Part shown: piece by piece, positions 1 to 43,126 of the stretch
Layout of the letters: every line of letters starts with the position of its first letter
Numbering within the stretch: the first letter of the stretch is position 1
Source of the DNA: Pseudokineococcus marinus
GTDB lineage: Bacteria > Actinomycetota > Actinomycetes > Actinomycetales > Quadrisphaeraceae
Assembly (NCBI RefSeq): GCF_013004605.1
Contig: NZ_JABEMA010000005.1
Location: 1-43,126 of the forward strand
Direction of reading: 5' to 3'
Length of the DNA stretch: 43,126 bases
The notes under the pieces: generated by a model
Databases searched by the model: none
What the model saw: the letters and a program-made list of their open reading frames with translations, nothing else
What the model was told of the DNA's origin: nothing
Made by a program: the position numbers and the translations under genes

Positions 1-524
1 CCGGCCCGTCGGGCGCGGCCCAGCAGCTTCGCGGCCCGCGCGAGCGCCGGCAGCGCCGCGGGGACGCCGTCCATCGCGCTCGCGCGCCCCTTCTCGAGGC
101 GCTTGCGCGCCTCCCAGCCGGCCTCGACGTCGGCGGCGCTCAGCGCGTCGTCCGCGGACCCGCCCGCCTCCGCGCCGAAGACGTGCGGGTGCCGGTGCAC
201 GAGCTTGGCGACGATGCCGGCGGCCACGTCGTCGACGTCGAAGCGCTCGCCCTCGGGCGCCTCCTGCGCCACGCGGGCGTGGAAGACGACCTGGAGCAGC
301 AGGTCGCCGAGCTCCTCGCGCAGGTGCTCGGGCGAGCCCGACTCGACGGCCTCGACGACCTCGTAGGCCTCCTCCAGCGCGTACGGCGCGAGGGAGGCGT
401 GGGTCTGCTCGGCGTCCCAGGGGCAGCCGCCCGGCGAGCGCAGGCGGTCCATGACGGCGACCAGCTCGAGCAGCCGCGCGCCCGGCGCGGCCCCGACCGC
501 CGAGCCGTCGGCCGACGCCGTCAC
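1..524 (-). CDS. mazG: MazG-family nucleoside triphosphate pyrophosphohydrolase (C-terminus beyond window)
   Basis: MazG enzymes hydrolyse (d)NTPs to the monophosphate and pyrophosphate, acting as house-cleaning or stress enzymes. The translated minus strand shows the family signature near the N-terminus (MDRLRSPGGCPWD), then ALEEAYEVVEAVE and EELGDLLLQVVFHA, which carry the EExxE and ExxD metal-binding pattern, then the FDVDDV and KLVHRHPHVFG segments typical of MazG. I chose the GTG at 524-522 because it follows GGAGG with a 4-nt spacer and overlaps the upstream exporter stop codon as GTGA, suggesting translational coupling. An internal ATG at 450 begins at MDRLRSPGG and is an alternative start. 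The gene runs off the left edge, so only about 174 residues are visible. mfd-mazG proximity is common in actinobacteria. Confidence 0.93.
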   Translation of the reverse strand, partial: MTASADGSAVGAAPGARLLELVAVMDRLRSPGGCPWDAEQTHASLAPYALEEAYEVVEAVESGSPEHLREELGDLLLQVVFHARVAQEAPEGERFDVDDVAAGIVAKLVHRHPHVFGAEAGGSADDALSAADVEAGWEARKRLEKGRASAMDGVPAALPALARAAKLLGRARRA

Positions 525-1456
525 GGCACCTCCGCCGGACGCCGCTCGCGGGAGGCGAGCGCCGGCAGGCCGTGGCGGCGGCGCACCTGCATCCACACGA
601 GGGGCGCGACGAGCGCCACGACCACGAGGACGAGGCCGGTCGTGACCGTCGGCACGCCGAGCAGCTTGAGCGCCGAGGCGAGCAGGACGAAGGCGAGCGC
701 CCGCCGCACGATCCCGCCGGGCGCCCGCGACGACAGCCGGGCCCCGACGTAGACGCCAGGGACGCTGCCGAGCAGCAGCGACGTCGTGAGGTCGAGCTGG
801 AAGTCGCCGAAGAGGACGTGCCCCAGGGCCGCGGACACGACGAGCGGCACCGCCTGCACGAGGTCGGTGCCGACGAGGGAGCTCGCCTTGAGCGCCGGGT
901 AGAGCGCCATGAGCGCGATGATGATGAGGGAGCCGGAGCCCACGGACGTCATCCCGACGACGACGCCGCCGACCATGCCGACCGCGACCGTCGGCAGCTT
1001 GCGGACGACGACGTCGGGCCGGTCCTGGGGCAGCGGCGCCGCCCGCCCGTCGCGCTTGCGGGCCCGCTCCGCGAGGCGCACGTAGGCCCGCACGACGAGG
1101 CCCGTGGCCGCGACGAGCAGCGCGACGCCGAGCGCCACCTGGATGACGTCCTGCACCTCCTGCCCGTCCCCCAGCGCCCGGGCGATGAGCACGCCGACGA
1201 ACGCCATGGGCACCGACCCGACGCAGAGCCACTTCACGAGCTGGAGGTTGACGGTGCCCCGCCGCAGGTGGACCACCGAGCCGACCGGCTTCATGACCGC
1301 CGAGGCGACGAGGTCGCTCGAGACGGCCGTCAGCGGCGGGATGCCGAAGAAGAGCACGAGCACGGGCGTCATGAGGGCGCCGCCGCCCATGCCCGTCAGG
1401 CCCACGACGATCCCGATGAAGAACGTCGCCGCGACGAGCAGCGGGTCGATGTCCAC
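521..1456 (-). CDS. TauE/SafE family membrane exporter (copy 1)
   Basis: A 311-residue integral membrane protein of the sulfite exporter TauE/SafE family, a group linked in various bacteria to export of sulfite or organosulfur anions; the substrate here is unknown. The N-terminal segment has the family-type glycine pattern (GIVVGLTGMGGGALMTPVL), repeated in degenerate form in the second half (GVVVGMTSVGSGSLIIIAL), as expected for the internal duplication of this fold; about eight hydrophobic segments are visible. The GTG at 1456 is preferred over the upstream ATG at 1480 because GGAGGAGG lies six bases before it. The stop overlaps the mazG start. A strong 16-bp hairpin and a 19-bp motif shared with the other TauE gene of this window lie upstream. 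Confidence 0.88.
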   Translation of the reverse strand: MDIDPLLVAATFFIGIVVGLTGMGGGALMTPVLVLFFGIPPLTAVSSDLVASAVMKPVGSVVHLRRGTVNLQLVKWLCVGSVPMAFVGVLIARALGDGQEVQDVIQVALGVALLVAATGLVVRAYVRLAERARKRDGRAAPLPQDRPDVVVRKLPTVAVGMVGGVVVGMTSVGSGSLIIIALMALYPALKASSLVGTDLVQAVPLVVSAALGHVLFGDFQLDLTTSLLLGSVPGVYVGARLSSRAPGGIVRRALAFVLLASALKLLGVPTVTTGLVLVVVALVAPLVWMQVRRRHGLPALASRERRPAEVP

Positions 1457-1475
1457 GAGCGGCCTCCTCCGGGGT

Positions 1476-1512
1476 CCCACCGGGCCCGGCGGGTCTCGCC
1501 GGGCCCGGTGGG
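1476..1512 (-). terminator. Perfect 16-bp hairpin between mfd and the TauE/SafE gene
   Basis: Arms 1476-1491 and 1497-1512 are exact reverse complements with a five-base loop. The hairpin is 79 bases downstream of the mfd stop and ends about 20 bases before the TauE start, just ahead of its ribosome binding site. It lacks a U-tract. It may terminate mfd transcription or act as a 5' leader structure (attenuator or RBS-proximal stem) of the TauE message; the sequence does not distinguish these. Confidence 0.6.
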
Positions 1513-1524
1513 TCCGACTGGTGC

Positions 1525-1543
1525 GACCGGCACTGTAGGGAAC
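1525..1543 (-). promoter_or_regulatory. 19-bp motif shared with the second TauE/SafE gene
   Basis: Plus-strand reading fits GACCRGYMYTGTAGGGAAC; the copy at 38154-38172 matches at 15 of 19 positions with identical spacing, including an unbroken TGTAGGGAAC. Both copies lie upstream of a TauE/SafE gene in the same orientation. It is a candidate operator or promoter element. Whether the Rrf2-type regulator at 40093-40557 binds it is inference. Confidence 0.5.
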
Positions 1544-1590
1544 CGGCGTCCGGGCGTGGAGCCGTTCGGGGCGGGAGCGCCCCGCTCGGC

Positions 1591-4500
1591 TCAGCCGACG
1601 CCCGCGGCCACCTTGCCCGCCGCGCCGACGTCCTCCCCCACGACCGCGTCGAGCAGGTCGGCCGCCCAGTCGAGCAGCGCCGTCCCCTGCAGCGGCTTGC
1701 CGCCGATGCGCGCCGTCCTCGGCATGGGCACGAGCACCGACCGCACGGCGGGCTTGACCAGCGACCCCGGGTACAGCCGGCGCAGCCGCAGCGTCTGGCT
1801 GTCGCCCAGCTCCATCGGCGCGAAGCGGACGTTGGTGCCCTGCGCGCTGACCTCGGTGACGCCGGCCGCCCGGGCCCGCACGCGGAAGCGCGCGACGGCG
1901 AGGAGGTTCTCGACCGCCTGGCCGCCCGTGGCCTCCGACGGGTCGCCGTAGCGGTCGACGAGCTCGTCGCGGACCTCCTGCACCGCCTCGAGCGTCTCGG
2001 CGACGGCGAGCTTGCGGTAGGCCTCGAGCCGCAGCCGCTCGTGCGGCACGTACTCGTGCGGCAGGTGCGCGTCGACGGGCAGCTCGACCTTGATCTCGGC
2101 GGGCGGCTTGCCGACGCCGTCGCCGCGGAAGTCCGCGACGGCCTCGCCGACGAGCCGGATGTAGAGGTCGAAGCCGACGCCGGCGATGTGCCCCGACTGC
2201 TCGCCGCCGAGCAGGTTGCCCGCGCCGCGGATCTCGAGGTCCTTCATGGCGACCTGCATGCCGGAGCCCAGGTCGGTGTTCTGCGCGATCGTCGTCAGCC
2301 GGTCGTTCGCCGTGTCGGTGAGCGGCCGGTCCGCCGGGTAGAGGAAGTAGGCGTAGGCGCGCTCACGACCGCGGCCGACGCGCCCGCGCAGCTGGTGCAG
2401 CTGGGAGAGACCGAAGCGCTCGGCCCGCTCGAGGATGAGCGTGTTGGCGTTGGAGATGTCGAGCCCGGTCTCGATGATCGTCGTGCAGACGAGGACGTCG
2501 AACTTCTTCGCGTAGAAGTCGAGGACGGCCTGCTCGAGCGCCTGCTCGCTCATCTTCCCGTGGGCGACGGCGATGCGGGCCTCGGGCACGAGCTCGCGCA
2601 GGTGCGAGGCGGCCCGGTCGATCGACTCCGTCTTGTTGTGGACGTAGAAGACCTGGCCCTCGCGCAGCAGCTCGCGCCGGATGGCCGCGGTGACCTGCTT
2701 GTCGTCGTAGGCGCCGACGAAGGTGAGCACCGGGTGGCGCTCCTCCGGCGGCGTCGCCAGCGTCGACATCTCCCGGATGCCCGTGACCGCCATCTCGAGC
2801 GTGCGCGGGATCGGCGTCGCGCTCATCGCGAGGACGTCGACGTCGGTGCGCAGCGCCTTCAGCGTCTCCTTGTGCTCGACGCCGAAGCGCTGCTCCTCGT
2901 CGACGATGACGAGGCCGAGGTCCTTGAAGCGGACCTCGCTGCCGAGCAGGCGGTGGGTGCCGACGACGAGGTCGACCTTCCCGTCGGTGATGCCGGCGAT
3001 CGTCTCCTTCGAGTCCGCCGCCGAGGTGAAGCGCGACAGGGCCCTCACCGTGACCGGGAAGCCGGCGAAGCGCTCGGAGAACGTCTCGAGGTGCTGCTGC
3101 ACGAGCAGCGTCGTCGGGACGAGGACGGCGACCTGCTTGCCGTCCTGGATCGCCTTGAAGGCGGCGCGGACGGCGATCTCCGTCTTGCCGTAGCCGACGT
3201 CGCCGCAGATGAGCCGGTCCATGGGGACCGACTTCTCCATGTCGGCCTTGACCTCGTCGATGCACGAGAGCTGGTCGGGCGTCTCGACGTAGGGGAAGGC
3301 GTCCTCGAGCTCGCGCTGCCACGGGGTGTCCGGCCCGAAGGCGTGGCCCGAGGTCGCCATGCGCGCCGAGTACAGGCGCACGAGCTCGCCGGCGATCTCC
3401 TTGACCGCCTTGCGCGCGCGGCTCTTCGTCTTCGCCCAGTCGCCCCCGCCCATCTTGTTGAGCGGCGGGTCCTCCCCGCCCACGTAGCGGGTGACCTGGT
3501 CGAGGGTGTCCGTCGGCACGAACAGCCGGTCCCCCGGCTGGCCGCGCTTGCTCGGCGCGTACTCGATGACGAGGTACTCGCGCGTCGAGCCGCCCATCGT
3601 GCGCTGGATCATCTCGACGAAGCGGCCGACGCCGTGCTGCTCGTGCACCACCGGGTCGCCCGGGCGCAGCTGCAGCGGGTCGACCTGCTTCTTGCGGCGG
3701 CTCGGCAGCCGCTGCATGTCCTTCGTCGAGCTCGGGCCGCTGCGGCCGAGCACGTCGGCCTCGGTGAGGACGGCCAGGCGCAGGGGCTCGGCGACGAAGC
3801 CCGCTCCCCCGGCGCCCGTCGTCACGTGGACCACGCCCTCCTCGGGCGGCTCCTCGAGGGTCTGCACGCGCCGCGCCGGCACGTCGGCCTCGCGCAGCAC
3901 CTCGGCGAGGCGGTCGGCCGAGCCGTGCCCCTCCGCGGTGACGACGACGCGCCAGCCGTCGCGGGCGTGGGCGCGGACGTCGTCGAGCGTCGTCGTCACG
4001 TCACCGGAGAAGGAACGGGTGTCCCGGGCGCCGAGGCGCAGCTGGACGCCGCCGGTGTCGTCCTGCGTGCCCGCGAGGCCGGCGTCCGCGAGGCTCTCGT
4101 CGGCCCCGAAGGCCGTCAGCGACCACCACGGGTGGCCGGCCGCCGTCGCCGCACCGCGGGCGACCGACAGCGGCAGGAAGCTGGCCGAGGACAGGTCGAC
4201 CGGCGTCTGCGCGCCCGCCGCGGCGTTGGACCACGCCGCGGCGAGGAACTCCTGCGTCGTCGCCACGAGGTCGTGGGCGCGCGCCCGCACCCGCTCGGGG
4301 TCGAGGACGACGACGTGCGCGCCGTCGGGCAGCAGGTCGGTGAGCGGCTGCATGCCGTCGACGAGGGCCGGCGCGAGGGACTCCATGCCCTCGACCGCCA
4401 CGCCCGCGGCGATCTTGTCCAGCATGTCGGCGGCGCCCGGCAGCTGCTCCTTGAGGGCCAGCGCCCGGTCCCGCACCTCCTGGGTGAGGAGCACCTCGCG

Positions 4501-5202
4501 GCACGGCGGCGCCCACAGGCCCTCGGGGACGACGTCGAGCGAGCGCTGGTCGGCGACGGCGAAGGCGCGGACCTCCTCGACCTCGTCGCCGAAGAGCTCC
4601 ACGCGCAGCGGGTGGTCGCGCGTGGGCGGGAAGACGTCGACGATGCCGCCGCGGACGGCGAAGTCGCCGCGCCGCTCGACCATGTCGACGCGGCTGTAGG
4701 CCGCGCCGGCGAGGCGCTCGACCAGGTCGTCCAGGTCGACGACGTCGCCCGCCTGCAGCCGGACGGGGCGCAGGTCGCCGAGGCCGCGGACCACCGGCTG
4801 CAGCACGGCGCGCACGGGCGCGACGACGACGCGCACCGGCCCGTCGGGCGCACCCTCAGGGCCGGGGTGGGCGAGGCGTCGGAAGACGGCCAGGCGCTTG
4901 CCGACGGTGTCACTGCGCGGCGAGAGCCGCTCGTGCGGCAGCGTCTCCCACGACGGCAGCTCGGCGACCTGCCCCTCGGGCAGGAAGCAGCGCAGCGACG
5001 CCGCCAGCTCCTCCGCGGCACGGCCCGTGGCCGTCACGGCGAGCAGGGGCCGGCGCGCGGCCAGCTCGGCGACGACCGCCGGGCGGGTGCCCGCGGGGGC
5101 GGTGAGGTCGAGGACGTCGGTGACGCCCTCGGCGGCGGCGGACGTCGCGGAGGCGAGCGCGGGGTCGGCGCGCAGGACGTCGAGCAGGCCGGTGAGGCTC
5201 AC
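1591..5202 (-). CDS. mfd: Transcription-repair coupling factor Mfd
   Basis: Mfd is a DNA translocase that removes RNA polymerase stalled at lesions and recruits UvrA for nucleotide excision repair. The 1203-residue product has the usual family length and domain order: an N-terminal UvrB-like module (residues about 1-350), an RNA-polymerase-interacting CarD-like domain starting at LRPGDPVVHEQHGVGRF (about 510), superfamily 2 helicase motifs (Walker A GDVGYGKTE near 668, the DEEQ box near 766, SATPIPRTLEMA), the translocation module (LHQLRGRVGRG), and a TRCF C-terminal domain. The GTG start at 5202 is preceded by GAGGAG. It is followed by a TauE exporter gene and mazG on the same strand. This is the left housekeeping border of the polysaccharide block. 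Confidence 0.98.
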   Translation of the reverse strand: MSLTGLLDVLRADPALASATSAAAEGVTDVLDLTAPAGTRPAVVAELAARRPLLAVTATGRAAEELAASLRCFLPEGQVAELPSWETLPHERLSPRSDTVGKRLAVFRRLAHPGPEGAPDGPVRVVVAPVRAVLQPVVRGLGDLRPVRLQAGDVVDLDDLVERLAGAAYSRVDMVERRGDFAVRGGIVDVFPPTRDHPLRVELFGDEVEEVRAFAVADQRSLDVVPEGLWAPPCREVLLTQEVRDRALALKEQLPGAADMLDKIAAGVAVEGMESLAPALVDGMQPLTDLLPDGAHVVVLDPERVRARAHDLVATTQEFLAAAWSNAAAGAQTPVDLSSASFLPLSVARGAATAAGHPWWSLTAFGADESLADAGLAGTQDDTGGVQLRLGARDTRSFSGDVTTTLDDVRAHARDGWRVVVTAEGHGSADRLAEVLREADVPARRVQTLEEPPEEGVVHVTTGAGGAGFVAEPLRLAVLTEADVLGRSGPSSTKDMQRLPSRRKKQVDPLQLRPGDPVVHEQHGVGRFVEMIQRTMGGSTREYLVIEYAPSKRGQPGDRLFVPTDTLDQVTRYVGGEDPPLNKMGGGDWAKTKSRARKAVKEIAGELVRLYSARMATSGHAFGPDTPWQRELEDAFPYVETPDQLSCIDEVKADMEKSVPMDRLICGDVGYGKTEIAVRAAFKAIQDGKQVAVLVPTTLLVQQHLETFSERFAGFPVTVRALSRFTSAADSKETIAGITDGKVDLVVGTHRLLGSEVRFKDLGLVIVDEEQRFGVEHKETLKALRTDVDVLAMSATPIPRTLEMAVTGIREMSTLATPPEERHPVLTFVGAYDDKQVTAAIRRELLREGQVFYVHNKTESIDRAASHLRELVPEARIAVAHGKMSEQALEQAVLDFYAKKFDVLVCTTIIETGLDISNANTLILERAERFGLSQLHQLRGRVGRGRERAYAYFLYPADRPLTDTANDRLTTIAQNTDLGSGMQVAMKDLEIRGAGNLLGGEQSGHIAGVGFDLYIRLVGEAVADFRGDGVGKPPAEIKVELPVDAHLPHEYVPHERLRLEAYRKLAVAETLEAVQEVRDELVDRYGDPSEATGGQAVENLLAVARFRVRARAAGVTEVSAQGTNVRFAPMELGDSQTLRLRRLYPGSLVKPAVRSVLVPMPRTARIGGKPLQGTALLDWAADLLDAVVGEDVGAAGKVAAGVG

Positions 5203-5356
5203 GGGGCGGGGCTCCTCGGGGGGCGGGGCGGCAGCACGACCCTCCCCGCGCGCTACGAGGCGCGGAGGAGGAGCGGCGGGAGACCTCTACGGTACGCCGG
5301 GCCCCGGCCCCGCCCACGAGCTCACCGGCGCCGCCGACGAGCTCTCGCCGGCGGCC

Positions 5357-6133
5357 CTAGGCCCCGACGTGCACCGAGACCCGGCCGATGTGCCCGGGGA
5401 ACTGGTCGACGTCCAGGCCGCCCAGCCCCTTCGCCCCGATGCGGACGACGCTGTCGTTGCTGATCGACAGGCGCGCGGGGATCGCGGTCGAGCGCTGGAC
5501 CTCCCCGTCGACCAGCACCTCGAGACGGTCGCCGGTGCGCCGGCAGCCGAGCTCGTGCCACGTGCCGTCCGCGACCGACTCACGGGCGACCGCGCGGTAG
5601 GTCTTCGTCGTGCCGGTGCCGACGACCACGCAGCTCGGCTTCCCGGCTCGACCGTCGACCTGCAGCTTGTACTGCCCGGCGCCTCCCCAGTTCCAGCCCT
5701 TCTGGACGACGTTGGCGCCGTCGCTCGTGTGCCAGGGCTCCAGGTGCACCTGCGCGGTCAGCGAGAAGTCCGAGCGACCGGGGTCGACGTCCTCGCTGCC
5801 GGCGACCTCGACGAGGGCGCGCGGGCAGGACTGCAGCGCCGTCCGGCAGACCTGCGCGAGCCGCAGCGCCGGGACGCCGTCGACGGTGCGGGCGGTCACC
5901 GCCGCCCCGCGCGCCGTCCTGAGCGTGCCGGCACCGCCCGCGCCGTCGTCGAGGACGGAGCCGCCGGCGAGCCGCTCGGCGCTCGCGGCCGCCGCGCCGA
6001 GGTCGACGTCGAAGCCTCGGCTCGGAGCCGCCTGCGCTGGCGCGGAGGAGAGCCCCAGAGCACCCGCGAGCAGCACTGCGGTGGCGGTCGCGCGGACGCG
6101 GGGCCTGCTGGTGGACGTCATCGCGCGGCGCAT
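5357..6133 (-). CDS. Secreted LamG/concanavalin-A-like protein (copy 1)
   Basis: A 258-residue exported protein with a Sec signal peptide ending near AQA-AP (about residue 38) and a single LamG-like jelly-roll domain. Recognisable features are SDFSLTAQVHLEPW, GANVVQKGWNWGGAGQYKLQVDG, the WHELGCRR strand and LEVLVDGEVQ, typical of laminin-G/pentraxin-like folds that often bind glycans. Two cysteine pairs (QVCRTALQSC, and PSCVV with LGCRR) are conserved in the paralogue at 14751-15554, suggesting disulfides. I chose the ATG at 6133 because GGAGGAG precedes it by 4-5 bases; the in-frame extension upstream looks non-coding. It is divergent from the propeller/PKD gene at 6352. Ligand unknown; a role in binding the locus polysaccharide is inference. 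Confidence 0.82.
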   Translation of the reverse strand: MRRAMTSTSRPRVRATATAVLLAGALGLSSAPAQAAPSRGFDVDLGAAAASAERLAGGSVLDDGAGGAGTLRTARGAAVTARTVDGVPALRLAQVCRTALQSCPRALVEVAGSEDVDPGRSDFSLTAQVHLEPWHTSDGANVVQKGWNWGGAGQYKLQVDGRAGKPSCVVVGTGTTKTYRAVARESVADGTWHELGCRRTGDRLEVLVDGEVQRSTAIPARLSISNDSVVRIGAKGLGGLDVDQFPGHIGRVSVHVGA

Positions 6134-6147
6134 GGCTCTCCTCCGGA

Positions 6148-6178
6148 CGACCACCGTGGTCGCATCCGGACCACGATA
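6148..6178 (-). promoter_or_regulatory. Candidate promoter and palindrome upstream of LamG copy 1
   Basis: On the minus strand a TATCGT -10-like hexamer (plus positions 6173-6178) is followed by the palindrome CGACCAC-C-GTGGTCG (6148-6162), which would lie at or just after the transcription start and before the GGAGGAG ribosome binding site. CCGG sequences flanking the palindrome extend the dyad. It could be an operator or a 5'-UTR hairpin. No convincing -35 was seen. Confidence 0.35.
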
Positions 6179-6247
6179 GGACGAAGTGGGCGCGCGCGGC
6201 GCGGAAGTGCGACTACGCCGATCGGTCGACGTCCGTCGTCGCGGTGC

Positions 6248-6286
6248 GTGAACGCGCAGACGTCCAGGGCAGCAGCCACTTACCGT
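6248..6286 (+). promoter_or_regulatory. Promoter of propeller/PKD gene 1 (AGACGT-N17-TACCGT)
   Basis: AGACGT at 6258-6263 and TACCGT at 6281-6286 are separated by exactly 17 bases, with GTGA at 6248-6251. The same three elements with identical spacing precede the tandem paralogue (9722-9760), while the surrounding bases differ, which supports a functional shared promoter. The predicted leader is about 60 nt. The sigma factor is unknown. Confidence 0.55.
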
Positions 6287-6351
6287 CTGTGCACGAGGCG
6301 TCGGCCGCACGCCAGCAGGACCGCCGTCCGCTCGAGCTCGAGGAGCCCTCC

Positions 6352-9300
6352 GTGACCAGGAGCACCGTCACCACCCCCACCCGCACCGTCCGTCGGCGAC
6401 GGCGCGCCGTCGTCGCGGGCCTCGTCGGCGCGGTCCTCGCCGCCGTCGGCGCGGCGCCGGCGTCCGCCGCGAACGCGCCCCAGGCCTCCGTCGTGAGCGA
6501 GGTGCCGGCCTCCTGGACCCCGCAGGTGGAGGACGGCGCCGTCGTCGCCCTCACCCAGATCGGGCGGACGGTCGTCGCCGGCGGCACCTTCACGTCCGTG
6601 CGCGAGGCCGGCAGCAGCACCTCGCTGCCCCGCAACGGGCTCTTCGCCTTCGACGCCCTCACGGGGAAGATCGACACCGCCTTCGACGCGAAGCTCGTCA
6701 ACGGGTCGGTCGGCTCGCTCGACAACGACGGCACCTCGATCTACGTCGGGGGGACCTTCGGCGGGGTCGCCGGGAAGACGACGCAGCGCCGCGTCGCCAA
6801 GCTGACGCCTGCGGGCGCCCTGGCCCCCGGCCAGCCGAAGACCCCCAACAGCGCCGTCAGCGAGGTCGTCGTGCGCGGCGGCCGCCTCTACGTCGGCGGC
6901 GCCTTCACCGCGGTGGGCACGACGCCGCGCAGCGCGCTGGCGGCCTACGACGCGACGACGGGGGCCCTGCTGCCCGACGTCGCCCTCGACTTCGCGGGCC
7001 AGTACAACGGCGGCACGACGGCGATCAAGCGCTTCGACGTCGCCCCGGACGGACGGACGCTCGTGGCCGTCGGCAACTTCCTCACGGTCGGCGGCCTGCC
7101 GCGCGAGCAGGTCGTCGGTGTGGACCTCCCGTCCACCGGGCCCGCGACGGTCAGCGCCTGGGCGACCGACCGCTTCTCGCGCGCGAAGAACTCCTCGTGC
7201 AGCCTCTCCTTCGACAGCTTCGTGCGTGACGTCGACTACTCCCCGGACGGCAAGTACTTCGTCGTCAGCACGACGGGCGCCTTCGGCGGCGGCAGCGGCA
7301 CGGGCACCCTGTGCGACACCGTGAGCCGCTGGGAGACCGCCGCGGCCGGGACGGGCGCCGGCGCCCAGCCGTCCTGGGTCGACTACACGGGGGGCGACAC
7401 CTCCTACGGCGTCGCCGTGACCGGGACGGCCGTGTACGTCGGCGGGCACTTCCGCTGGTTAAACAACCCCTACCGCGCCGACCGCCAGGGCCCCGGCGCC
7501 GTCTCCCGCGAGGGCGTCGCCGCCCTCGACCCGCGCAACGGCCTCCCCCTCGCCTGGAACCCGGGGCGCACCCGGGGCGTCGGCGCCCAGGCGATGCTCG
7601 CCACGGACGCGGGGCTGTGGGTGGGCAGCGACACGGACCGCTTCAACGACCGCCTCCGCGCCCGCATCGCCTTCGTGCCGCTCACCGGTGGCGCGTCGGT
7701 GGCCGCCGACGACGACCCCGCCCCCTCCCTCCTGCACCAGCACCTGTACTCCGTGCAGCGCTCCGGCACCCTCTTCACGCCCGCGGCGCTGCAGCGCACG
7801 CCCGCTGACAGCCTCGCAGCCGGCACGCCCGCCCCGACCACGGTCGACCAGACCGTCGACTGGGCGAACACGCGGGGCGCGTTCCGCGTGGGCTCGACGC
7901 TGTACTACGGCCGCAGCACCGGCCTCTTCGCCCGCAGCTTCTCCGCCCAGGGCGCCCTCGGCCCGGAGCGCAAGGTCGACCTGCGACCGGACCCGGCCAC
8001 GGGCACAGCCATCCCCTTCTCGACCGGGAGCCTGAGCGGGGCGTTCTACGACCCCGAGCGGCACCGCCTCTACTACACCCTCAGCAACGACCCCAGGCTC
8101 TACTACCGGTACTTCACGCCCTCGAGCGAGGTGGTCGGCGCTGTCACCTTCACCGCCGGCACCGGCGGTCTGGACCTGCGGTACGTCGGCGGCATGACCC
8201 TCTCCGGCGGCCGCGTCTACTACGGCAGCACGAGCGACGGCGGCCTCCGCTCGGTCGCCTTCTCCGGCGGGTCCATGGTCAGCGGCACGGCGGTGCGCGT
8301 GGGCACGAGCACGAGCTGGCGGGGCAACGGCATCTTCGTGGGCGGCCCCCAGGTCGACCAGCCGCCGACGGCGGTCGCCAGGGCCACCTGCACCGACCTG
8401 ACCTGCGCCTTCGACGGCACCGGCTCCACCGACCCGGACGGGCCCCTGGCCTCCTACACCTGGGACCTCGGTGACGGGACGACCGCCAGCGGCCCGACGG
8501 TCTCGCGCACGTACACGAGCGCCGCGTCCCGCACGGTCCGCCTCACGGTGACCGACTCCGCCGGGACGTCGGCGTCGACCACGGTCACGGCGACCACCAC
8601 GCCGCCGCCGGACCGGGCGCCGACCGCGGTGGCCACCGCCTCGTGCACCGACCTCACCTGCACCTTCGACGGGTCCGGCTCGAGCGACCCCGACGGCCCC
8701 CTCGCCCGCTACACCTGGCAGCTCGGTGACGGCACGACCGCCGACGGCGCCGTCGTCTCGCACACGTACACCGACCCGGGCGAGCGGACGGCGACCCTCG
8801 TCGTCACGGACTCCGCGGGCACGACCGCCTCGGTCACGGCCGTGGCGAGGACCTTCGCCCCTGCCACCACGCAGGTGGCGCACCGGGCCACGGCCTCGGC
8901 CGGGAGCACCAGCAGCTCGGTCTCCGTGGTCGTCCCGGCCGAGGTCCAGGCCGGCGACCAGCTTCTCCTCGCCGTCTCGACCAACCGCGCCGCGGTGTCC
9001 TCGCCGCCCGCGGGAGTCGGGGACTGGACCGAGGCCGGCCGCGCGGTCGGCGACAAGGGCGAGCTCGTGACGACGCTCTGGGCGCGCACCGCCGACGGCA
9101 CGGAGGCGGGTCGACCCGTCGTCGTCCAGCACGACGCCGCGACGAAGTCGACGGCCGTGCTCGGCGCCTGGTCCGGCGCCGTGGTCGACGCCGTCGCCGT
9201 CGGCGGCTCCACGCCGACGGCGGGCACCCACGTCACCCCGACGGTCGAGGTGCAGCGCCCCGGCTCGTGGGTCGTCTCGGTCTGGAGCGAGAAGTCGAGC

Positions 9301-9498
9301 GCCACGACGACCTGGACGCCGCCCGTCGGCGTCCTCCCCCGGGCCACCGCCCTCACGGGCGGCAGCGGACGGGTCACCGCGCTGGTCGCCGACTCGGGCG
9401 CCCCCGTCGCCGCCGGCACGGCCGGCGGCCTCGCCGCCACGACCGACGGCGGCTCCCTCAAGGCGGCCATGCTCTCGGTCGTGCTGCGCCCGCTCTGA
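6352..9498 (+). CDS. Secreted beta-propeller/PKD-repeat surface protein 1
   Basis: A 1048-residue exported protein of unknown function. Order: Sec signal peptide (APASA-AN, about residue 40); repeated YVGGxF/VGG units of a delta-60-like beta-propeller (about 57-450); a further propeller-like segment ending near 665; two PKD domains (about 669-750 and 755-834) with the FDGTGSTDPDG and YTWDLGDGT motifs; and a C-terminal beta-rich domain of about 210 residues (838-1048), also present twice in the downstream paralogue. No LPXTG anchor or C-terminal membrane helix is seen. The GTG at 6352 is chosen because GAGGAG lies six bases upstream and it starts just before the signal peptide. A TTA leucine codon occurs at 7459-7461 (residue 370), rare in DNA this GC-rich. 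A surface adhesin or matrix protein role is inference. Confidence 0.85.
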   Translation: MTRSTVTTPTRTVRRRRRAVVAGLVGAVLAAVGAAPASAANAPQASVVSEVPASWTPQVEDGAVVALTQIGRTVVAGGTFTSVREAGSSTSLPRNGLFAFDALTGKIDTAFDAKLVNGSVGSLDNDGTSIYVGGTFGGVAGKTTQRRVAKLTPAGALAPGQPKTPNSAVSEVVVRGGRLYVGGAFTAVGTTPRSALAAYDATTGALLPDVALDFAGQYNGGTTAIKRFDVAPDGRTLVAVGNFLTVGGLPREQVVGVDLPSTGPATVSAWATDRFSRAKNSSCSLSFDSFVRDVDYSPDGKYFVVSTTGAFGGGSGTGTLCDTVSRWETAAAGTGAGAQPSWVDYTGGDTSYGVAVTGTAVYVGGHFRWLNNPYRADRQGPGAVSREGVAALDPRNGLPLAWNPGRTRGVGAQAMLATDAGLWVGSDTDRFNDRLRARIAFVPLTGGASVAADDDPAPSLLHQHLYSVQRSGTLFTPAALQRTPADSLAAGTPAPTTVDQTVDWANTRGAFRVGSTLYYGRSTGLFARSFSAQGALGPERKVDLRPDPATGTAIPFSTGSLSGAFYDPERHRLYYTLSNDPRLYYRYFTPSSEVVGAVTFTAGTGGLDLRYVGGMTLSGGRVYYGSTSDGGLRSVAFSGGSMVSGTAVRVGTSTSWRGNGIFVGGPQVDQPPTAVARATCTDLTCAFDGTGSTDPDGPLASYTWDLGDGTTASGPTVSRTYTSAASRTVRLTVTDSAGTSASTTVTATTTPPPDRAPTAVATASCTDLTCTFDGSGSSDPDGPLARYTWQLGDGTTADGAVVSHTYTDPGERTATLVVTDSAGTTASVTAVARTFAPATTQVAHRATASAGSTSSSVSVVVPAEVQAGDQLLLAVSTNRAAVSSPPAGVGDWTEAGRAVGDKGELVTTLWARTADGTEAGRPVVVQHDAATKSTAVLGAWSGAVVDAVAVGGSTPTAGTHVTPTVEVQRPGSWVVSVWSEKSSATTTWTPPVGVLPRATALTGGSGRVTALVADSGAPVAAGTAGGLAATTDGGSLKAAMLSVVLRPL

Positions 9499-9528
9499 CG
9501 CACGACGAGCAGTGCGGGGCTCAGGCTC

Positions 9529-9576
9529 CAGGAGGACGCCCCGACGCGGGAGAGATCGCGGTGGGGCGTCCTCCTG
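9529..9576 (+). terminator. Terminator-like hairpin after propeller/PKD gene 1
   Basis: The 14-base arms 9529-9542 and 9563-9576 are perfect reverse complements (CAGGAGGACGCCCC) around a 20-base loop. It begins 31 bases after the stop codon. No U-tract follows, as is common in GC-rich actinobacteria. The long loop lowers certainty. Confidence 0.5.
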
Positions 9577-9721
9577 CGTCTCGACCTGGGACCTCCGTCA
9601 CCGGTCGCAGCCAGCCAGAGGGCCTGCGGGGCCGGAGATGCCTCCTCGTGACCCAACGTGACGAGGTCGTCGCCGCCGGCGCCTCCCGGAGCCGCTTGGC
9701 GGGCGCTCTTGGGTCGATCGG

Positions 9722-9760
9722 GTGATGTCGAAGACGCAGGCCTCGCCAGGCGTCTACCGT
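9722..9760 (+). promoter_or_regulatory. Promoter of propeller/PKD gene 2 (AGACGC-N17-TACCGT)
   Basis: GTGA at 9722-9725, AGACGC at 9732-9737 and TACCGT at 9755-9760 reproduce the arrangement at 6248-6286 with identical spacing. The predicted leader is about 46 nt. It implies that the two paralogues are transcribed separately but co-regulated. Confidence 0.55.
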
Positions 9761-9812
9761 CGGTGATGACGCGGGGGCCATCGAGGCACTCGCTGCGGGG
9801 ACGGGGAGTGGC

Positions 9813-12800
9813 ATGGGCGAGCAGCACTGCACCAGGACGTCAGCGGCTCGCGGGGCGTACGCCGTGACCGCGGTCCTCGCGGCGATCCTCATGGTGCTGA
9901 CGACCACCTCCGGCGCGTCGGCCGTGAGCACGGCCCAGTCGGGCGTCGTCTCGGTGAGGCCGGCCGCCACCACCCCCGACGTGCTCGACGGGGCCGTCCT
10001 CGCCATCACGCAGATCGGCAGCACCGTCTACGTCGGCGGCAGCTTCACCCAGGTGCGAGACCGCAGCACCGGTGCGACTCTCGCGCGGCGCTCGCTCTTC
10101 GCCGTGGACGCGGCGACGGGCCGGGTGCTCACCGGCTTCGCCCCGGCCCTCGACGGCGCGGTCAACTCCCTCAGCACCGACGGCACGTCCCTCTTCGCCG
10201 GTGGCTACTTCGGCAGCGTCAACGGCACGGTCCAGCGCCGGGTGGCCAAGCTCACGCCCAGCGGGGCGCTCGCCGGCGGGCAGCCGGCGATGCCCAACAG
10301 CGGCGTCAACGAGGTCGTCGTGAGCGGGCAGCGGCTCTACCTCGGCGGCTCGTTCTCGTCGGTGGGCGGCATGCTCCGCGGCGGCCTCGCCGCCGTCGAC
10401 ACGACGAGCGGTCGCCTGCTGGGCGACGTGGACGTCCCCTTCGAGGGCCAGTACAACGGCGGCGCGACGAACGTGAAGCGATTCGACGTGAGCCCGGACG
10501 GGCGCACCCTCGTGGCGGTCGGCAACTTCACCACCGTCGGCGGCCAGCCGCGGCAGCAGGTCGCGGTGCTCGATCTGCCGACCACCGGGCCGGCCGCGGT
10601 GAGCAGCTGGGCGACGGACCGCTACGACGCTGCGCGCAACACGGGCTGCTCGAAGAACTTCGACACCTGGACGCGCGACCTCGACATCTCCCCCGACGGC
10701 GCCTACGTGGTGATCAGCACGACGGGCGCCTACGGCGGAGGCGCCAACGCCGGTGTCCTGTGCGACACGACGACGCGCTGGGAGATCGGCGCCGGGGCGA
10801 AGGCGTCCGGCCAGCAGCCGACCTGGGTCGACTACACGGGCGGCGACACCACCTACGGGGTCGCGGTCACGGGCGCGGCCGTCTACGTCGGCGGCCACAT
10901 GCGCTGGCAGAACAACGCCTTCCAGGGCGACCAGGCCGGCCCGGGCGCCGTCCCCCGCGAGGGCATCGCGGCGCTCGACCCCAAGAACGGTCTGCCGCTG
11001 TCGTGGAACCCGGGCAAGGACCGCGGCGTCGGCGCCCAGGCCCTCTTCGCCACGCCGCAGGGCCTGTGGGTGGGCAGCGACACCGACCGCTTCGCCGGGT
11101 ACCTCCGTCAGCGCCTCGCCTTCCTGCCCCTGGCTGGCGGGACGTCGATCCCCGAGGTGCAGCAGGCGTCCCTCCCCGGCAGCGTCTACGCCGTCCAGCG
11201 CGGCACCGCTCCTTCGTCGGTGCTGTACCGGGTGAACGCCGGCGGCCCCCTCGTGCTCAGCCAGGACGACGGCCCCGACTGGGCGGCGGACACGGCGACG
11301 ACGTCGCCGCTCCGCACGTCCGGGAGCTCGACGTCGACGGGGACGACCACGTCGCTCGACCCGAGCGTGCCCGCGGGGACGCCCCGCGCGATCTTCGACG
11401 CCTACCGCTGGGACGGCGCCGGCGGCGACGAGATGCGCTGGCGCTTCCCCGTGACCACCGGCCGGACGGTCGAGGTCCGTCTGTACCTCTCCAACCTCTG
11501 CAGCTGCACGAGCCGGGCCGGCCAGAGGAAGTTCGACGTCGCGGTCGACGGACAGCTGTGGCTCGACGACCTGGACCTGTCGGCCGCCCCCGGCCACACG
11601 GTCGGCACCGTCCTGCGGCGCACGGTCGTCAGCGACGGCTCCGTCGACATCGACTTCCTGCACGTCCTCGAGAACCCGATGGTCAACGCCATCGAGATCG
11701 TCGACCCGGCCGCCTCGGGGACGAGCGCCGTCTCCCTGGTCCGTCGTCCCGTCGACGCGACCGGCGCGCCCGTCGGGCCCTCGGAGACCGTGTCGACCGA
11801 CGCGAGCTGGGCGGCCGCCCGCGGCACCTTCCTCGTCGGGAAGACCATGTACTACGGGACCTCCACCGGCCTGGCGGCCCGCGACTTCACCGACGGCGTC
11901 GCTGGGGCGCCGCGGGAGGTCGACCTCCACGACGACCCCGAGGACGGCCGGCGCATCCCCTTCCCCACGGGGCAGCTGACGGGGGCCTTCTTCGACCCGG
12001 CGACCCACCGGCTCTTCTACACGGTCAGCGGCGACGCCCGGCTGCTGTACCGCTACTTCACGCCCGAGAGCGAGGTCGTCGGCGCCCAGACCTTCGTGGG
12101 CGACGCCGGCGGCCTCGACCTCTCCGGCGTCACGGGCATGGCGCTCGCCGACGGCCGGGTGCTCGTGGCCGGTCGCGACGGCTCCCTGCGCTCCGTCGCC
12201 TTCACCGGTGGCGCCCTGAGGGGGCCCGTGACCACGCTGTCGAGCGACGGCACCTGGGCCTCCCGCGGGCTCGTCGTCGCCGGCCCGGCGCCGGAGCCGC
12301 CGAACCAGGCGCCGTCGGCGGTGGGGGCGGTGACGTGCGCGGGTCTGACGTGCACCTTCGACGCCACCGGCTCGGCCGACGCCGACGGCACGATCACCGG
12401 CTACGCCTGGGACTTCGGCGACGGCACCACCGGCACCGGCGCCAGCACCCAGCACACCTACGCCGCCCCCGGTGAGCGGACCGTGACCCTGACCGTCACC
12501 GACGACGACGGCGCCACCGCGACGACGTCCGTGACGGCCGCGCCCGAGCCCCCGCCGGCGAACGTGGCTCCGACCGCGGCGGCCACCGCGACGTGCGACG
12601 AGCTGGTGTGCACCTTCGACGCCACCGGCTCGGCCGACACCGACGGCACCATCACCGCCCACGCCTGGGACTTCGGCGACGGCACCACCGGCACCGGCGC
12701 CACCACGCAGCACACCTACGCCACCGACGGCGACTACACCGCCACCCTCACCGTCACCGACGACGACGGCGCCACCGCGACCACCACCACGACCCTCTCC

Positions 12801-14432
12801 CCCCGCACCACCCCGCCGCCGGCGCCGACCACCCCGATCGCCTTCCGGGCCGCCGCCGACAACCAGGGCAACGCCACCGCCGCGACCGTCACCCTGCCCG
12901 CGTCCCTGCGAGCCGGCGACCAGCTCCTCGTCGTCCTGACCACCAACCGCGACGCCGTCCTCACCGGCCCCACCGGCGCCGGCGACTGGGGCCAGCCCGT
13001 CCAGCAGGGCACCGGCGACAAGGGCCAGGTCGAGACCACCGTCTACGCCAAGACCGCCGACGGCACCGAGGCCGGCCGCACCCTCACGATCGGCCTCGAC
13101 GCCTTCTCGAAGTTCACGATCACCGCCACCGCGCACAGCGGCGCCGTCCTGGAGTCGGCCACCCTGGCCGCCGAGACCACCAACCGCGCCGCCCACACCA
13201 CCCCGCCGGCCACCACCACCGTCCCCGGCTCCTGGGTCGTCTCCTACTGGGCCGACAAGACCAGCGCCACCACCGGCTGGACCTCCCCCACCACCACCAC
13301 CGACCGCGCCGAGACCATCGGCACCGGCTCCGGGCGCATCACCTCACTGCTCACCGACTCCGACGCCCCCCTGCCCACCGGCACCCACCCCGGCCTCACC
13401 GCCACCGCCGACTCCGCCAGCCTCAAGGCCACCACCCTCACCCTCGTGCTCCACCCCACCCCCACCGACGAGGGCGGCGGTGAGGGAGGAGACGGCACGG
13501 AGGAGCCGCCGCCGGCGAACGTGGCTCCGACCGCGGCGGCCACCGCGACGTGCGACGAGCTGGTGTGCACCTTCGACGCGACCGGCTCGACCGACACCGA
13601 CGGCACCATCACCGCCCACGCATGGGACTTCGGCGACGGCACCACCGGCACCGGCGCCACCACGCAGCACACCTACGCCACCGAGGGCGACTACACCGCC
13701 ACCCTCACCGTCACCGACGACGACGGCGCCACCGCGACCACCACCACGACCCTCTCCCCCCGCACCACCCCGCCGCCGGCGCCGACCACCCCGATCGCCT
13801 TCCGGGCCGCCGCCGACAACCAGGGCAACGCCACCGCCGCCACCGTCACCCTGCCCACGTCCCTGCGAGCCGGCGACCAGCTCCTCGTCGTCCTGACCAC
13901 CAACCGCGACGCCGTCCTCACCGGCCCCACCGGCGCCGGCGACTGGGGCCAGCCCGTCCAGCAGGGCACCGGCGACAAGGGCCAGGTCGAGACCACCGTC
14001 TACGCCAAGACCGCCGACGGCACCGAGGCCGGCCGCACCCTCACGATCGGCCTCGACGCCTTCTCCAAGTTCACGATCACCGCCACCGCGCACAGCGGCG
14101 CCGTCCTGGAGTCGGCCACCCTGGCCGCCGAGACCACCAACCGCGCCGCCCACACCACCCCGCCGGCCACCACCACCGTCCCCGGCTCCTGGGTCGTCTC
14201 CTACTGGGCCGACAAGACCAGCGCCACCACCGGCTGGACCTCCCCCACCACCACCACCGACCGCGCCGAGACCATCGGCACCGGCTCCGGGCGCATCACC
14301 TCACTGCTCACCGACTCCGACGCCCCCCTGCCCACCGGCACCCACCCCGGCCTCACCGCCACCGCCGACTCCGCCAGCCTCAAGGCCACCACCCTCACCC
14401 TCGTGCTCCACCCCACCCCCACCGACGGCTGA
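9813..14432 (+). CDS. Secreted beta-propeller/malectin/PKD-repeat surface protein 2
   Basis: A 1539-residue exported paralogue of the upstream protein. Order: signal peptide (GASA-VS, about residue 37); delta-60-like beta-propeller (about 55-460); a malectin-like carbohydrate-binding domain (about 469-639, starting LYRVNAGG and including VEVRLYLSNL and FDVAVDG); the remaining propeller segment (to about 828); PKD a (830-910); PKD b (916-1000); beta-rich domain 1 (1005-1222); a Gly/Glu-rich linker; PKD c (1235-1320); and beta-rich domain 2 (1325-1539). The paralogue lacks the malectin domain at the matching point, so it looks like a clean domain gain. PKD b plus domain 1 and PKD c plus domain 2 are almost identical at DNA level. 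The ATG at 9813 follows GGGGAG. Glycan binding is likely from malectin and PKD families; the ligand is unknown. Confidence 0.86.
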   Translation: MGEQHCTRTSAARGAYAVTAVLAAILMVLTTTSGASAVSTAQSGVVSVRPAATTPDVLDGAVLAITQIGSTVYVGGSFTQVRDRSTGATLARRSLFAVDAATGRVLTGFAPALDGAVNSLSTDGTSLFAGGYFGSVNGTVQRRVAKLTPSGALAGGQPAMPNSGVNEVVVSGQRLYLGGSFSSVGGMLRGGLAAVDTTSGRLLGDVDVPFEGQYNGGATNVKRFDVSPDGRTLVAVGNFTTVGGQPRQQVAVLDLPTTGPAAVSSWATDRYDAARNTGCSKNFDTWTRDLDISPDGAYVVISTTGAYGGGANAGVLCDTTTRWEIGAGAKASGQQPTWVDYTGGDTTYGVAVTGAAVYVGGHMRWQNNAFQGDQAGPGAVPREGIAALDPKNGLPLSWNPGKDRGVGAQALFATPQGLWVGSDTDRFAGYLRQRLAFLPLAGGTSIPEVQQASLPGSVYAVQRGTAPSSVLYRVNAGGPLVLSQDDGPDWAADTATTSPLRTSGSSTSTGTTTSLDPSVPAGTPRAIFDAYRWDGAGGDEMRWRFPVTTGRTVEVRLYLSNLCSCTSRAGQRKFDVAVDGQLWLDDLDLSAAPGHTVGTVLRRTVVSDGSVDIDFLHVLENPMVNAIEIVDPAASGTSAVSLVRRPVDATGAPVGPSETVSTDASWAAARGTFLVGKTMYYGTSTGLAARDFTDGVAGAPREVDLHDDPEDGRRIPFPTGQLTGAFFDPATHRLFYTVSGDARLLYRYFTPESEVVGAQTFVGDAGGLDLSGVTGMALADGRVLVAGRDGSLRSVAFTGGALRGPVTTLSSDGTWASRGLVVAGPAPEPPNQAPSAVGAVTCAGLTCTFDATGSADADGTITGYAWDFGDGTTGTGASTQHTYAAPGERTVTLTVTDDDGATATTSVTAAPEPPPANVAPTAAATATCDELVCTFDATGSADTDGTITAHAWDFGDGTTGTGATTQHTYATDGDYTATLTVTDDDGATATTTTTLSPRTTPPPAPTTPIAFRAAADNQGNATAATVTLPASLRAGDQLLVVLTTNRDAVLTGPTGAGDWGQPVQQGTGDKGQVETTVYAKTADGTEAGRTLTIGLDAFSKFTITATAHSGAVLESATLAAETTNRAAHTTPPATTTVPGSWVVSYWADKTSATTGWTSPTTTTDRAETIGTGSGRITSLLTDSDAPLPTGTHPGLTATADSASLKATTLTLVLHPTPTDEGGGEGGDGTEEPPPANVAPTAAATATCDELVCTFDATGSTDTDGTITAHAWDFGDGTTGTGATTQHTYATEGDYTATLTVTDDDGATATTTTTLSPRTTPPPAPTTPIAFRAAADNQGNATAATVTLPTSLRAGDQLLVVLTTNRDAVLTGPTGAGDWGQPVQQGTGDKGQVETTVYAKTADGTEAGRTLTIGLDAFSKFTITATAHSGAVLESATLAAETTNRAAHTTPPATTTVPGSWVVSYWADKTSATTGWTSPTTTTDRAETIGTGSGRITSLLTDSDAPLPTGTHPGLTATADSASLKATTLTLVLHPTPTDG
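12552..13470 (+). repeat. Long intragenic tandem repeat, copy A
   Basis: This 919-bp stretch encodes one PKD domain plus one C-terminal beta-rich domain. It recurs at 13509-14427, a period of 957 bp (319 codons, in frame). By eye I count seven base differences, three of them changing the protein (Ala to Thr twice, Asp to Glu). Confidence 0.95.
13509..14427 (+). repeat. Long intragenic tandem repeat, copy B
   Basis: Second copy of the 919-bp unit, about 99 percent identical to 12552-13470 and separated from it by a 38-bp Gly/Glu-rich linker sequence. The near identity, including at third codon positions, indicates a recent duplication or ongoing gene conversion. Confidence 0.95.
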
Positions 14433-14750
14433 GCACGAGGCCGGGTCGACGGGCTCGACACCGACCTCGTGGACCCGACAACCGACCGAGGCGTCCAGCA
14501 ACGCCCTCCGACGCCACAGACGCAGACGGTAGAAGTCGTGCGGTGGGGAGCAGCCGGCGTCCGAGAGGCGTCGCGGCTGGACAGCCGCCACGCCAGCGCG
14601 CGCTGCGGACTCTGTGACGGGTGCTACCGGACGCCCTCGAGCGGCTGCTTGCCCCATCGACAGTGGCGCGCGCGAGGCGCGGGTGACGCGTTCCGTCCGC
14701 GGCGGTGTCCAGAGCGCCGCCATCGGGTCGTGCCTCGGAGTTAGAGCCGA
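14433..14750. other. 318-bp intergenic region between convergent genes
   Basis: It starts with an imperfect terminator-like hairpin (14434-14471). The rest shows no convincing gene: open frames are short or merely extend antisense to the repeat-rich gene. A minus-strand CTACCGTCTG (around 14524-14532) resembles the -10 of the propeller promoters but lacks the matching -35. Confidence 0.5.
14434..14471 (+). terminator. Terminator-like hairpin after propeller/PKD gene 2
   Basis: CACGAGGCCGGGTCGA pairs with the downstream TCGACACCGACCTCGTG with one mismatch and one bulged base. The hairpin begins two bases after the stop codon. No U-tract follows. Confidence 0.5.
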
Positions 14751-15554
14751 TCAGTCGTCGATGTCGAACCAGACCCGAGCGACAGCGCCGAGATAGGGGT
14801 CGTTGTCGAAGCGGAGGTTCTTGCCACCGACGCGGACGGGCCCGCCAGGGGCTACGTCGACACCAGGAGGGACGTCGACCTCCGCGACCACGCCCCCGTC
14901 GACCGACAGAGCGAGACTGCCGTCAGCGCGCCGGCACTCGAGCTCGTGCCACGAGCCGTCGGCTACGCCCTCTTTGCCCTTGGCGACGAGGACGCGCCCC
15001 GAGCCGCTGCTGTCGGCCACCACGCAGGACGGCTGCCCGGCGAGACCGTCGACCTGGACCTTCCACTGCCCGCCGCCACCCGTGGAGAAGCCGCGTTGGA
15101 GGACGTTGGCCCCCATGCTCGTCTGCTCTTCCGTCAACTGCACCTCGGCCCCGAAGTGAAACGCGCCCGTCCCCGGGCCAGTGGGCAGTAGTTCGGCCGG
15201 CACCTCGACGACAGCGCGACCGCAGGTCTCCGGGTCCTCGCAGCGCGCGGGCATCTGCAACGCAGTGGCTCCGAGAGGGCCGTCGACGAGCGCGAGCCCG
15301 TCGACGGCCCCTGCGACCCGCAGGACGGCGTCGACGGTCGACGCGTTCCCACCCGCCACGTCCACCGAGACCGCTGCGCCATCGACGAGCGGGGGCACGA
15401 GACCTCCCAAGTCGACGGAGAAGCCCGCCTCACCGCCCACCGCGGTCTCCGGCGCCATCGAGGGCACGACGACCGGGTCGCCCTGGCTGCACGACGACAG
15501 GACCAGCGTCGTCGACGCAGCGGCCATGAGCAGAACCCTTCCCCCGGCTGTCAC
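14751..15554 (-). CDS. LamG/concanavalin-A-like lipoprotein (copy 2)
   Basis: A 267-residue paralogue of the LamG protein at 5357-6133, but with a lipoprotein signal: VLLMAAASTTLVLSSC, whose LSSC lipobox predicts lipidation and anchoring on the outer face of the membrane. The LamG domain matches closely (GANVLQRGFSTGGGGQWKVQVDG, PSCVVADS, WHELECRR, LALSVDGG), with the same cysteine pairs (ARCEDPETC; PSC with LEC). I chose the GTG at 15554 because it adds the basic residue expected before the hydrophobic stretch; the ATG at 15527, better placed after a GGGGGAAGG, is an alternative that would give a very short signal. It lies 50 bp downstream of the GH26-like gene on the same strand, probably one operon. 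Ligand unknown. Confidence 0.82.
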   Translation of the reverse strand: MTAGGRVLLMAAASTTLVLSSCSQGDPVVVPSMAPETAVGGEAGFSVDLGGLVPPLVDGAAVSVDVAGGNASTVDAVLRVAGAVDGLALVDGPLGATALQMPARCEDPETCGRAVVEVPAELLPTGPGTGAFHFGAEVQLTEEQTSMGANVLQRGFSTGGGGQWKVQVDGLAGQPSCVVADSSGSGRVLVAKGKEGVADGSWHELECRRADGSLALSVDGGVVAEVDVPPGVDVAPGGPVRVGGKNLRFDNDPYLGAVARVWFDIDD

Positions 15555-15604
15555 CGGAGCAGATTGCCACCTCCGCGCAGGCCAGCTCGGTAGGTGATGG
15601 CCAG

Positions 15605-16624
15605 TCAGGCGAGGCTGCGGGCGCTGAACGCCGCGTCCCGGGTGAACTCGACCCACGCGCTACGAGCCGTGGACGACGTCTGGTAATCGAAGTGGCAGTT
15701 CCCGTTGTCGTAGTTGCGGCCCTCCCAGGTGAGTACAACCTTGTACTGGGAGTAGGCGGGCTCCTTGAGCATCGATCGAGCGTCCCGCAGCCACTGCGCC
15801 TTGCGGCCCGGCTGGGCCGGGTCCTCCACCGAGCCGAACTCCCAGAGCATCAGGTCCTTCCCCGGGTGCTTGAGCCCGAACTTCCGCTGTCCTTCGATGA
15901 CCGAGCGCAGGCTGGTCCACTTGCCCGTCGAGGAACGGCAGCGGTACCAGTTGTAAGCATCGGCGGCGATGCCGTCGACGTAGGAGTCGCCGGGGTAGAA
16001 GAGCTCGGCCCGACGGTCGTCCTTGCGGAGGAAGCCCCAGGCGGTCATGACCCAGACGTACTCCGCGTTGCGGACACCCTCAGCCCGGTAGACGGAGACA
16101 AGCTTGCGCCAGGCGGCAGCGAACTCCGCGGGCGTGCCGTGGCCGGGGGTGGCCTCGGGTTCGTGGTGGTAGCCGATGTAGACCTTGCTGCCGAAAGCCT
16201 TGATCTGCGCGGCCTGCCGCTGCATGTCGCGGTAGAGAGTGCTGCCGGGCTTGGCGTTCGCGACGTCCGCCCACCGCACCTTCGTGCCGTTGGACCGCGA
16301 CGACTTGACCGAGAGAAACATCGTGTGGCCGGTGTCGCGCGCCCAGGTCTGGTCGCGGCCGAAGAGCGTGCTGTCCCAGGACCGGAAGACGCGGGCCCCG
16401 CGGACGGCCGTGCCGGCCGTCTTCTCGTTCTGCTCGATGAGGGTCCGCGTGCTGCCGCTGGACCCGAACATCTTCGCCGGCTCCTGCGCCTGCGCGGCGG
16501 GTGCACCTGCCGCCACCAGCGTCGTCGCGGCCAGCGCGGCGGTCGCCGCCAGCACGCCGAAGCGCTCGAGCAGCCCTCGTACCGGTCCGCGCCGGGACGT
16601 CTCGCTCTCCGTCGTCAGCCTCAC
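15605..16624 (-). CDS. Secreted GH26-like glycoside hydrolase
   Basis: A 339-residue exported protein: signal peptide (AAQA-QE, about residue 47) followed by a TIM-barrel resembling glycoside hydrolase family 26, which includes endo-mannanases and related endo-glycanases. Two motifs fit the catalytic pair: YIGYHHEPE near residue 155 (acid/base Glu) and LMLWEFGSVED near 261 (nucleophile Glu). DGIAADAYNWY and VLTWEGRNYDNGNCHFDYQ lie on other barrel strands. The GTG at 16624 is preferred over one seven codons upstream because GAGGTGG lies five bases before it. It is probably co-transcribed with the LamG lipoprotein. By context it could cut or edit the polysaccharide made by this locus; the substrate is not known. 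Confidence 0.8.
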   Translation of the reverse strand: MRLTTESETSRRGPVRGLLERFGVLAATAALAATTLVAAGAPAAQAQEPAKMFGSSGSTRTLIEQNEKTAGTAVRGARVFRSWDSTLFGRDQTWARDTGHTMFLSVKSSRSNGTKVRWADVANAKPGSTLYRDMQRQAAQIKAFGSKVYIGYHHEPEATPGHGTPAEFAAAWRKLVSVYRAEGVRNAEYVWVMTAWGFLRKDDRRAELFYPGDSYVDGIAADAYNWYRCRSSTGKWTSLRSVIEGQRKFGLKHPGKDLMLWEFGSVEDPAQPGRKAQWLRDARSMLKEPAYSQYKVVLTWEGRNYDNGNCHFDYQTSSTARSAWVEFTRDAAFSARSLA

Positions 16625-16827
16625 GCCGCCACCTCTCTGCCTCACGCCGTCGTCAGACGTGAGTGGTTTGCTCCCATGTCACCCGGATGGAGCAGTGACC
16701 GGCGTGGAAGGTAAGCCCTCACCACGTCTTCGTCCAGAGGGGTCGGCAGGACGGAGCCGCACCTGTAGGTTCCAGGCACCTGGCTGGGAGGCTGCTCCGC
16801 GGCCCTGAGCAGGCTCGGAGCGCCCCC

Positions 16828-17631
16828 ATGTCGACGGACCACCAGCTCGTCTTCGTCGCGGGGCTGCACCGCAGCGGCACCACGCCGTTGGCGCGCCTCC
16901 TCGCCGCTCACCCTGACGTCAGCGGCTTCTCCGGCACAGGGGCCACCGAGGATGAGGGGCAGCACCTGCAGGACCTCTACCCGCCGGCGCGCACGTACGG
17001 AGGGGCGGGGCGCTTCGCACTCGACCCCGCCGCGCACCTCACGGAGGACTCCCCCCTCGCCACGGAGGAGAACGCCCGTCGCCTCTACCGGGCGTGGGAG
17101 CCGCACTGGGACACCAGCCGCGCCGTGCTGGTCGAGAAGTCCCCCCCGAACCTCGTGATGACGCGCTTCCTCCAGCACCTCTTCCCGACGAGCTCCTTCG
17201 TCGTCGTAATCCGCCACCCCGTCGTCGTGGCGCTGTCGACGGAGAAGTGGCGGCGCAGCACGTCCTTCCGCGACCTCGTCCACCACTGGGTCGTGGCTCA
17301 CGAGACCTTCGCGGCGGACGCGTCCCGCGTGGAGCGCAAGGTCGTCCTGCGGTACGAGGACCTCGTCGCGACGCCGGACGAGGCGCTGGGCGCCGTGGCC
17401 CGCAGCCTGCGGCTCGAGGGCGACATCCCGACCGACCAGCTCGAGACTCACCGCAGCGACGCCTACTCGAGCGAGTGGGCACGTCGTGCCGCCGCCGGCG
17501 GACGCGAGGGGAAGAGGGTGGCTGCGGTCGTCGAGGAGTTCTCCGACCGGGTGGAACGGCTCGGCTACTCGCTGACCGACCTGTCCGCACGCCTCTCGAC
17601 CCCGCTGTTCACCTCCTCCGCCGACGGCTGA
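16828..17631 (+). CDS. Sulfotransferase family protein 1
   Basis: A 267-residue cytoplasmic sulfotransferase-fold enzyme, expected to move a sulfuryl group from PAPS to an acceptor hydroxyl or amine. The N-terminal FVAGLHRSGTTPLARLLAAHP (about residues 8-28) is the 5'-phosphosulfate loop, and VVVIRHPVVVALSTEKWRR supplies the 3'-phosphate-binding Arg/Ser region; LRYEDLVATPDEAL is typical of this family. The ATG at 16828 is used; no strong Shine-Dalgarno is visible. It stands alone between a divergent GH26-like gene and a terminator-like hairpin, upstream of the polysaccharide operon. The acceptor is unknown; with two further sulfotransferases and a PAPS pathway nearby, a sugar is the likely target. 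Confidence 0.85.
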   Translation: MSTDHQLVFVAGLHRSGTTPLARLLAAHPDVSGFSGTGATEDEGQHLQDLYPPARTYGGAGRFALDPAAHLTEDSPLATEENARRLYRAWEPHWDTSRAVLVEKSPPNLVMTRFLQHLFPTSSFVVVIRHPVVVALSTEKWRRSTSFRDLVHHWVVAHETFAADASRVERKVVLRYEDLVATPDEALGAVARSLRLEGDIPTDQLETHRSDAYSSEWARRAAAGGREGKRVAAVVEEFSDRVERLGYSLTDLSARLSTPLFTSSADG

Positions 17632-17634
17632 TGC

Positions 17635-17657
17635 TCCGGCGTCCGGGTGACGCCGGA
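17635..17657 (+). terminator. Terminator-like hairpin after sulfotransferase 1
   Basis: The 9-bp perfect stem TCCGGCGTC/GACGCCGGA has a 5-base loop and begins three bases after the stop codon. No U-tract follows. Confidence 0.5.
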
Positions 17658-17685
17658 CGGTCGACCCATGGGTCACACCTATGCT
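17657..17685 (+). promoter_or_regulatory. Candidate promoter of the polysaccharide operon
   Basis: TATGCT at 17680-17685 is a good actinobacterial -10 hexamer and sits between the terminator-like hairpin and the Wzz-type gene, giving a leader of about 45 nt. The hexamer 17 bp upstream (ACGGTC) is a poor -35, so confidence is limited. Confidence 0.4.
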
Positions 17686-17737
17686 TGGTCCTCTCATGCC
17701 TGCGCGGACCGAGGAGCGCCCGCAGCGAGGGGGGCCG

Positions 17738-19231
17738 ATGGAGACGCAGGACACCGCCGTGGACCTCTCGGCGGCGATGAGGACGGTCGCCCGCCGCTGG
17801 TGGGCGGTCGTCGTGGTCGCCCTCCTCGGTCTGGGCGCCAGCGCAGCCGCCTGGGCGCTGCAGACCCGCACCTACGTCTCCACCAGCTCGGTGCTCGTCG
17901 CCGAAGCGGTCGACGCCTCCTCGCCCTCGACCGGTCAGCGCAGCCAGTTGAACCTGGACACCGAGGCGCAGATCGTCCAGTCTGCCCGCCTCGCCAGCGT
18001 GGTCGCCCAGACGCTGGGCACCGACCGCACGCTCTACGACCTCCGTGAGTCCGTGACGGTCACGGTCCCGCCGAACAGCCAGGTCTTGACCATCGCCTTC
18101 GAGGCGCCGACGCCGACGGGGGCTCAGGAGGGGGCGCGCGCGTACGTCGACTCCTACCTGGCGCAGCGTCGTGCCGCCGCCGAGGCCGACGCCCAGGCGC
18201 AGGCGACCACCCTCCAGTCGCAGATCGACGCCCTGCGAAGCCAGCTGGCCGACTCCCGGGCGGCGACCGACCCGGTGGCCTCAGCCGAGCGGGACATCAT
18301 CGTCGACCAGATCGTCACCCTCAGCGGGCGGCTCGCCGCGGTCGGCGCCACGAGCACGGACCCGGGGACCGTGCTGACCGACGCGACCCTTCCCCGGGTC
18401 CCGGTGGCCCCCGTCCTGGCGTTCTACCTCGCGGGCGGGGCCTTCCTGGGCCTGGTGGCCGGCGTGCTCCTGGCCCTCGCCGCTGACCGCTGGTCGCACC
18501 GGGTCGGCCGCCCGAGCGACGTCCTCCGCAAGGCGGACCTGCCCGTCCTGGGCGTGCTGGACGAGGCCGCGCACGCCCAGGACCTGTCGCCCACAACGGC
18601 CTTCGACCTCGTCCGCGCGCAGACCCTGGACACGAGCGGGGCGCTGACGGTCGTCCAGGTCCAGGCGGCCGGAGGGGCTGTCGCGGCCGAGCGCGCGGCG
18701 GTGGGGCTGTGGCGCTCCATCGCCCGGAGCAGCGGGCGGTGCGTCCTCGTCGTGGCGACGGACGGCGAGGAGCTCAAGAGCTCGTGGGCGCCCGACACCG
18801 CCGGCCTGAGCGACGTGCTGCGCGGTGACGAGAACCTCGGCACCGCGCTCCTCGAGAGCACCGACGACCCGCGCCTCCTGCTGCTGCCTCCCGGGCGCTC
18901 TCCGGCGTCGCTGGAGGACCTGGTGCAGTCGTCGGCGTTCAGCGAGGTCGTCGAGCACCTCCGGCGTCGCCGAGACCGTGTCGTGCTCCTGACGGGCTCC
19001 GCCGACCGGTCCCCCGCCGCTCAGGCTGTCAGCTCGCGGGCCGACGTCGTCGTGCTCAGCGTCGAGGAGGGCGCCACCGACGTCCGACGCCTGGTCTCTG
19101 CCCGAGACGCCTCCCGCCGCATGGGAGCCCACGTCGCGGGAGCGGTCGTCTCGCGCGGCCGCGCCCCCCAGTGGTCCGCCGCGCTCCGCGGCGAGCTGGT
19201 CCGGCACGACCAGCCGTCGGCGCGGCGCTGA
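17738..19231 (+). CDS. Wzz-type polysaccharide chain-length protein with degenerate kinase-like domain
   Basis: A 497-residue membrane protein of the polysaccharide co-polymerase class, which controls chain length in Wzx/Wzy systems. A first membrane helix (about 20-42) is followed by a Wzz domain with a heptad-like AEADAQAQATTLQSQIDALR region, a second helix (about 224-252), and a cytoplasmic C-terminal domain related to bacterial tyrosine (BY) kinases. Where BY-kinases have the Walker A P-loop, this protein reads VVQVQAAGGAVAAER (about residue 304), with no GxxGxGKT; the Walker A' aspartates are also missing (VLVVATDGEEL). GLSDVLRGDENL and the late DVVVLSVEEGATDVRRL strand retain the fold. 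It is probably a pseudokinase. The ATG at 17738 is chosen for the preceding GAGGGGGG. First gene of a tightly packed operon running to 26189. Confidence 0.87.
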   Translation: METQDTAVDLSAAMRTVARRWWAVVVVALLGLGASAAAWALQTRTYVSTSSVLVAEAVDASSPSTGQRSQLNLDTEAQIVQSARLASVVAQTLGTDRTLYDLRESVTVTVPPNSQVLTIAFEAPTPTGAQEGARAYVDSYLAQRRAAAEADAQAQATTLQSQIDALRSQLADSRAATDPVASAERDIIVDQIVTLSGRLAAVGATSTDPGTVLTDATLPRVPVAPVLAFYLAGGAFLGLVAGVLLALAADRWSHRVGRPSDVLRKADLPVLGVLDEAAHAQDLSPTTAFDLVRAQTLDTSGALTVVQVQAAGGAVAAERAAVGLWRSIARSSGRCVLVVATDGEELKSSWAPDTAGLSDVLRGDENLGTALLESTDDPRLLLLPPGRSPASLEDLVQSSAFSEVVEHLRRRRDRVVLLTGSADRSPAAQAVSSRADVVVLSVEEGATDVRRLVSARDASRRMGAHVAGAVVSRGRAPQWSAALRGELVRHDQPSARR

Positions 19232-19234
19232 CGC

Positions 19235-20581
19235 GTGAGCCCGACGACGCTCGCGGCGCCGCCGACCACCGCACGTCCCCGCCCTCGCGCACGACTGCGG
19301 ACAGGCTGGCCCCTCGGCCTCGCGCTCGCCGGCTACCCGCTCTGGTGGGCGGTAGGTGCCACCGACCTGCTGCTGCCGGTGACGGCGTTCCTGCTCCTCT
19401 TCCAGATGCCGAAGCGGGTGAGGCTGCCCGTCGGGTGGGGCCTGTGGCTCCTCTTCCTCGTCTGCGTGGTCGCCAGCGCGACAGCCCTGGACCTGGCGGC
19501 CCCGGGCACGGTCCCCCCCTCCGGCGGTGGGCGCTACGTCGCCTACGCGGTACGGCTCGTGAGCTACGTCGCCGTCTTTGTCGTCGCGGTCTTCCTCGTC
19601 AGCACCGATGAGGAGCAGCTGTCGCGCCGGCGGGTGCAGGGCTGGCTCGTAGCCCTCGCCGTGCAGGTGGCGGCGCTCGGCTGGCTGGCGCTGCTCCTCC
19701 CCGGCTTCTCGTTCCCCACCCTGCTGGGCGGGCTCGTCCCGGGCGCCCCGTCGACGGCGTCATTGGCGCAGGTGCAGGACGTCATCGGGACACCGGCTCC
19801 GAGGCCGGCGGCCCCCTTCGCGTACACCAACGCCTGGGGGGCCTCGCTGCTCCTGCTGCTCGTGTGGCTGACGGCGACCTGGGTGGTCGGCGCACGCGGG
19901 CTCCGCCGGACGGCGGGCGTCCTCGTGGTCGTCGCTGCCGTCGTGCCGCTGGTCCTCTCCCTCAACCGCGGCGTCTGGATCGGCGCCGGCCTCGTGGTCC
20001 TCTACGTCGCCGTCCGCACGGCCCTGAGAGGACGCCTGCTCCTCGTCGGCGTCGTCGCCCTCGCCGCGGTCTTCGGCGGTGGCGCCGTCGCCGCGTCCCC
20101 TCTCGGCGAGGTGGTGAGCGCGCGGGCGCAGTCCGGGCACAGTGACGACATCCGCACAACCCTGGCCGAGGACGCCGTGCGTCTCGCCACCACCTCCCCT
20201 GTTCTGGGCTACGGCACGACACGCGACACCCTCGGCAGCGGACGCTCGATCGCCATCGGCCAGTCACCCGACTGCCCGCGGTGCGGCAACCGCGTCATCG
20301 GCAGCACCGGCCAGCTGTGGCTCGTCCTCGTCTCGCAGGGGCTCCTCGGAGCCGGCCTCTACCTCGCCTTCCTGGTCCGCTCGGCGTGGGCCTTCCGGAA
20401 CGACTGGTCGGCGACGAGCGTGGCGGCGAGCGCCTCGGTCTTGCTGTGCCTCTACTACTCAGCCTTCTACACGGCTCTCGTGCTGCCCCTGCTCGTCACC
20501 TTCATCGCGATCGGACTTCTGCACCGACAGCGTGCCGTCCAGTGCTCGGAAGCCGCGGCCCCTGTTGGAGCAGCTCGATGA
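19235..20581 (+). CDS. O-antigen ligase/polymerase-like membrane protein (Wzy-type)
   Basis: A 448-residue polytopic membrane protein with about ten hydrophobic segments and a large loop (about residues 150-200 and again 290-360), the layout of the Wzy/O-antigen ligase superfamily. The segment LSLNRGVWIGAGLVVLY carries the Arg-containing pattern of the Wzy_C region, and VLGYGTTRDT lies in the periplasm-like outer loop. It would join undecaprenyl-linked repeat units into polymer on the outer face of the membrane. It starts with GTG three bases after the Wzz-type gene stop and its own stop overlaps the next start as ATGA. A ligase rather than a polymerase cannot be excluded, but the neighbouring flippase and chain-length genes favour a polymerase. 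Confidence 0.82.
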   Translation: MSPTTLAAPPTTARPRPRARLRTGWPLGLALAGYPLWWAVGATDLLLPVTAFLLLFQMPKRVRLPVGWGLWLLFLVCVVASATALDLAAPGTVPPSGGGRYVAYAVRLVSYVAVFVVAVFLVSTDEEQLSRRRVQGWLVALAVQVAALGWLALLLPGFSFPTLLGGLVPGAPSTASLAQVQDVIGTPAPRPAAPFAYTNAWGASLLLLLVWLTATWVVGARGLRRTAGVLVVVAAVVPLVLSLNRGVWIGAGLVVLYVAVRTALRGRLLLVGVVALAAVFGGGAVAASPLGEVVSARAQSGHSDDIRTTLAEDAVRLATTSPVLGYGTTRDTLGSGRSIAIGQSPDCPRCGNRVIGSTGQLWLVLVSQGLLGAGLYLAFLVRSAWAFRNDWSATSVAASASVLLCLYYSAFYTALVLPLLVTFIAIGLLHRQRAVQCSEAAAPVGAAR

Positions 20582-21810
20582 CCGGCGCTCCTCTCGGCTC
20601 GCAGACCGTGTCGGCGCAACGACGAGTCGAGGCCGTCGTGCGCAGGCTCCACGCCGGCGCGCCGCTCGTCCACGACGGCCGGTCCGCGGCGGAGGAGTCA
20701 ACCGTGCGGTACGTCCTGCTCCCCTCGGCGTCCCGACCGCGGTTAGTGCTGCCTGCCGAGGCACCCCGAGCGGCGGCCGCCGCACTGGGACGACTGTTGC
20801 AGGGCGGTGGCCGACGGCGCGTCTTCCGAGGCGCTGCCGTCGCTGTCGCCCGCAGCGGCCTCCTCGGCCGGTGGCCGGGGGCGACACTCACCGTCCCGCA
20901 GACGTCGCGCTCCGTCGTCGCCCGCCTCGCCGACGCAGTCGACGAAACAGAGCTGGTGCTCACCATGCGCCTCGGCCCACCGCGCGCGAACTGGAAGCCG
21001 GTGGCGCAGGTGACGGACCGCGCAGGGCGGGTGCTCGCCTTCGTCAAGATCGGCCACGACGAGCTCACGAGCACTCTGGTCCGGCACGAGTCTGACGCGC
21101 TGCACCTCCTCGCGGAGAGACCCCTGGCGGACGTCCGCGTACCTGAGGTGCGCGGCACAGTGCAGCAGGACGACCTCGTCGCCCTCGTGCTGAGCCCGCT
21201 GGAGGCGCCCGAGCCGCCAGCCGGCGACGCGGCGACGCGGCGGGTCCTCCTCGACGTGGTCAGCGCCATCGCAGCCCCCGACCGCCGGGCACGGCAGCCG
21301 TGGGGCGCCAGCGCCTTCGCCGGAGGACTCGCGAGGAGGCTGGCAGCGGCGGGAGCAAGAGCTCTGCCCGCCGCCCAGCTCCTCCGGCGACTCATGGACG
21401 AGCGCGGCGGGGAGGAGTTGACCTTCGCGCCCTGGCACGGCGACCTCAACCCGGGCAACGTCCGACTGGCCGCGCGGGGTCCCTCCGTGGTCTGGGACTG
21501 GGAGCGCTACAGCGAGGGCGTCCCCCTCGGCCTCGACCTCCTCCACCACGACCTGACGTCGGCGATGGACGTGCAGCCACCGGTGGCTGCTGCGGCGAGC
21601 CTGGCGAGCCGGTCGCGCGCCGGACTCGAGTCGCTGGGCCTGACATCTTCGGACGTCCTCCTCGTCACTGCGCTGCACCTGCTCGAGCTGGTGACGCGGT
21701 ACCTCGAGGACCGGCAGGATCAGGCAGGGTCACCGCTCGGCAGGATCGAGGAGTGGGCGCTGCCCGCGCTGGAGACGACGGTTCGCGAGGCAGTGGAGGA
21801 GCACAGGTGA
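20578..21810 (+). CDS. Aminoglycoside-phosphotransferase-fold protein, function unknown
   Basis: A 410-residue soluble protein whose C-terminal half has the APH/choline-kinase fold: FAPWHGDLNPGNVRLA supplies the HGDxxxxN catalytic loop and VVWDWERYSEG the metal-binding DWE. The N-terminal half (about 1-130) is not recognisable; LAFVKIGHDEL may hold the ATP-binding Lys. It overlaps the polymerase gene stop by ATGA and its own stop overlaps the following sulfotransferase start by GTGA, so it is tightly coupled to polysaccharide genes. A drug-resistance role is unlikely here; phosphorylation of a sugar, lipid carrier or nucleotide sugar precursor is more plausible, but no substrate can be named. 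It contains a TTA leucine codon at 20743-20745 (residue 56). Confidence 0.72.
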   Translation: MTGAPLGSQTVSAQRRVEAVVRRLHAGAPLVHDGRSAAEESTVRYVLLPSASRPRLVLPAEAPRAAAAALGRLLQGGGRRRVFRGAAVAVARSGLLGRWPGATLTVPQTSRSVVARLADAVDETELVLTMRLGPPRANWKPVAQVTDRAGRVLAFVKIGHDELTSTLVRHESDALHLLAERPLADVRVPEVRGTVQQDDLVALVLSPLEAPEPPAGDAATRRVLLDVVSAIAAPDRRARQPWGASAFAGGLARRLAAAGARALPAAQLLRRLMDERGGEELTFAPWHGDLNPGNVRLAARGPSVVWDWERYSEGVPLGLDLLHHDLTSAMDVQPPVAAAASLASRSRAGLESLGLTSSDVLLVTALHLLELVTRYLEDRQDQAGSPLGRIEEWALPALETTVREAVEEHR

Positions 21811-22673
21811 AGGTCTCACGCAGCAGGATCGAGCAGACGGCGAGAGCAGCCCTCCTGCGGGCGTCGGACGTCCCCCGCCGGGCTACCGCCTCCCTGCGCC
21901 TTGAGCCGGACTTCCTGATCGTGGGGGCGCAGCGCTGCGGCACCACCTCGATGTTCAAGACGCTGGCCCAGCACCCGTCGGTGGCTCCGCCCTTCCTCCG
22001 CAAGGGCGTCCACTACTTCGACAAGAACCGCGACCGCGACCACCTCTGGTACCGCAGCCACTTCCCCGTGGCGGCGACGTCGCGGCTGCGCCGCTCGGGT
22101 GCCCGACCGATCACCGGTGAGTCGAGCCCGTACTACATGTTCCACCCGACGGCCGCGGCCCGGATCGCCGACGAGCTGCCCCAGGTTCGCCTCATCGCGC
22201 TGCTCCGCGACCCGGTGGAGCGCGCGTACTCGAGCCACAGCCACGAGTCGGCTCGCGGGTACGAGACCGAGTCCTTCCCGCGAGCCCTCGAGCTGGAGGA
22301 CAGCCGGACGTCGGGCGAGCGCGAGGCCATGCTGGCCGACCCGGCCTACGACAGCTTCTCCCTTCAGCACCACGCATACCTCGCCCGCGGTCGCTACGTC
22401 GAGCAGCTGCGGCGGCTCGAGGGAATCGTCGGGCGGGATCGCCTCCTCGTCGTCGACAGCCAGGACTTCTTCGACTCGCCCGAGGGCGTCTTCCCCGCCG
22501 TGTGCCGCCACCTCGGACTGGCGCCGCACGAGGACATCAGCTTCGAGCGTCACAACGCACGAGGACGCTCGCCCATGGACGCCGGGCTGCGCCGCGAGCT
22601 GGAGGAGCACTTCGCCCCCTTCGACGACGAGCTGGCCTCCTGGTGGGGGCGGACCCCGTCCTGGCGACGGTGA
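21807..22673 (+). CDS. Sulfotransferase family protein 2 (heparan-sulfate-sulfotransferase-like)
   Basis: A 288-residue sulfotransferase of the group related to carbohydrate N- and O-sulfotransferases. DFLIVGAQRCGTTSMFKTLAQHP (about residues 35-57) is the PAPS 5'-phosphosulfate loop; KGVHYFDKN and GESSPYYMFHP are typical of this group; LIALLRDPVERAYSSHSHE holds the 3'-phosphate-binding Arg and Ser. The C-terminal RSPMDAGLRRELEEHFAPFDDELASWW is the usual tail. The GTG at 21807 overlaps the preceding stop and has GGAGGAGCACAG before it. It transfers sulfate from PAPS, most likely to a sugar of the locus polysaccharide, on the cytoplasmic side before flipping; the acceptor is inferred. Confidence 0.9.
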   Translation: MKVSRSRIEQTARAALLRASDVPRRATASLRLEPDFLIVGAQRCGTTSMFKTLAQHPSVAPPFLRKGVHYFDKNRDRDHLWYRSHFPVAATSRLRRSGARPITGESSPYYMFHPTAAARIADELPQVRLIALLRDPVERAYSSHSHESARGYETESFPRALELEDSRTSGEREAMLADPAYDSFSLQHHAYLARGRYVEQLRRLEGIVGRDRLLVVDSQDFFDSPEGVFPAVCRHLGLAPHEDISFERHNARGRSPMDAGLRRELEEHFAPFDDELASWWGRTPSWRR

Positions 22674-24247
22674 GCGCGCCGGGCCCGACGGCGGGGACGG
22701 ACGTCCCGCCGACGACCGGCGCACCCGGTCCTCGGACGACGGACCTGGGCCGCGTCGCGCGCGGTGGAGCGCTCAACCTCGCGGGAAGCGTCGTCACGGC
22801 CGCGGCCGCCTTCGGCTTCACGGTCCTCGTCACGCGCAGCCTCCCGGCGGCCGAGGCCGGCACGCTCTTCACCCTCACGAGCGTCTTCGTCGTCGCCTAC
22901 TCCACGGCCCGCCTGGGCGCACCCACAGGACTCGTCTACTTCCTCGCCCGCCAGCGGGCCACGGGCGAGCAGCGCCTGCTGGCCGTGACGGTGCACCAAG
23001 CGGTCGCAGTCGTCGCCGTCGTCGCCGTGGTCGTCGGCGTCCTCGGGCTCGTCCTGGCCGGGCCAATCGTGGAGGCGGCGGTCGGTGAGCAGCGCCCCGG
23101 AGCCGTCACGCTCACCCGCGTGCTGGCCGCCTGCCTCGTGGCCGCCGCCCTCGGCGACGTCTGGGTCGGCGCCACCCGGGGCATGGGAGCCATGCGCCCC
23201 CTCGTCGCCCTGGAGAAGGTCGCCCGCCCGCTGCTGCAGATCCTCGGCGCGGGAGCGGTGCTCCTCCTCGGATGGGCCGACCCGCTCTCCCTGGGGCTCG
23301 CATGGGTGCTGCCCTTCGTCGTCACCAGCGCCGGTCTGGCCCTGTGGTCGCGGCGCCTGCGCGCGGGCGTCGAGGCGCGGCAGGGCATCGGTCCCCAGGA
23401 CCGCGGCCGGGCGCGGGACGTCATCGGGTCCTTCTGGCGCTTCTCCGGCCCGCGCAGCATCACGGGCCTGTGCCAAACGGTGCTCCAGCGCGCGGACATC
23501 GTCGTCGTCGCCGCGGTCCGCGGGCCCGCGGACGCGGCCGTCTACGCGGCCGCGACGCGCTTCCTCGTCGTGGGGCAGCTGGGCGCGGGGGCCGTCGGGT
23601 CGAGCATCCAACCCAAGATCGCCAGCCTGGTCGCCCGGCAGGACGTCGCCGGCGCGCGAGACCTCTACCGCGTCTCGACCACCTGGTTGGTGCTCCTCAC
23701 CTGGCCGCTCTACCTGCTGACGGCCGTGCACGCGCAGGACCTGCTGCGGGTCTTCGGCACCGGGTACGCTGACGGCGCCGTCGTGGTCGTCGTCCTGAGC
23801 CTCGTCATGCTCGTCGCGACGGGGTGCGGCTCCGTCGACGTCGTCCTCACCATGGCGGGGCGGACGTCGTGGGTCATGGGGAACGCCGTGCTGGGCCTGA
23901 CGACCAACCTCGTCCTCCTGGCGCTCCTCGTCCCGCCGTTGGGCGTCCTGGGAGCGGCGCTCGCGTGGGCGGCCGCCATCCTCGTGAACAACCTGCTCCC
24001 GCTCGCCCAGCTCGCGATCTCCCTGGACATCCACCCCCTGGGCCGCTCCTCGGCGACGGCGGCGCTCCTGGCGGTCGGGTGCTTCGGCGTGTTCCCCCTC
24101 CTCGGCCGGCTGACCCTCCCGCACGAGCTCGTCGCCCAGCTGCTGGTCGTCGCCCTCGCGGTCGGGCTCTACGCCGCGCTGGTCCTGCGCGGACGCCGGC
24201 TCCTCGCCGTGGACGCGCTCGTGTCGCTGCGTCGGAGGACTCGATGA
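22670..24247 (+). CDS. Polysaccharide flippase (Wzx/MOP-superfamily)
   Basis: A 525-residue membrane protein with 12-14 hydrophobic helices, of the MOP/polysaccharide transporter family that flips undecaprenyl-linked oligosaccharides across the membrane. After a Pro/Thr-rich cytoplasmic N-terminus (about 1-25) come GGALNLAGSVVTAAAAFGFTVLVTR, the family-type first helix, and later FWRFSGPRSITGLCQTVLQRADIVVVAAV, the start of the second half with its usual R-A-D pattern. The GTG at 22670 overlaps the sulfotransferase stop as GTGA; its stop overlaps the next sulfotransferase as ATGA. Placement between two sulfotransferases suggests that sulfated or sulfation-ready repeat units are the cargo, which is inference. 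Confidence 0.9.
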   Translation: MSAPGPTAGTDVPPTTGAPGPRTTDLGRVARGGALNLAGSVVTAAAAFGFTVLVTRSLPAAEAGTLFTLTSVFVVAYSTARLGAPTGLVYFLARQRATGEQRLLAVTVHQAVAVVAVVAVVVGVLGLVLAGPIVEAAVGEQRPGAVTLTRVLAACLVAAALGDVWVGATRGMGAMRPLVALEKVARPLLQILGAGAVLLLGWADPLSLGLAWVLPFVVTSAGLALWSRRLRAGVEARQGIGPQDRGRARDVIGSFWRFSGPRSITGLCQTVLQRADIVVVAAVRGPADAAVYAAATRFLVVGQLGAGAVGSSIQPKIASLVARQDVAGARDLYRVSTTWLVLLTWPLYLLTAVHAQDLLRVFGTGYADGAVVVVVLSLVMLVATGCGSVDVVLTMAGRTSWVMGNAVLGLTTNLVLLALLVPPLGVLGAALAWAAAILVNNLLPLAQLAISLDIHPLGRSSATAALLAVGCFGVFPLLGRLTLPHELVAQLLVVALAVGLYAALVLRGRRLLAVDALVSLRRRTR

Positions 24248-25260
24248 CGGACGCCCCCGTACGACGTCAGCGGCAGGCACGCGAGTCCGAGGGTCCGCGG
24301 GTCCTCTTCCTCGGGGGCCTCGGTCGCAGCGGCTCCACGCTCGTCGAGCGGATGATCGCCGAGCTCCCCGGGGTCGCCCCGCTGGGCGAGGTGGTGCACC
24401 TCTGGGAACGAGGGCTGCTGGAGGACCAGCAGTGCGGCTGCGGGCGCTCCTTCCACGCCTGCCCCTTCTGGCGGGCCGTAGGCCGGGAGGCCTTCGGCGG
24501 GTGGGACCGCGTGGACGGCCACCACGTGCTGCAGCTGCGTCACGCCGTCGACCGGACGCGCTTCGTGCCGCTGCTCCTGCTGCCGCATCTGACCCGACGC
24601 CGCGGCGAAGTCCTCTCCGAGTACCTCTCCTACTACGAGCGGGTGTACGCAGCCGCACTGGACGTCTCGGGGGCCCGGGTGGTCGTCGACTCCAGCAAAC
24701 ACCTCTCGCTCGCCGCCTGCCTGCGCCGCTCGAGCGTCGTCCGGTTGAGGACCGTGCAGATGGTGCGCGACTCCGCCGGCGTCGCGCACTCGTGGGGCAA
24801 GAGGGTGATCCGGCCCGAGATTACGGACCGCGTCGAGTACATGCCCGTCTACAGTCCGCTGCACGTCGCCCTGCTGTGGTCGTTCACCAACGCGGCGCTG
24901 CGGCTCGTCACCACCGCCGGCTCGCGCCCCCTCGTCCTGCGGTACGAGGACGTGGTCCGCGCACCCCGCGAGGCGCTGGCGTCGGTGGCGCAGCACGCGG
25001 GTCTGCCGCTCGACGACGGCGCTGTCGACTTCGTCGACGGCCTCGACGTCCACCTCACGTCCTCGCACACCGTCGCCGGCAACCCCATGCGCTTCCGGAC
25101 CGGCAACCTCTCCCTCCGCCGGGACGACGCCTGGCGGACCGACATGAAGCCCTCGACAAGGGCTCTCGTCCACCTGCTGACCCTGCCGGTGCGAGCGCTC
25201 CTGGGCTACGCCGGACCCGCGGCGTCCTCGGACGACCGCCGTGACGAGAGGAGTCGTTGA
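24244..25260 (+). CDS. Sulfotransferase family protein 3
   Basis: A 338-residue sulfotransferase-fold protein distinct from the other two. VLFLGGLGRSGSTLVERMIAELPGV (about residues 20-44) is the P-loop-like PAPS site, and RTVQMVRDSAGVAHSWGKRV contains the 3'-phosphate-binding Arg/Ser region. A Cys-rich CGCGRSFHACPFW segment (about 62-74) and VVVDSSKH are typical of this actinobacterial subgroup. LRYEDVVRAPREAL matches the C-terminal family motif seen also in sulfotransferase 1. It begins within the flippase stop (ATGA) and ends within the start of the GT2 gene (TGATG). With two other sulfotransferases this suggests more than one sulfation position; the acceptors are unknown. Confidence 0.86.
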   Translation: MTDAPVRRQRQARESEGPRVLFLGGLGRSGSTLVERMIAELPGVAPLGEVVHLWERGLLEDQQCGCGRSFHACPFWRAVGREAFGGWDRVDGHHVLQLRHAVDRTRFVPLLLLPHLTRRRGEVLSEYLSYYERVYAAALDVSGARVVVDSSKHLSLAACLRRSSVVRLRTVQMVRDSAGVAHSWGKRVIRPEITDRVEYMPVYSPLHVALLWSFTNAALRLVTTAGSRPLVLRYEDVVRAPREALASVAQHAGLPLDDGAVDFVDGLDVHLTSSHTVAGNPMRFRTGNLSLRRDDAWRTDMKPSTRALVHLLTLPVRALLGYAGPAASSDDRRDERSR

Positions 25261-26189
25261 TGCCCGAGCCACTGTCCGCCCCACCGAGCGTCACCGTCGT
25301 CATCCCCACCAAAGACCGCCCCGAGCTGCTCCTCCGGGCCATCGCCGCCGTCCAGGACCAGGACTACGAGGGCGTGGTGGAGACGGTGGTCGTCGTGGAC
25401 GAGGGCGGCCGGACGCCGGACGGGATGCCCTCGCGGCCGGGGCGCCCGCTCTCCGTCGTCGCCAACGACCGCTCGCCCGGGCTCGCCGGCGCCCGCAACG
25501 CGGGGGTGGACCGCGTGAGCACGCCCTTCGTCGCCTTCTGCGACGACGACGACGTCTGGCACCCGTCGAAGCTGCGTCGGCAGGTCGCGGCGGTCCAGCA
25601 GGTCCCGGGCGCGGTGCTGGTCACCTGCGGCATCCGGGTCGTCTACGAGCAGACGACCGTCGTCCGCGCGCTGCCGCGAACGCGCATCGGCTTCGACGAC
25701 CTGCTGCGCTCACGGCTCACCGAGCTGCACCCCTCGACCTTCCTCCTCGACACCGCCCGCCTCCGATCGCAGGTCGGCCCGGTGGAGGAGGACATCCCGG
25801 GGAGCTACGCCGAGGACTACGACTTCCTCCTCCGCGTCGCGCGCGCCTCCCCCGTGGTCAACCTGCCCGAGGCGATGGTCGACGTGCACTGGCACCGGCG
25901 CTCGTACTTCGCGGGACGGTGGGACACCATCTCGGCCGCTCTCCGGTGGCTGCTGGCGCGCTACCCCGAGTTCGACCGCGAGCCCGCCGGAAGAGCGCGC
26001 GTCCTCGGCCAGATCGCCTTCGCGGACGCCGCCGCCGGCCGGCGGCGGGGAGCAGTGGCCGTGGCCGTCCGCGCGCTGAGGGACCGACCGCAGGAGCTGC
26101 GGGCCGTGGTCGCCCTGGCCGTGGCGACGGGCCTCGTGCGTCCCGCCTGGGTCCTGGCCGCGCTCCACCGCCGGGGCCGCGGCGTCTGA
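25260..26189 (+). CDS. Family 2 glycosyltransferase
   Basis: A 309-residue GT-A-fold glycosyltransferase. SVTVVIPTKDRPELLLRAIAAVQDQ opens the nucleotide-binding fold, RSPGLAGARNAGVD follows, and FVAFCDDDDVWHPSKL holds the DxD-type metal and sugar-nucleotide site; SYAEDYDFLLRVA resembles the ED motif that supplies the catalytic base region. It adds one sugar to the lipid-linked repeat unit in the cytoplasm; donor and acceptor are not predictable. The ATG at 25260 shares a base with the preceding stop (TGATG). It is the last gene of the operon and is followed by a perfect 17-bp hairpin. Confidence 0.9.
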   Translation: MPEPLSAPPSVTVVIPTKDRPELLLRAIAAVQDQDYEGVVETVVVVDEGGRTPDGMPSRPGRPLSVVANDRSPGLAGARNAGVDRVSTPFVAFCDDDDVWHPSKLRRQVAAVQQVPGAVLVTCGIRVVYEQTTVVRALPRTRIGFDDLLRSRLTELHPSTFLLDTARLRSQVGPVEEDIPGSYAEDYDFLLRVARASPVVNLPEAMVDVHWHRRSYFAGRWDTISAALRWLLARYPEFDREPAGRARVLGQIAFADAAAGRRRGAVAVAVRALRDRPQELRAVVALAVATGLVRPAWVLAALHRRGRGV

Positions 26190-26195
26190 ACGACG

Positions 26196-26232
26196 GAAGG
26201 ACGGGCGGGGTCCGAGACCCCGCCCGTCCTTC
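26196..26232. terminator. Bidirectional terminator between convergent genes
   Basis: Arms 26196-26212 and 26216-26232 form a perfect 17-bp stem (GAAGGACGGGCGGGGTC) with a 3-base CGA loop. It lies seven bases after the GT2 stop and eleven before the stop of the convergent GH26-like gene, so it can serve both. Confidence 0.8.
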
Positions 26233-26242
26233 GTGGCACTAG

Positions 26243-27766
26243 TCAGCCGCCGCAGACCGCCCAGCGCCAGGCCTGCGCGGACGCCTCGTCGAGGAGGCGG
26301 AACTCACCGCCCACCGGGGCGTCGAAGTAGATGGCCCACCGGGCGTCGTTCTGGCGGAGCCACGTCGCCGAGTCGCGGATCCAGGCGGCACGCCGCACAC
26401 CCGTGTCACCGGCGACCAGGAGGCTTCCCATCTCGGCGATGCCGTAGGGCTTCCCCACGGAGTCGGACGCCGCCTTGGCGACGCCGAAGACACTCGCGGG
26501 CGAGGCGTACTGGCCGGAGTTGGCGCCGTGGTTGTAGCAGTCCCAGCCCATCTCGTCGACGACGTCGTCGCCCGGGTAGTAGTCCTTCCAGTTGCGGCGG
26601 GAGGCCGGGTTGAGGCTCCAGCACATCAGGACCGGCGTGGCCTTGAGTCGGTCGTTCTTCGCCTCGGTCGCGAGACGGTCGAGGTGCCGCCACGCCGCCC
26701 GGTAGTCGGCCGCCGTGAAGCTGCCGCGCTCGATGTCGTCCTCAGGCTCGTGGAAGTAGGTCCAGTTCACCTGGCGGTCGCGCGGCGCGGTGGCGAACCA
26801 CGTGCGGAGGCGGCTGTCGTACGTGCCAGCGAGGATGTCGCGCGGCGGGGCCTTGAAGGAGACGACCACTGGCTTGCCGCTCAGGCCCGCGTCCCCAGGC
26901 CACGTGCCCGGCAGGCCGGAGAAGAAGTACCGGCTCACCCCGAAGGTCCCGTACCTCTCCTGCTGACGCTGGAAGGCCGTGGCGTAGGTCTCGCCGGCGT
27001 TGCGGTAGGCGTTCGCCCCGAAGAGGGTCGGCACCTCGCTGACCGGCGCGGGGGCCGGGGGCGGGGTGACCGGTGTCGGCGCCGGGGGCGGCGTGACCGG
27101 CGTCGGCGCCGGGGGCGGCGTGACCGGCGTCGGCGCCGGGGGCGGCGTCGTGGGCGCCGGCGGGGTCGGGTCGGGCGTGACGAGGGAGTAGGTGACCACG
27201 AGCTTGGGCGCCGTGGCGGCGCCGGACTCGCGGCTGAGGATCTCGCTGACGCCCGAGGGCACGGTCACGGAGAAGTTGAGAGGAAGGCTCTTCGCGACGT
27301 GGCCGGTGACGTCCACGGTGAAGGCTTTGGCCGTCTTGGGGAACGAGACCGAGGTGACGCTCCCCGTGCTCGCGGGAGCCGTCTTCCAGGTGACCTTCTT
27401 CTCGTCCCACGATGAGGAGCCGAGGCTCTGCACGTCGACACGGCCGGGCTGGGTGCGCGTCGAGCTGACGCGGATCTCCGCCTTCGTGATCTTCGCGCCC
27501 GCGGGCACGCGGGGGGCCGGGAAGCGGATGAGCGCCCGCTTCGTCATCGCCGACGTGGACGCCGCGACGACCTTGGTGCTGGTCCCGGTGGTCCGGTCCG
27601 GCGCCTGCTTCTCGACGTAGGCGTCGGCGGAGGCGGTGCTGGTCACCGTCCCCGTCGTCGTGGCGGCCTGGGACGAGGGCACGCCCACGAGGGCGCTCCC
27701 CGCGACGGCGGCGGTGGCGGACAGGGCGAGCAGGGAACGGCGCGCGCGCCGATGCTTCGCGGTCAT
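26243..27766 (-). CDS. Secreted DNRLRE-domain/GH26-like glycoside hydrolase
   Basis: A 507-residue exported modular enzyme. Signal peptide (SSQA-AT, about residue 34); a DNRLRE-type beta-sandwich (about 40-195; ASADAYVEKQAPDRTTGTS, KRALIRFPAP), a domain linked in other enzymes to polysaccharide binding; a Pro/Thr linker (about 196-247) containing three exact TPVTPPPAP-type repeats; and a GH26-like barrel (about 248-507). WTYFHEPEDD near residue 338 and YGIAEMGSLL near 444 fit the acid/base and nucleophile glutamates. The ATG at 27766 follows GAGGAG by five bases. It is convergent with the polysaccharide operon and divergent from the APS kinase gene. It may trim or release the locus polysaccharide; the substrate is unknown. 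Confidence 0.82.
   Translation of the reverse strand: MTAKHRRARRSLLALSATAAVAGSALVGVPSSQAATTTGTVTSTASADAYVEKQAPDRTTGTSTKVVAASTSAMTKRALIRFPAPRVPAGAKITKAEIRVSSTRTQPGRVDVQSLGSSSWDEKKVTWKTAPASTGSVTSVSFPKTAKAFTVDVTGHVAKSLPLNFSVTVPSGVSEILSRESGAATAPKLVVTYSLVTPDPTPPAPTTPPPAPTPVTPPPAPTPVTPPPAPTPVTPPPAPAPVSEVPTLFGANAYRNAGETYATAFQRQQERYGTFGVSRYFFSGLPGTWPGDAGLSGKPVVVSFKAPPRDILAGTYDSRLRTWFATAPRDRQVNWTYFHEPEDDIERGSFTAADYRAAWRHLDRLATEAKNDRLKATPVLMCWSLNPASRRNWKDYYPGDDVVDEMGWDCYNHGANSGQYASPASVFGVAKAASDSVGKPYGIAEMGSLLVAGDTGVRRAAWIRDSATWLRQNDARWAIYFDAPVGGEFRLLDEASAQAWRWAVCGG
27066..27146 (-). repeat. 27-bp tandem repeat in the Pro/Thr linker of the GH26-like gene
   Basis: Three consecutive 27-bp units (27066-27092, 27093-27119, 27120-27146), the last two identical and the first differing by one base. 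Each encodes a TPVTPPPAP unit. Diverged partial units flank the array. Confidence 0.9.
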
Positions 27767-27813
27767 GGCGTCTCCTCGAGAGGTGGGTAGCGGGGTGGTG
27801 TGCCACTGCTCTC

Positions 27814-27832
27814 GACCCCCGCCGAGGGGGTC
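27814..27832. other. Hairpin in the divergent intergenic region (27767-28000)
   Basis: GACCCCC and GGGGGTC form a perfect 7-bp stem around GCCGA. The same region has four CGGGGTG or CACCCCG copies in both orientations (near 27791, 27835, 27897 and 27921), which may be operator-like sites for the two divergent genes. No clear promoter hexamers were found. Confidence 0.3.
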
Positions 27833-28000
27833 TGCACCCCGCCCTCACCTCGGTTGCCGAGGCCACAGCCGAACGGCGCATCGCCTGTACGCCGCCGGGG
27901 TGAAGAAGGGGCGGGCTGCTCACCCCGCCGGACGTCCGCCCCCGAGCCGCCGGACTGCGCCGTCGCCGAGAAGGGCGGACGGACCGGGCAAGATGCTCCC

Positions 28001-29398
28001 GTGCAGCGAGCGCGTGACGGTCAACCCCTCCGAGTCGACGACGCGGGGGCGGAGCTCGTCGACCTGCTCGCGCGGTCCGGCCTGGAGGCGTCCCTCTCCT
28101 GGACGGGCGGCGTGTGGCGCGTCGAGCCGGCCGAACCGGGCGCCGGCGTGCGCCTCGACCTCGCCGACGCGGAGCTCACCGGCGGCGAAGAGCTGGTGGT
28201 CGTCGACCCCGAGCTGGTGCCGTTCGCCGCCCTGGCGATCACCCGGGCCGACGGTTCTCGACAGGCCTCCGACCGGACGGTGTCAGGACGCCTGCGCCCG
28301 CTCGCCGGGCGCACCGCCGCCACCTACCCCGGGCTCGAGGTCGACGGGAGCCCGGGCGGGCGCCTCACCGGGGTGCACGTGGTCGTGACCGACCGACTCC
28401 TGCTGGAGGCTGACGTGGCGGCGGTGGGCGCCGCCCTCGACGCCCTCCCCCTCGTCCTCCTCGGGCTCGTCGGGGAGGGTCGGCCCACCCCTCGAGAGGT
28501 CCTCGCTCGCGGCCTCGACGCCGTCGCCGCCGACCTGGCGACCCAGCTCGGAGCTGAGGTGGGCGTGGCGCTGCTCAGCCTGCCCGCGGTGGAAGGCGCC
28601 GACGTCGCGCTGCTGCCGGCGTTGCTCGAGCGAGCGGGCGCGGCTCGCACCTCACGCGCCCGAGCGCTGGCGCGGACCGGGCCCCACAGCCAGGGCGCCG
28701 TCGGCCCTCTGGACGGCGGTCCGACGTCGGCGACCTGGGACGAGGTGGTCGACGCCCTCGAGCGCGGGGCGGACGTCCCGGCCGGCACCGCCTCCCCCGC
28801 CGTGGTGCGCGAGCTGCGGCGGCTCCACCCCGCACGACACGCACGAGGGGCCGTGATCCTGTTCACCGGCCTGTCGGGCTCGGGGAAGTCCACGGTCGCG
28901 TCGGGGGTCGTGGCGGCGCTGCGCGCCGAGGGCAGCCGGACCGTCACCGTCCTCGACGGCGACCGCGTGCGGACGATGCTCTCCTCGGGCCTGACCTTCT
29001 CCCGGGAGGACCGCGATCTCAACGTCCGCAGGATCGGCTACGTGGCCGCGGAGGTGGCCCGCCACGGGGGCACGGCCGTGTGCGCCCCCATCGCGCCCTA
29101 CGCGTCGACGCGGGCGGAGGTCCGGAGGATGGTGGAGGAGGCCGGGGGCGTGCTGGTCCTCGTGCACGTGGCCACACCCCTGGAGGTGTGCGAGGCACGG
29201 GACCGCAAGGGCCTCTACGCGAAGGCGCGCCGTGGCGAGATCCCCGCCTTCACGGGTGTGAGCGACCCCTACGAGGCGCCGACGGACGCCTCTCTCGTCC
29301 TCGACACCAGTCGGCAGGGGCTCGAGGAGTGCGTCTCCGCCGTCATGGCGCTCCTCCGGGAGGAGGGGCTGGTGCTCGCGCCCGCCCCGGCCCCGTAG
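28001..29398 (+). CDS. cysC: Adenylylsulfate (APS) kinase with long N-terminal extension
   Basis: A 465-residue protein whose C-terminal part (about 285-465) is an APS kinase: ILFTGLSGSGKST is the Walker A loop, VTVLDGDRVRTMLSSGLTFS the APS-binding segment, RDLNVRRIGYVAAEVARHGG and KGLYAKARRGEIPAFTGVSDPYE the lid and product-binding region. It phosphorylates APS to PAPS, the donor used by the three sulfotransferases nearby. The roughly 280-residue N-terminal region is far longer than a plain CysC of about 200 residues; it has no convincing catalytic motif but may be a diverged ATP-sulfurylase-like or regulatory module. The GTG at 28001 is my choice; no strong ribosome binding site marks it, and the upstream in-frame extension looks non-coding. 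It converges on the PssE gene with one base between stops. Confidence 0.88.
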   Translation: MQRARDGQPLRVDDAGAELVDLLARSGLEASLSWTGGVWRVEPAEPGAGVRLDLADAELTGGEELVVVDPELVPFAALAITRADGSRQASDRTVSGRLRPLAGRTAATYPGLEVDGSPGGRLTGVHVVVTDRLLLEADVAAVGAALDALPLVLLGLVGEGRPTPREVLARGLDAVAADLATQLGAEVGVALLSLPAVEGADVALLPALLERAGAARTSRARALARTGPHSQGAVGPLDGGPTSATWDEVVDALERGADVPAGTASPAVVRELRRLHPARHARGAVILFTGLSGSGKSTVASGVVAALRAEGSRTVTVLDGDRVRTMLSSGLTFSREDRDLNVRRIGYVAAEVARHGGTAVCAPIAPYASTRAEVRRMVEEAGGVLVLVHVATPLEVCEARDRKGLYAKARRGEIPAFTGVSDPYEAPTDASLVLDTSRQGLEECVSAVMALLREEGLVLAPAPAP

Positions 29399-29399
29399 G

Positions 29400-30014
29400 T
29401 CAGCCGCCCGCCCGACGGCGTCCGAGGCGCCGCCGGGGAGCCTTCCGGCGCCGGCGGGCCTCGTCCACGACAGCGCCGACGACGACACCCACCCGGCGCG
29501 CGGACGCCTCACGACGCGCCTGCTCCCCCTCGGGCGTCGTGCTCGCCGCCGCGGGGTCGCCCAGCACGTGCTCGACCAGGCGGTCCAGCTCGTCGACGTC
29601 CTCGCAGAGCAGGACCATGCCCTCGCGACCCATGCGCCGGCTGAAGAGCTGCTGGTGCTCGTCGACGTGCTCGCCCCGCGACGGGTCGCGCGGGACGACG
29701 ACCGGGACGAGCCCGGCACGACGCGCCTCCATGATCGTCGCCGGGCCCCCGTGGCAGACGACGGCGCTGGCCCGCTGGAACAGGCGCTGCATCTCCTCGT
29801 GGGGGACGAGGGCGCTGGCCCGCACCCCCGCAGGCGCTGGCGTCGCCCCGTGCTGCACGTGGACGACGACGTCCTGCCGTCCGCCACCCCAGCGCTCGGC
29901 CCACTCGACCAGCCTGGCGAAGGGGTGGTGGTCGGTCCCCACGAGGACGAGCACCAGCGGCGGCTCGGGCAGGGACTCGATGGGAAGGGCCTGGCGCGGC
30001 CGGAAGGTCGTCAC
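29400..30014 (-). CDS. PssE/Alg13-like glycosyltransferase subunit
   Basis: A 204-residue GT-B C-terminal half related to Alg13, PssE and the donor-binding half of MurG. VLVLVGTDHHPFARLVEWAE starts the fold and SAVVCHGGPATIMEARRAGLVPVVVPRD is the nucleotide-sugar-binding HGGxxT/E region; GEHVDEHQQLFSRRM follows as in the family. Such proteins need a membrane-bound Alg14/PssD partner, which is encoded immediately upstream with a GTGA overlap. The pair would transfer the second sugar onto the polyprenyl-diphosphate-linked first sugar. The C-terminal tail is very Arg-rich. The GTG at 30014 is fixed by the overlap with the partner stop codon. Together with cysN and cysD it forms one tightly coupled operon. 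Confidence 0.86.
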   Translation of the reverse strand: MTTFRPRQALPIESLPEPPLVLVLVGTDHHPFARLVEWAERWGGGRQDVVVHVQHGATPAPAGVRASALVPHEEMQRLFQRASAVVCHGGPATIMEARRAGLVPVVVPRDPSRGEHVDEHQQLFSRRMGREGMVLLCEDVDELDRLVEHVLGDPAAASTTPEGEQARREASARRVGVVVGAVVDEARRRRKAPRRRLGRRRAGG

Positions 30015-30613
30015 AGCAGCGGTCCCACCACGGTCGCCCGCGGGTAGAAGGCCAGCTGCTCCTCCCACTGCACGAGCATCCGCGTCGTGAAGGGCCGGCA
30101 CAGCCGCCCCGTGAGCGTCGGCCCGTCGAGACGGTCGAAGACCTCGACGTAGACGGTCGGCACGCCGAGAGCACGGGCGAGGACGAAGAAGGGCACCGCC
30201 ACCGCCGCCCCTGACGAGATCACCACGTCGGGACGCCTGTCGCGCAGCACGTCCCACGCCAGTCGGGTGTTGCGGAGGAGGTTGCGCACGTTCCTCGTCG
30301 TCGGGTGGTGGGCGGGGATGAGCGCCTCGTCGGCGAGGAGGCTGAGGGCGTCCTCGGTGTCGAAGCACACCCACCGGCGCCGGCTCTCGACGAGCTCGGA
30401 GGAGAGCGTGACGAGCTGCGCGAGGTGCCCCCCGCTCGAGCAGACGAGCAGGACGTCCGGCGGCACGCGCCGGTCGTCGCCTCCCGCCGCCCGCTGGCGG
30501 GGGGCGACGCCCACGCGGCGCTCCACCAGCGCGTGGCCGCGCTCCGCCGTCGTGGACGACCGGCGACGGACGCGCGGCGCCGCGTCCTCCCCCGTCCTCG
30601 TGAAGAGGCTCAT
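30011..30613 (-). CDS. PssD/Alg14-like glycosyltransferase partner subunit
   Basis: A 200-residue protein with the Alg14/PssD pattern: DVLLVCSSGGHLAQLVTL (about residues 53-70; the GGH motif), PDVVISSGAAVAVPFFVLARALG and VPTVYVEVFDRLDGPTLTGRL. Alg14-type proteins anchor the Alg13-like catalytic partner to the membrane and bind the acceptor lipid. The N-terminal 50 residues are polar and Arg-rich rather than a clear membrane helix. The ATG at 30613 lies in the cysN stop (ATGA), and the stop overlaps the PssE start. Its coupling to cysN links sugar transfer to activated sulfate production. Confidence 0.85.
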   Translation of the reverse strand: MSLFTRTGEDAAPRVRRRSSTTAERGHALVERRVGVAPRQRAAGGDDRRVPPDVLLVCSSGGHLAQLVTLSSELVESRRRWVCFDTEDALSLLADEALIPAHHPTTRNVRNLLRNTRLAWDVLRDRRPDVVISSGAAVAVPFFVLARALGVPTVYVEVFDRLDGPTLTGRLCRPFTTRMLVQWEEQLAFYPRATVVGPLL

Positions 30614-31929
30614 TCCGCGGCCGTGATCATCCCGGCGCCCACCGTCCTGTTGGTGCCCTCGTCGATGAGGACGAACCCGCCCGTCGTGCGGTTGCGACGG
30701 TACTCGTCGGCCAGCAGCGGCGCGGTGGTCCGCAGCCGGATGCGCCCGATCTCGTTGAGCCCCAGCTGGGTCGAGGACTCGTCGCGGTGGAGCGTGTTGA
30801 CGTCGAGCCGGTACTGCAGCTCCTTCACGACGGCGCGCGCCGTCCGCGTCGTGTGCTTGATCGCGTACTTCCGGCCCGGCACGAGCGCCGACGACTCGTC
30901 CATCCAGCTGACCATCGCGTCGATGTCCTGGCTCGGCGTCGGGGCGTTGTGCGGCCGGCAGATCATGTCGCCGCGCGAGACGTCGAGCTCGTCCTCCAGC
31001 CGCACGGTCACCGACATGGGCGGGAAGGCCTCGGCCACCGGCCCGTCCGCCGTCTCGATGGAGGCGATCCGCGTCGTGAAGCCCGAGGGCAGCACCATGA
31101 CCTCGTCGCCCGGCTTGAGGACGCCGCCGGAGACCTGCCCCGCGTAGCCGCGGTAGTCCAGGTGGCGGCCGGACTGCGGCCGGATGACGTACTGCACGGC
31201 GAAGCGCGCGTCGACGAGGTTGCGGTCGCTCGCCACGTGCACGTGCTCGAGGTGGTGCAGCAGGCTCGGCCCGTCGTACCACGGGGTGCGCGAGGAGCGG
31301 GACACGACGTTGTCGCCCTCGAGCGCCGAGACCGGGATGACCGTGAGGTCGGGCACCTCGAGCTTCGTGGCGAAGGAGGCGAAGTCCCGCCGGATGCCCT
31401 CGAAGACCTCCTCGGAGAAGTCGACGAGGTCCATCTTGTTCACCGCGAGCACGAGGTGCGGGACCTGCAGCAGCGTCGCGAGGAACGCGTGTCGGCGCGA
31501 CTGCTCGACGAGGCCCTTGCGGGCGTCGACGAGGATGAGCGCCAGGTCGGCCGTGGAGGCTCCCGTGACCATGTTGCGCGTGTACTGGATGTGGCCCGGG
31601 GTGTCCGCGATGATGAACTTCCGCCGCGGCGTCGCGAAGTAGCGGTAGGCCACGTCGATGGTGATGCCCTGCTCGCGCTCCGCGCGCAGGCCGTCGGTGA
31701 GCAGCGCGAGGTTGGTGTACTCGTCGCCGCGGTCGCGGCTGGCGCGCTCGACGGACTCGATCTGGTCCTCGAAGACGGTCTTCGTGTCGTAGAGCAGTCG
31801 CCCGATGAGGGTGCTCTTGCCGTCGTCGACGGAGCCGGCCGTCGCGAAGCGCAGCAGGTCGGCGTCCCGCTGCATGGCGACGGGAGCGCCGGCGACGGGC
31901 TCGGTCGGCTCGCTGGTGTGCGTGCTCAT
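30610..31929 (-). CDS. cysN: Sulfate adenylyltransferase large (GTPase) subunit
   Basis: A 439-residue translation-factor-type GTPase. ATAGSVDDGKSTLIGRLLYD is the G1 loop, REQGITIDVAYRYF the switch I region, ADTPGHIQYTRNMVTGAS the G3 box, and AVNKMDL the G4 box, followed by EF-Tu-like beta-barrel domains. With CysD it forms ATP sulfurylase, driving APS formation from ATP and sulfate by GTP hydrolysis. Length is that of a stand-alone CysN with no fused APS kinase; that activity is encoded separately at 28001. Its start shares a base with the cysD stop (TGATG) and its stop overlaps the PssD-like gene (ATGA). Confidence 0.97.
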   Translation of the reverse strand: MSTHTSEPTEPVAGAPVAMQRDADLLRFATAGSVDDGKSTLIGRLLYDTKTVFEDQIESVERASRDRGDEYTNLALLTDGLRAEREQGITIDVAYRYFATPRRKFIIADTPGHIQYTRNMVTGASTADLALILVDARKGLVEQSRRHAFLATLLQVPHLVLAVNKMDLVDFSEEVFEGIRRDFASFATKLEVPDLTVIPVSALEGDNVVSRSSRTPWYDGPSLLHHLEHVHVASDRNLVDARFAVQYVIRPQSGRHLDYRGYAGQVSGGVLKPGDEVMVLPSGFTTRIASIETADGPVAEAFPPMSVTVRLEDELDVSRGDMICRPHNAPTPSQDIDAMVSWMDESSALVPGRKYAIKHTTRTARAVVKELQYRLDVNTLHRDESSTQLGLNEIGRIRLRTTAPLLADEYRRNRTTGGFVLIDEGTNRTVGAGMITAAE

Positions 31930-32855
31930 CAGAAGTACCCCTCGCGCTTGCGGTCCTCCATGGCGGACTCGCTGAACTTGTCGTCGCCGCGGGTGGCCCC
32001 GCGCTCGGTGATCCGCGTCGTCGCGACCTCCTCGACGATCTTCTCGACCGTGTCGGCCTCGGAGCGGACGGCGGCCGTGAGGCTGGCGTCGCCCACCGTG
32101 CGGTAGCGGACCCGCGCGGTGAAGACCTCCTCGCCCTCCCGCGGGCGGCAGACCTCGTGGACGGCGAAGAGCATCCCGTTCCGCTCGAAGACCTCGCGGT
32201 CGTGGGCGAAGTAGATGGCGGGCAGCTCGATGCCCTCAGCCGCGATGTAGGACCAGATGTCGAGCTCGGTCCAGTTCGAGAGCGGGAAGACGCGGATGGA
32301 CTCCCCCGGGTGGATGCGCCCGTTGTAGAGCCCCCACAGCTCCGGCCGCTGGTTCTTGGGGTCCCACTGCCCGAAGTCGTCGCGGAAGCTGAAGATGCGC
32401 TCCTTGGCCCGCGCCTTGTCCTCGTCGCGGCGGGCCCCGCCGAAGACCGCCGTGTAGCCGCCCTTCTCGAGGGCGTCGAGGAGGACGGGCGTCTGGATGC
32501 GGTTGCGCGTGCCGTCCGGCGGCTCGGTGACGAGACCGCGCTCCAGGGCGTCGGGGACGCTCGCGACGACGAGCTGCAGGCCCAGCTGGGCCGCGCGGCG
32601 GTCGCGCAGGTCGAGGACCTCGGCGAAGTTGTGGCCCGTGTCCACGTGCAGGACCGGGAAGGGGATGGGCGCCGGCGCGAAGGCCTTCTCGGCCAGGCGC
32701 AGCATGACGATCGAGTCCTTGCCGCCCGAGAAGAGCAGGACGGGGCGCTCCAGCTCCGCGACGACCTCGCGGATGATGAAGATGGCCTCGGCCTCGAGGG
32801 CCTGCAGCTGGGTGAGCTGGTAGCGGCCGGCGGAGGGCGTGCCGGGGGAGGTCAT
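31929..32855 (-). CDS. cysD: Sulfate adenylyltransferase small subunit
   Basis: A 308-residue PP-loop ATP pyrophosphatase that adenylates sulfate to APS. VLLFSGGKDSIVMLRLAEKAF is the SGGKDS PP-loop, followed by VLHVDTGHNF, FGGARRDEDKARAKERIFSFRD and PLSNWTELDIWSYI, all diagnostic of CysD; the C-terminus ends in the typical EDRKREGYF. The ATG at 32855 overlaps the cysQ stop (ATGA), which fixes the start and excludes the much longer in-frame upstream extension. It acts with the downstream cysN. In this context the product APS is most likely passed to the CysC-type kinase for PAPS, though feeding sulfur assimilation as well is possible; no APS/PAPS reductase is in the window. Confidence 0.97.
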   Translation of the reverse strand: MTSPGTPSAGRYQLTQLQALEAEAIFIIREVVAELERPVLLFSGGKDSIVMLRLAEKAFAPAPIPFPVLHVDTGHNFAEVLDLRDRRAAQLGLQLVVASVPDALERGLVTEPPDGTRNRIQTPVLLDALEKGGYTAVFGGARRDEDKARAKERIFSFRDDFGQWDPKNQRPELWGLYNGRIHPGESIRVFPLSNWTELDIWSYIAAEGIELPAIYFAHDREVFERNGMLFAVHEVCRPREGEEVFTARVRYRTVGDASLTAAVRSEADTVEKIVEEVATTRITERGATRGDDKFSESAMEDRKREGYF

Positions 32856-33673
32856 CGGGCGGTCTCCGGGGTCGGTGCGGTCTGGTCGGACGGGCGGGCC
32901 GCCACCCGGGCGATGGCGGCGAGCACGCGCTCGGCCACCTCGGGGCGGGCGACGACGAGGTCGGGCAGCGTCGGGTCGGGGCGGTTGTAGACCAGCGGCG
33001 AGCCGTCGACCCGGCTCGTGTGGAGCCCGGCGGCCCGCGCGACGGCGACGGGCGCCGCGGAGTCCCACTCGTACTGCCCGCCGGCGTGCACGTAGGCGTC
33101 GGCCTCGTCGCGCAGCACCGAGGTCGCCTTCACGCCGGCCGACCCCATGGGGACGAGCTCGGCGCCCAGCTCCTCGGCGAGGGCGGTGACGAAGGCGGGC
33201 GGCCGGGAGCGGCTCACCGCGAGGCGGACGACGTCGGGGGCGCCCTCGGGCCGCTGCGGCGCCGGGTCGGTGGAGTAGGTCGTGCCCGCGGCGGGCATCG
33301 CCACCGCGCCGGCGACGAGCTCGCCGTCCTCCCACAGCGCCACGTGGACCGCCCAGTCGGTGCGGGCGGGGACGCCGTCGCCACCGACCTCGGAGAACTC
33401 CCGGGTGCCGTCGAGCGGGTCGACGATCCAGACGCGGCGGGAGGTGAGGCGGACGGGGTCGTCGGCGGCCTCCTCCGAGAGGACGGCGTCCTCGGGGCGG
33501 TGCTCGGCGAGGAAGGCGGCGAGCGCCTCCTGGGCGCTGCGGTCGCCGGCGTCCTTGATCTCCCGCCCACCGCGGCCCTCCGCCGCGAGGCGCTCGCGCA
33601 CGGCGAGCAGCACGCGACCGGCCTCGTCGGCTGCCTGGCGCGCCAGGTCGGCGTCGCTGGTGGCGGTCGGCAT
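32852..33673 (-). CDS. cysQ: 3'(2'),5'-bisphosphate nucleotidase CysQ-like
   Basis: A 273-residue inositol-monophosphatase-superfamily enzyme. SEEAADD and WIVDPLDGTREFSEV supply the metal-binding EE and DPxDGT motifs, and the C-terminal EWDSAAPVAVARAAGLH matches the WD(S/T)xA motif. CysQ-type enzymes hydrolyse PAP, the by-product of sulfotransferases, to AMP and so relieve product inhibition; a few family members act on inositol phosphates instead. Placement first in an operon with cysD and cysN, beside three sulfotransferase genes, supports PAP as the substrate. The ATG at 33673 follows AGGAGG by about eight bases. Confidence 0.92.
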   Translation of the reverse strand: MPTATSDADLARQAADEAGRVLLAVRERLAAEGRGGREIKDAGDRSAQEALAAFLAEHRPEDAVLSEEAADDPVRLTSRRVWIVDPLDGTREFSEVGGDGVPARTDWAVHVALWEDGELVAGAVAMPAAGTTYSTDPAPQRPEGAPDVVRLAVSRSRPPAFVTALAEELGAELVPMGSAGVKATSVLRDEADAYVHAGGQYEWDSAAPVAVARAAGLHTSRVDGSPLVYNRPDPTLPDLVVARPEVAERVLAAIARVAARPSDQTAPTPETAR

Positions 33674-33745
33674 GGTCGGGTCCTCCTGTGCTTCGTCGCG
33701 GGCGTCCGCGCCGTGGGTGCGGAGGCATGTCCACCTCGTCCCGGA

Positions 33746-33767
33746 AGGCTATCCGCCGTCGACGGCG
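33746..33767 (-). promoter_or_regulatory. Candidate promoter and 14-bp palindrome upstream of cysQ
   Basis: The perfect palindrome CGCCGTCGACGGCG (33754-33767) lies next to a minus-strand TAGCCT -10-like hexamer (plus positions 33746-33751), so a bound repressor would cover the promoter. No clear -35 is seen. Alternatively the whole operon is read from the sugar transferase gene upstream. Confidence 0.35.
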
Positions 33768-33850
33768 CGTGTCCGCGTGTTCACCCATCGGCTCACGCGC
33801 TGTCACCGGACGGCCTAACCACTCCTCGGTGCGCGGGCGGCCGTGGACGC

Positions 33851-35428
33851 TCAGTAGGCGCCCGACCGCCCCAGCACCGCTCGGGCGGTCTTCCACAGGA
33901 TGAGCGCGTCCATCGCCAGCGACCAGTTGTCGACGTACCGCAGGTCGAGCCGCATGGACTCCTCCCAGGAGAGGTCCGCGCGCCCGCTCACCTGCCAGAG
34001 GCCGGTGAGCCCCGGGCGCACCCGCAGCCGCAGGTGCACGGAGTCGTGGTACTCGACGTACTCGCGCGGCAGCGGCGGTCGGGGTCCGACGAGGGACATG
34101 TCGCCGCGCACGACGTTCCACAGCTGCGGCAGCTCGTCGAGCGAGAAGCGGCGCAGCACGCGGCCCACCGGGGTGACGCGCGGGTCCGCCTTCATCTTGA
34201 ACATGAGGCCGTCGCGGTCGCTCTGGTCGGTGAGGTCGTCGACCTGCCGGTCCGCGCCCACGACCATGCTGCGGAGCTTGTACATCGTGAAGAGGGAGCC
34301 GTCGACGCCCACCCGCTCCTGGGCGAAGAAGGCCGGGCCCGGGCTCGTGAGCCGCACCGCCACCGCGGAGGCCAGGAGCACGGGCGACGCGGCGAGCAGG
34401 AGCAGGGACCCGAGGGTGCGGTCGAGGACCGCCTTGCCCAGCAGGCGGCCCGAGCGCGCCGACGGGCGCTCGACGTGCAGGAGCGACAGGCCGGCGGCGG
34501 GGCGCAGGTGCACCGACGGGCCGGTCACCTCGACGAGCCCGGGGGCGACGACGAGGTCGGCGCCGGTGGGCTCGAGCGCCCACGAGAGCCGGCGCAGGGC
34601 CGGCCCCGACAGGTGGGAGCCCACGACGATGACGACGTCGACGTCGTGGTCCACGACCGCCTGCGGCACCTCGGCGACCGCGCCGAGGCACGGCGGCTCA
34701 CCCTCGTCGAGCTCCCACTGGTGCGGCAGCGGGACGGCCACGCCGACGACCCGCATGCCGTGGTCGGCGGTCCGGCGGAGGTCGCCGACCACCGACCGGA
34801 CGCTGGAGCCGTCGCCCACGACGAGGGTGCGCAGGGCCGCCGCGCCGTCGGCCCGGCGCTGGCCCCGCAGCCAGACGCGCAGGCGGTGCCGGTGCAGGGC
34901 GGTCAGCAGGGCGACCAGCGGGACGACGACGAGGACCATCCGCCGCGGCACGAGGAGCTGGAGGCTGAAGGAGACGACGCCCACCGCCGCCACGACGGCG
35001 ACCGCGGCGCGCAGGATCGAGGAGAACTCGTCCGGGCCGTCGCCGACGCGGCGCCACTCGTAACCGCGCAGGACGGCGAGGGTGCCCACCCAGCCGGCGG
35101 CCGAGAGGACGGAGAGCCCGACCACGGCGAGGGCGTCGAGCCGCACCCCGACGTCGCGCAGGGTCACGGCGGCGATCGCGACGACGACCAGCGCGACCAC
35201 GGCGTCACCGAGGGCCGCGCGCACGAGGAGCGGCGTCGTCCACGCGGAGCGACGGCGCACCGCCGCGAGGGCGGGGTCGTCGCGGTAGACCTCCCGCTCG
35301 AGCACGAAGGGCGTGCGGTCGGTCCAGGGGCGACGGCTCGGCGCGGGGTGGGCGCGGCGGTCGGGGTCCGGCGGCAGGTCGCCGCCGAGGCGGTCCTCCT
35401 CGACGCGGGGTCCGACGTCAGCGCTCAT
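33851..35428 (-). CDS. Polyprenyl-phosphate sugar-1-phosphate transferase (initiating transferase)
   Basis: A 525-residue member of the exopolysaccharide biosynthesis polyprenyl glycosylphosphotransferase family (WbaP/WcaJ type). It has several N-terminal membrane helices (about 70-180), a central nucleotide-binding-like domain (TLVVGDGSSVRSVVGDLRR), a further helix (about 340-360) and the C-terminal catalytic domain: FFAQERVGVDGSLFTMYKLRSM, RRFSLDELPQLWNVVRGDMS, LVGPRPPLP and RPGLTGLWQVSGR. It transfers a sugar-1-phosphate from a nucleotide sugar to undecaprenyl phosphate, the first step of repeat-unit assembly. The ATG at 35428 is preferred to one six codons upstream because GGAGGTG precedes it. 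cysQ follows on the same strand after 177 bp. A TAGCGT -10-like hexamer lies at 35507-35512. Confidence 0.93.
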   Translation of the reverse strand: MSADVGPRVEEDRLGGDLPPDPDRRAHPAPSRRPWTDRTPFVLEREVYRDDPALAAVRRRSAWTTPLLVRAALGDAVVALVVVAIAAVTLRDVGVRLDALAVVGLSVLSAAGWVGTLAVLRGYEWRRVGDGPDEFSSILRAAVAVVAAVGVVSFSLQLLVPRRMVLVVVPLVALLTALHRHRLRVWLRGQRRADGAAALRTLVVGDGSSVRSVVGDLRRTADHGMRVVGVAVPLPHQWELDEGEPPCLGAVAEVPQAVVDHDVDVVIVVGSHLSGPALRRLSWALEPTGADLVVAPGLVEVTGPSVHLRPAAGLSLLHVERPSARSGRLLGKAVLDRTLGSLLLLAASPVLLASAVAVRLTSPGPAFFAQERVGVDGSLFTMYKLRSMVVGADRQVDDLTDQSDRDGLMFKMKADPRVTPVGRVLRRFSLDELPQLWNVVRGDMSLVGPRPPLPREYVEYHDSVHLRLRVRPGLTGLWQVSGRADLSWEESMRLDLRYVDNWSLAMDALILWKTARAVLGRSGAY

Positions 35429-35612
35429 GCGCTCGTGCACCTCCATCGCTGTCGACGGGCTCGTCGTCCGCGGGAGCGGGCGGGTCGGGGTCGCTCGGCC
35501 CCCGGGACGCTACTCAGAGGGAGGGGCCCCGGCGCCCACTTCCCGCAGATCCACCCGGATGGGCCTGCCCCCTCCACCGGAGCCACGGCCAGCCGGCCGA
35601 CGGCACCGCCGC

Positions 35613-36188
35613 TCAGCGCGGGGCGTGCACCTGCTGCTGGGCGGCCTCGAGGCCCCGCAGCACGACGAGCTCGACGGCGTCCGCCGCCTCCTCCAGGAGC
35701 ACGGGGAGGTCCCGGCGCTCCGCGGAGCCGAAGGGCTTGAGGACGAAGTCGGCCGGGTCCATGCGCCCGGGCGGACGGCCGATGCCCACGCGGACGCGGA
35801 CGTAGTCCTTCGTGCCGAGCGCCTTGGACGTGTCGCGCAGGCCGTTGTGGCCGCCCTCGCCGCCGCCGCGCTTGAGGCGCACGACGTCCCCAGGCAGGTC
35901 GAGCTCGTCGTGGACGACGACGACCCGCTCCGCGGGCACGGAGAAGAAGCGCGCCAGCCCGGCGACCGGGCCGCCCGAGACGTTCATGTAGGTGCTCGGC
36001 TTGGCCAGCACGACGGCCGGGCCCGGGCGCCCGCCCGGCAGCACGCCGAGGCGGGCCTGCGCGACCGCCGCGCGCGCCTTGTGCGACCGGAACCCGGCCC
36101 CTGTCCGGGCCGCGAGGACGTCGAGCACCATCTGGCCGACGTTGTGGCGCGTGGCCGCGTACTCCGGGCCGGGGTTGCCGAGGCCCAC
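35613..36188 (-). CDS. pth: Peptidyl-tRNA hydrolase
   Basis: Pth releases tRNA from peptidyl-tRNA that drops off ribosomes. [19 protein letters not shown] carries the catalytic Asn and His, [13 protein letters not shown] the substrate-binding Asn, [21 protein letters not shown] the conserved Asp, and [28 protein letters not shown] the tRNA-binding region. The start is problematic: the GTG at 36188 gives 191 residues but drops the first beta-strand, which is clearly present upstream in frame (PWLVV before GLGNPG). No ATG, GTG or TTG exists in frame before it; a CTG at 36290, overlapping the rplY stop as CTGA, would add 34 residues. rplY-pth order is conserved in actinobacteria. This is the right housekeeping border of the polysaccharide block. 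Confidence 0.9.
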
Positions 36189-36234
36189 GACGAGCCAGGG
36201 CCCGTCAGCGGCCTCCCCCGCCGGGGACGCCGCA

Positions 36235-36266
36235 GCGCCCCCGGCGGGACGGTCCGCCGGGGGCGC
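36235..36266. terminator. Perfect 13-bp hairpin between rplY and pth
   Basis: Arms 36235-36247 and 36254-36266 (GCGCCCCCGGCGG and its reverse complement) pair perfectly around a 6-base loop. It sits just after the rplY stop and before the first canonical pth start, and may terminate or attenuate. If pth starts at the CTG at 36290, it would lie inside the coding region. Confidence 0.6.
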
Positions 36267-36286
36267 GGGGTGAGAGGGAGCCAGGG

Positions 36287-36943
36287 TCAGCTCTCGTCGC
36301 TCGTGGCCGGAGCCGCCCCGGCCTCGGCGTCGGCGTCGGACTCGTCGCGCTCGATGCCCAGCTCGCTCTCGGCCTCGGCCAGGTCGGCGTCGAGGTCCTC
36401 GGCCGTGCGGGCCGCGGAGACGTTGACGACGAGGGCCTCGGGGTCGGTGACGAGCGTCGCGCCGTCCGGCAGCGCGACCTGGCTGGCGAGCACCTGGGTG
36501 CCCGGCTCGGCGCCCTCGACGGAGACCGTGACGCTCTCGGGGATGCGGAGCGCGTCCACCTCGACGAGGAGGGTCTGGTGGTCGACGGTCACGACGGTCT
36601 CGGGGGCGGCCTCGCCCTCGACGTGGACGGCCACCTCGACCTCGACCTTCTCGCCGTGGCGCACGAGGACGAGGTCCACGTGCTCGATCTCGCGGCGGCG
36701 GTGCTCGCGCTGCACGTCCTTGACGAGCGCGAGGACCTCCTCGCCCTCGACGTCGATCGTCAGCACGGCGTTCTCGCGCTTGACGGCGAGCATCGTGGCG
36801 TGGCCCGGCAGCGTGACGTGGCGGGGCGCCTCGCCGTGGCCGTAGACGACCGCGGGGATCATGGACGCGCGGCGGATGCGGCGGGCGGCGCCCTTGCCGA
36901 ACTCGTTGCGGGTCTGGGCGGACAGGCGGATCTCGTCGGCCAT
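36287..36943 (-). CDS. rplY: 50S ribosomal protein L25/general stress protein Ctc
   Basis: A 218-residue L25 of the long Ctc type, which binds 5S rRNA. The N-terminal L25 domain ([42 protein letters not shown] starting at residue 2, continuing to EHVDLVLVR near 95) is followed by the TL5-type C-terminal beta domain ([16 protein letters not shown] to about 185) and an acidic tail rich in Asp, Glu and Ala. The ATG at 36943 has AGGAG seven bases upstream. It is followed on the same strand by pth after a hairpin. A TATGCT -10-like element lies about 158 bp upstream. Confidence 0.97.
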
Positions 36944-37100
36944 GGCGGTGCTCCTGGGGGCTCGTCGGCGGCGTGCGCGGTGGTCTTCCGTCCTGCGGCG
37001 GCTCACGCGGACGGCACGGGCGGGGACCGCCGTGACCACCGCGTCGAGTGCGGGGCGCCCGGCCCAGCCGGTGCGCCTCCCTCGCCGAGGCAACCGCGCG

Positions 37101-37106
37101 AGCATA
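37101..37106 (-). promoter_or_regulatory. Candidate -10 element for rplY
   Basis: The minus strand reads TATGCT here, a good -10 hexamer, in the 254-bp gap between the second TauE gene and rplY. It would give a leader of about 150 nt. The hexamer at -35 (GCGGAG, 16-bp spacer) is weak. Confidence 0.35.
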
Positions 37107-37197
37107 GCCGCCGGCGCGAGCCCTCCGCGCCGTGGGGCGAGGAGGGCACCGGCCGGCGGCCCGCCAGGGGTTCGGAGGCCTGCGTCAGGAGAGGACG

Positions 37198-38136
37198 TCA
37201 GGAGCGGGCTCCGGCGAGCTCGCGCTCCCCCTCGTCCTCCCCGGAGTCGTCCCCCGGGCCCCAGCCGGCGTCCTGCCCCAGCGCCCGCTCGCGCCGGTGG
37301 CGGCGCACGGCGTAGACGACGGCGCCCGCCCACAGCAGCGCGAGCAGCGGGTAGACCCAGACGCCGGCGGAGGCCTCGACGTCGAAGGCCCGGAGCAGGG
37401 TCCGCACGTTCGTGACGACGATGACGCCGCCCACCGCCGCCCCGAGCACCCGCGCGGGCAGGTACCGGACGACCCAGGCGGCGACCGGCGCCGCGACGAC
37501 CCCGCCGACGAGGAGGGCCGAGACGACGACGAGGTCGAGCCCGGCGGTGCCCAGCCCCAGGAGGAAGCCGAGGCTGGCGGCGACGGCGACGACGAACTCC
37601 GAGGTGTCCACCGAGCCCACGACCTTGCGGGGCTCGACGCGACCGGAGCCGAGCAGGGCCGGCGTCGCCACCGGGCCCCAGCCCCCGCCGCCGCTGGCGT
37701 CGAGGAAGCCGCCGAAGAGCCCGACCGGCACGAGGAAGCGCGAGCGCAGGCGCCCCGGGCGGCGCACCAGCGAGCCGGTGGTGAAGCGGACGCCCACGTA
37801 GACGCCGAGGGCGAGCAGCACGCCCGCCATGTACGGGGCGGCCGCCTCCGTGGACAGGCTGCTGAGCGCCGTGGCGCCGAGGAAGGCGCCGACGGCGCCT
37901 GGCAGGGCGAGCCGGCCCACGATGCGCCAGTCGACGTTGCCGAAGCGCCAGTGCGAGGCGCCGGAGGCCAGCGTGGTGCCGATCTCGGCCAGGTGCACCG
38001 AGGCCGACGCCAGCGCCGGCGAGGTGCCGGAGGCGATGAGCAGCGTCGTCGACGTCACCCCGTACGCCATGCCGAGGCTGCCGTCGACGAGCTGCGCCGC
38101 CAGTCCCACGAGAGCCAGGACGATCCATCCGCGCAC
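37198..38136 (-). CDS. TauE/SafE family membrane exporter (copy 2)
   Basis: A 312-residue integral membrane protein of the TauE/SafE family, only distantly similar to copy 1. LVGLAAQLVDGSLGMAYGVTSTTLL and the second-half GLFGGFLDASGGGGWGPVATPALL are the paired glycine-rich repeats of the fold; SVHLAEIGTTLASGASHW and GSVDTSEFVVAVAASLGFL are typical of the subgroup often annotated as sulfite exporter. The C-terminal 35 residues are charged and cytoplasmic. The GTG at 38136 is preceded by GAGG with a five-base spacer, and a longer in-frame ORF upstream is not supported. A 19-bp motif shared with copy 1 begins 18 bases upstream. Substrate not known. Confidence 0.88.
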   Translation of the reverse strand: MRGWIVLALVGLAAQLVDGSLGMAYGVTSTTLLIASGTSPALASASVHLAEIGTTLASGASHWRFGNVDWRIVGRLALPGAVGAFLGATALSSLSTEAAAPYMAGVLLALGVYVGVRFTTGSLVRRPGRLRSRFLVPVGLFGGFLDASGGGGWGPVATPALLGSGRVEPRKVVGSVDTSEFVVAVAASLGFLLGLGTAGLDLVVVSALLVGGVVAAPVAAWVVRYLPARVLGAAVGGVIVVTNVRTLLRAFDVEASAGVWVYPLLALLWAGAVVYAVRRHRRERALGQDAGWGPGDDSGEDEGERELAGARS

Positions 38137-38153
38137 GGTGACCTCACTAAGTT

Positions 38154-38172
38154 GACCAGTCTTGTAGGGAAC
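38154..38172 (-). promoter_or_regulatory. 19-bp motif shared with the first TauE/SafE gene
   Basis: Second copy of the element described at 1525-1543, located 18 bases upstream of the start codon, where it could act as an operator or core promoter element. The Rrf2-type regulator gene is about 1.9 kb away. Confidence 0.5.
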
Positions 38173-38302
38173 ACCGTGGTGCTCATCGACCGCCGCGTCA
38201 AGGTCCGGGCGGTGAGGTCGCCGGATCGGGCGACGCGCGCCGTCCCGCTGCCCCACACTCCCCTCGGGGCGGGGCGCGGGCGCCGCGACGAGGGGAGCCG
38301 TC

Positions 38303-40096
38303 ATGGCAGGACGACCGGTGGCACGCCGCACGGTGCTCGCGGCAGCGGCGGCGGGAGCCGCCGCCACGGCGCTCGGCGACCGAGCGGCCCCCACGGCCGC
38401 CGCCGCCACCACGGCGCTCGGCACGGACGAGCGCGCCGTCTCCATGGCCATGCACGTGCACAGCTCGTTCAGCGAGGGCACGGCGAGCATGCACGCGCAC
38501 CTCGAGCAGGCCAGCCGCCTGGGCGTCGACGTCGTCATGTGGACCGACCACGACTTCCGGCTGCAGGCGCACGGGTACCGGACGGCGGTGCGCTTCGACG
38601 GCCTCGTCGAGGACGACGCGGTGAAGGCGACGTGGACGTGGACGCGCGCCGACGAGGGCACCGCCAGCTACGCGGCCGCCACCTTCGTGACCGACCCGCG
38701 CTCCCCCCGCCAGGACGGGCGCGCCCTGCGCCTGCAGAACCGCGCCCCCTCGCGCGCGACCACGTGGTGCTCGACCCGCCTGACCGGCTCGGTGAAGAAC
38801 TCCCTGGCGACGACGAGCCTGGCGGCCACGGTCCTCGAGCTGGACGTCCTCGCCCAGGAGCTGGGCCCGGACGCCGAGCTGGTGCTGGCCGTCACGTCGT
38901 CCTACCGCCCCGCGACGGCGGGGCGTCCCGCCGGCCAGTACCGCCTGGAGTACCGCATGGGCGGGCGCACCGGGCGCTGGACGGAGTCGGGGGGCCTGGT
39001 CGGCGTCGTCGGGCTGCCCGTCGCCGCCGGCTGGCAGTCCCTGGCGCTGGACCTGCAGGCGGACGTCGAGGCCCTGTGGCCGGACCTCGTGGCCGTGGAC
39101 GCCGGCTTCTGCGGCGTCGCCGTCAGCGCCCGCTCGCGCCGGGGCGCCGCCGCGAAGGTCGTCCTCGACCGCCTCGAGATCGTCCGCGCCCGCCGCAGCG
39201 GCGAGCCGCTCGCCCTCCAGCGCGAGGCCATGGCGGCGTACGCGCAGCGCTACCCGTCCGTCCGCCAGCACCAGGGCAGCGAGATCTCGCTCGTGCGCCA
39301 CCTCAACGCCTACGGCGACGCGCTGGTCCTGCCCACGCCGCCGACCCCTCGGGCGACGAAGGACACGAGCGTCGCCGCGGCCGCGGCGGCCGTGCGGGAG
39401 CTCCGGTCGAGCGCCGACCTCGTGGCGTTCAACCACCCCCTCGAGGACGCCCGGACGACCGAGGCGCTGGCCGACCTGCTGGTCTCGACGAGGGCCCTGG
39501 GAGCGGACGTCGTGGAGGTCGGCAGCAAGGAGGACCTGGCCTCGACCGTGGCCGCCTACGACGTGGCCGCCCGCAACGCGGTGCTCGTCACCGCGACCGG
39601 GGTGAGCGACGACCACACCGGCCGCGACTGGCTCGCCCAGTCCCAGCGCTGGCTCACCTCGGCGTGGGCGCCGTCGACCGACCTCCCCGACCTCGCCGCG
39701 GCGCTGCGGGCGGGGCGCGCCTGGTTCTGGGACCCCCGAGCGTGGCGCGGACAGGTGGACCTGCTGGCCGACGGGCGCACGCGCATGGGCGGCGTCCTCC
39801 TCACCCGGTCGGACTCGGTGGAGGTCGTCGCCACCGCGACCCCCGCTCCCGCGGGCGGGACGACGACGCTCGTCGTCGGCGCCGTGGACATGGCCGGCCG
39901 AGCGGACCTGTCGCCGCGCGTCACGCGCGTCCCGCTCGACGCGGGCGGCACGGCGCTCGTGGACGCGTCCCGGGACCGCGGTGCCTACGCGCGCGTGGAG
40001 GTCAGGGACGCGGGCGGGAGCCTGGTCGGCTTCTCCAACCCCCTGTGGATGCTGCACGAGGCGCCCGCCGGGGCGCCTGCCGAGCGGCTCGGCTAG
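38303..40096 (+). CDS. Tat-exported PHP-fold metallohydrolase-like protein with inserted beta domain
   Basis: A 597-residue protein with a twin-arginine signal (RPVARRTVLAAAAAGAAATAL, about residues 4-24), implying export after folding with its metals. A PHP-type active site is split: MAMHVHSSFSEG (HxH, about 48-59) and WTDHDF (about 80-85), then a long insertion (about 95-310) that reads as a beta-sandwich, then FNHP (about 375) and GVSDDHTG (about 433). A C-terminal beta domain (about 490-590) follows. PHP enzymes are phosphoesterases or nucleases, but secreted versions with such insertions have no assigned substrate known to me. The ATG at 38303 follows GAGGGGAG. Its stop codon is shared, in a CTAG palindrome, with the convergent Rrf2-type gene. 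Confidence 0.78.
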   Translation: MAGRPVARRTVLAAAAAGAAATALGDRAAPTAAAATTALGTDERAVSMAMHVHSSFSEGTASMHAHLEQASRLGVDVVMWTDHDFRLQAHGYRTAVRFDGLVEDDAVKATWTWTRADEGTASYAAATFVTDPRSPRQDGRALRLQNRAPSRATTWCSTRLTGSVKNSLATTSLAATVLELDVLAQELGPDAELVLAVTSSYRPATAGRPAGQYRLEYRMGGRTGRWTESGGLVGVVGLPVAAGWQSLALDLQADVEALWPDLVAVDAGFCGVAVSARSRRGAAAKVVLDRLEIVRARRSGEPLALQREAMAAYAQRYPSVRQHQGSEISLVRHLNAYGDALVLPTPPTPRATKDTSVAAAAAAVRELRSSADLVAFNHPLEDARTTEALADLLVSTRALGADVVEVGSKEDLASTVAAYDVAARNAVLVTATGVSDDHTGRDWLAQSQRWLTSAWAPSTDLPDLAAALRAGRAWFWDPRAWRGQVDLLADGRTRMGGVLLTRSDSVEVVATATPAPAGGTTTLVVGAVDMAGRADLSPRVTRVPLDAGGTALVDASRDRGAYARVEVRDAGGSLVGFSNPLWMLHEAPAGAPAERLG

Positions 40097-40557
40097 ATGT
40101 CCATCCCGACCTCGTAGGGCGGGCGCCGGTCGGGCAGGTGGTCCACGACGACGTCGGGCAGCTGGTCGCGCACGACCATGGCGACGGTCGTGGCCTCGAG
40201 GATGGCGCGCTCGCTGGCGCGCAGGGCCACCCACACGTCCTGGAGCGCCACGGACGCCCCCCGGTAGTCGAGCTGCTCGGGACGCAGGTTGCGCACGAGG
40301 GCCAGCGGGCCGTCGATGGCCCGGATGACGTCGGCCACCGTGAGCTCCTCGGGGTCGACGGCCAGGGCGTGCCCGCCGTCGGGCCCGCGCCGGCTCGTGA
40401 CGAGGCCGGCGCGCCGCAGGTCGCGCAGGATCGCCTCGAGGAAGCGCTGCGGCACGGCCTCGGCCTCGGAGATGTGGTCGCTCGTGGCGCCACCGGGCCG
40501 CGAGGCCAGCTGGCACACGGCCCGCAGCGCGTAGTCGGTCTTGGCGGTCAGGCGCAC
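40093..40557 (-). CDS. Rrf2-family transcriptional regulator (cysteine-cluster-lacking)
   Basis: A 154-residue winged-helix regulator. RLTAKTDYALRAVCQLA opens the family HTH, AVPQRFLEAILRDLRRAGLVTSRRGPDGGHALA covers the recognition helix and wing, and ELTVADVIRAIDGPLA the following conserved helix. The three cysteines that bind the Fe-S cluster in IscR and NsrR are absent in the expected loop, so it is closer to the CymR-like, cluster-free type; CymR governs sulfur metabolism in Firmicutes, but the target here is unknown. The GTG at 40557 has GGGGAGAG upstream. It lies 40 bp after prs on the same strand, so may be read with glmU-prs. Confidence 0.9.
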   Translation of the reverse strand: MRLTAKTDYALRAVCQLASRPGGATSDHISEAEAVPQRFLEAILRDLRRAGLVTSRRGPDGGHALAVDPEELTVADVIRAIDGPLALVRNLRPEQLDYRGASVALQDVWVALRASERAILEATTVAMVVRDQLPDVVVDHLPDRRPPYEVGMDI

Positions 40558-40597
40558 CGCTGGCTCTCCCCTCGACCCCGTCGTCGCAGCCGGGGGC

Positions 40598-41575
40598 TCA
40601 GCTGTTGCCGTCGAAGAGGCTCGTGACCGAGCCCTCGTCGAAGACGGCGCGGATCGCGCGGGCCAGGAGCGGGGCGATGGACAGCACCGTGAGCTGGGGG
40701 AACCGGCGCTCGTCGGCGATCGGCAGCGTGTTCGTCGTGACGAGCTCGGTGATCGGGCTGTCGCGCAGGCGCTCCGGCGCCGGCCCGGAGAGGACGGCGT
40801 GCGTCGCCGCGACGAGCACCTGCGCCGCGCCGTTGTCGACGAGCGCCTGGGCCGCCTGCACGATGGTGCCGCCGGTGTCGATCATGTCGTCGACGAGCAC
40901 GCAGGTGCGGCCCTCGACCTCGCCGACGAGCTCGTGCACCTTCACCTGGTTGGGCACGGTGGGGTCGCGGCGCTTGTGGATGATCGCGAGCGGCGCCCCC
41001 AGGCGGTCCGACCACTGGTCGGCCAGGCGCACGCGCCCCGCGTCCGGGGACACCACGGTCAGCTGCTGCCGGTCGACCCGCGAGGCGATGTGGTCGGCGA
41101 GCAGCGGCATGGCCCAGAGGTGGTCGACGGGGCCGTCGAAGAAGCCCTGGATCTGCGCCGTGTGGAGGTCCACGCTCATGAGGCGGTTGGCGCCCGCCGT
41201 CTTGAACATGTCCGAGACGAGGCGCGAGGAGATCGGCTCGCGGCCGCGGTGCTTCTTGTCCTGGCGCGCGTAGGGGAAGAAGGGCGCCACGACGGTCGTG
41301 CGCTTCGCGGACGCGCGCTTCAGCGCGTCGACCATGAGCAGCTGCTCCATGAGCCACTGGTTGATCGGCGCGGTGTGGCTCTGCAGCACGAAGGCGTCGG
41401 CCCCGCGCACCGACTCCCCGAAGCGCACGTAGATCTCGCCGTTGGCGAAGTCGTACGCCGACGTCGGGACCAGCTCGACGCCGAGCTCCTCGGCGACCTC
41501 CGCGGCGAGCTCCGGGTGAGCCCGCCCGCTCACCAGGACGAGCCGCTTCTCGCCGGTGGCCTTGATGCCCGTCAT
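40598..41575 (-). CDS. prs: Ribose-phosphate pyrophosphokinase
   Basis: A 325-residue PRPP synthetase, making PRPP from ribose 5-phosphate and ATP for nucleotide, histidine and NAD synthesis. [39 protein letters not shown] (ATP-site loop), [32 protein letters not shown] and [14 protein letters not shown] (PRPP-binding loop) are all intact. The ATG at 41575 overlaps the glmU stop as ATGA. glmU-prs is a conserved actinobacterial pair, and their products (UDP-GlcNAc and PRPP) feed wall and nucleotide synthesis. Confidence 0.98.
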
Positions 41576-43089
41576 CGCGCGTCTCCCGAGGTGTCGCCGG
41601 TGGTGTCGCTGGTGGTCTCGCTGGGGGTCTCCCCGGTCGCGCCCTCGCGGGCCGACCGGGCGCGGGCGGCGGCCTCGGCCGACGGGCTGCCGGCCCGCCG
41701 CCGCTCGACCCAGCCCTCGATCGTCCGCTGGCGCGCCCGCGCCACCGCGATGGCGCCGGGCGGGACGTCGGCGTCGATGACGGACCCCGCCGCCGTGTAG
41801 GCGCCGTCGCCGACGACCACGGGGGCCACGAGCATGGTGTCGCTGCCGACGCGCACGTGGTCGCCGACCCGGGTGCGGTGCTTGGCGACGCCGTCGTAGT
41901 TGACGAAGACGGTGGCGGCGCCGATGTTCGAGCCCTCGCCGATCTCGGCGTCGCCGACGTAGGACAGGTGCGGCACCTTCGAGCCGCGCCCGATGACGGC
42001 GTTCTTCGTCTCCACGTAGGCGCCGATGCGCCCCTCGGGCCCGAGCCGGGTGCCGGGGCGCAGGAAGCTGAAGGGCCCGACGGAGGCCCCCTCCCCCACC
42101 TCCGCGCCGCTGCCGTGCGTGCGCACGACGGACGCGCCGGCGCCGACGACGCAGTCGCGCAGGGTCGCGTCGGGCCCGACGACGGCGCCGGCGGCCACGC
42201 GCGTGGCGCCCAGCAGCTGCACGCCGGGCTCGAGGCGCACGTCGGGGGCGAGCTCGACGTCGACGTCCACCCACGTCGTCGCCGGGTCGACCACGGTGAC
42301 CCCGGCCCGCATCCACCCCTCGAGCACGCGCCGGTTGAGCTCGGCGCCGGCCCGGGCCAGCTGCACCCGGTCGTTGACGCCCTCGGTCTGGGCGACGTCG
42401 TCGACCGGCACGGCGGAGACGGCCAGGCCGTCCGCGCGGGCCAGGGCCAGGACGTCGGTGAGGTACACCTCGCCCTGGGCGTTGTCGCGGCCCACGCGCG
42501 CGAGCGCGGAGGCGAGCACCGCGGCGTCGAAGGCGTAGACGCCGCTGTTGACCTCGGTGACGGCGCGCTCGGCCTCGGTCGCGTCCTTCTGCTCGACGAT
42601 GCGCTCGACGCCGCCGTCGGCGCCGCGCAGGACCCGGCCGTACCCGGTCGCGTCCTCGAGGACCGCGGTGAGCACGGTGACGGCGCTGCCGGCGGCGGCG
42701 TGCGCGGCGGCGAGGTCGCGCAGCGTGGCCGGCTGCAGGAGCGGCGCGTCCCCGCACGTCACGAGGACGGTGCCGGAGGGCTCGGCGCCCGCCGCCGCCA
42801 CGAGGGCGTCGAGGGCGCAGGCGACGGCGCGGCCCGTGCCGGGGACGTCGTCCTGCTCGGCGACGACGACGTCCGCGTCCACCGCCCGCGCCTCGGCGGC
42901 GACCCGCTCGCGCTCGTGGCGGACGACGACGACGAGCCGCTCCGGATCGGCGCCGCGCGCCGCGACGAGCGCGTGGCCGAGGAGGCTGCGACCGCCGAGG
43001 GGGTGCAGCACCTTCGGCAGGGCCGAGCGCATCCGGGTGCCCTCCCCGGCGGCGAGGACGACGACGGCGGCGGGCCTGGGGCTGCTCAC
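41572..43089 (-). CDS. glmU: Bifunctional GlmU (N-acetylglucosamine-1-phosphate uridyltransferase/acetyltransferase)
   Basis: A 505-residue bifunctional enzyme giving UDP-GlcNAc, the sugar donor for peptidoglycan and many polysaccharides. [27 protein letters not shown] is the uridyltransferase signature at the N-terminus, [11 protein letters not shown] holds the metal-binding Asp, and EVNSGVYAF continues the domain; the left-handed beta-helix acetyltransferase follows with [48 protein letters not shown]. The C-terminal tail (about 455-505) is a variable Ala/Thr/Ser-rich extension. The GTG at 43089 has GAGGAG upstream. It may supply donor to the polysaccharide locus, though its main role is housekeeping. 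Confidence 0.98.
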
Positions 43090-43126
43090 GCGAGCGGGCT
43101 CCTCGGGGCGGGGTGCGGGGGCGCCG

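Follow-up and report, generated by a model that had tools for sequence, protein, structure and literature searches.

Dead sulfurylase domains attached to APS kinases are already known, from Thiobacillus and Entamoeba. The hexameric enzyme of Thiobacillus denitrificans (3cr8) combines an inactive sulfurylase-like N-domain, a linker and an active C-terminal kinase; according to PMC13213808, its sulfurylase activity is absent and the dead domain is thought to hold the hexamer. The same paper describes the APS kinase of Entamoeba histolytica (23VK, 23VL), in which a dead sulfurylase-like domain likewise precedes the kinase: deletion of that domain lowers kcat about 100-fold and leaves an aggregation-prone protein, and two of its residues contact the kinase of the partner protomer. 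The interface residues include E90 and Y133. Bifunctional ATP sulfurylase/APS kinases (NF004040; Aquifex 2gks; the actinomycete protein L028) have the same domain order and linker, and Penicillium ATP sulfurylase (1i2d, 1m8p) follows the same two-domain plan with one half dead, but there it is the kinase half.

A second line of precedent comes from Actinoplanes missouriensis. As given in PMC13390465, the wps-1 cluster is predicted to direct a sulfated exopolysaccharide, holds Wzx, Wzy, Wzz, sulfotransferases and a GH26 enzyme, and is needed for normal sporangia, while deletion of the adjacent ATPS/APSK-family gene AMIS_7390 causes an unexpectedly severe defect in sporangium formation. In our reading, loss of PAPS supply may explain that defect. 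The same 2026 paper says that, among bacteria, reports of sulfated exopolysaccharide loci had been confined to cyanobacteria; PMC11641403 and PMC11766843 reportedly describe marine bacteria with sulfated capsules.

The window (the whole 43,126-nucleotide stretch of Pseudokineococcus marinus DNA analysed here) encodes an APS kinase, CysC, whose N-terminal half of about 280 residues is, on the strength of sequence comparisons, very probably an ATP sulfurylase domain that has lost catalysis (a pseudo-sulfurylase), fused to the kinase. The three-part layout of 3cr8 is shared, but that enzyme is non-actinobacterial and has an N-domain that can still be recognised with ease (it can be aligned to a Nonomuraea N-half), whereas the N-half in the window is far more decayed. 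The Entamoeba system, as described in PMC13213808, differs in being eukaryotic and mitosomal, in keeping the domain fold intact, and in drawing its APS from a separate ATP sulfurylase that is not CysDN. The open-licence literature searched yielded no paper that describes actinomycete APS kinases with a dead sulfurylase half; as far as searches of that literature show, the new elements are the spread among actinomycetes, the extreme decay, the pattern of CysDN occurrence, the exopolysaccharide link and an exchange boundary at the domain joint.

Reading frame and domain layout

The features of the gene, with the proposed origin of each part, are:

28001-29398 (+): cysC, two-domain APS kinase, 465 aa, GTG start (ORF listing; coding signal from 28001)
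28034-28339 (+): probable PUA-like first-domain remnant of ATP sulfurylase, residues about 12-113 (alignments A3 and A6; hhalign; limits approximate)
28373-28666 (+): probable Rossmann-like catalytic-domain remnant, residues about 125-222 (alignments, hhalign; limits approximate)
28718-28852 (+): linker, apparently from the C-terminal part of ATP sulfurylase (NF004040 alignment; phmmer to 3cr8, 1m8p and 2gks)
28844-29395 (+): APS kinase domain, catalytic landmarks intact (Pfam, phmmer, landmark alignment)

The frame is open over 27800-29398 (+), and an in-frame GTG at 28001 gives a protein of 465 residues. Codon-position G+C is coding-like from this point (0.86/0.54/0.88) and flat upstream (0.76/0.73/0.78), and an open N-half of similar type precedes the kinase in 4/4 genomes of the genus in the collection; the N-half is therefore truly coding. 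Its identity to the closest relative is 46-48%. Translation from near residue 270, which the initial annotation had named as counting against its own reading, is countered by the coding signal from 28001 and by the conservation of the N-half, which also speak against a stand-alone CysC with a spurious upstream frame. PF01583 (APS_kinase, E 1.8e-54) starts at residue 288 of window:27983-29395, or 282 counted from 28001, in agreement with the predicted CysC start near residue 285. The first 287 residues of window:27983-29395 match no Pfam family at E <= 1, and the unexplained N-terminal region of about 280 residues proposed from the sequence is genuine.

Relationship of the N-half to ATP sulfurylase

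The initial annotation had guessed at a decayed ATP-sulfurylase-like fold, a guess that sequence profiles support. An HMM built from 14 relatives, none from the genus of the window, gave the N-half of the window protein 47.2 bits (E 3.8e-13, with a bias term of 23.8 bits), whereas the highest-scoring true decoy of the 3,234 ORFs that passed the filter reached 8.4 bits; seven decoy ORFs that scored >8.4 bits were family members that the decoy filter had missed. Other members of the genus scored 30.7 (L002), 25.5-30.9 (L102) and 8.5 bits (L103) with this HMM, and 1.3, 1.2 and -1.0 bits, respectively, with a genuine-enzyme profile. Profile-profile comparison by hhalign provided a path from the window to genuine enzymes through intermediates. 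Alignment A6, which joins window-type N-halves to L012-L014 (intermediates from a class-wide search with the window-type N-half, A1), matched A7 (L033/L037/L038/L041) with prob 99.7 and E 2.3e-25, collinearly over 270 columns and reaching the linker; A1 itself matched A7 with prob 94.8 and E 4.9e-8. A7 in turn matched A4, the genuine ATP sulfurylases L028 and L030, with prob 99.9 and E 7.7e-37, and the direct comparison of A6 with A4 was weaker (prob 74.8, E 2.6e-5). Two unrelated two-sequence control profiles gave prob 0.1 and E above 0.5. In the Nonomuraea relatives L003-L008 the N-half is plainly ATP sulfurylase by sequence, the L003 N-half matching the first stretch of 3cr8 at E 5e-20 and yeast-type chains at about 4e-16.

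Individual segments can be placed on this alignment. The segment quoted in the initial annotation, VVDPELVPFAALAITRADG, is found at about 28199-28255, where the DPELVPFAAL strand of the PUA-like remnant is retained; the SGAFxPLxGF part present in clearer relatives is missing from this remnant. By hhalign, VVDPELVPFAAL aligns with DPEGVPLAVL of the clearer relatives, and it also aligns with residues 70-92 of 2gks in a match below threshold; as judged from these alignments, it survives from the first, PUA-like domain. The linker reads LERGADVPAGTASPAVVRELRRLHP in the window protein and MRAGLKIPEWYSFPEVLAELHRQTP in 3cr8. NF004040 profile positions 361-570 align to residues 254-464 of window:27983-29395, so that the alignment begins 30 residues ahead of the kinase and runs through the sulfurylase-side linker, as do those to PDB chains 3cr8, 1m8p and 2gks. 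The best PDB sequence match is 3cr8 (E 2.5e-63, residues 249-463 of window:27983-29395 to 329-542). A CysN-type (EF-Tu-like) N-half, as in a CysNC fusion, was rejected: the N-half has no Pfam match, and CysN is a separate gene at 30610-31929.

Loss of the active site and graded decay

At the catalytic RNPxHxxH site, genuine enzymes read TRNPLHRAH (L028) and TRNPMHRAH (L030), while the position is occupied in the window by TDRLLLEADVAAV (TDRLLLEADV) and in relatives by TREPLHRKQ, DRPLHHRAL, ARPLHAHDV, RGPLDEPAL and DGLLHTADV. RNPxHRAH occurs in 2/57 aligned rows, both of them genuine enzymes. The segments that carry GPREA and GRDHAG in genuine enzymes are unrecognisable in the window N-half; the active-site motifs that are intact in bifunctional L028 are absent here. 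We infer from these losses that the N-half no longer has sulfurylase activity. Neither form of an active enzyme survived scrutiny: a bifunctional ATP sulfurylase/APS kinase is rejected by an NF004040 score of 280.5 bits, under the curated cut-off of 669, and by the absent RNPxHxxH and GRDHAG motifs, and an active sulfurylase domain by the lost motifs and by the lack of PF01747 from the window's genome. A clear match to an active catalytic domain, the other result that the initial annotation had named as counting against its reading, was not found in the N-half.

Decay is graded among relatives. By Pfam, L028 has strong PUA_2 and ATP-sulfurylase matches, L033 has both, L003 retains PUA_2 only and L012 a trace (E 0.014), and the N-halves of the window, L002 and L102 gave no Pfam match. 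The steps between L028 and the window form a natural series in which to ask how far a dead domain can erode before it ceases to support a kinase. Between the window and L002, NG86 estimates for the N-half (dN 0.50, dS 0.95) far exceed those for the kinase half (0.024, 0.29). As a separate observation, L124 (G110) has 234 residues before its kinase to which both sulfurylase profiles, pseudo and genuine, show no match; this N-half has either decayed further or been replaced.

Predicted structures

The full-length model, for which the input alignment included Nonomuraea homologues, had a mean pLDDT of 63 and pTM of 0.50 and was weak in the N-half. With that low confidence in the N-half, structure search placed two-domain chains 1m8p, 1i2d, 2gks and 3cr8 at the top (3e-24 to 4e-21), ahead of kinase-only chains at 1e-15 and weaker, and VIA-align superposed 1m8p with Z 25.6 over 394 residues at rmsd 14.2; beneath the ATPS and APSK chains, VIA-align ranked gluconate kinase and further P-loop kinases. 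When the N-half was modelled by itself from a two-sequence alignment (mean pLDDT 48), Foldseek found nothing at E <= 0.001, and the best ATP sulfurylase stood at rank 23 with E 0.99.

The kinase domain

The window kinase retains the P-loop (GLSGSGKST, at about 28868-28894), DGD, RDRKGLYA and similar landmarks, as do almost all of the 91 kinases related to it. A quick maximum-likelihood tree was built from 121 kinase domains, with no bootstrap and with long-branch warnings. It places the 91 kinases to which an ATPS-like N-half is ascribed (a label that for L130-L149 rests on the A10 match leading to them) in one group with the genuine bifunctional L028 and with L124 (SH-aLRT 99), apart from the CysNC fusions. 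Glycine at the position of Entamoeba N345 is tied to open kinase dimers in PMC13213808, a non-glycine residue being its criterion for a closed dimer. This position, placed in the window by phmmer-search alignment, is Gly in 22/22 CysNC proteins and 2/5 stand-alone kinases and in 0/91 of the ATPS-like-N-half group; the window has Met, a non-glycine residue that by sequence predicts a closed kinase dimer on that published rule.

APS supply and spread among actinomycetes

The expectation that cysDN already encodes an ATP sulfurylase was correct: both genes, identified by Pfam and NCBIfam, lie 1.2 kb from cysC in the window.

30610-31929 (-): cysN, GTPase subunit of the other, functional ATP sulfurylase (Pfam, NCBIfam)
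31929-32900 (-): cysD, catalytic subunit with a PAPS_reductase-type fold; 3' part of ORF 31929-34691, start approximate

PF01747 sulfurylase was not found in the window's genome. CysN was present at E <= 1e-60 in 75/77 genomes tested, a set chosen by PUA_2 or A1 match, plus the genus, and including four (G018, G382, G191 and G268) for which the dead fusion is not established. The two CysN-less genomes, G018 and G382, carry strong PF01747, and G153 and G191 have strong PF01747 together with CysN.

With an 18-sequence profile (A10), relatives of the N-half were found in 128/394 actinomycete genomes and 43/138 genera, a count that is inexact (the window's own genome was missed, where 6 of 62 candidates were scored) and that also includes genuine ATP sulfurylases (G018, G382 and the second match in G153) and the weak matches in G151, G221 and G401. 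PUA_2 occurs in 61/394 genomes of the class, and the A1 profile matched in 17/394, including G268 (L020), in which no kinase ORF was found. APS kinases with such an N-half are easily mistaken for bifunctional sulfate-activating enzymes. Separately, G153, which has CysN and a fused kinase, hosts a second, genuine-looking ATP sulfurylase, L031 (G153:C60:224894-225277), with a TGA inside the PUA part.

The adjoining exopolysaccharide cassette

The cysC gene adjoins a sulfotransferase-bearing exopolysaccharide cassette, and the window also holds glycosyltransferases alongside the following genes:

16828-17631 (+): sulfotransferase (PF13469)
17681-19231 (+): Wzz-like polysaccharide gene
19235-20581 (+): Wzy-like polysaccharide gene
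21300-22673 (+): sulfotransferase (PF13469, PF00685)
22502-24247 (+): Wzx-like polysaccharide gene
23824-25260 (+): sulfotransferase (PF13469; only the first 35 family residues matched)
33851-35446 (-): exopolysaccharide priming sugar transferase

We compared 66 fused-kinase loci from 65 genomes (G253 twice; 7-20 kb each) with 20 control loci, comprising 19 CysNC and one stand-alone CysC, by tblastn at E <= 1e-10. A homologue of the window Wzx, Wzz, Wzy or priming transferase was nearby in 29/66 fused-kinase loci versus 0/20 controls, leaving 37/66 with no homologue of these four proteins nearby, and sulfotransferase matches occurred in 9/66 versus 0/20. The architecture is in this way linked to sulfated exopolysaccharide loci. 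Like cysC, AMIS_7390 is an ATPS/APSK-family gene beside a predicted sulfated-exopolysaccharide cluster, according to PMC13390465, and we infer that it has the same architecture as cysC.

Two neighbouring proteins merit mention. A secreted-looking protein beside the cassette (26243-27766, -) has CBM96 and a weak GH26 match, and wps-1 likewise has a GH26 enzyme (PMC13390465). The protein of 20281-21810 (+) has a sub-threshold TCAD9 match, and homologues 29-32% identical stand beside a sulfotransferase in 6/6 Nonomuraea loci; it may correspond to WpsI, a kinase-like protein of Actinoplanes.

Possible role of the dead half

The gene probably descended from a bifunctional ATP sulfurylase/APS kinase. 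CysDN would now make APS, the sulfurylase half having apparently lost its active site, and in the genus of the window decay would have gone so far that no more than an outline of its PUA-like, Rossmann-like and linker regions is left. As the gene content suggests, CysC would phosphorylate APS to PAPS for the sulfotransferases of the adjoining cassette. The dead half may have been retained because it holds the kinase dimer or oligomer, touches the partner kinase and raises turnover, as in the Entamoeba enzyme. We regard the explanation as a whole, a pseudo-sulfurylase N-half that probably supports a working, PAPS-supplying kinase, as likely; for the kinase-supporting role taken by itself the chances are about even. 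Such a role is to be expected from the Entamoeba and Thiobacillus analogues and, where the initial annotation had offered regulation or a scaffold, would be the suggestion best backed by precedent (PMC13213808). An unexplained region becomes a testable pseudo-enzyme.

That the N-half is an unrelated new domain, its likeness to ATP sulfurylase being merely compositional, is extremely improbable: high G+C and low-complexity bias (23.8 bits on the 47.2-bit match), the lack of any Pfam match and an N-half structure model with no match at E <= 0.001 would fit such a domain, but the alignment is collinear for 270 columns through to the linker, and controls from the same kind of genome fail. A pure vestige, functionless and persisting because its loss would need a clean in-frame deletion and a new start site, is unlikely. 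The fast divergence of the N-half (dN 0.50, dS 0.95, versus 0.024, 0.29 in the kinase half by NG86) and the graded decay among relatives agree with a vestige; however, dN/dS in the N-half remains near 0.5, 4/4 genomes of the genus retain an N-half with an open frame, and N-half relatives reach 43/138 genera sampled.

Two further proposals give the dead half a partner or a ligand. It might be a scaffold that docks CysDN or a sulfotransferase and passes APS or PAPS directly onward, which the presence of CysN in 75/77 genomes and the 1.2 kb between cysND and cysC would favour; this is unlikely, since CysN lies in just 20/66 loci within the 7-20 kb around the kinase, and close co-adaptation would not leave CysN 99.8% identical between the window and L002 with the N-half at about 46%. 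Fungal ATP sulfurylase, in which a dead kinase domain is an allosteric regulator (PMC13213808), supplies the precedent for a mirror-image arrangement, a dead half that binds a nucleotide (APS, PAPS or ATP) and switches the kinase. Such a sensor is very improbable in a domain from which the nucleotide-binding RNPxHxxH is gone and in which the GPREA and GRDHAG segments are unrecognisable.

An apparent exchange boundary within cysC

Comparison with the nearest relative, L002 from an uncultured Pseudokineococcus (G006), indicates one further feature:

28860-28885: apparent exchange boundary inside cysC (third-codon-position identity to L002)

Over the 30 codons that precede 28871, third-codon-position identity to L002 is 0.27; beyond that point it is 0.63-0.92. 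At the scale of the locus, DNA identity to L002/G006 is 94-97% over window positions 1-9498 and 90-95% across the repetitive PKD genes to ~14.4 kb, falls to 65-75% across the cassette from 14.8 kb, and is 92.5% rightward to 37.4 kb. The interval 14800-28870 therefore resembles an exchangeable capsule-type locus whose right edge lies within cysC, and the boundary seems, on this one genome pair, to fall at the domain joint. Because identity shifts at ~28871, the N-half would travel with the variable cassette, and the kinase half would belong to the conserved flank. One speculative and distinctly unlikely reading is that the dead half is a cassette-matched adaptor tying PAPS supply to the sulfotransferases of the locus, cysC being a mosaic whose kinase stays with the flank and cysDN; were this so, a capsule swap would also swap half an enzyme. 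To the left, 6244-14432 (+) encodes two large PKD-domain proteins, the second with malectin, that have repeats in common.
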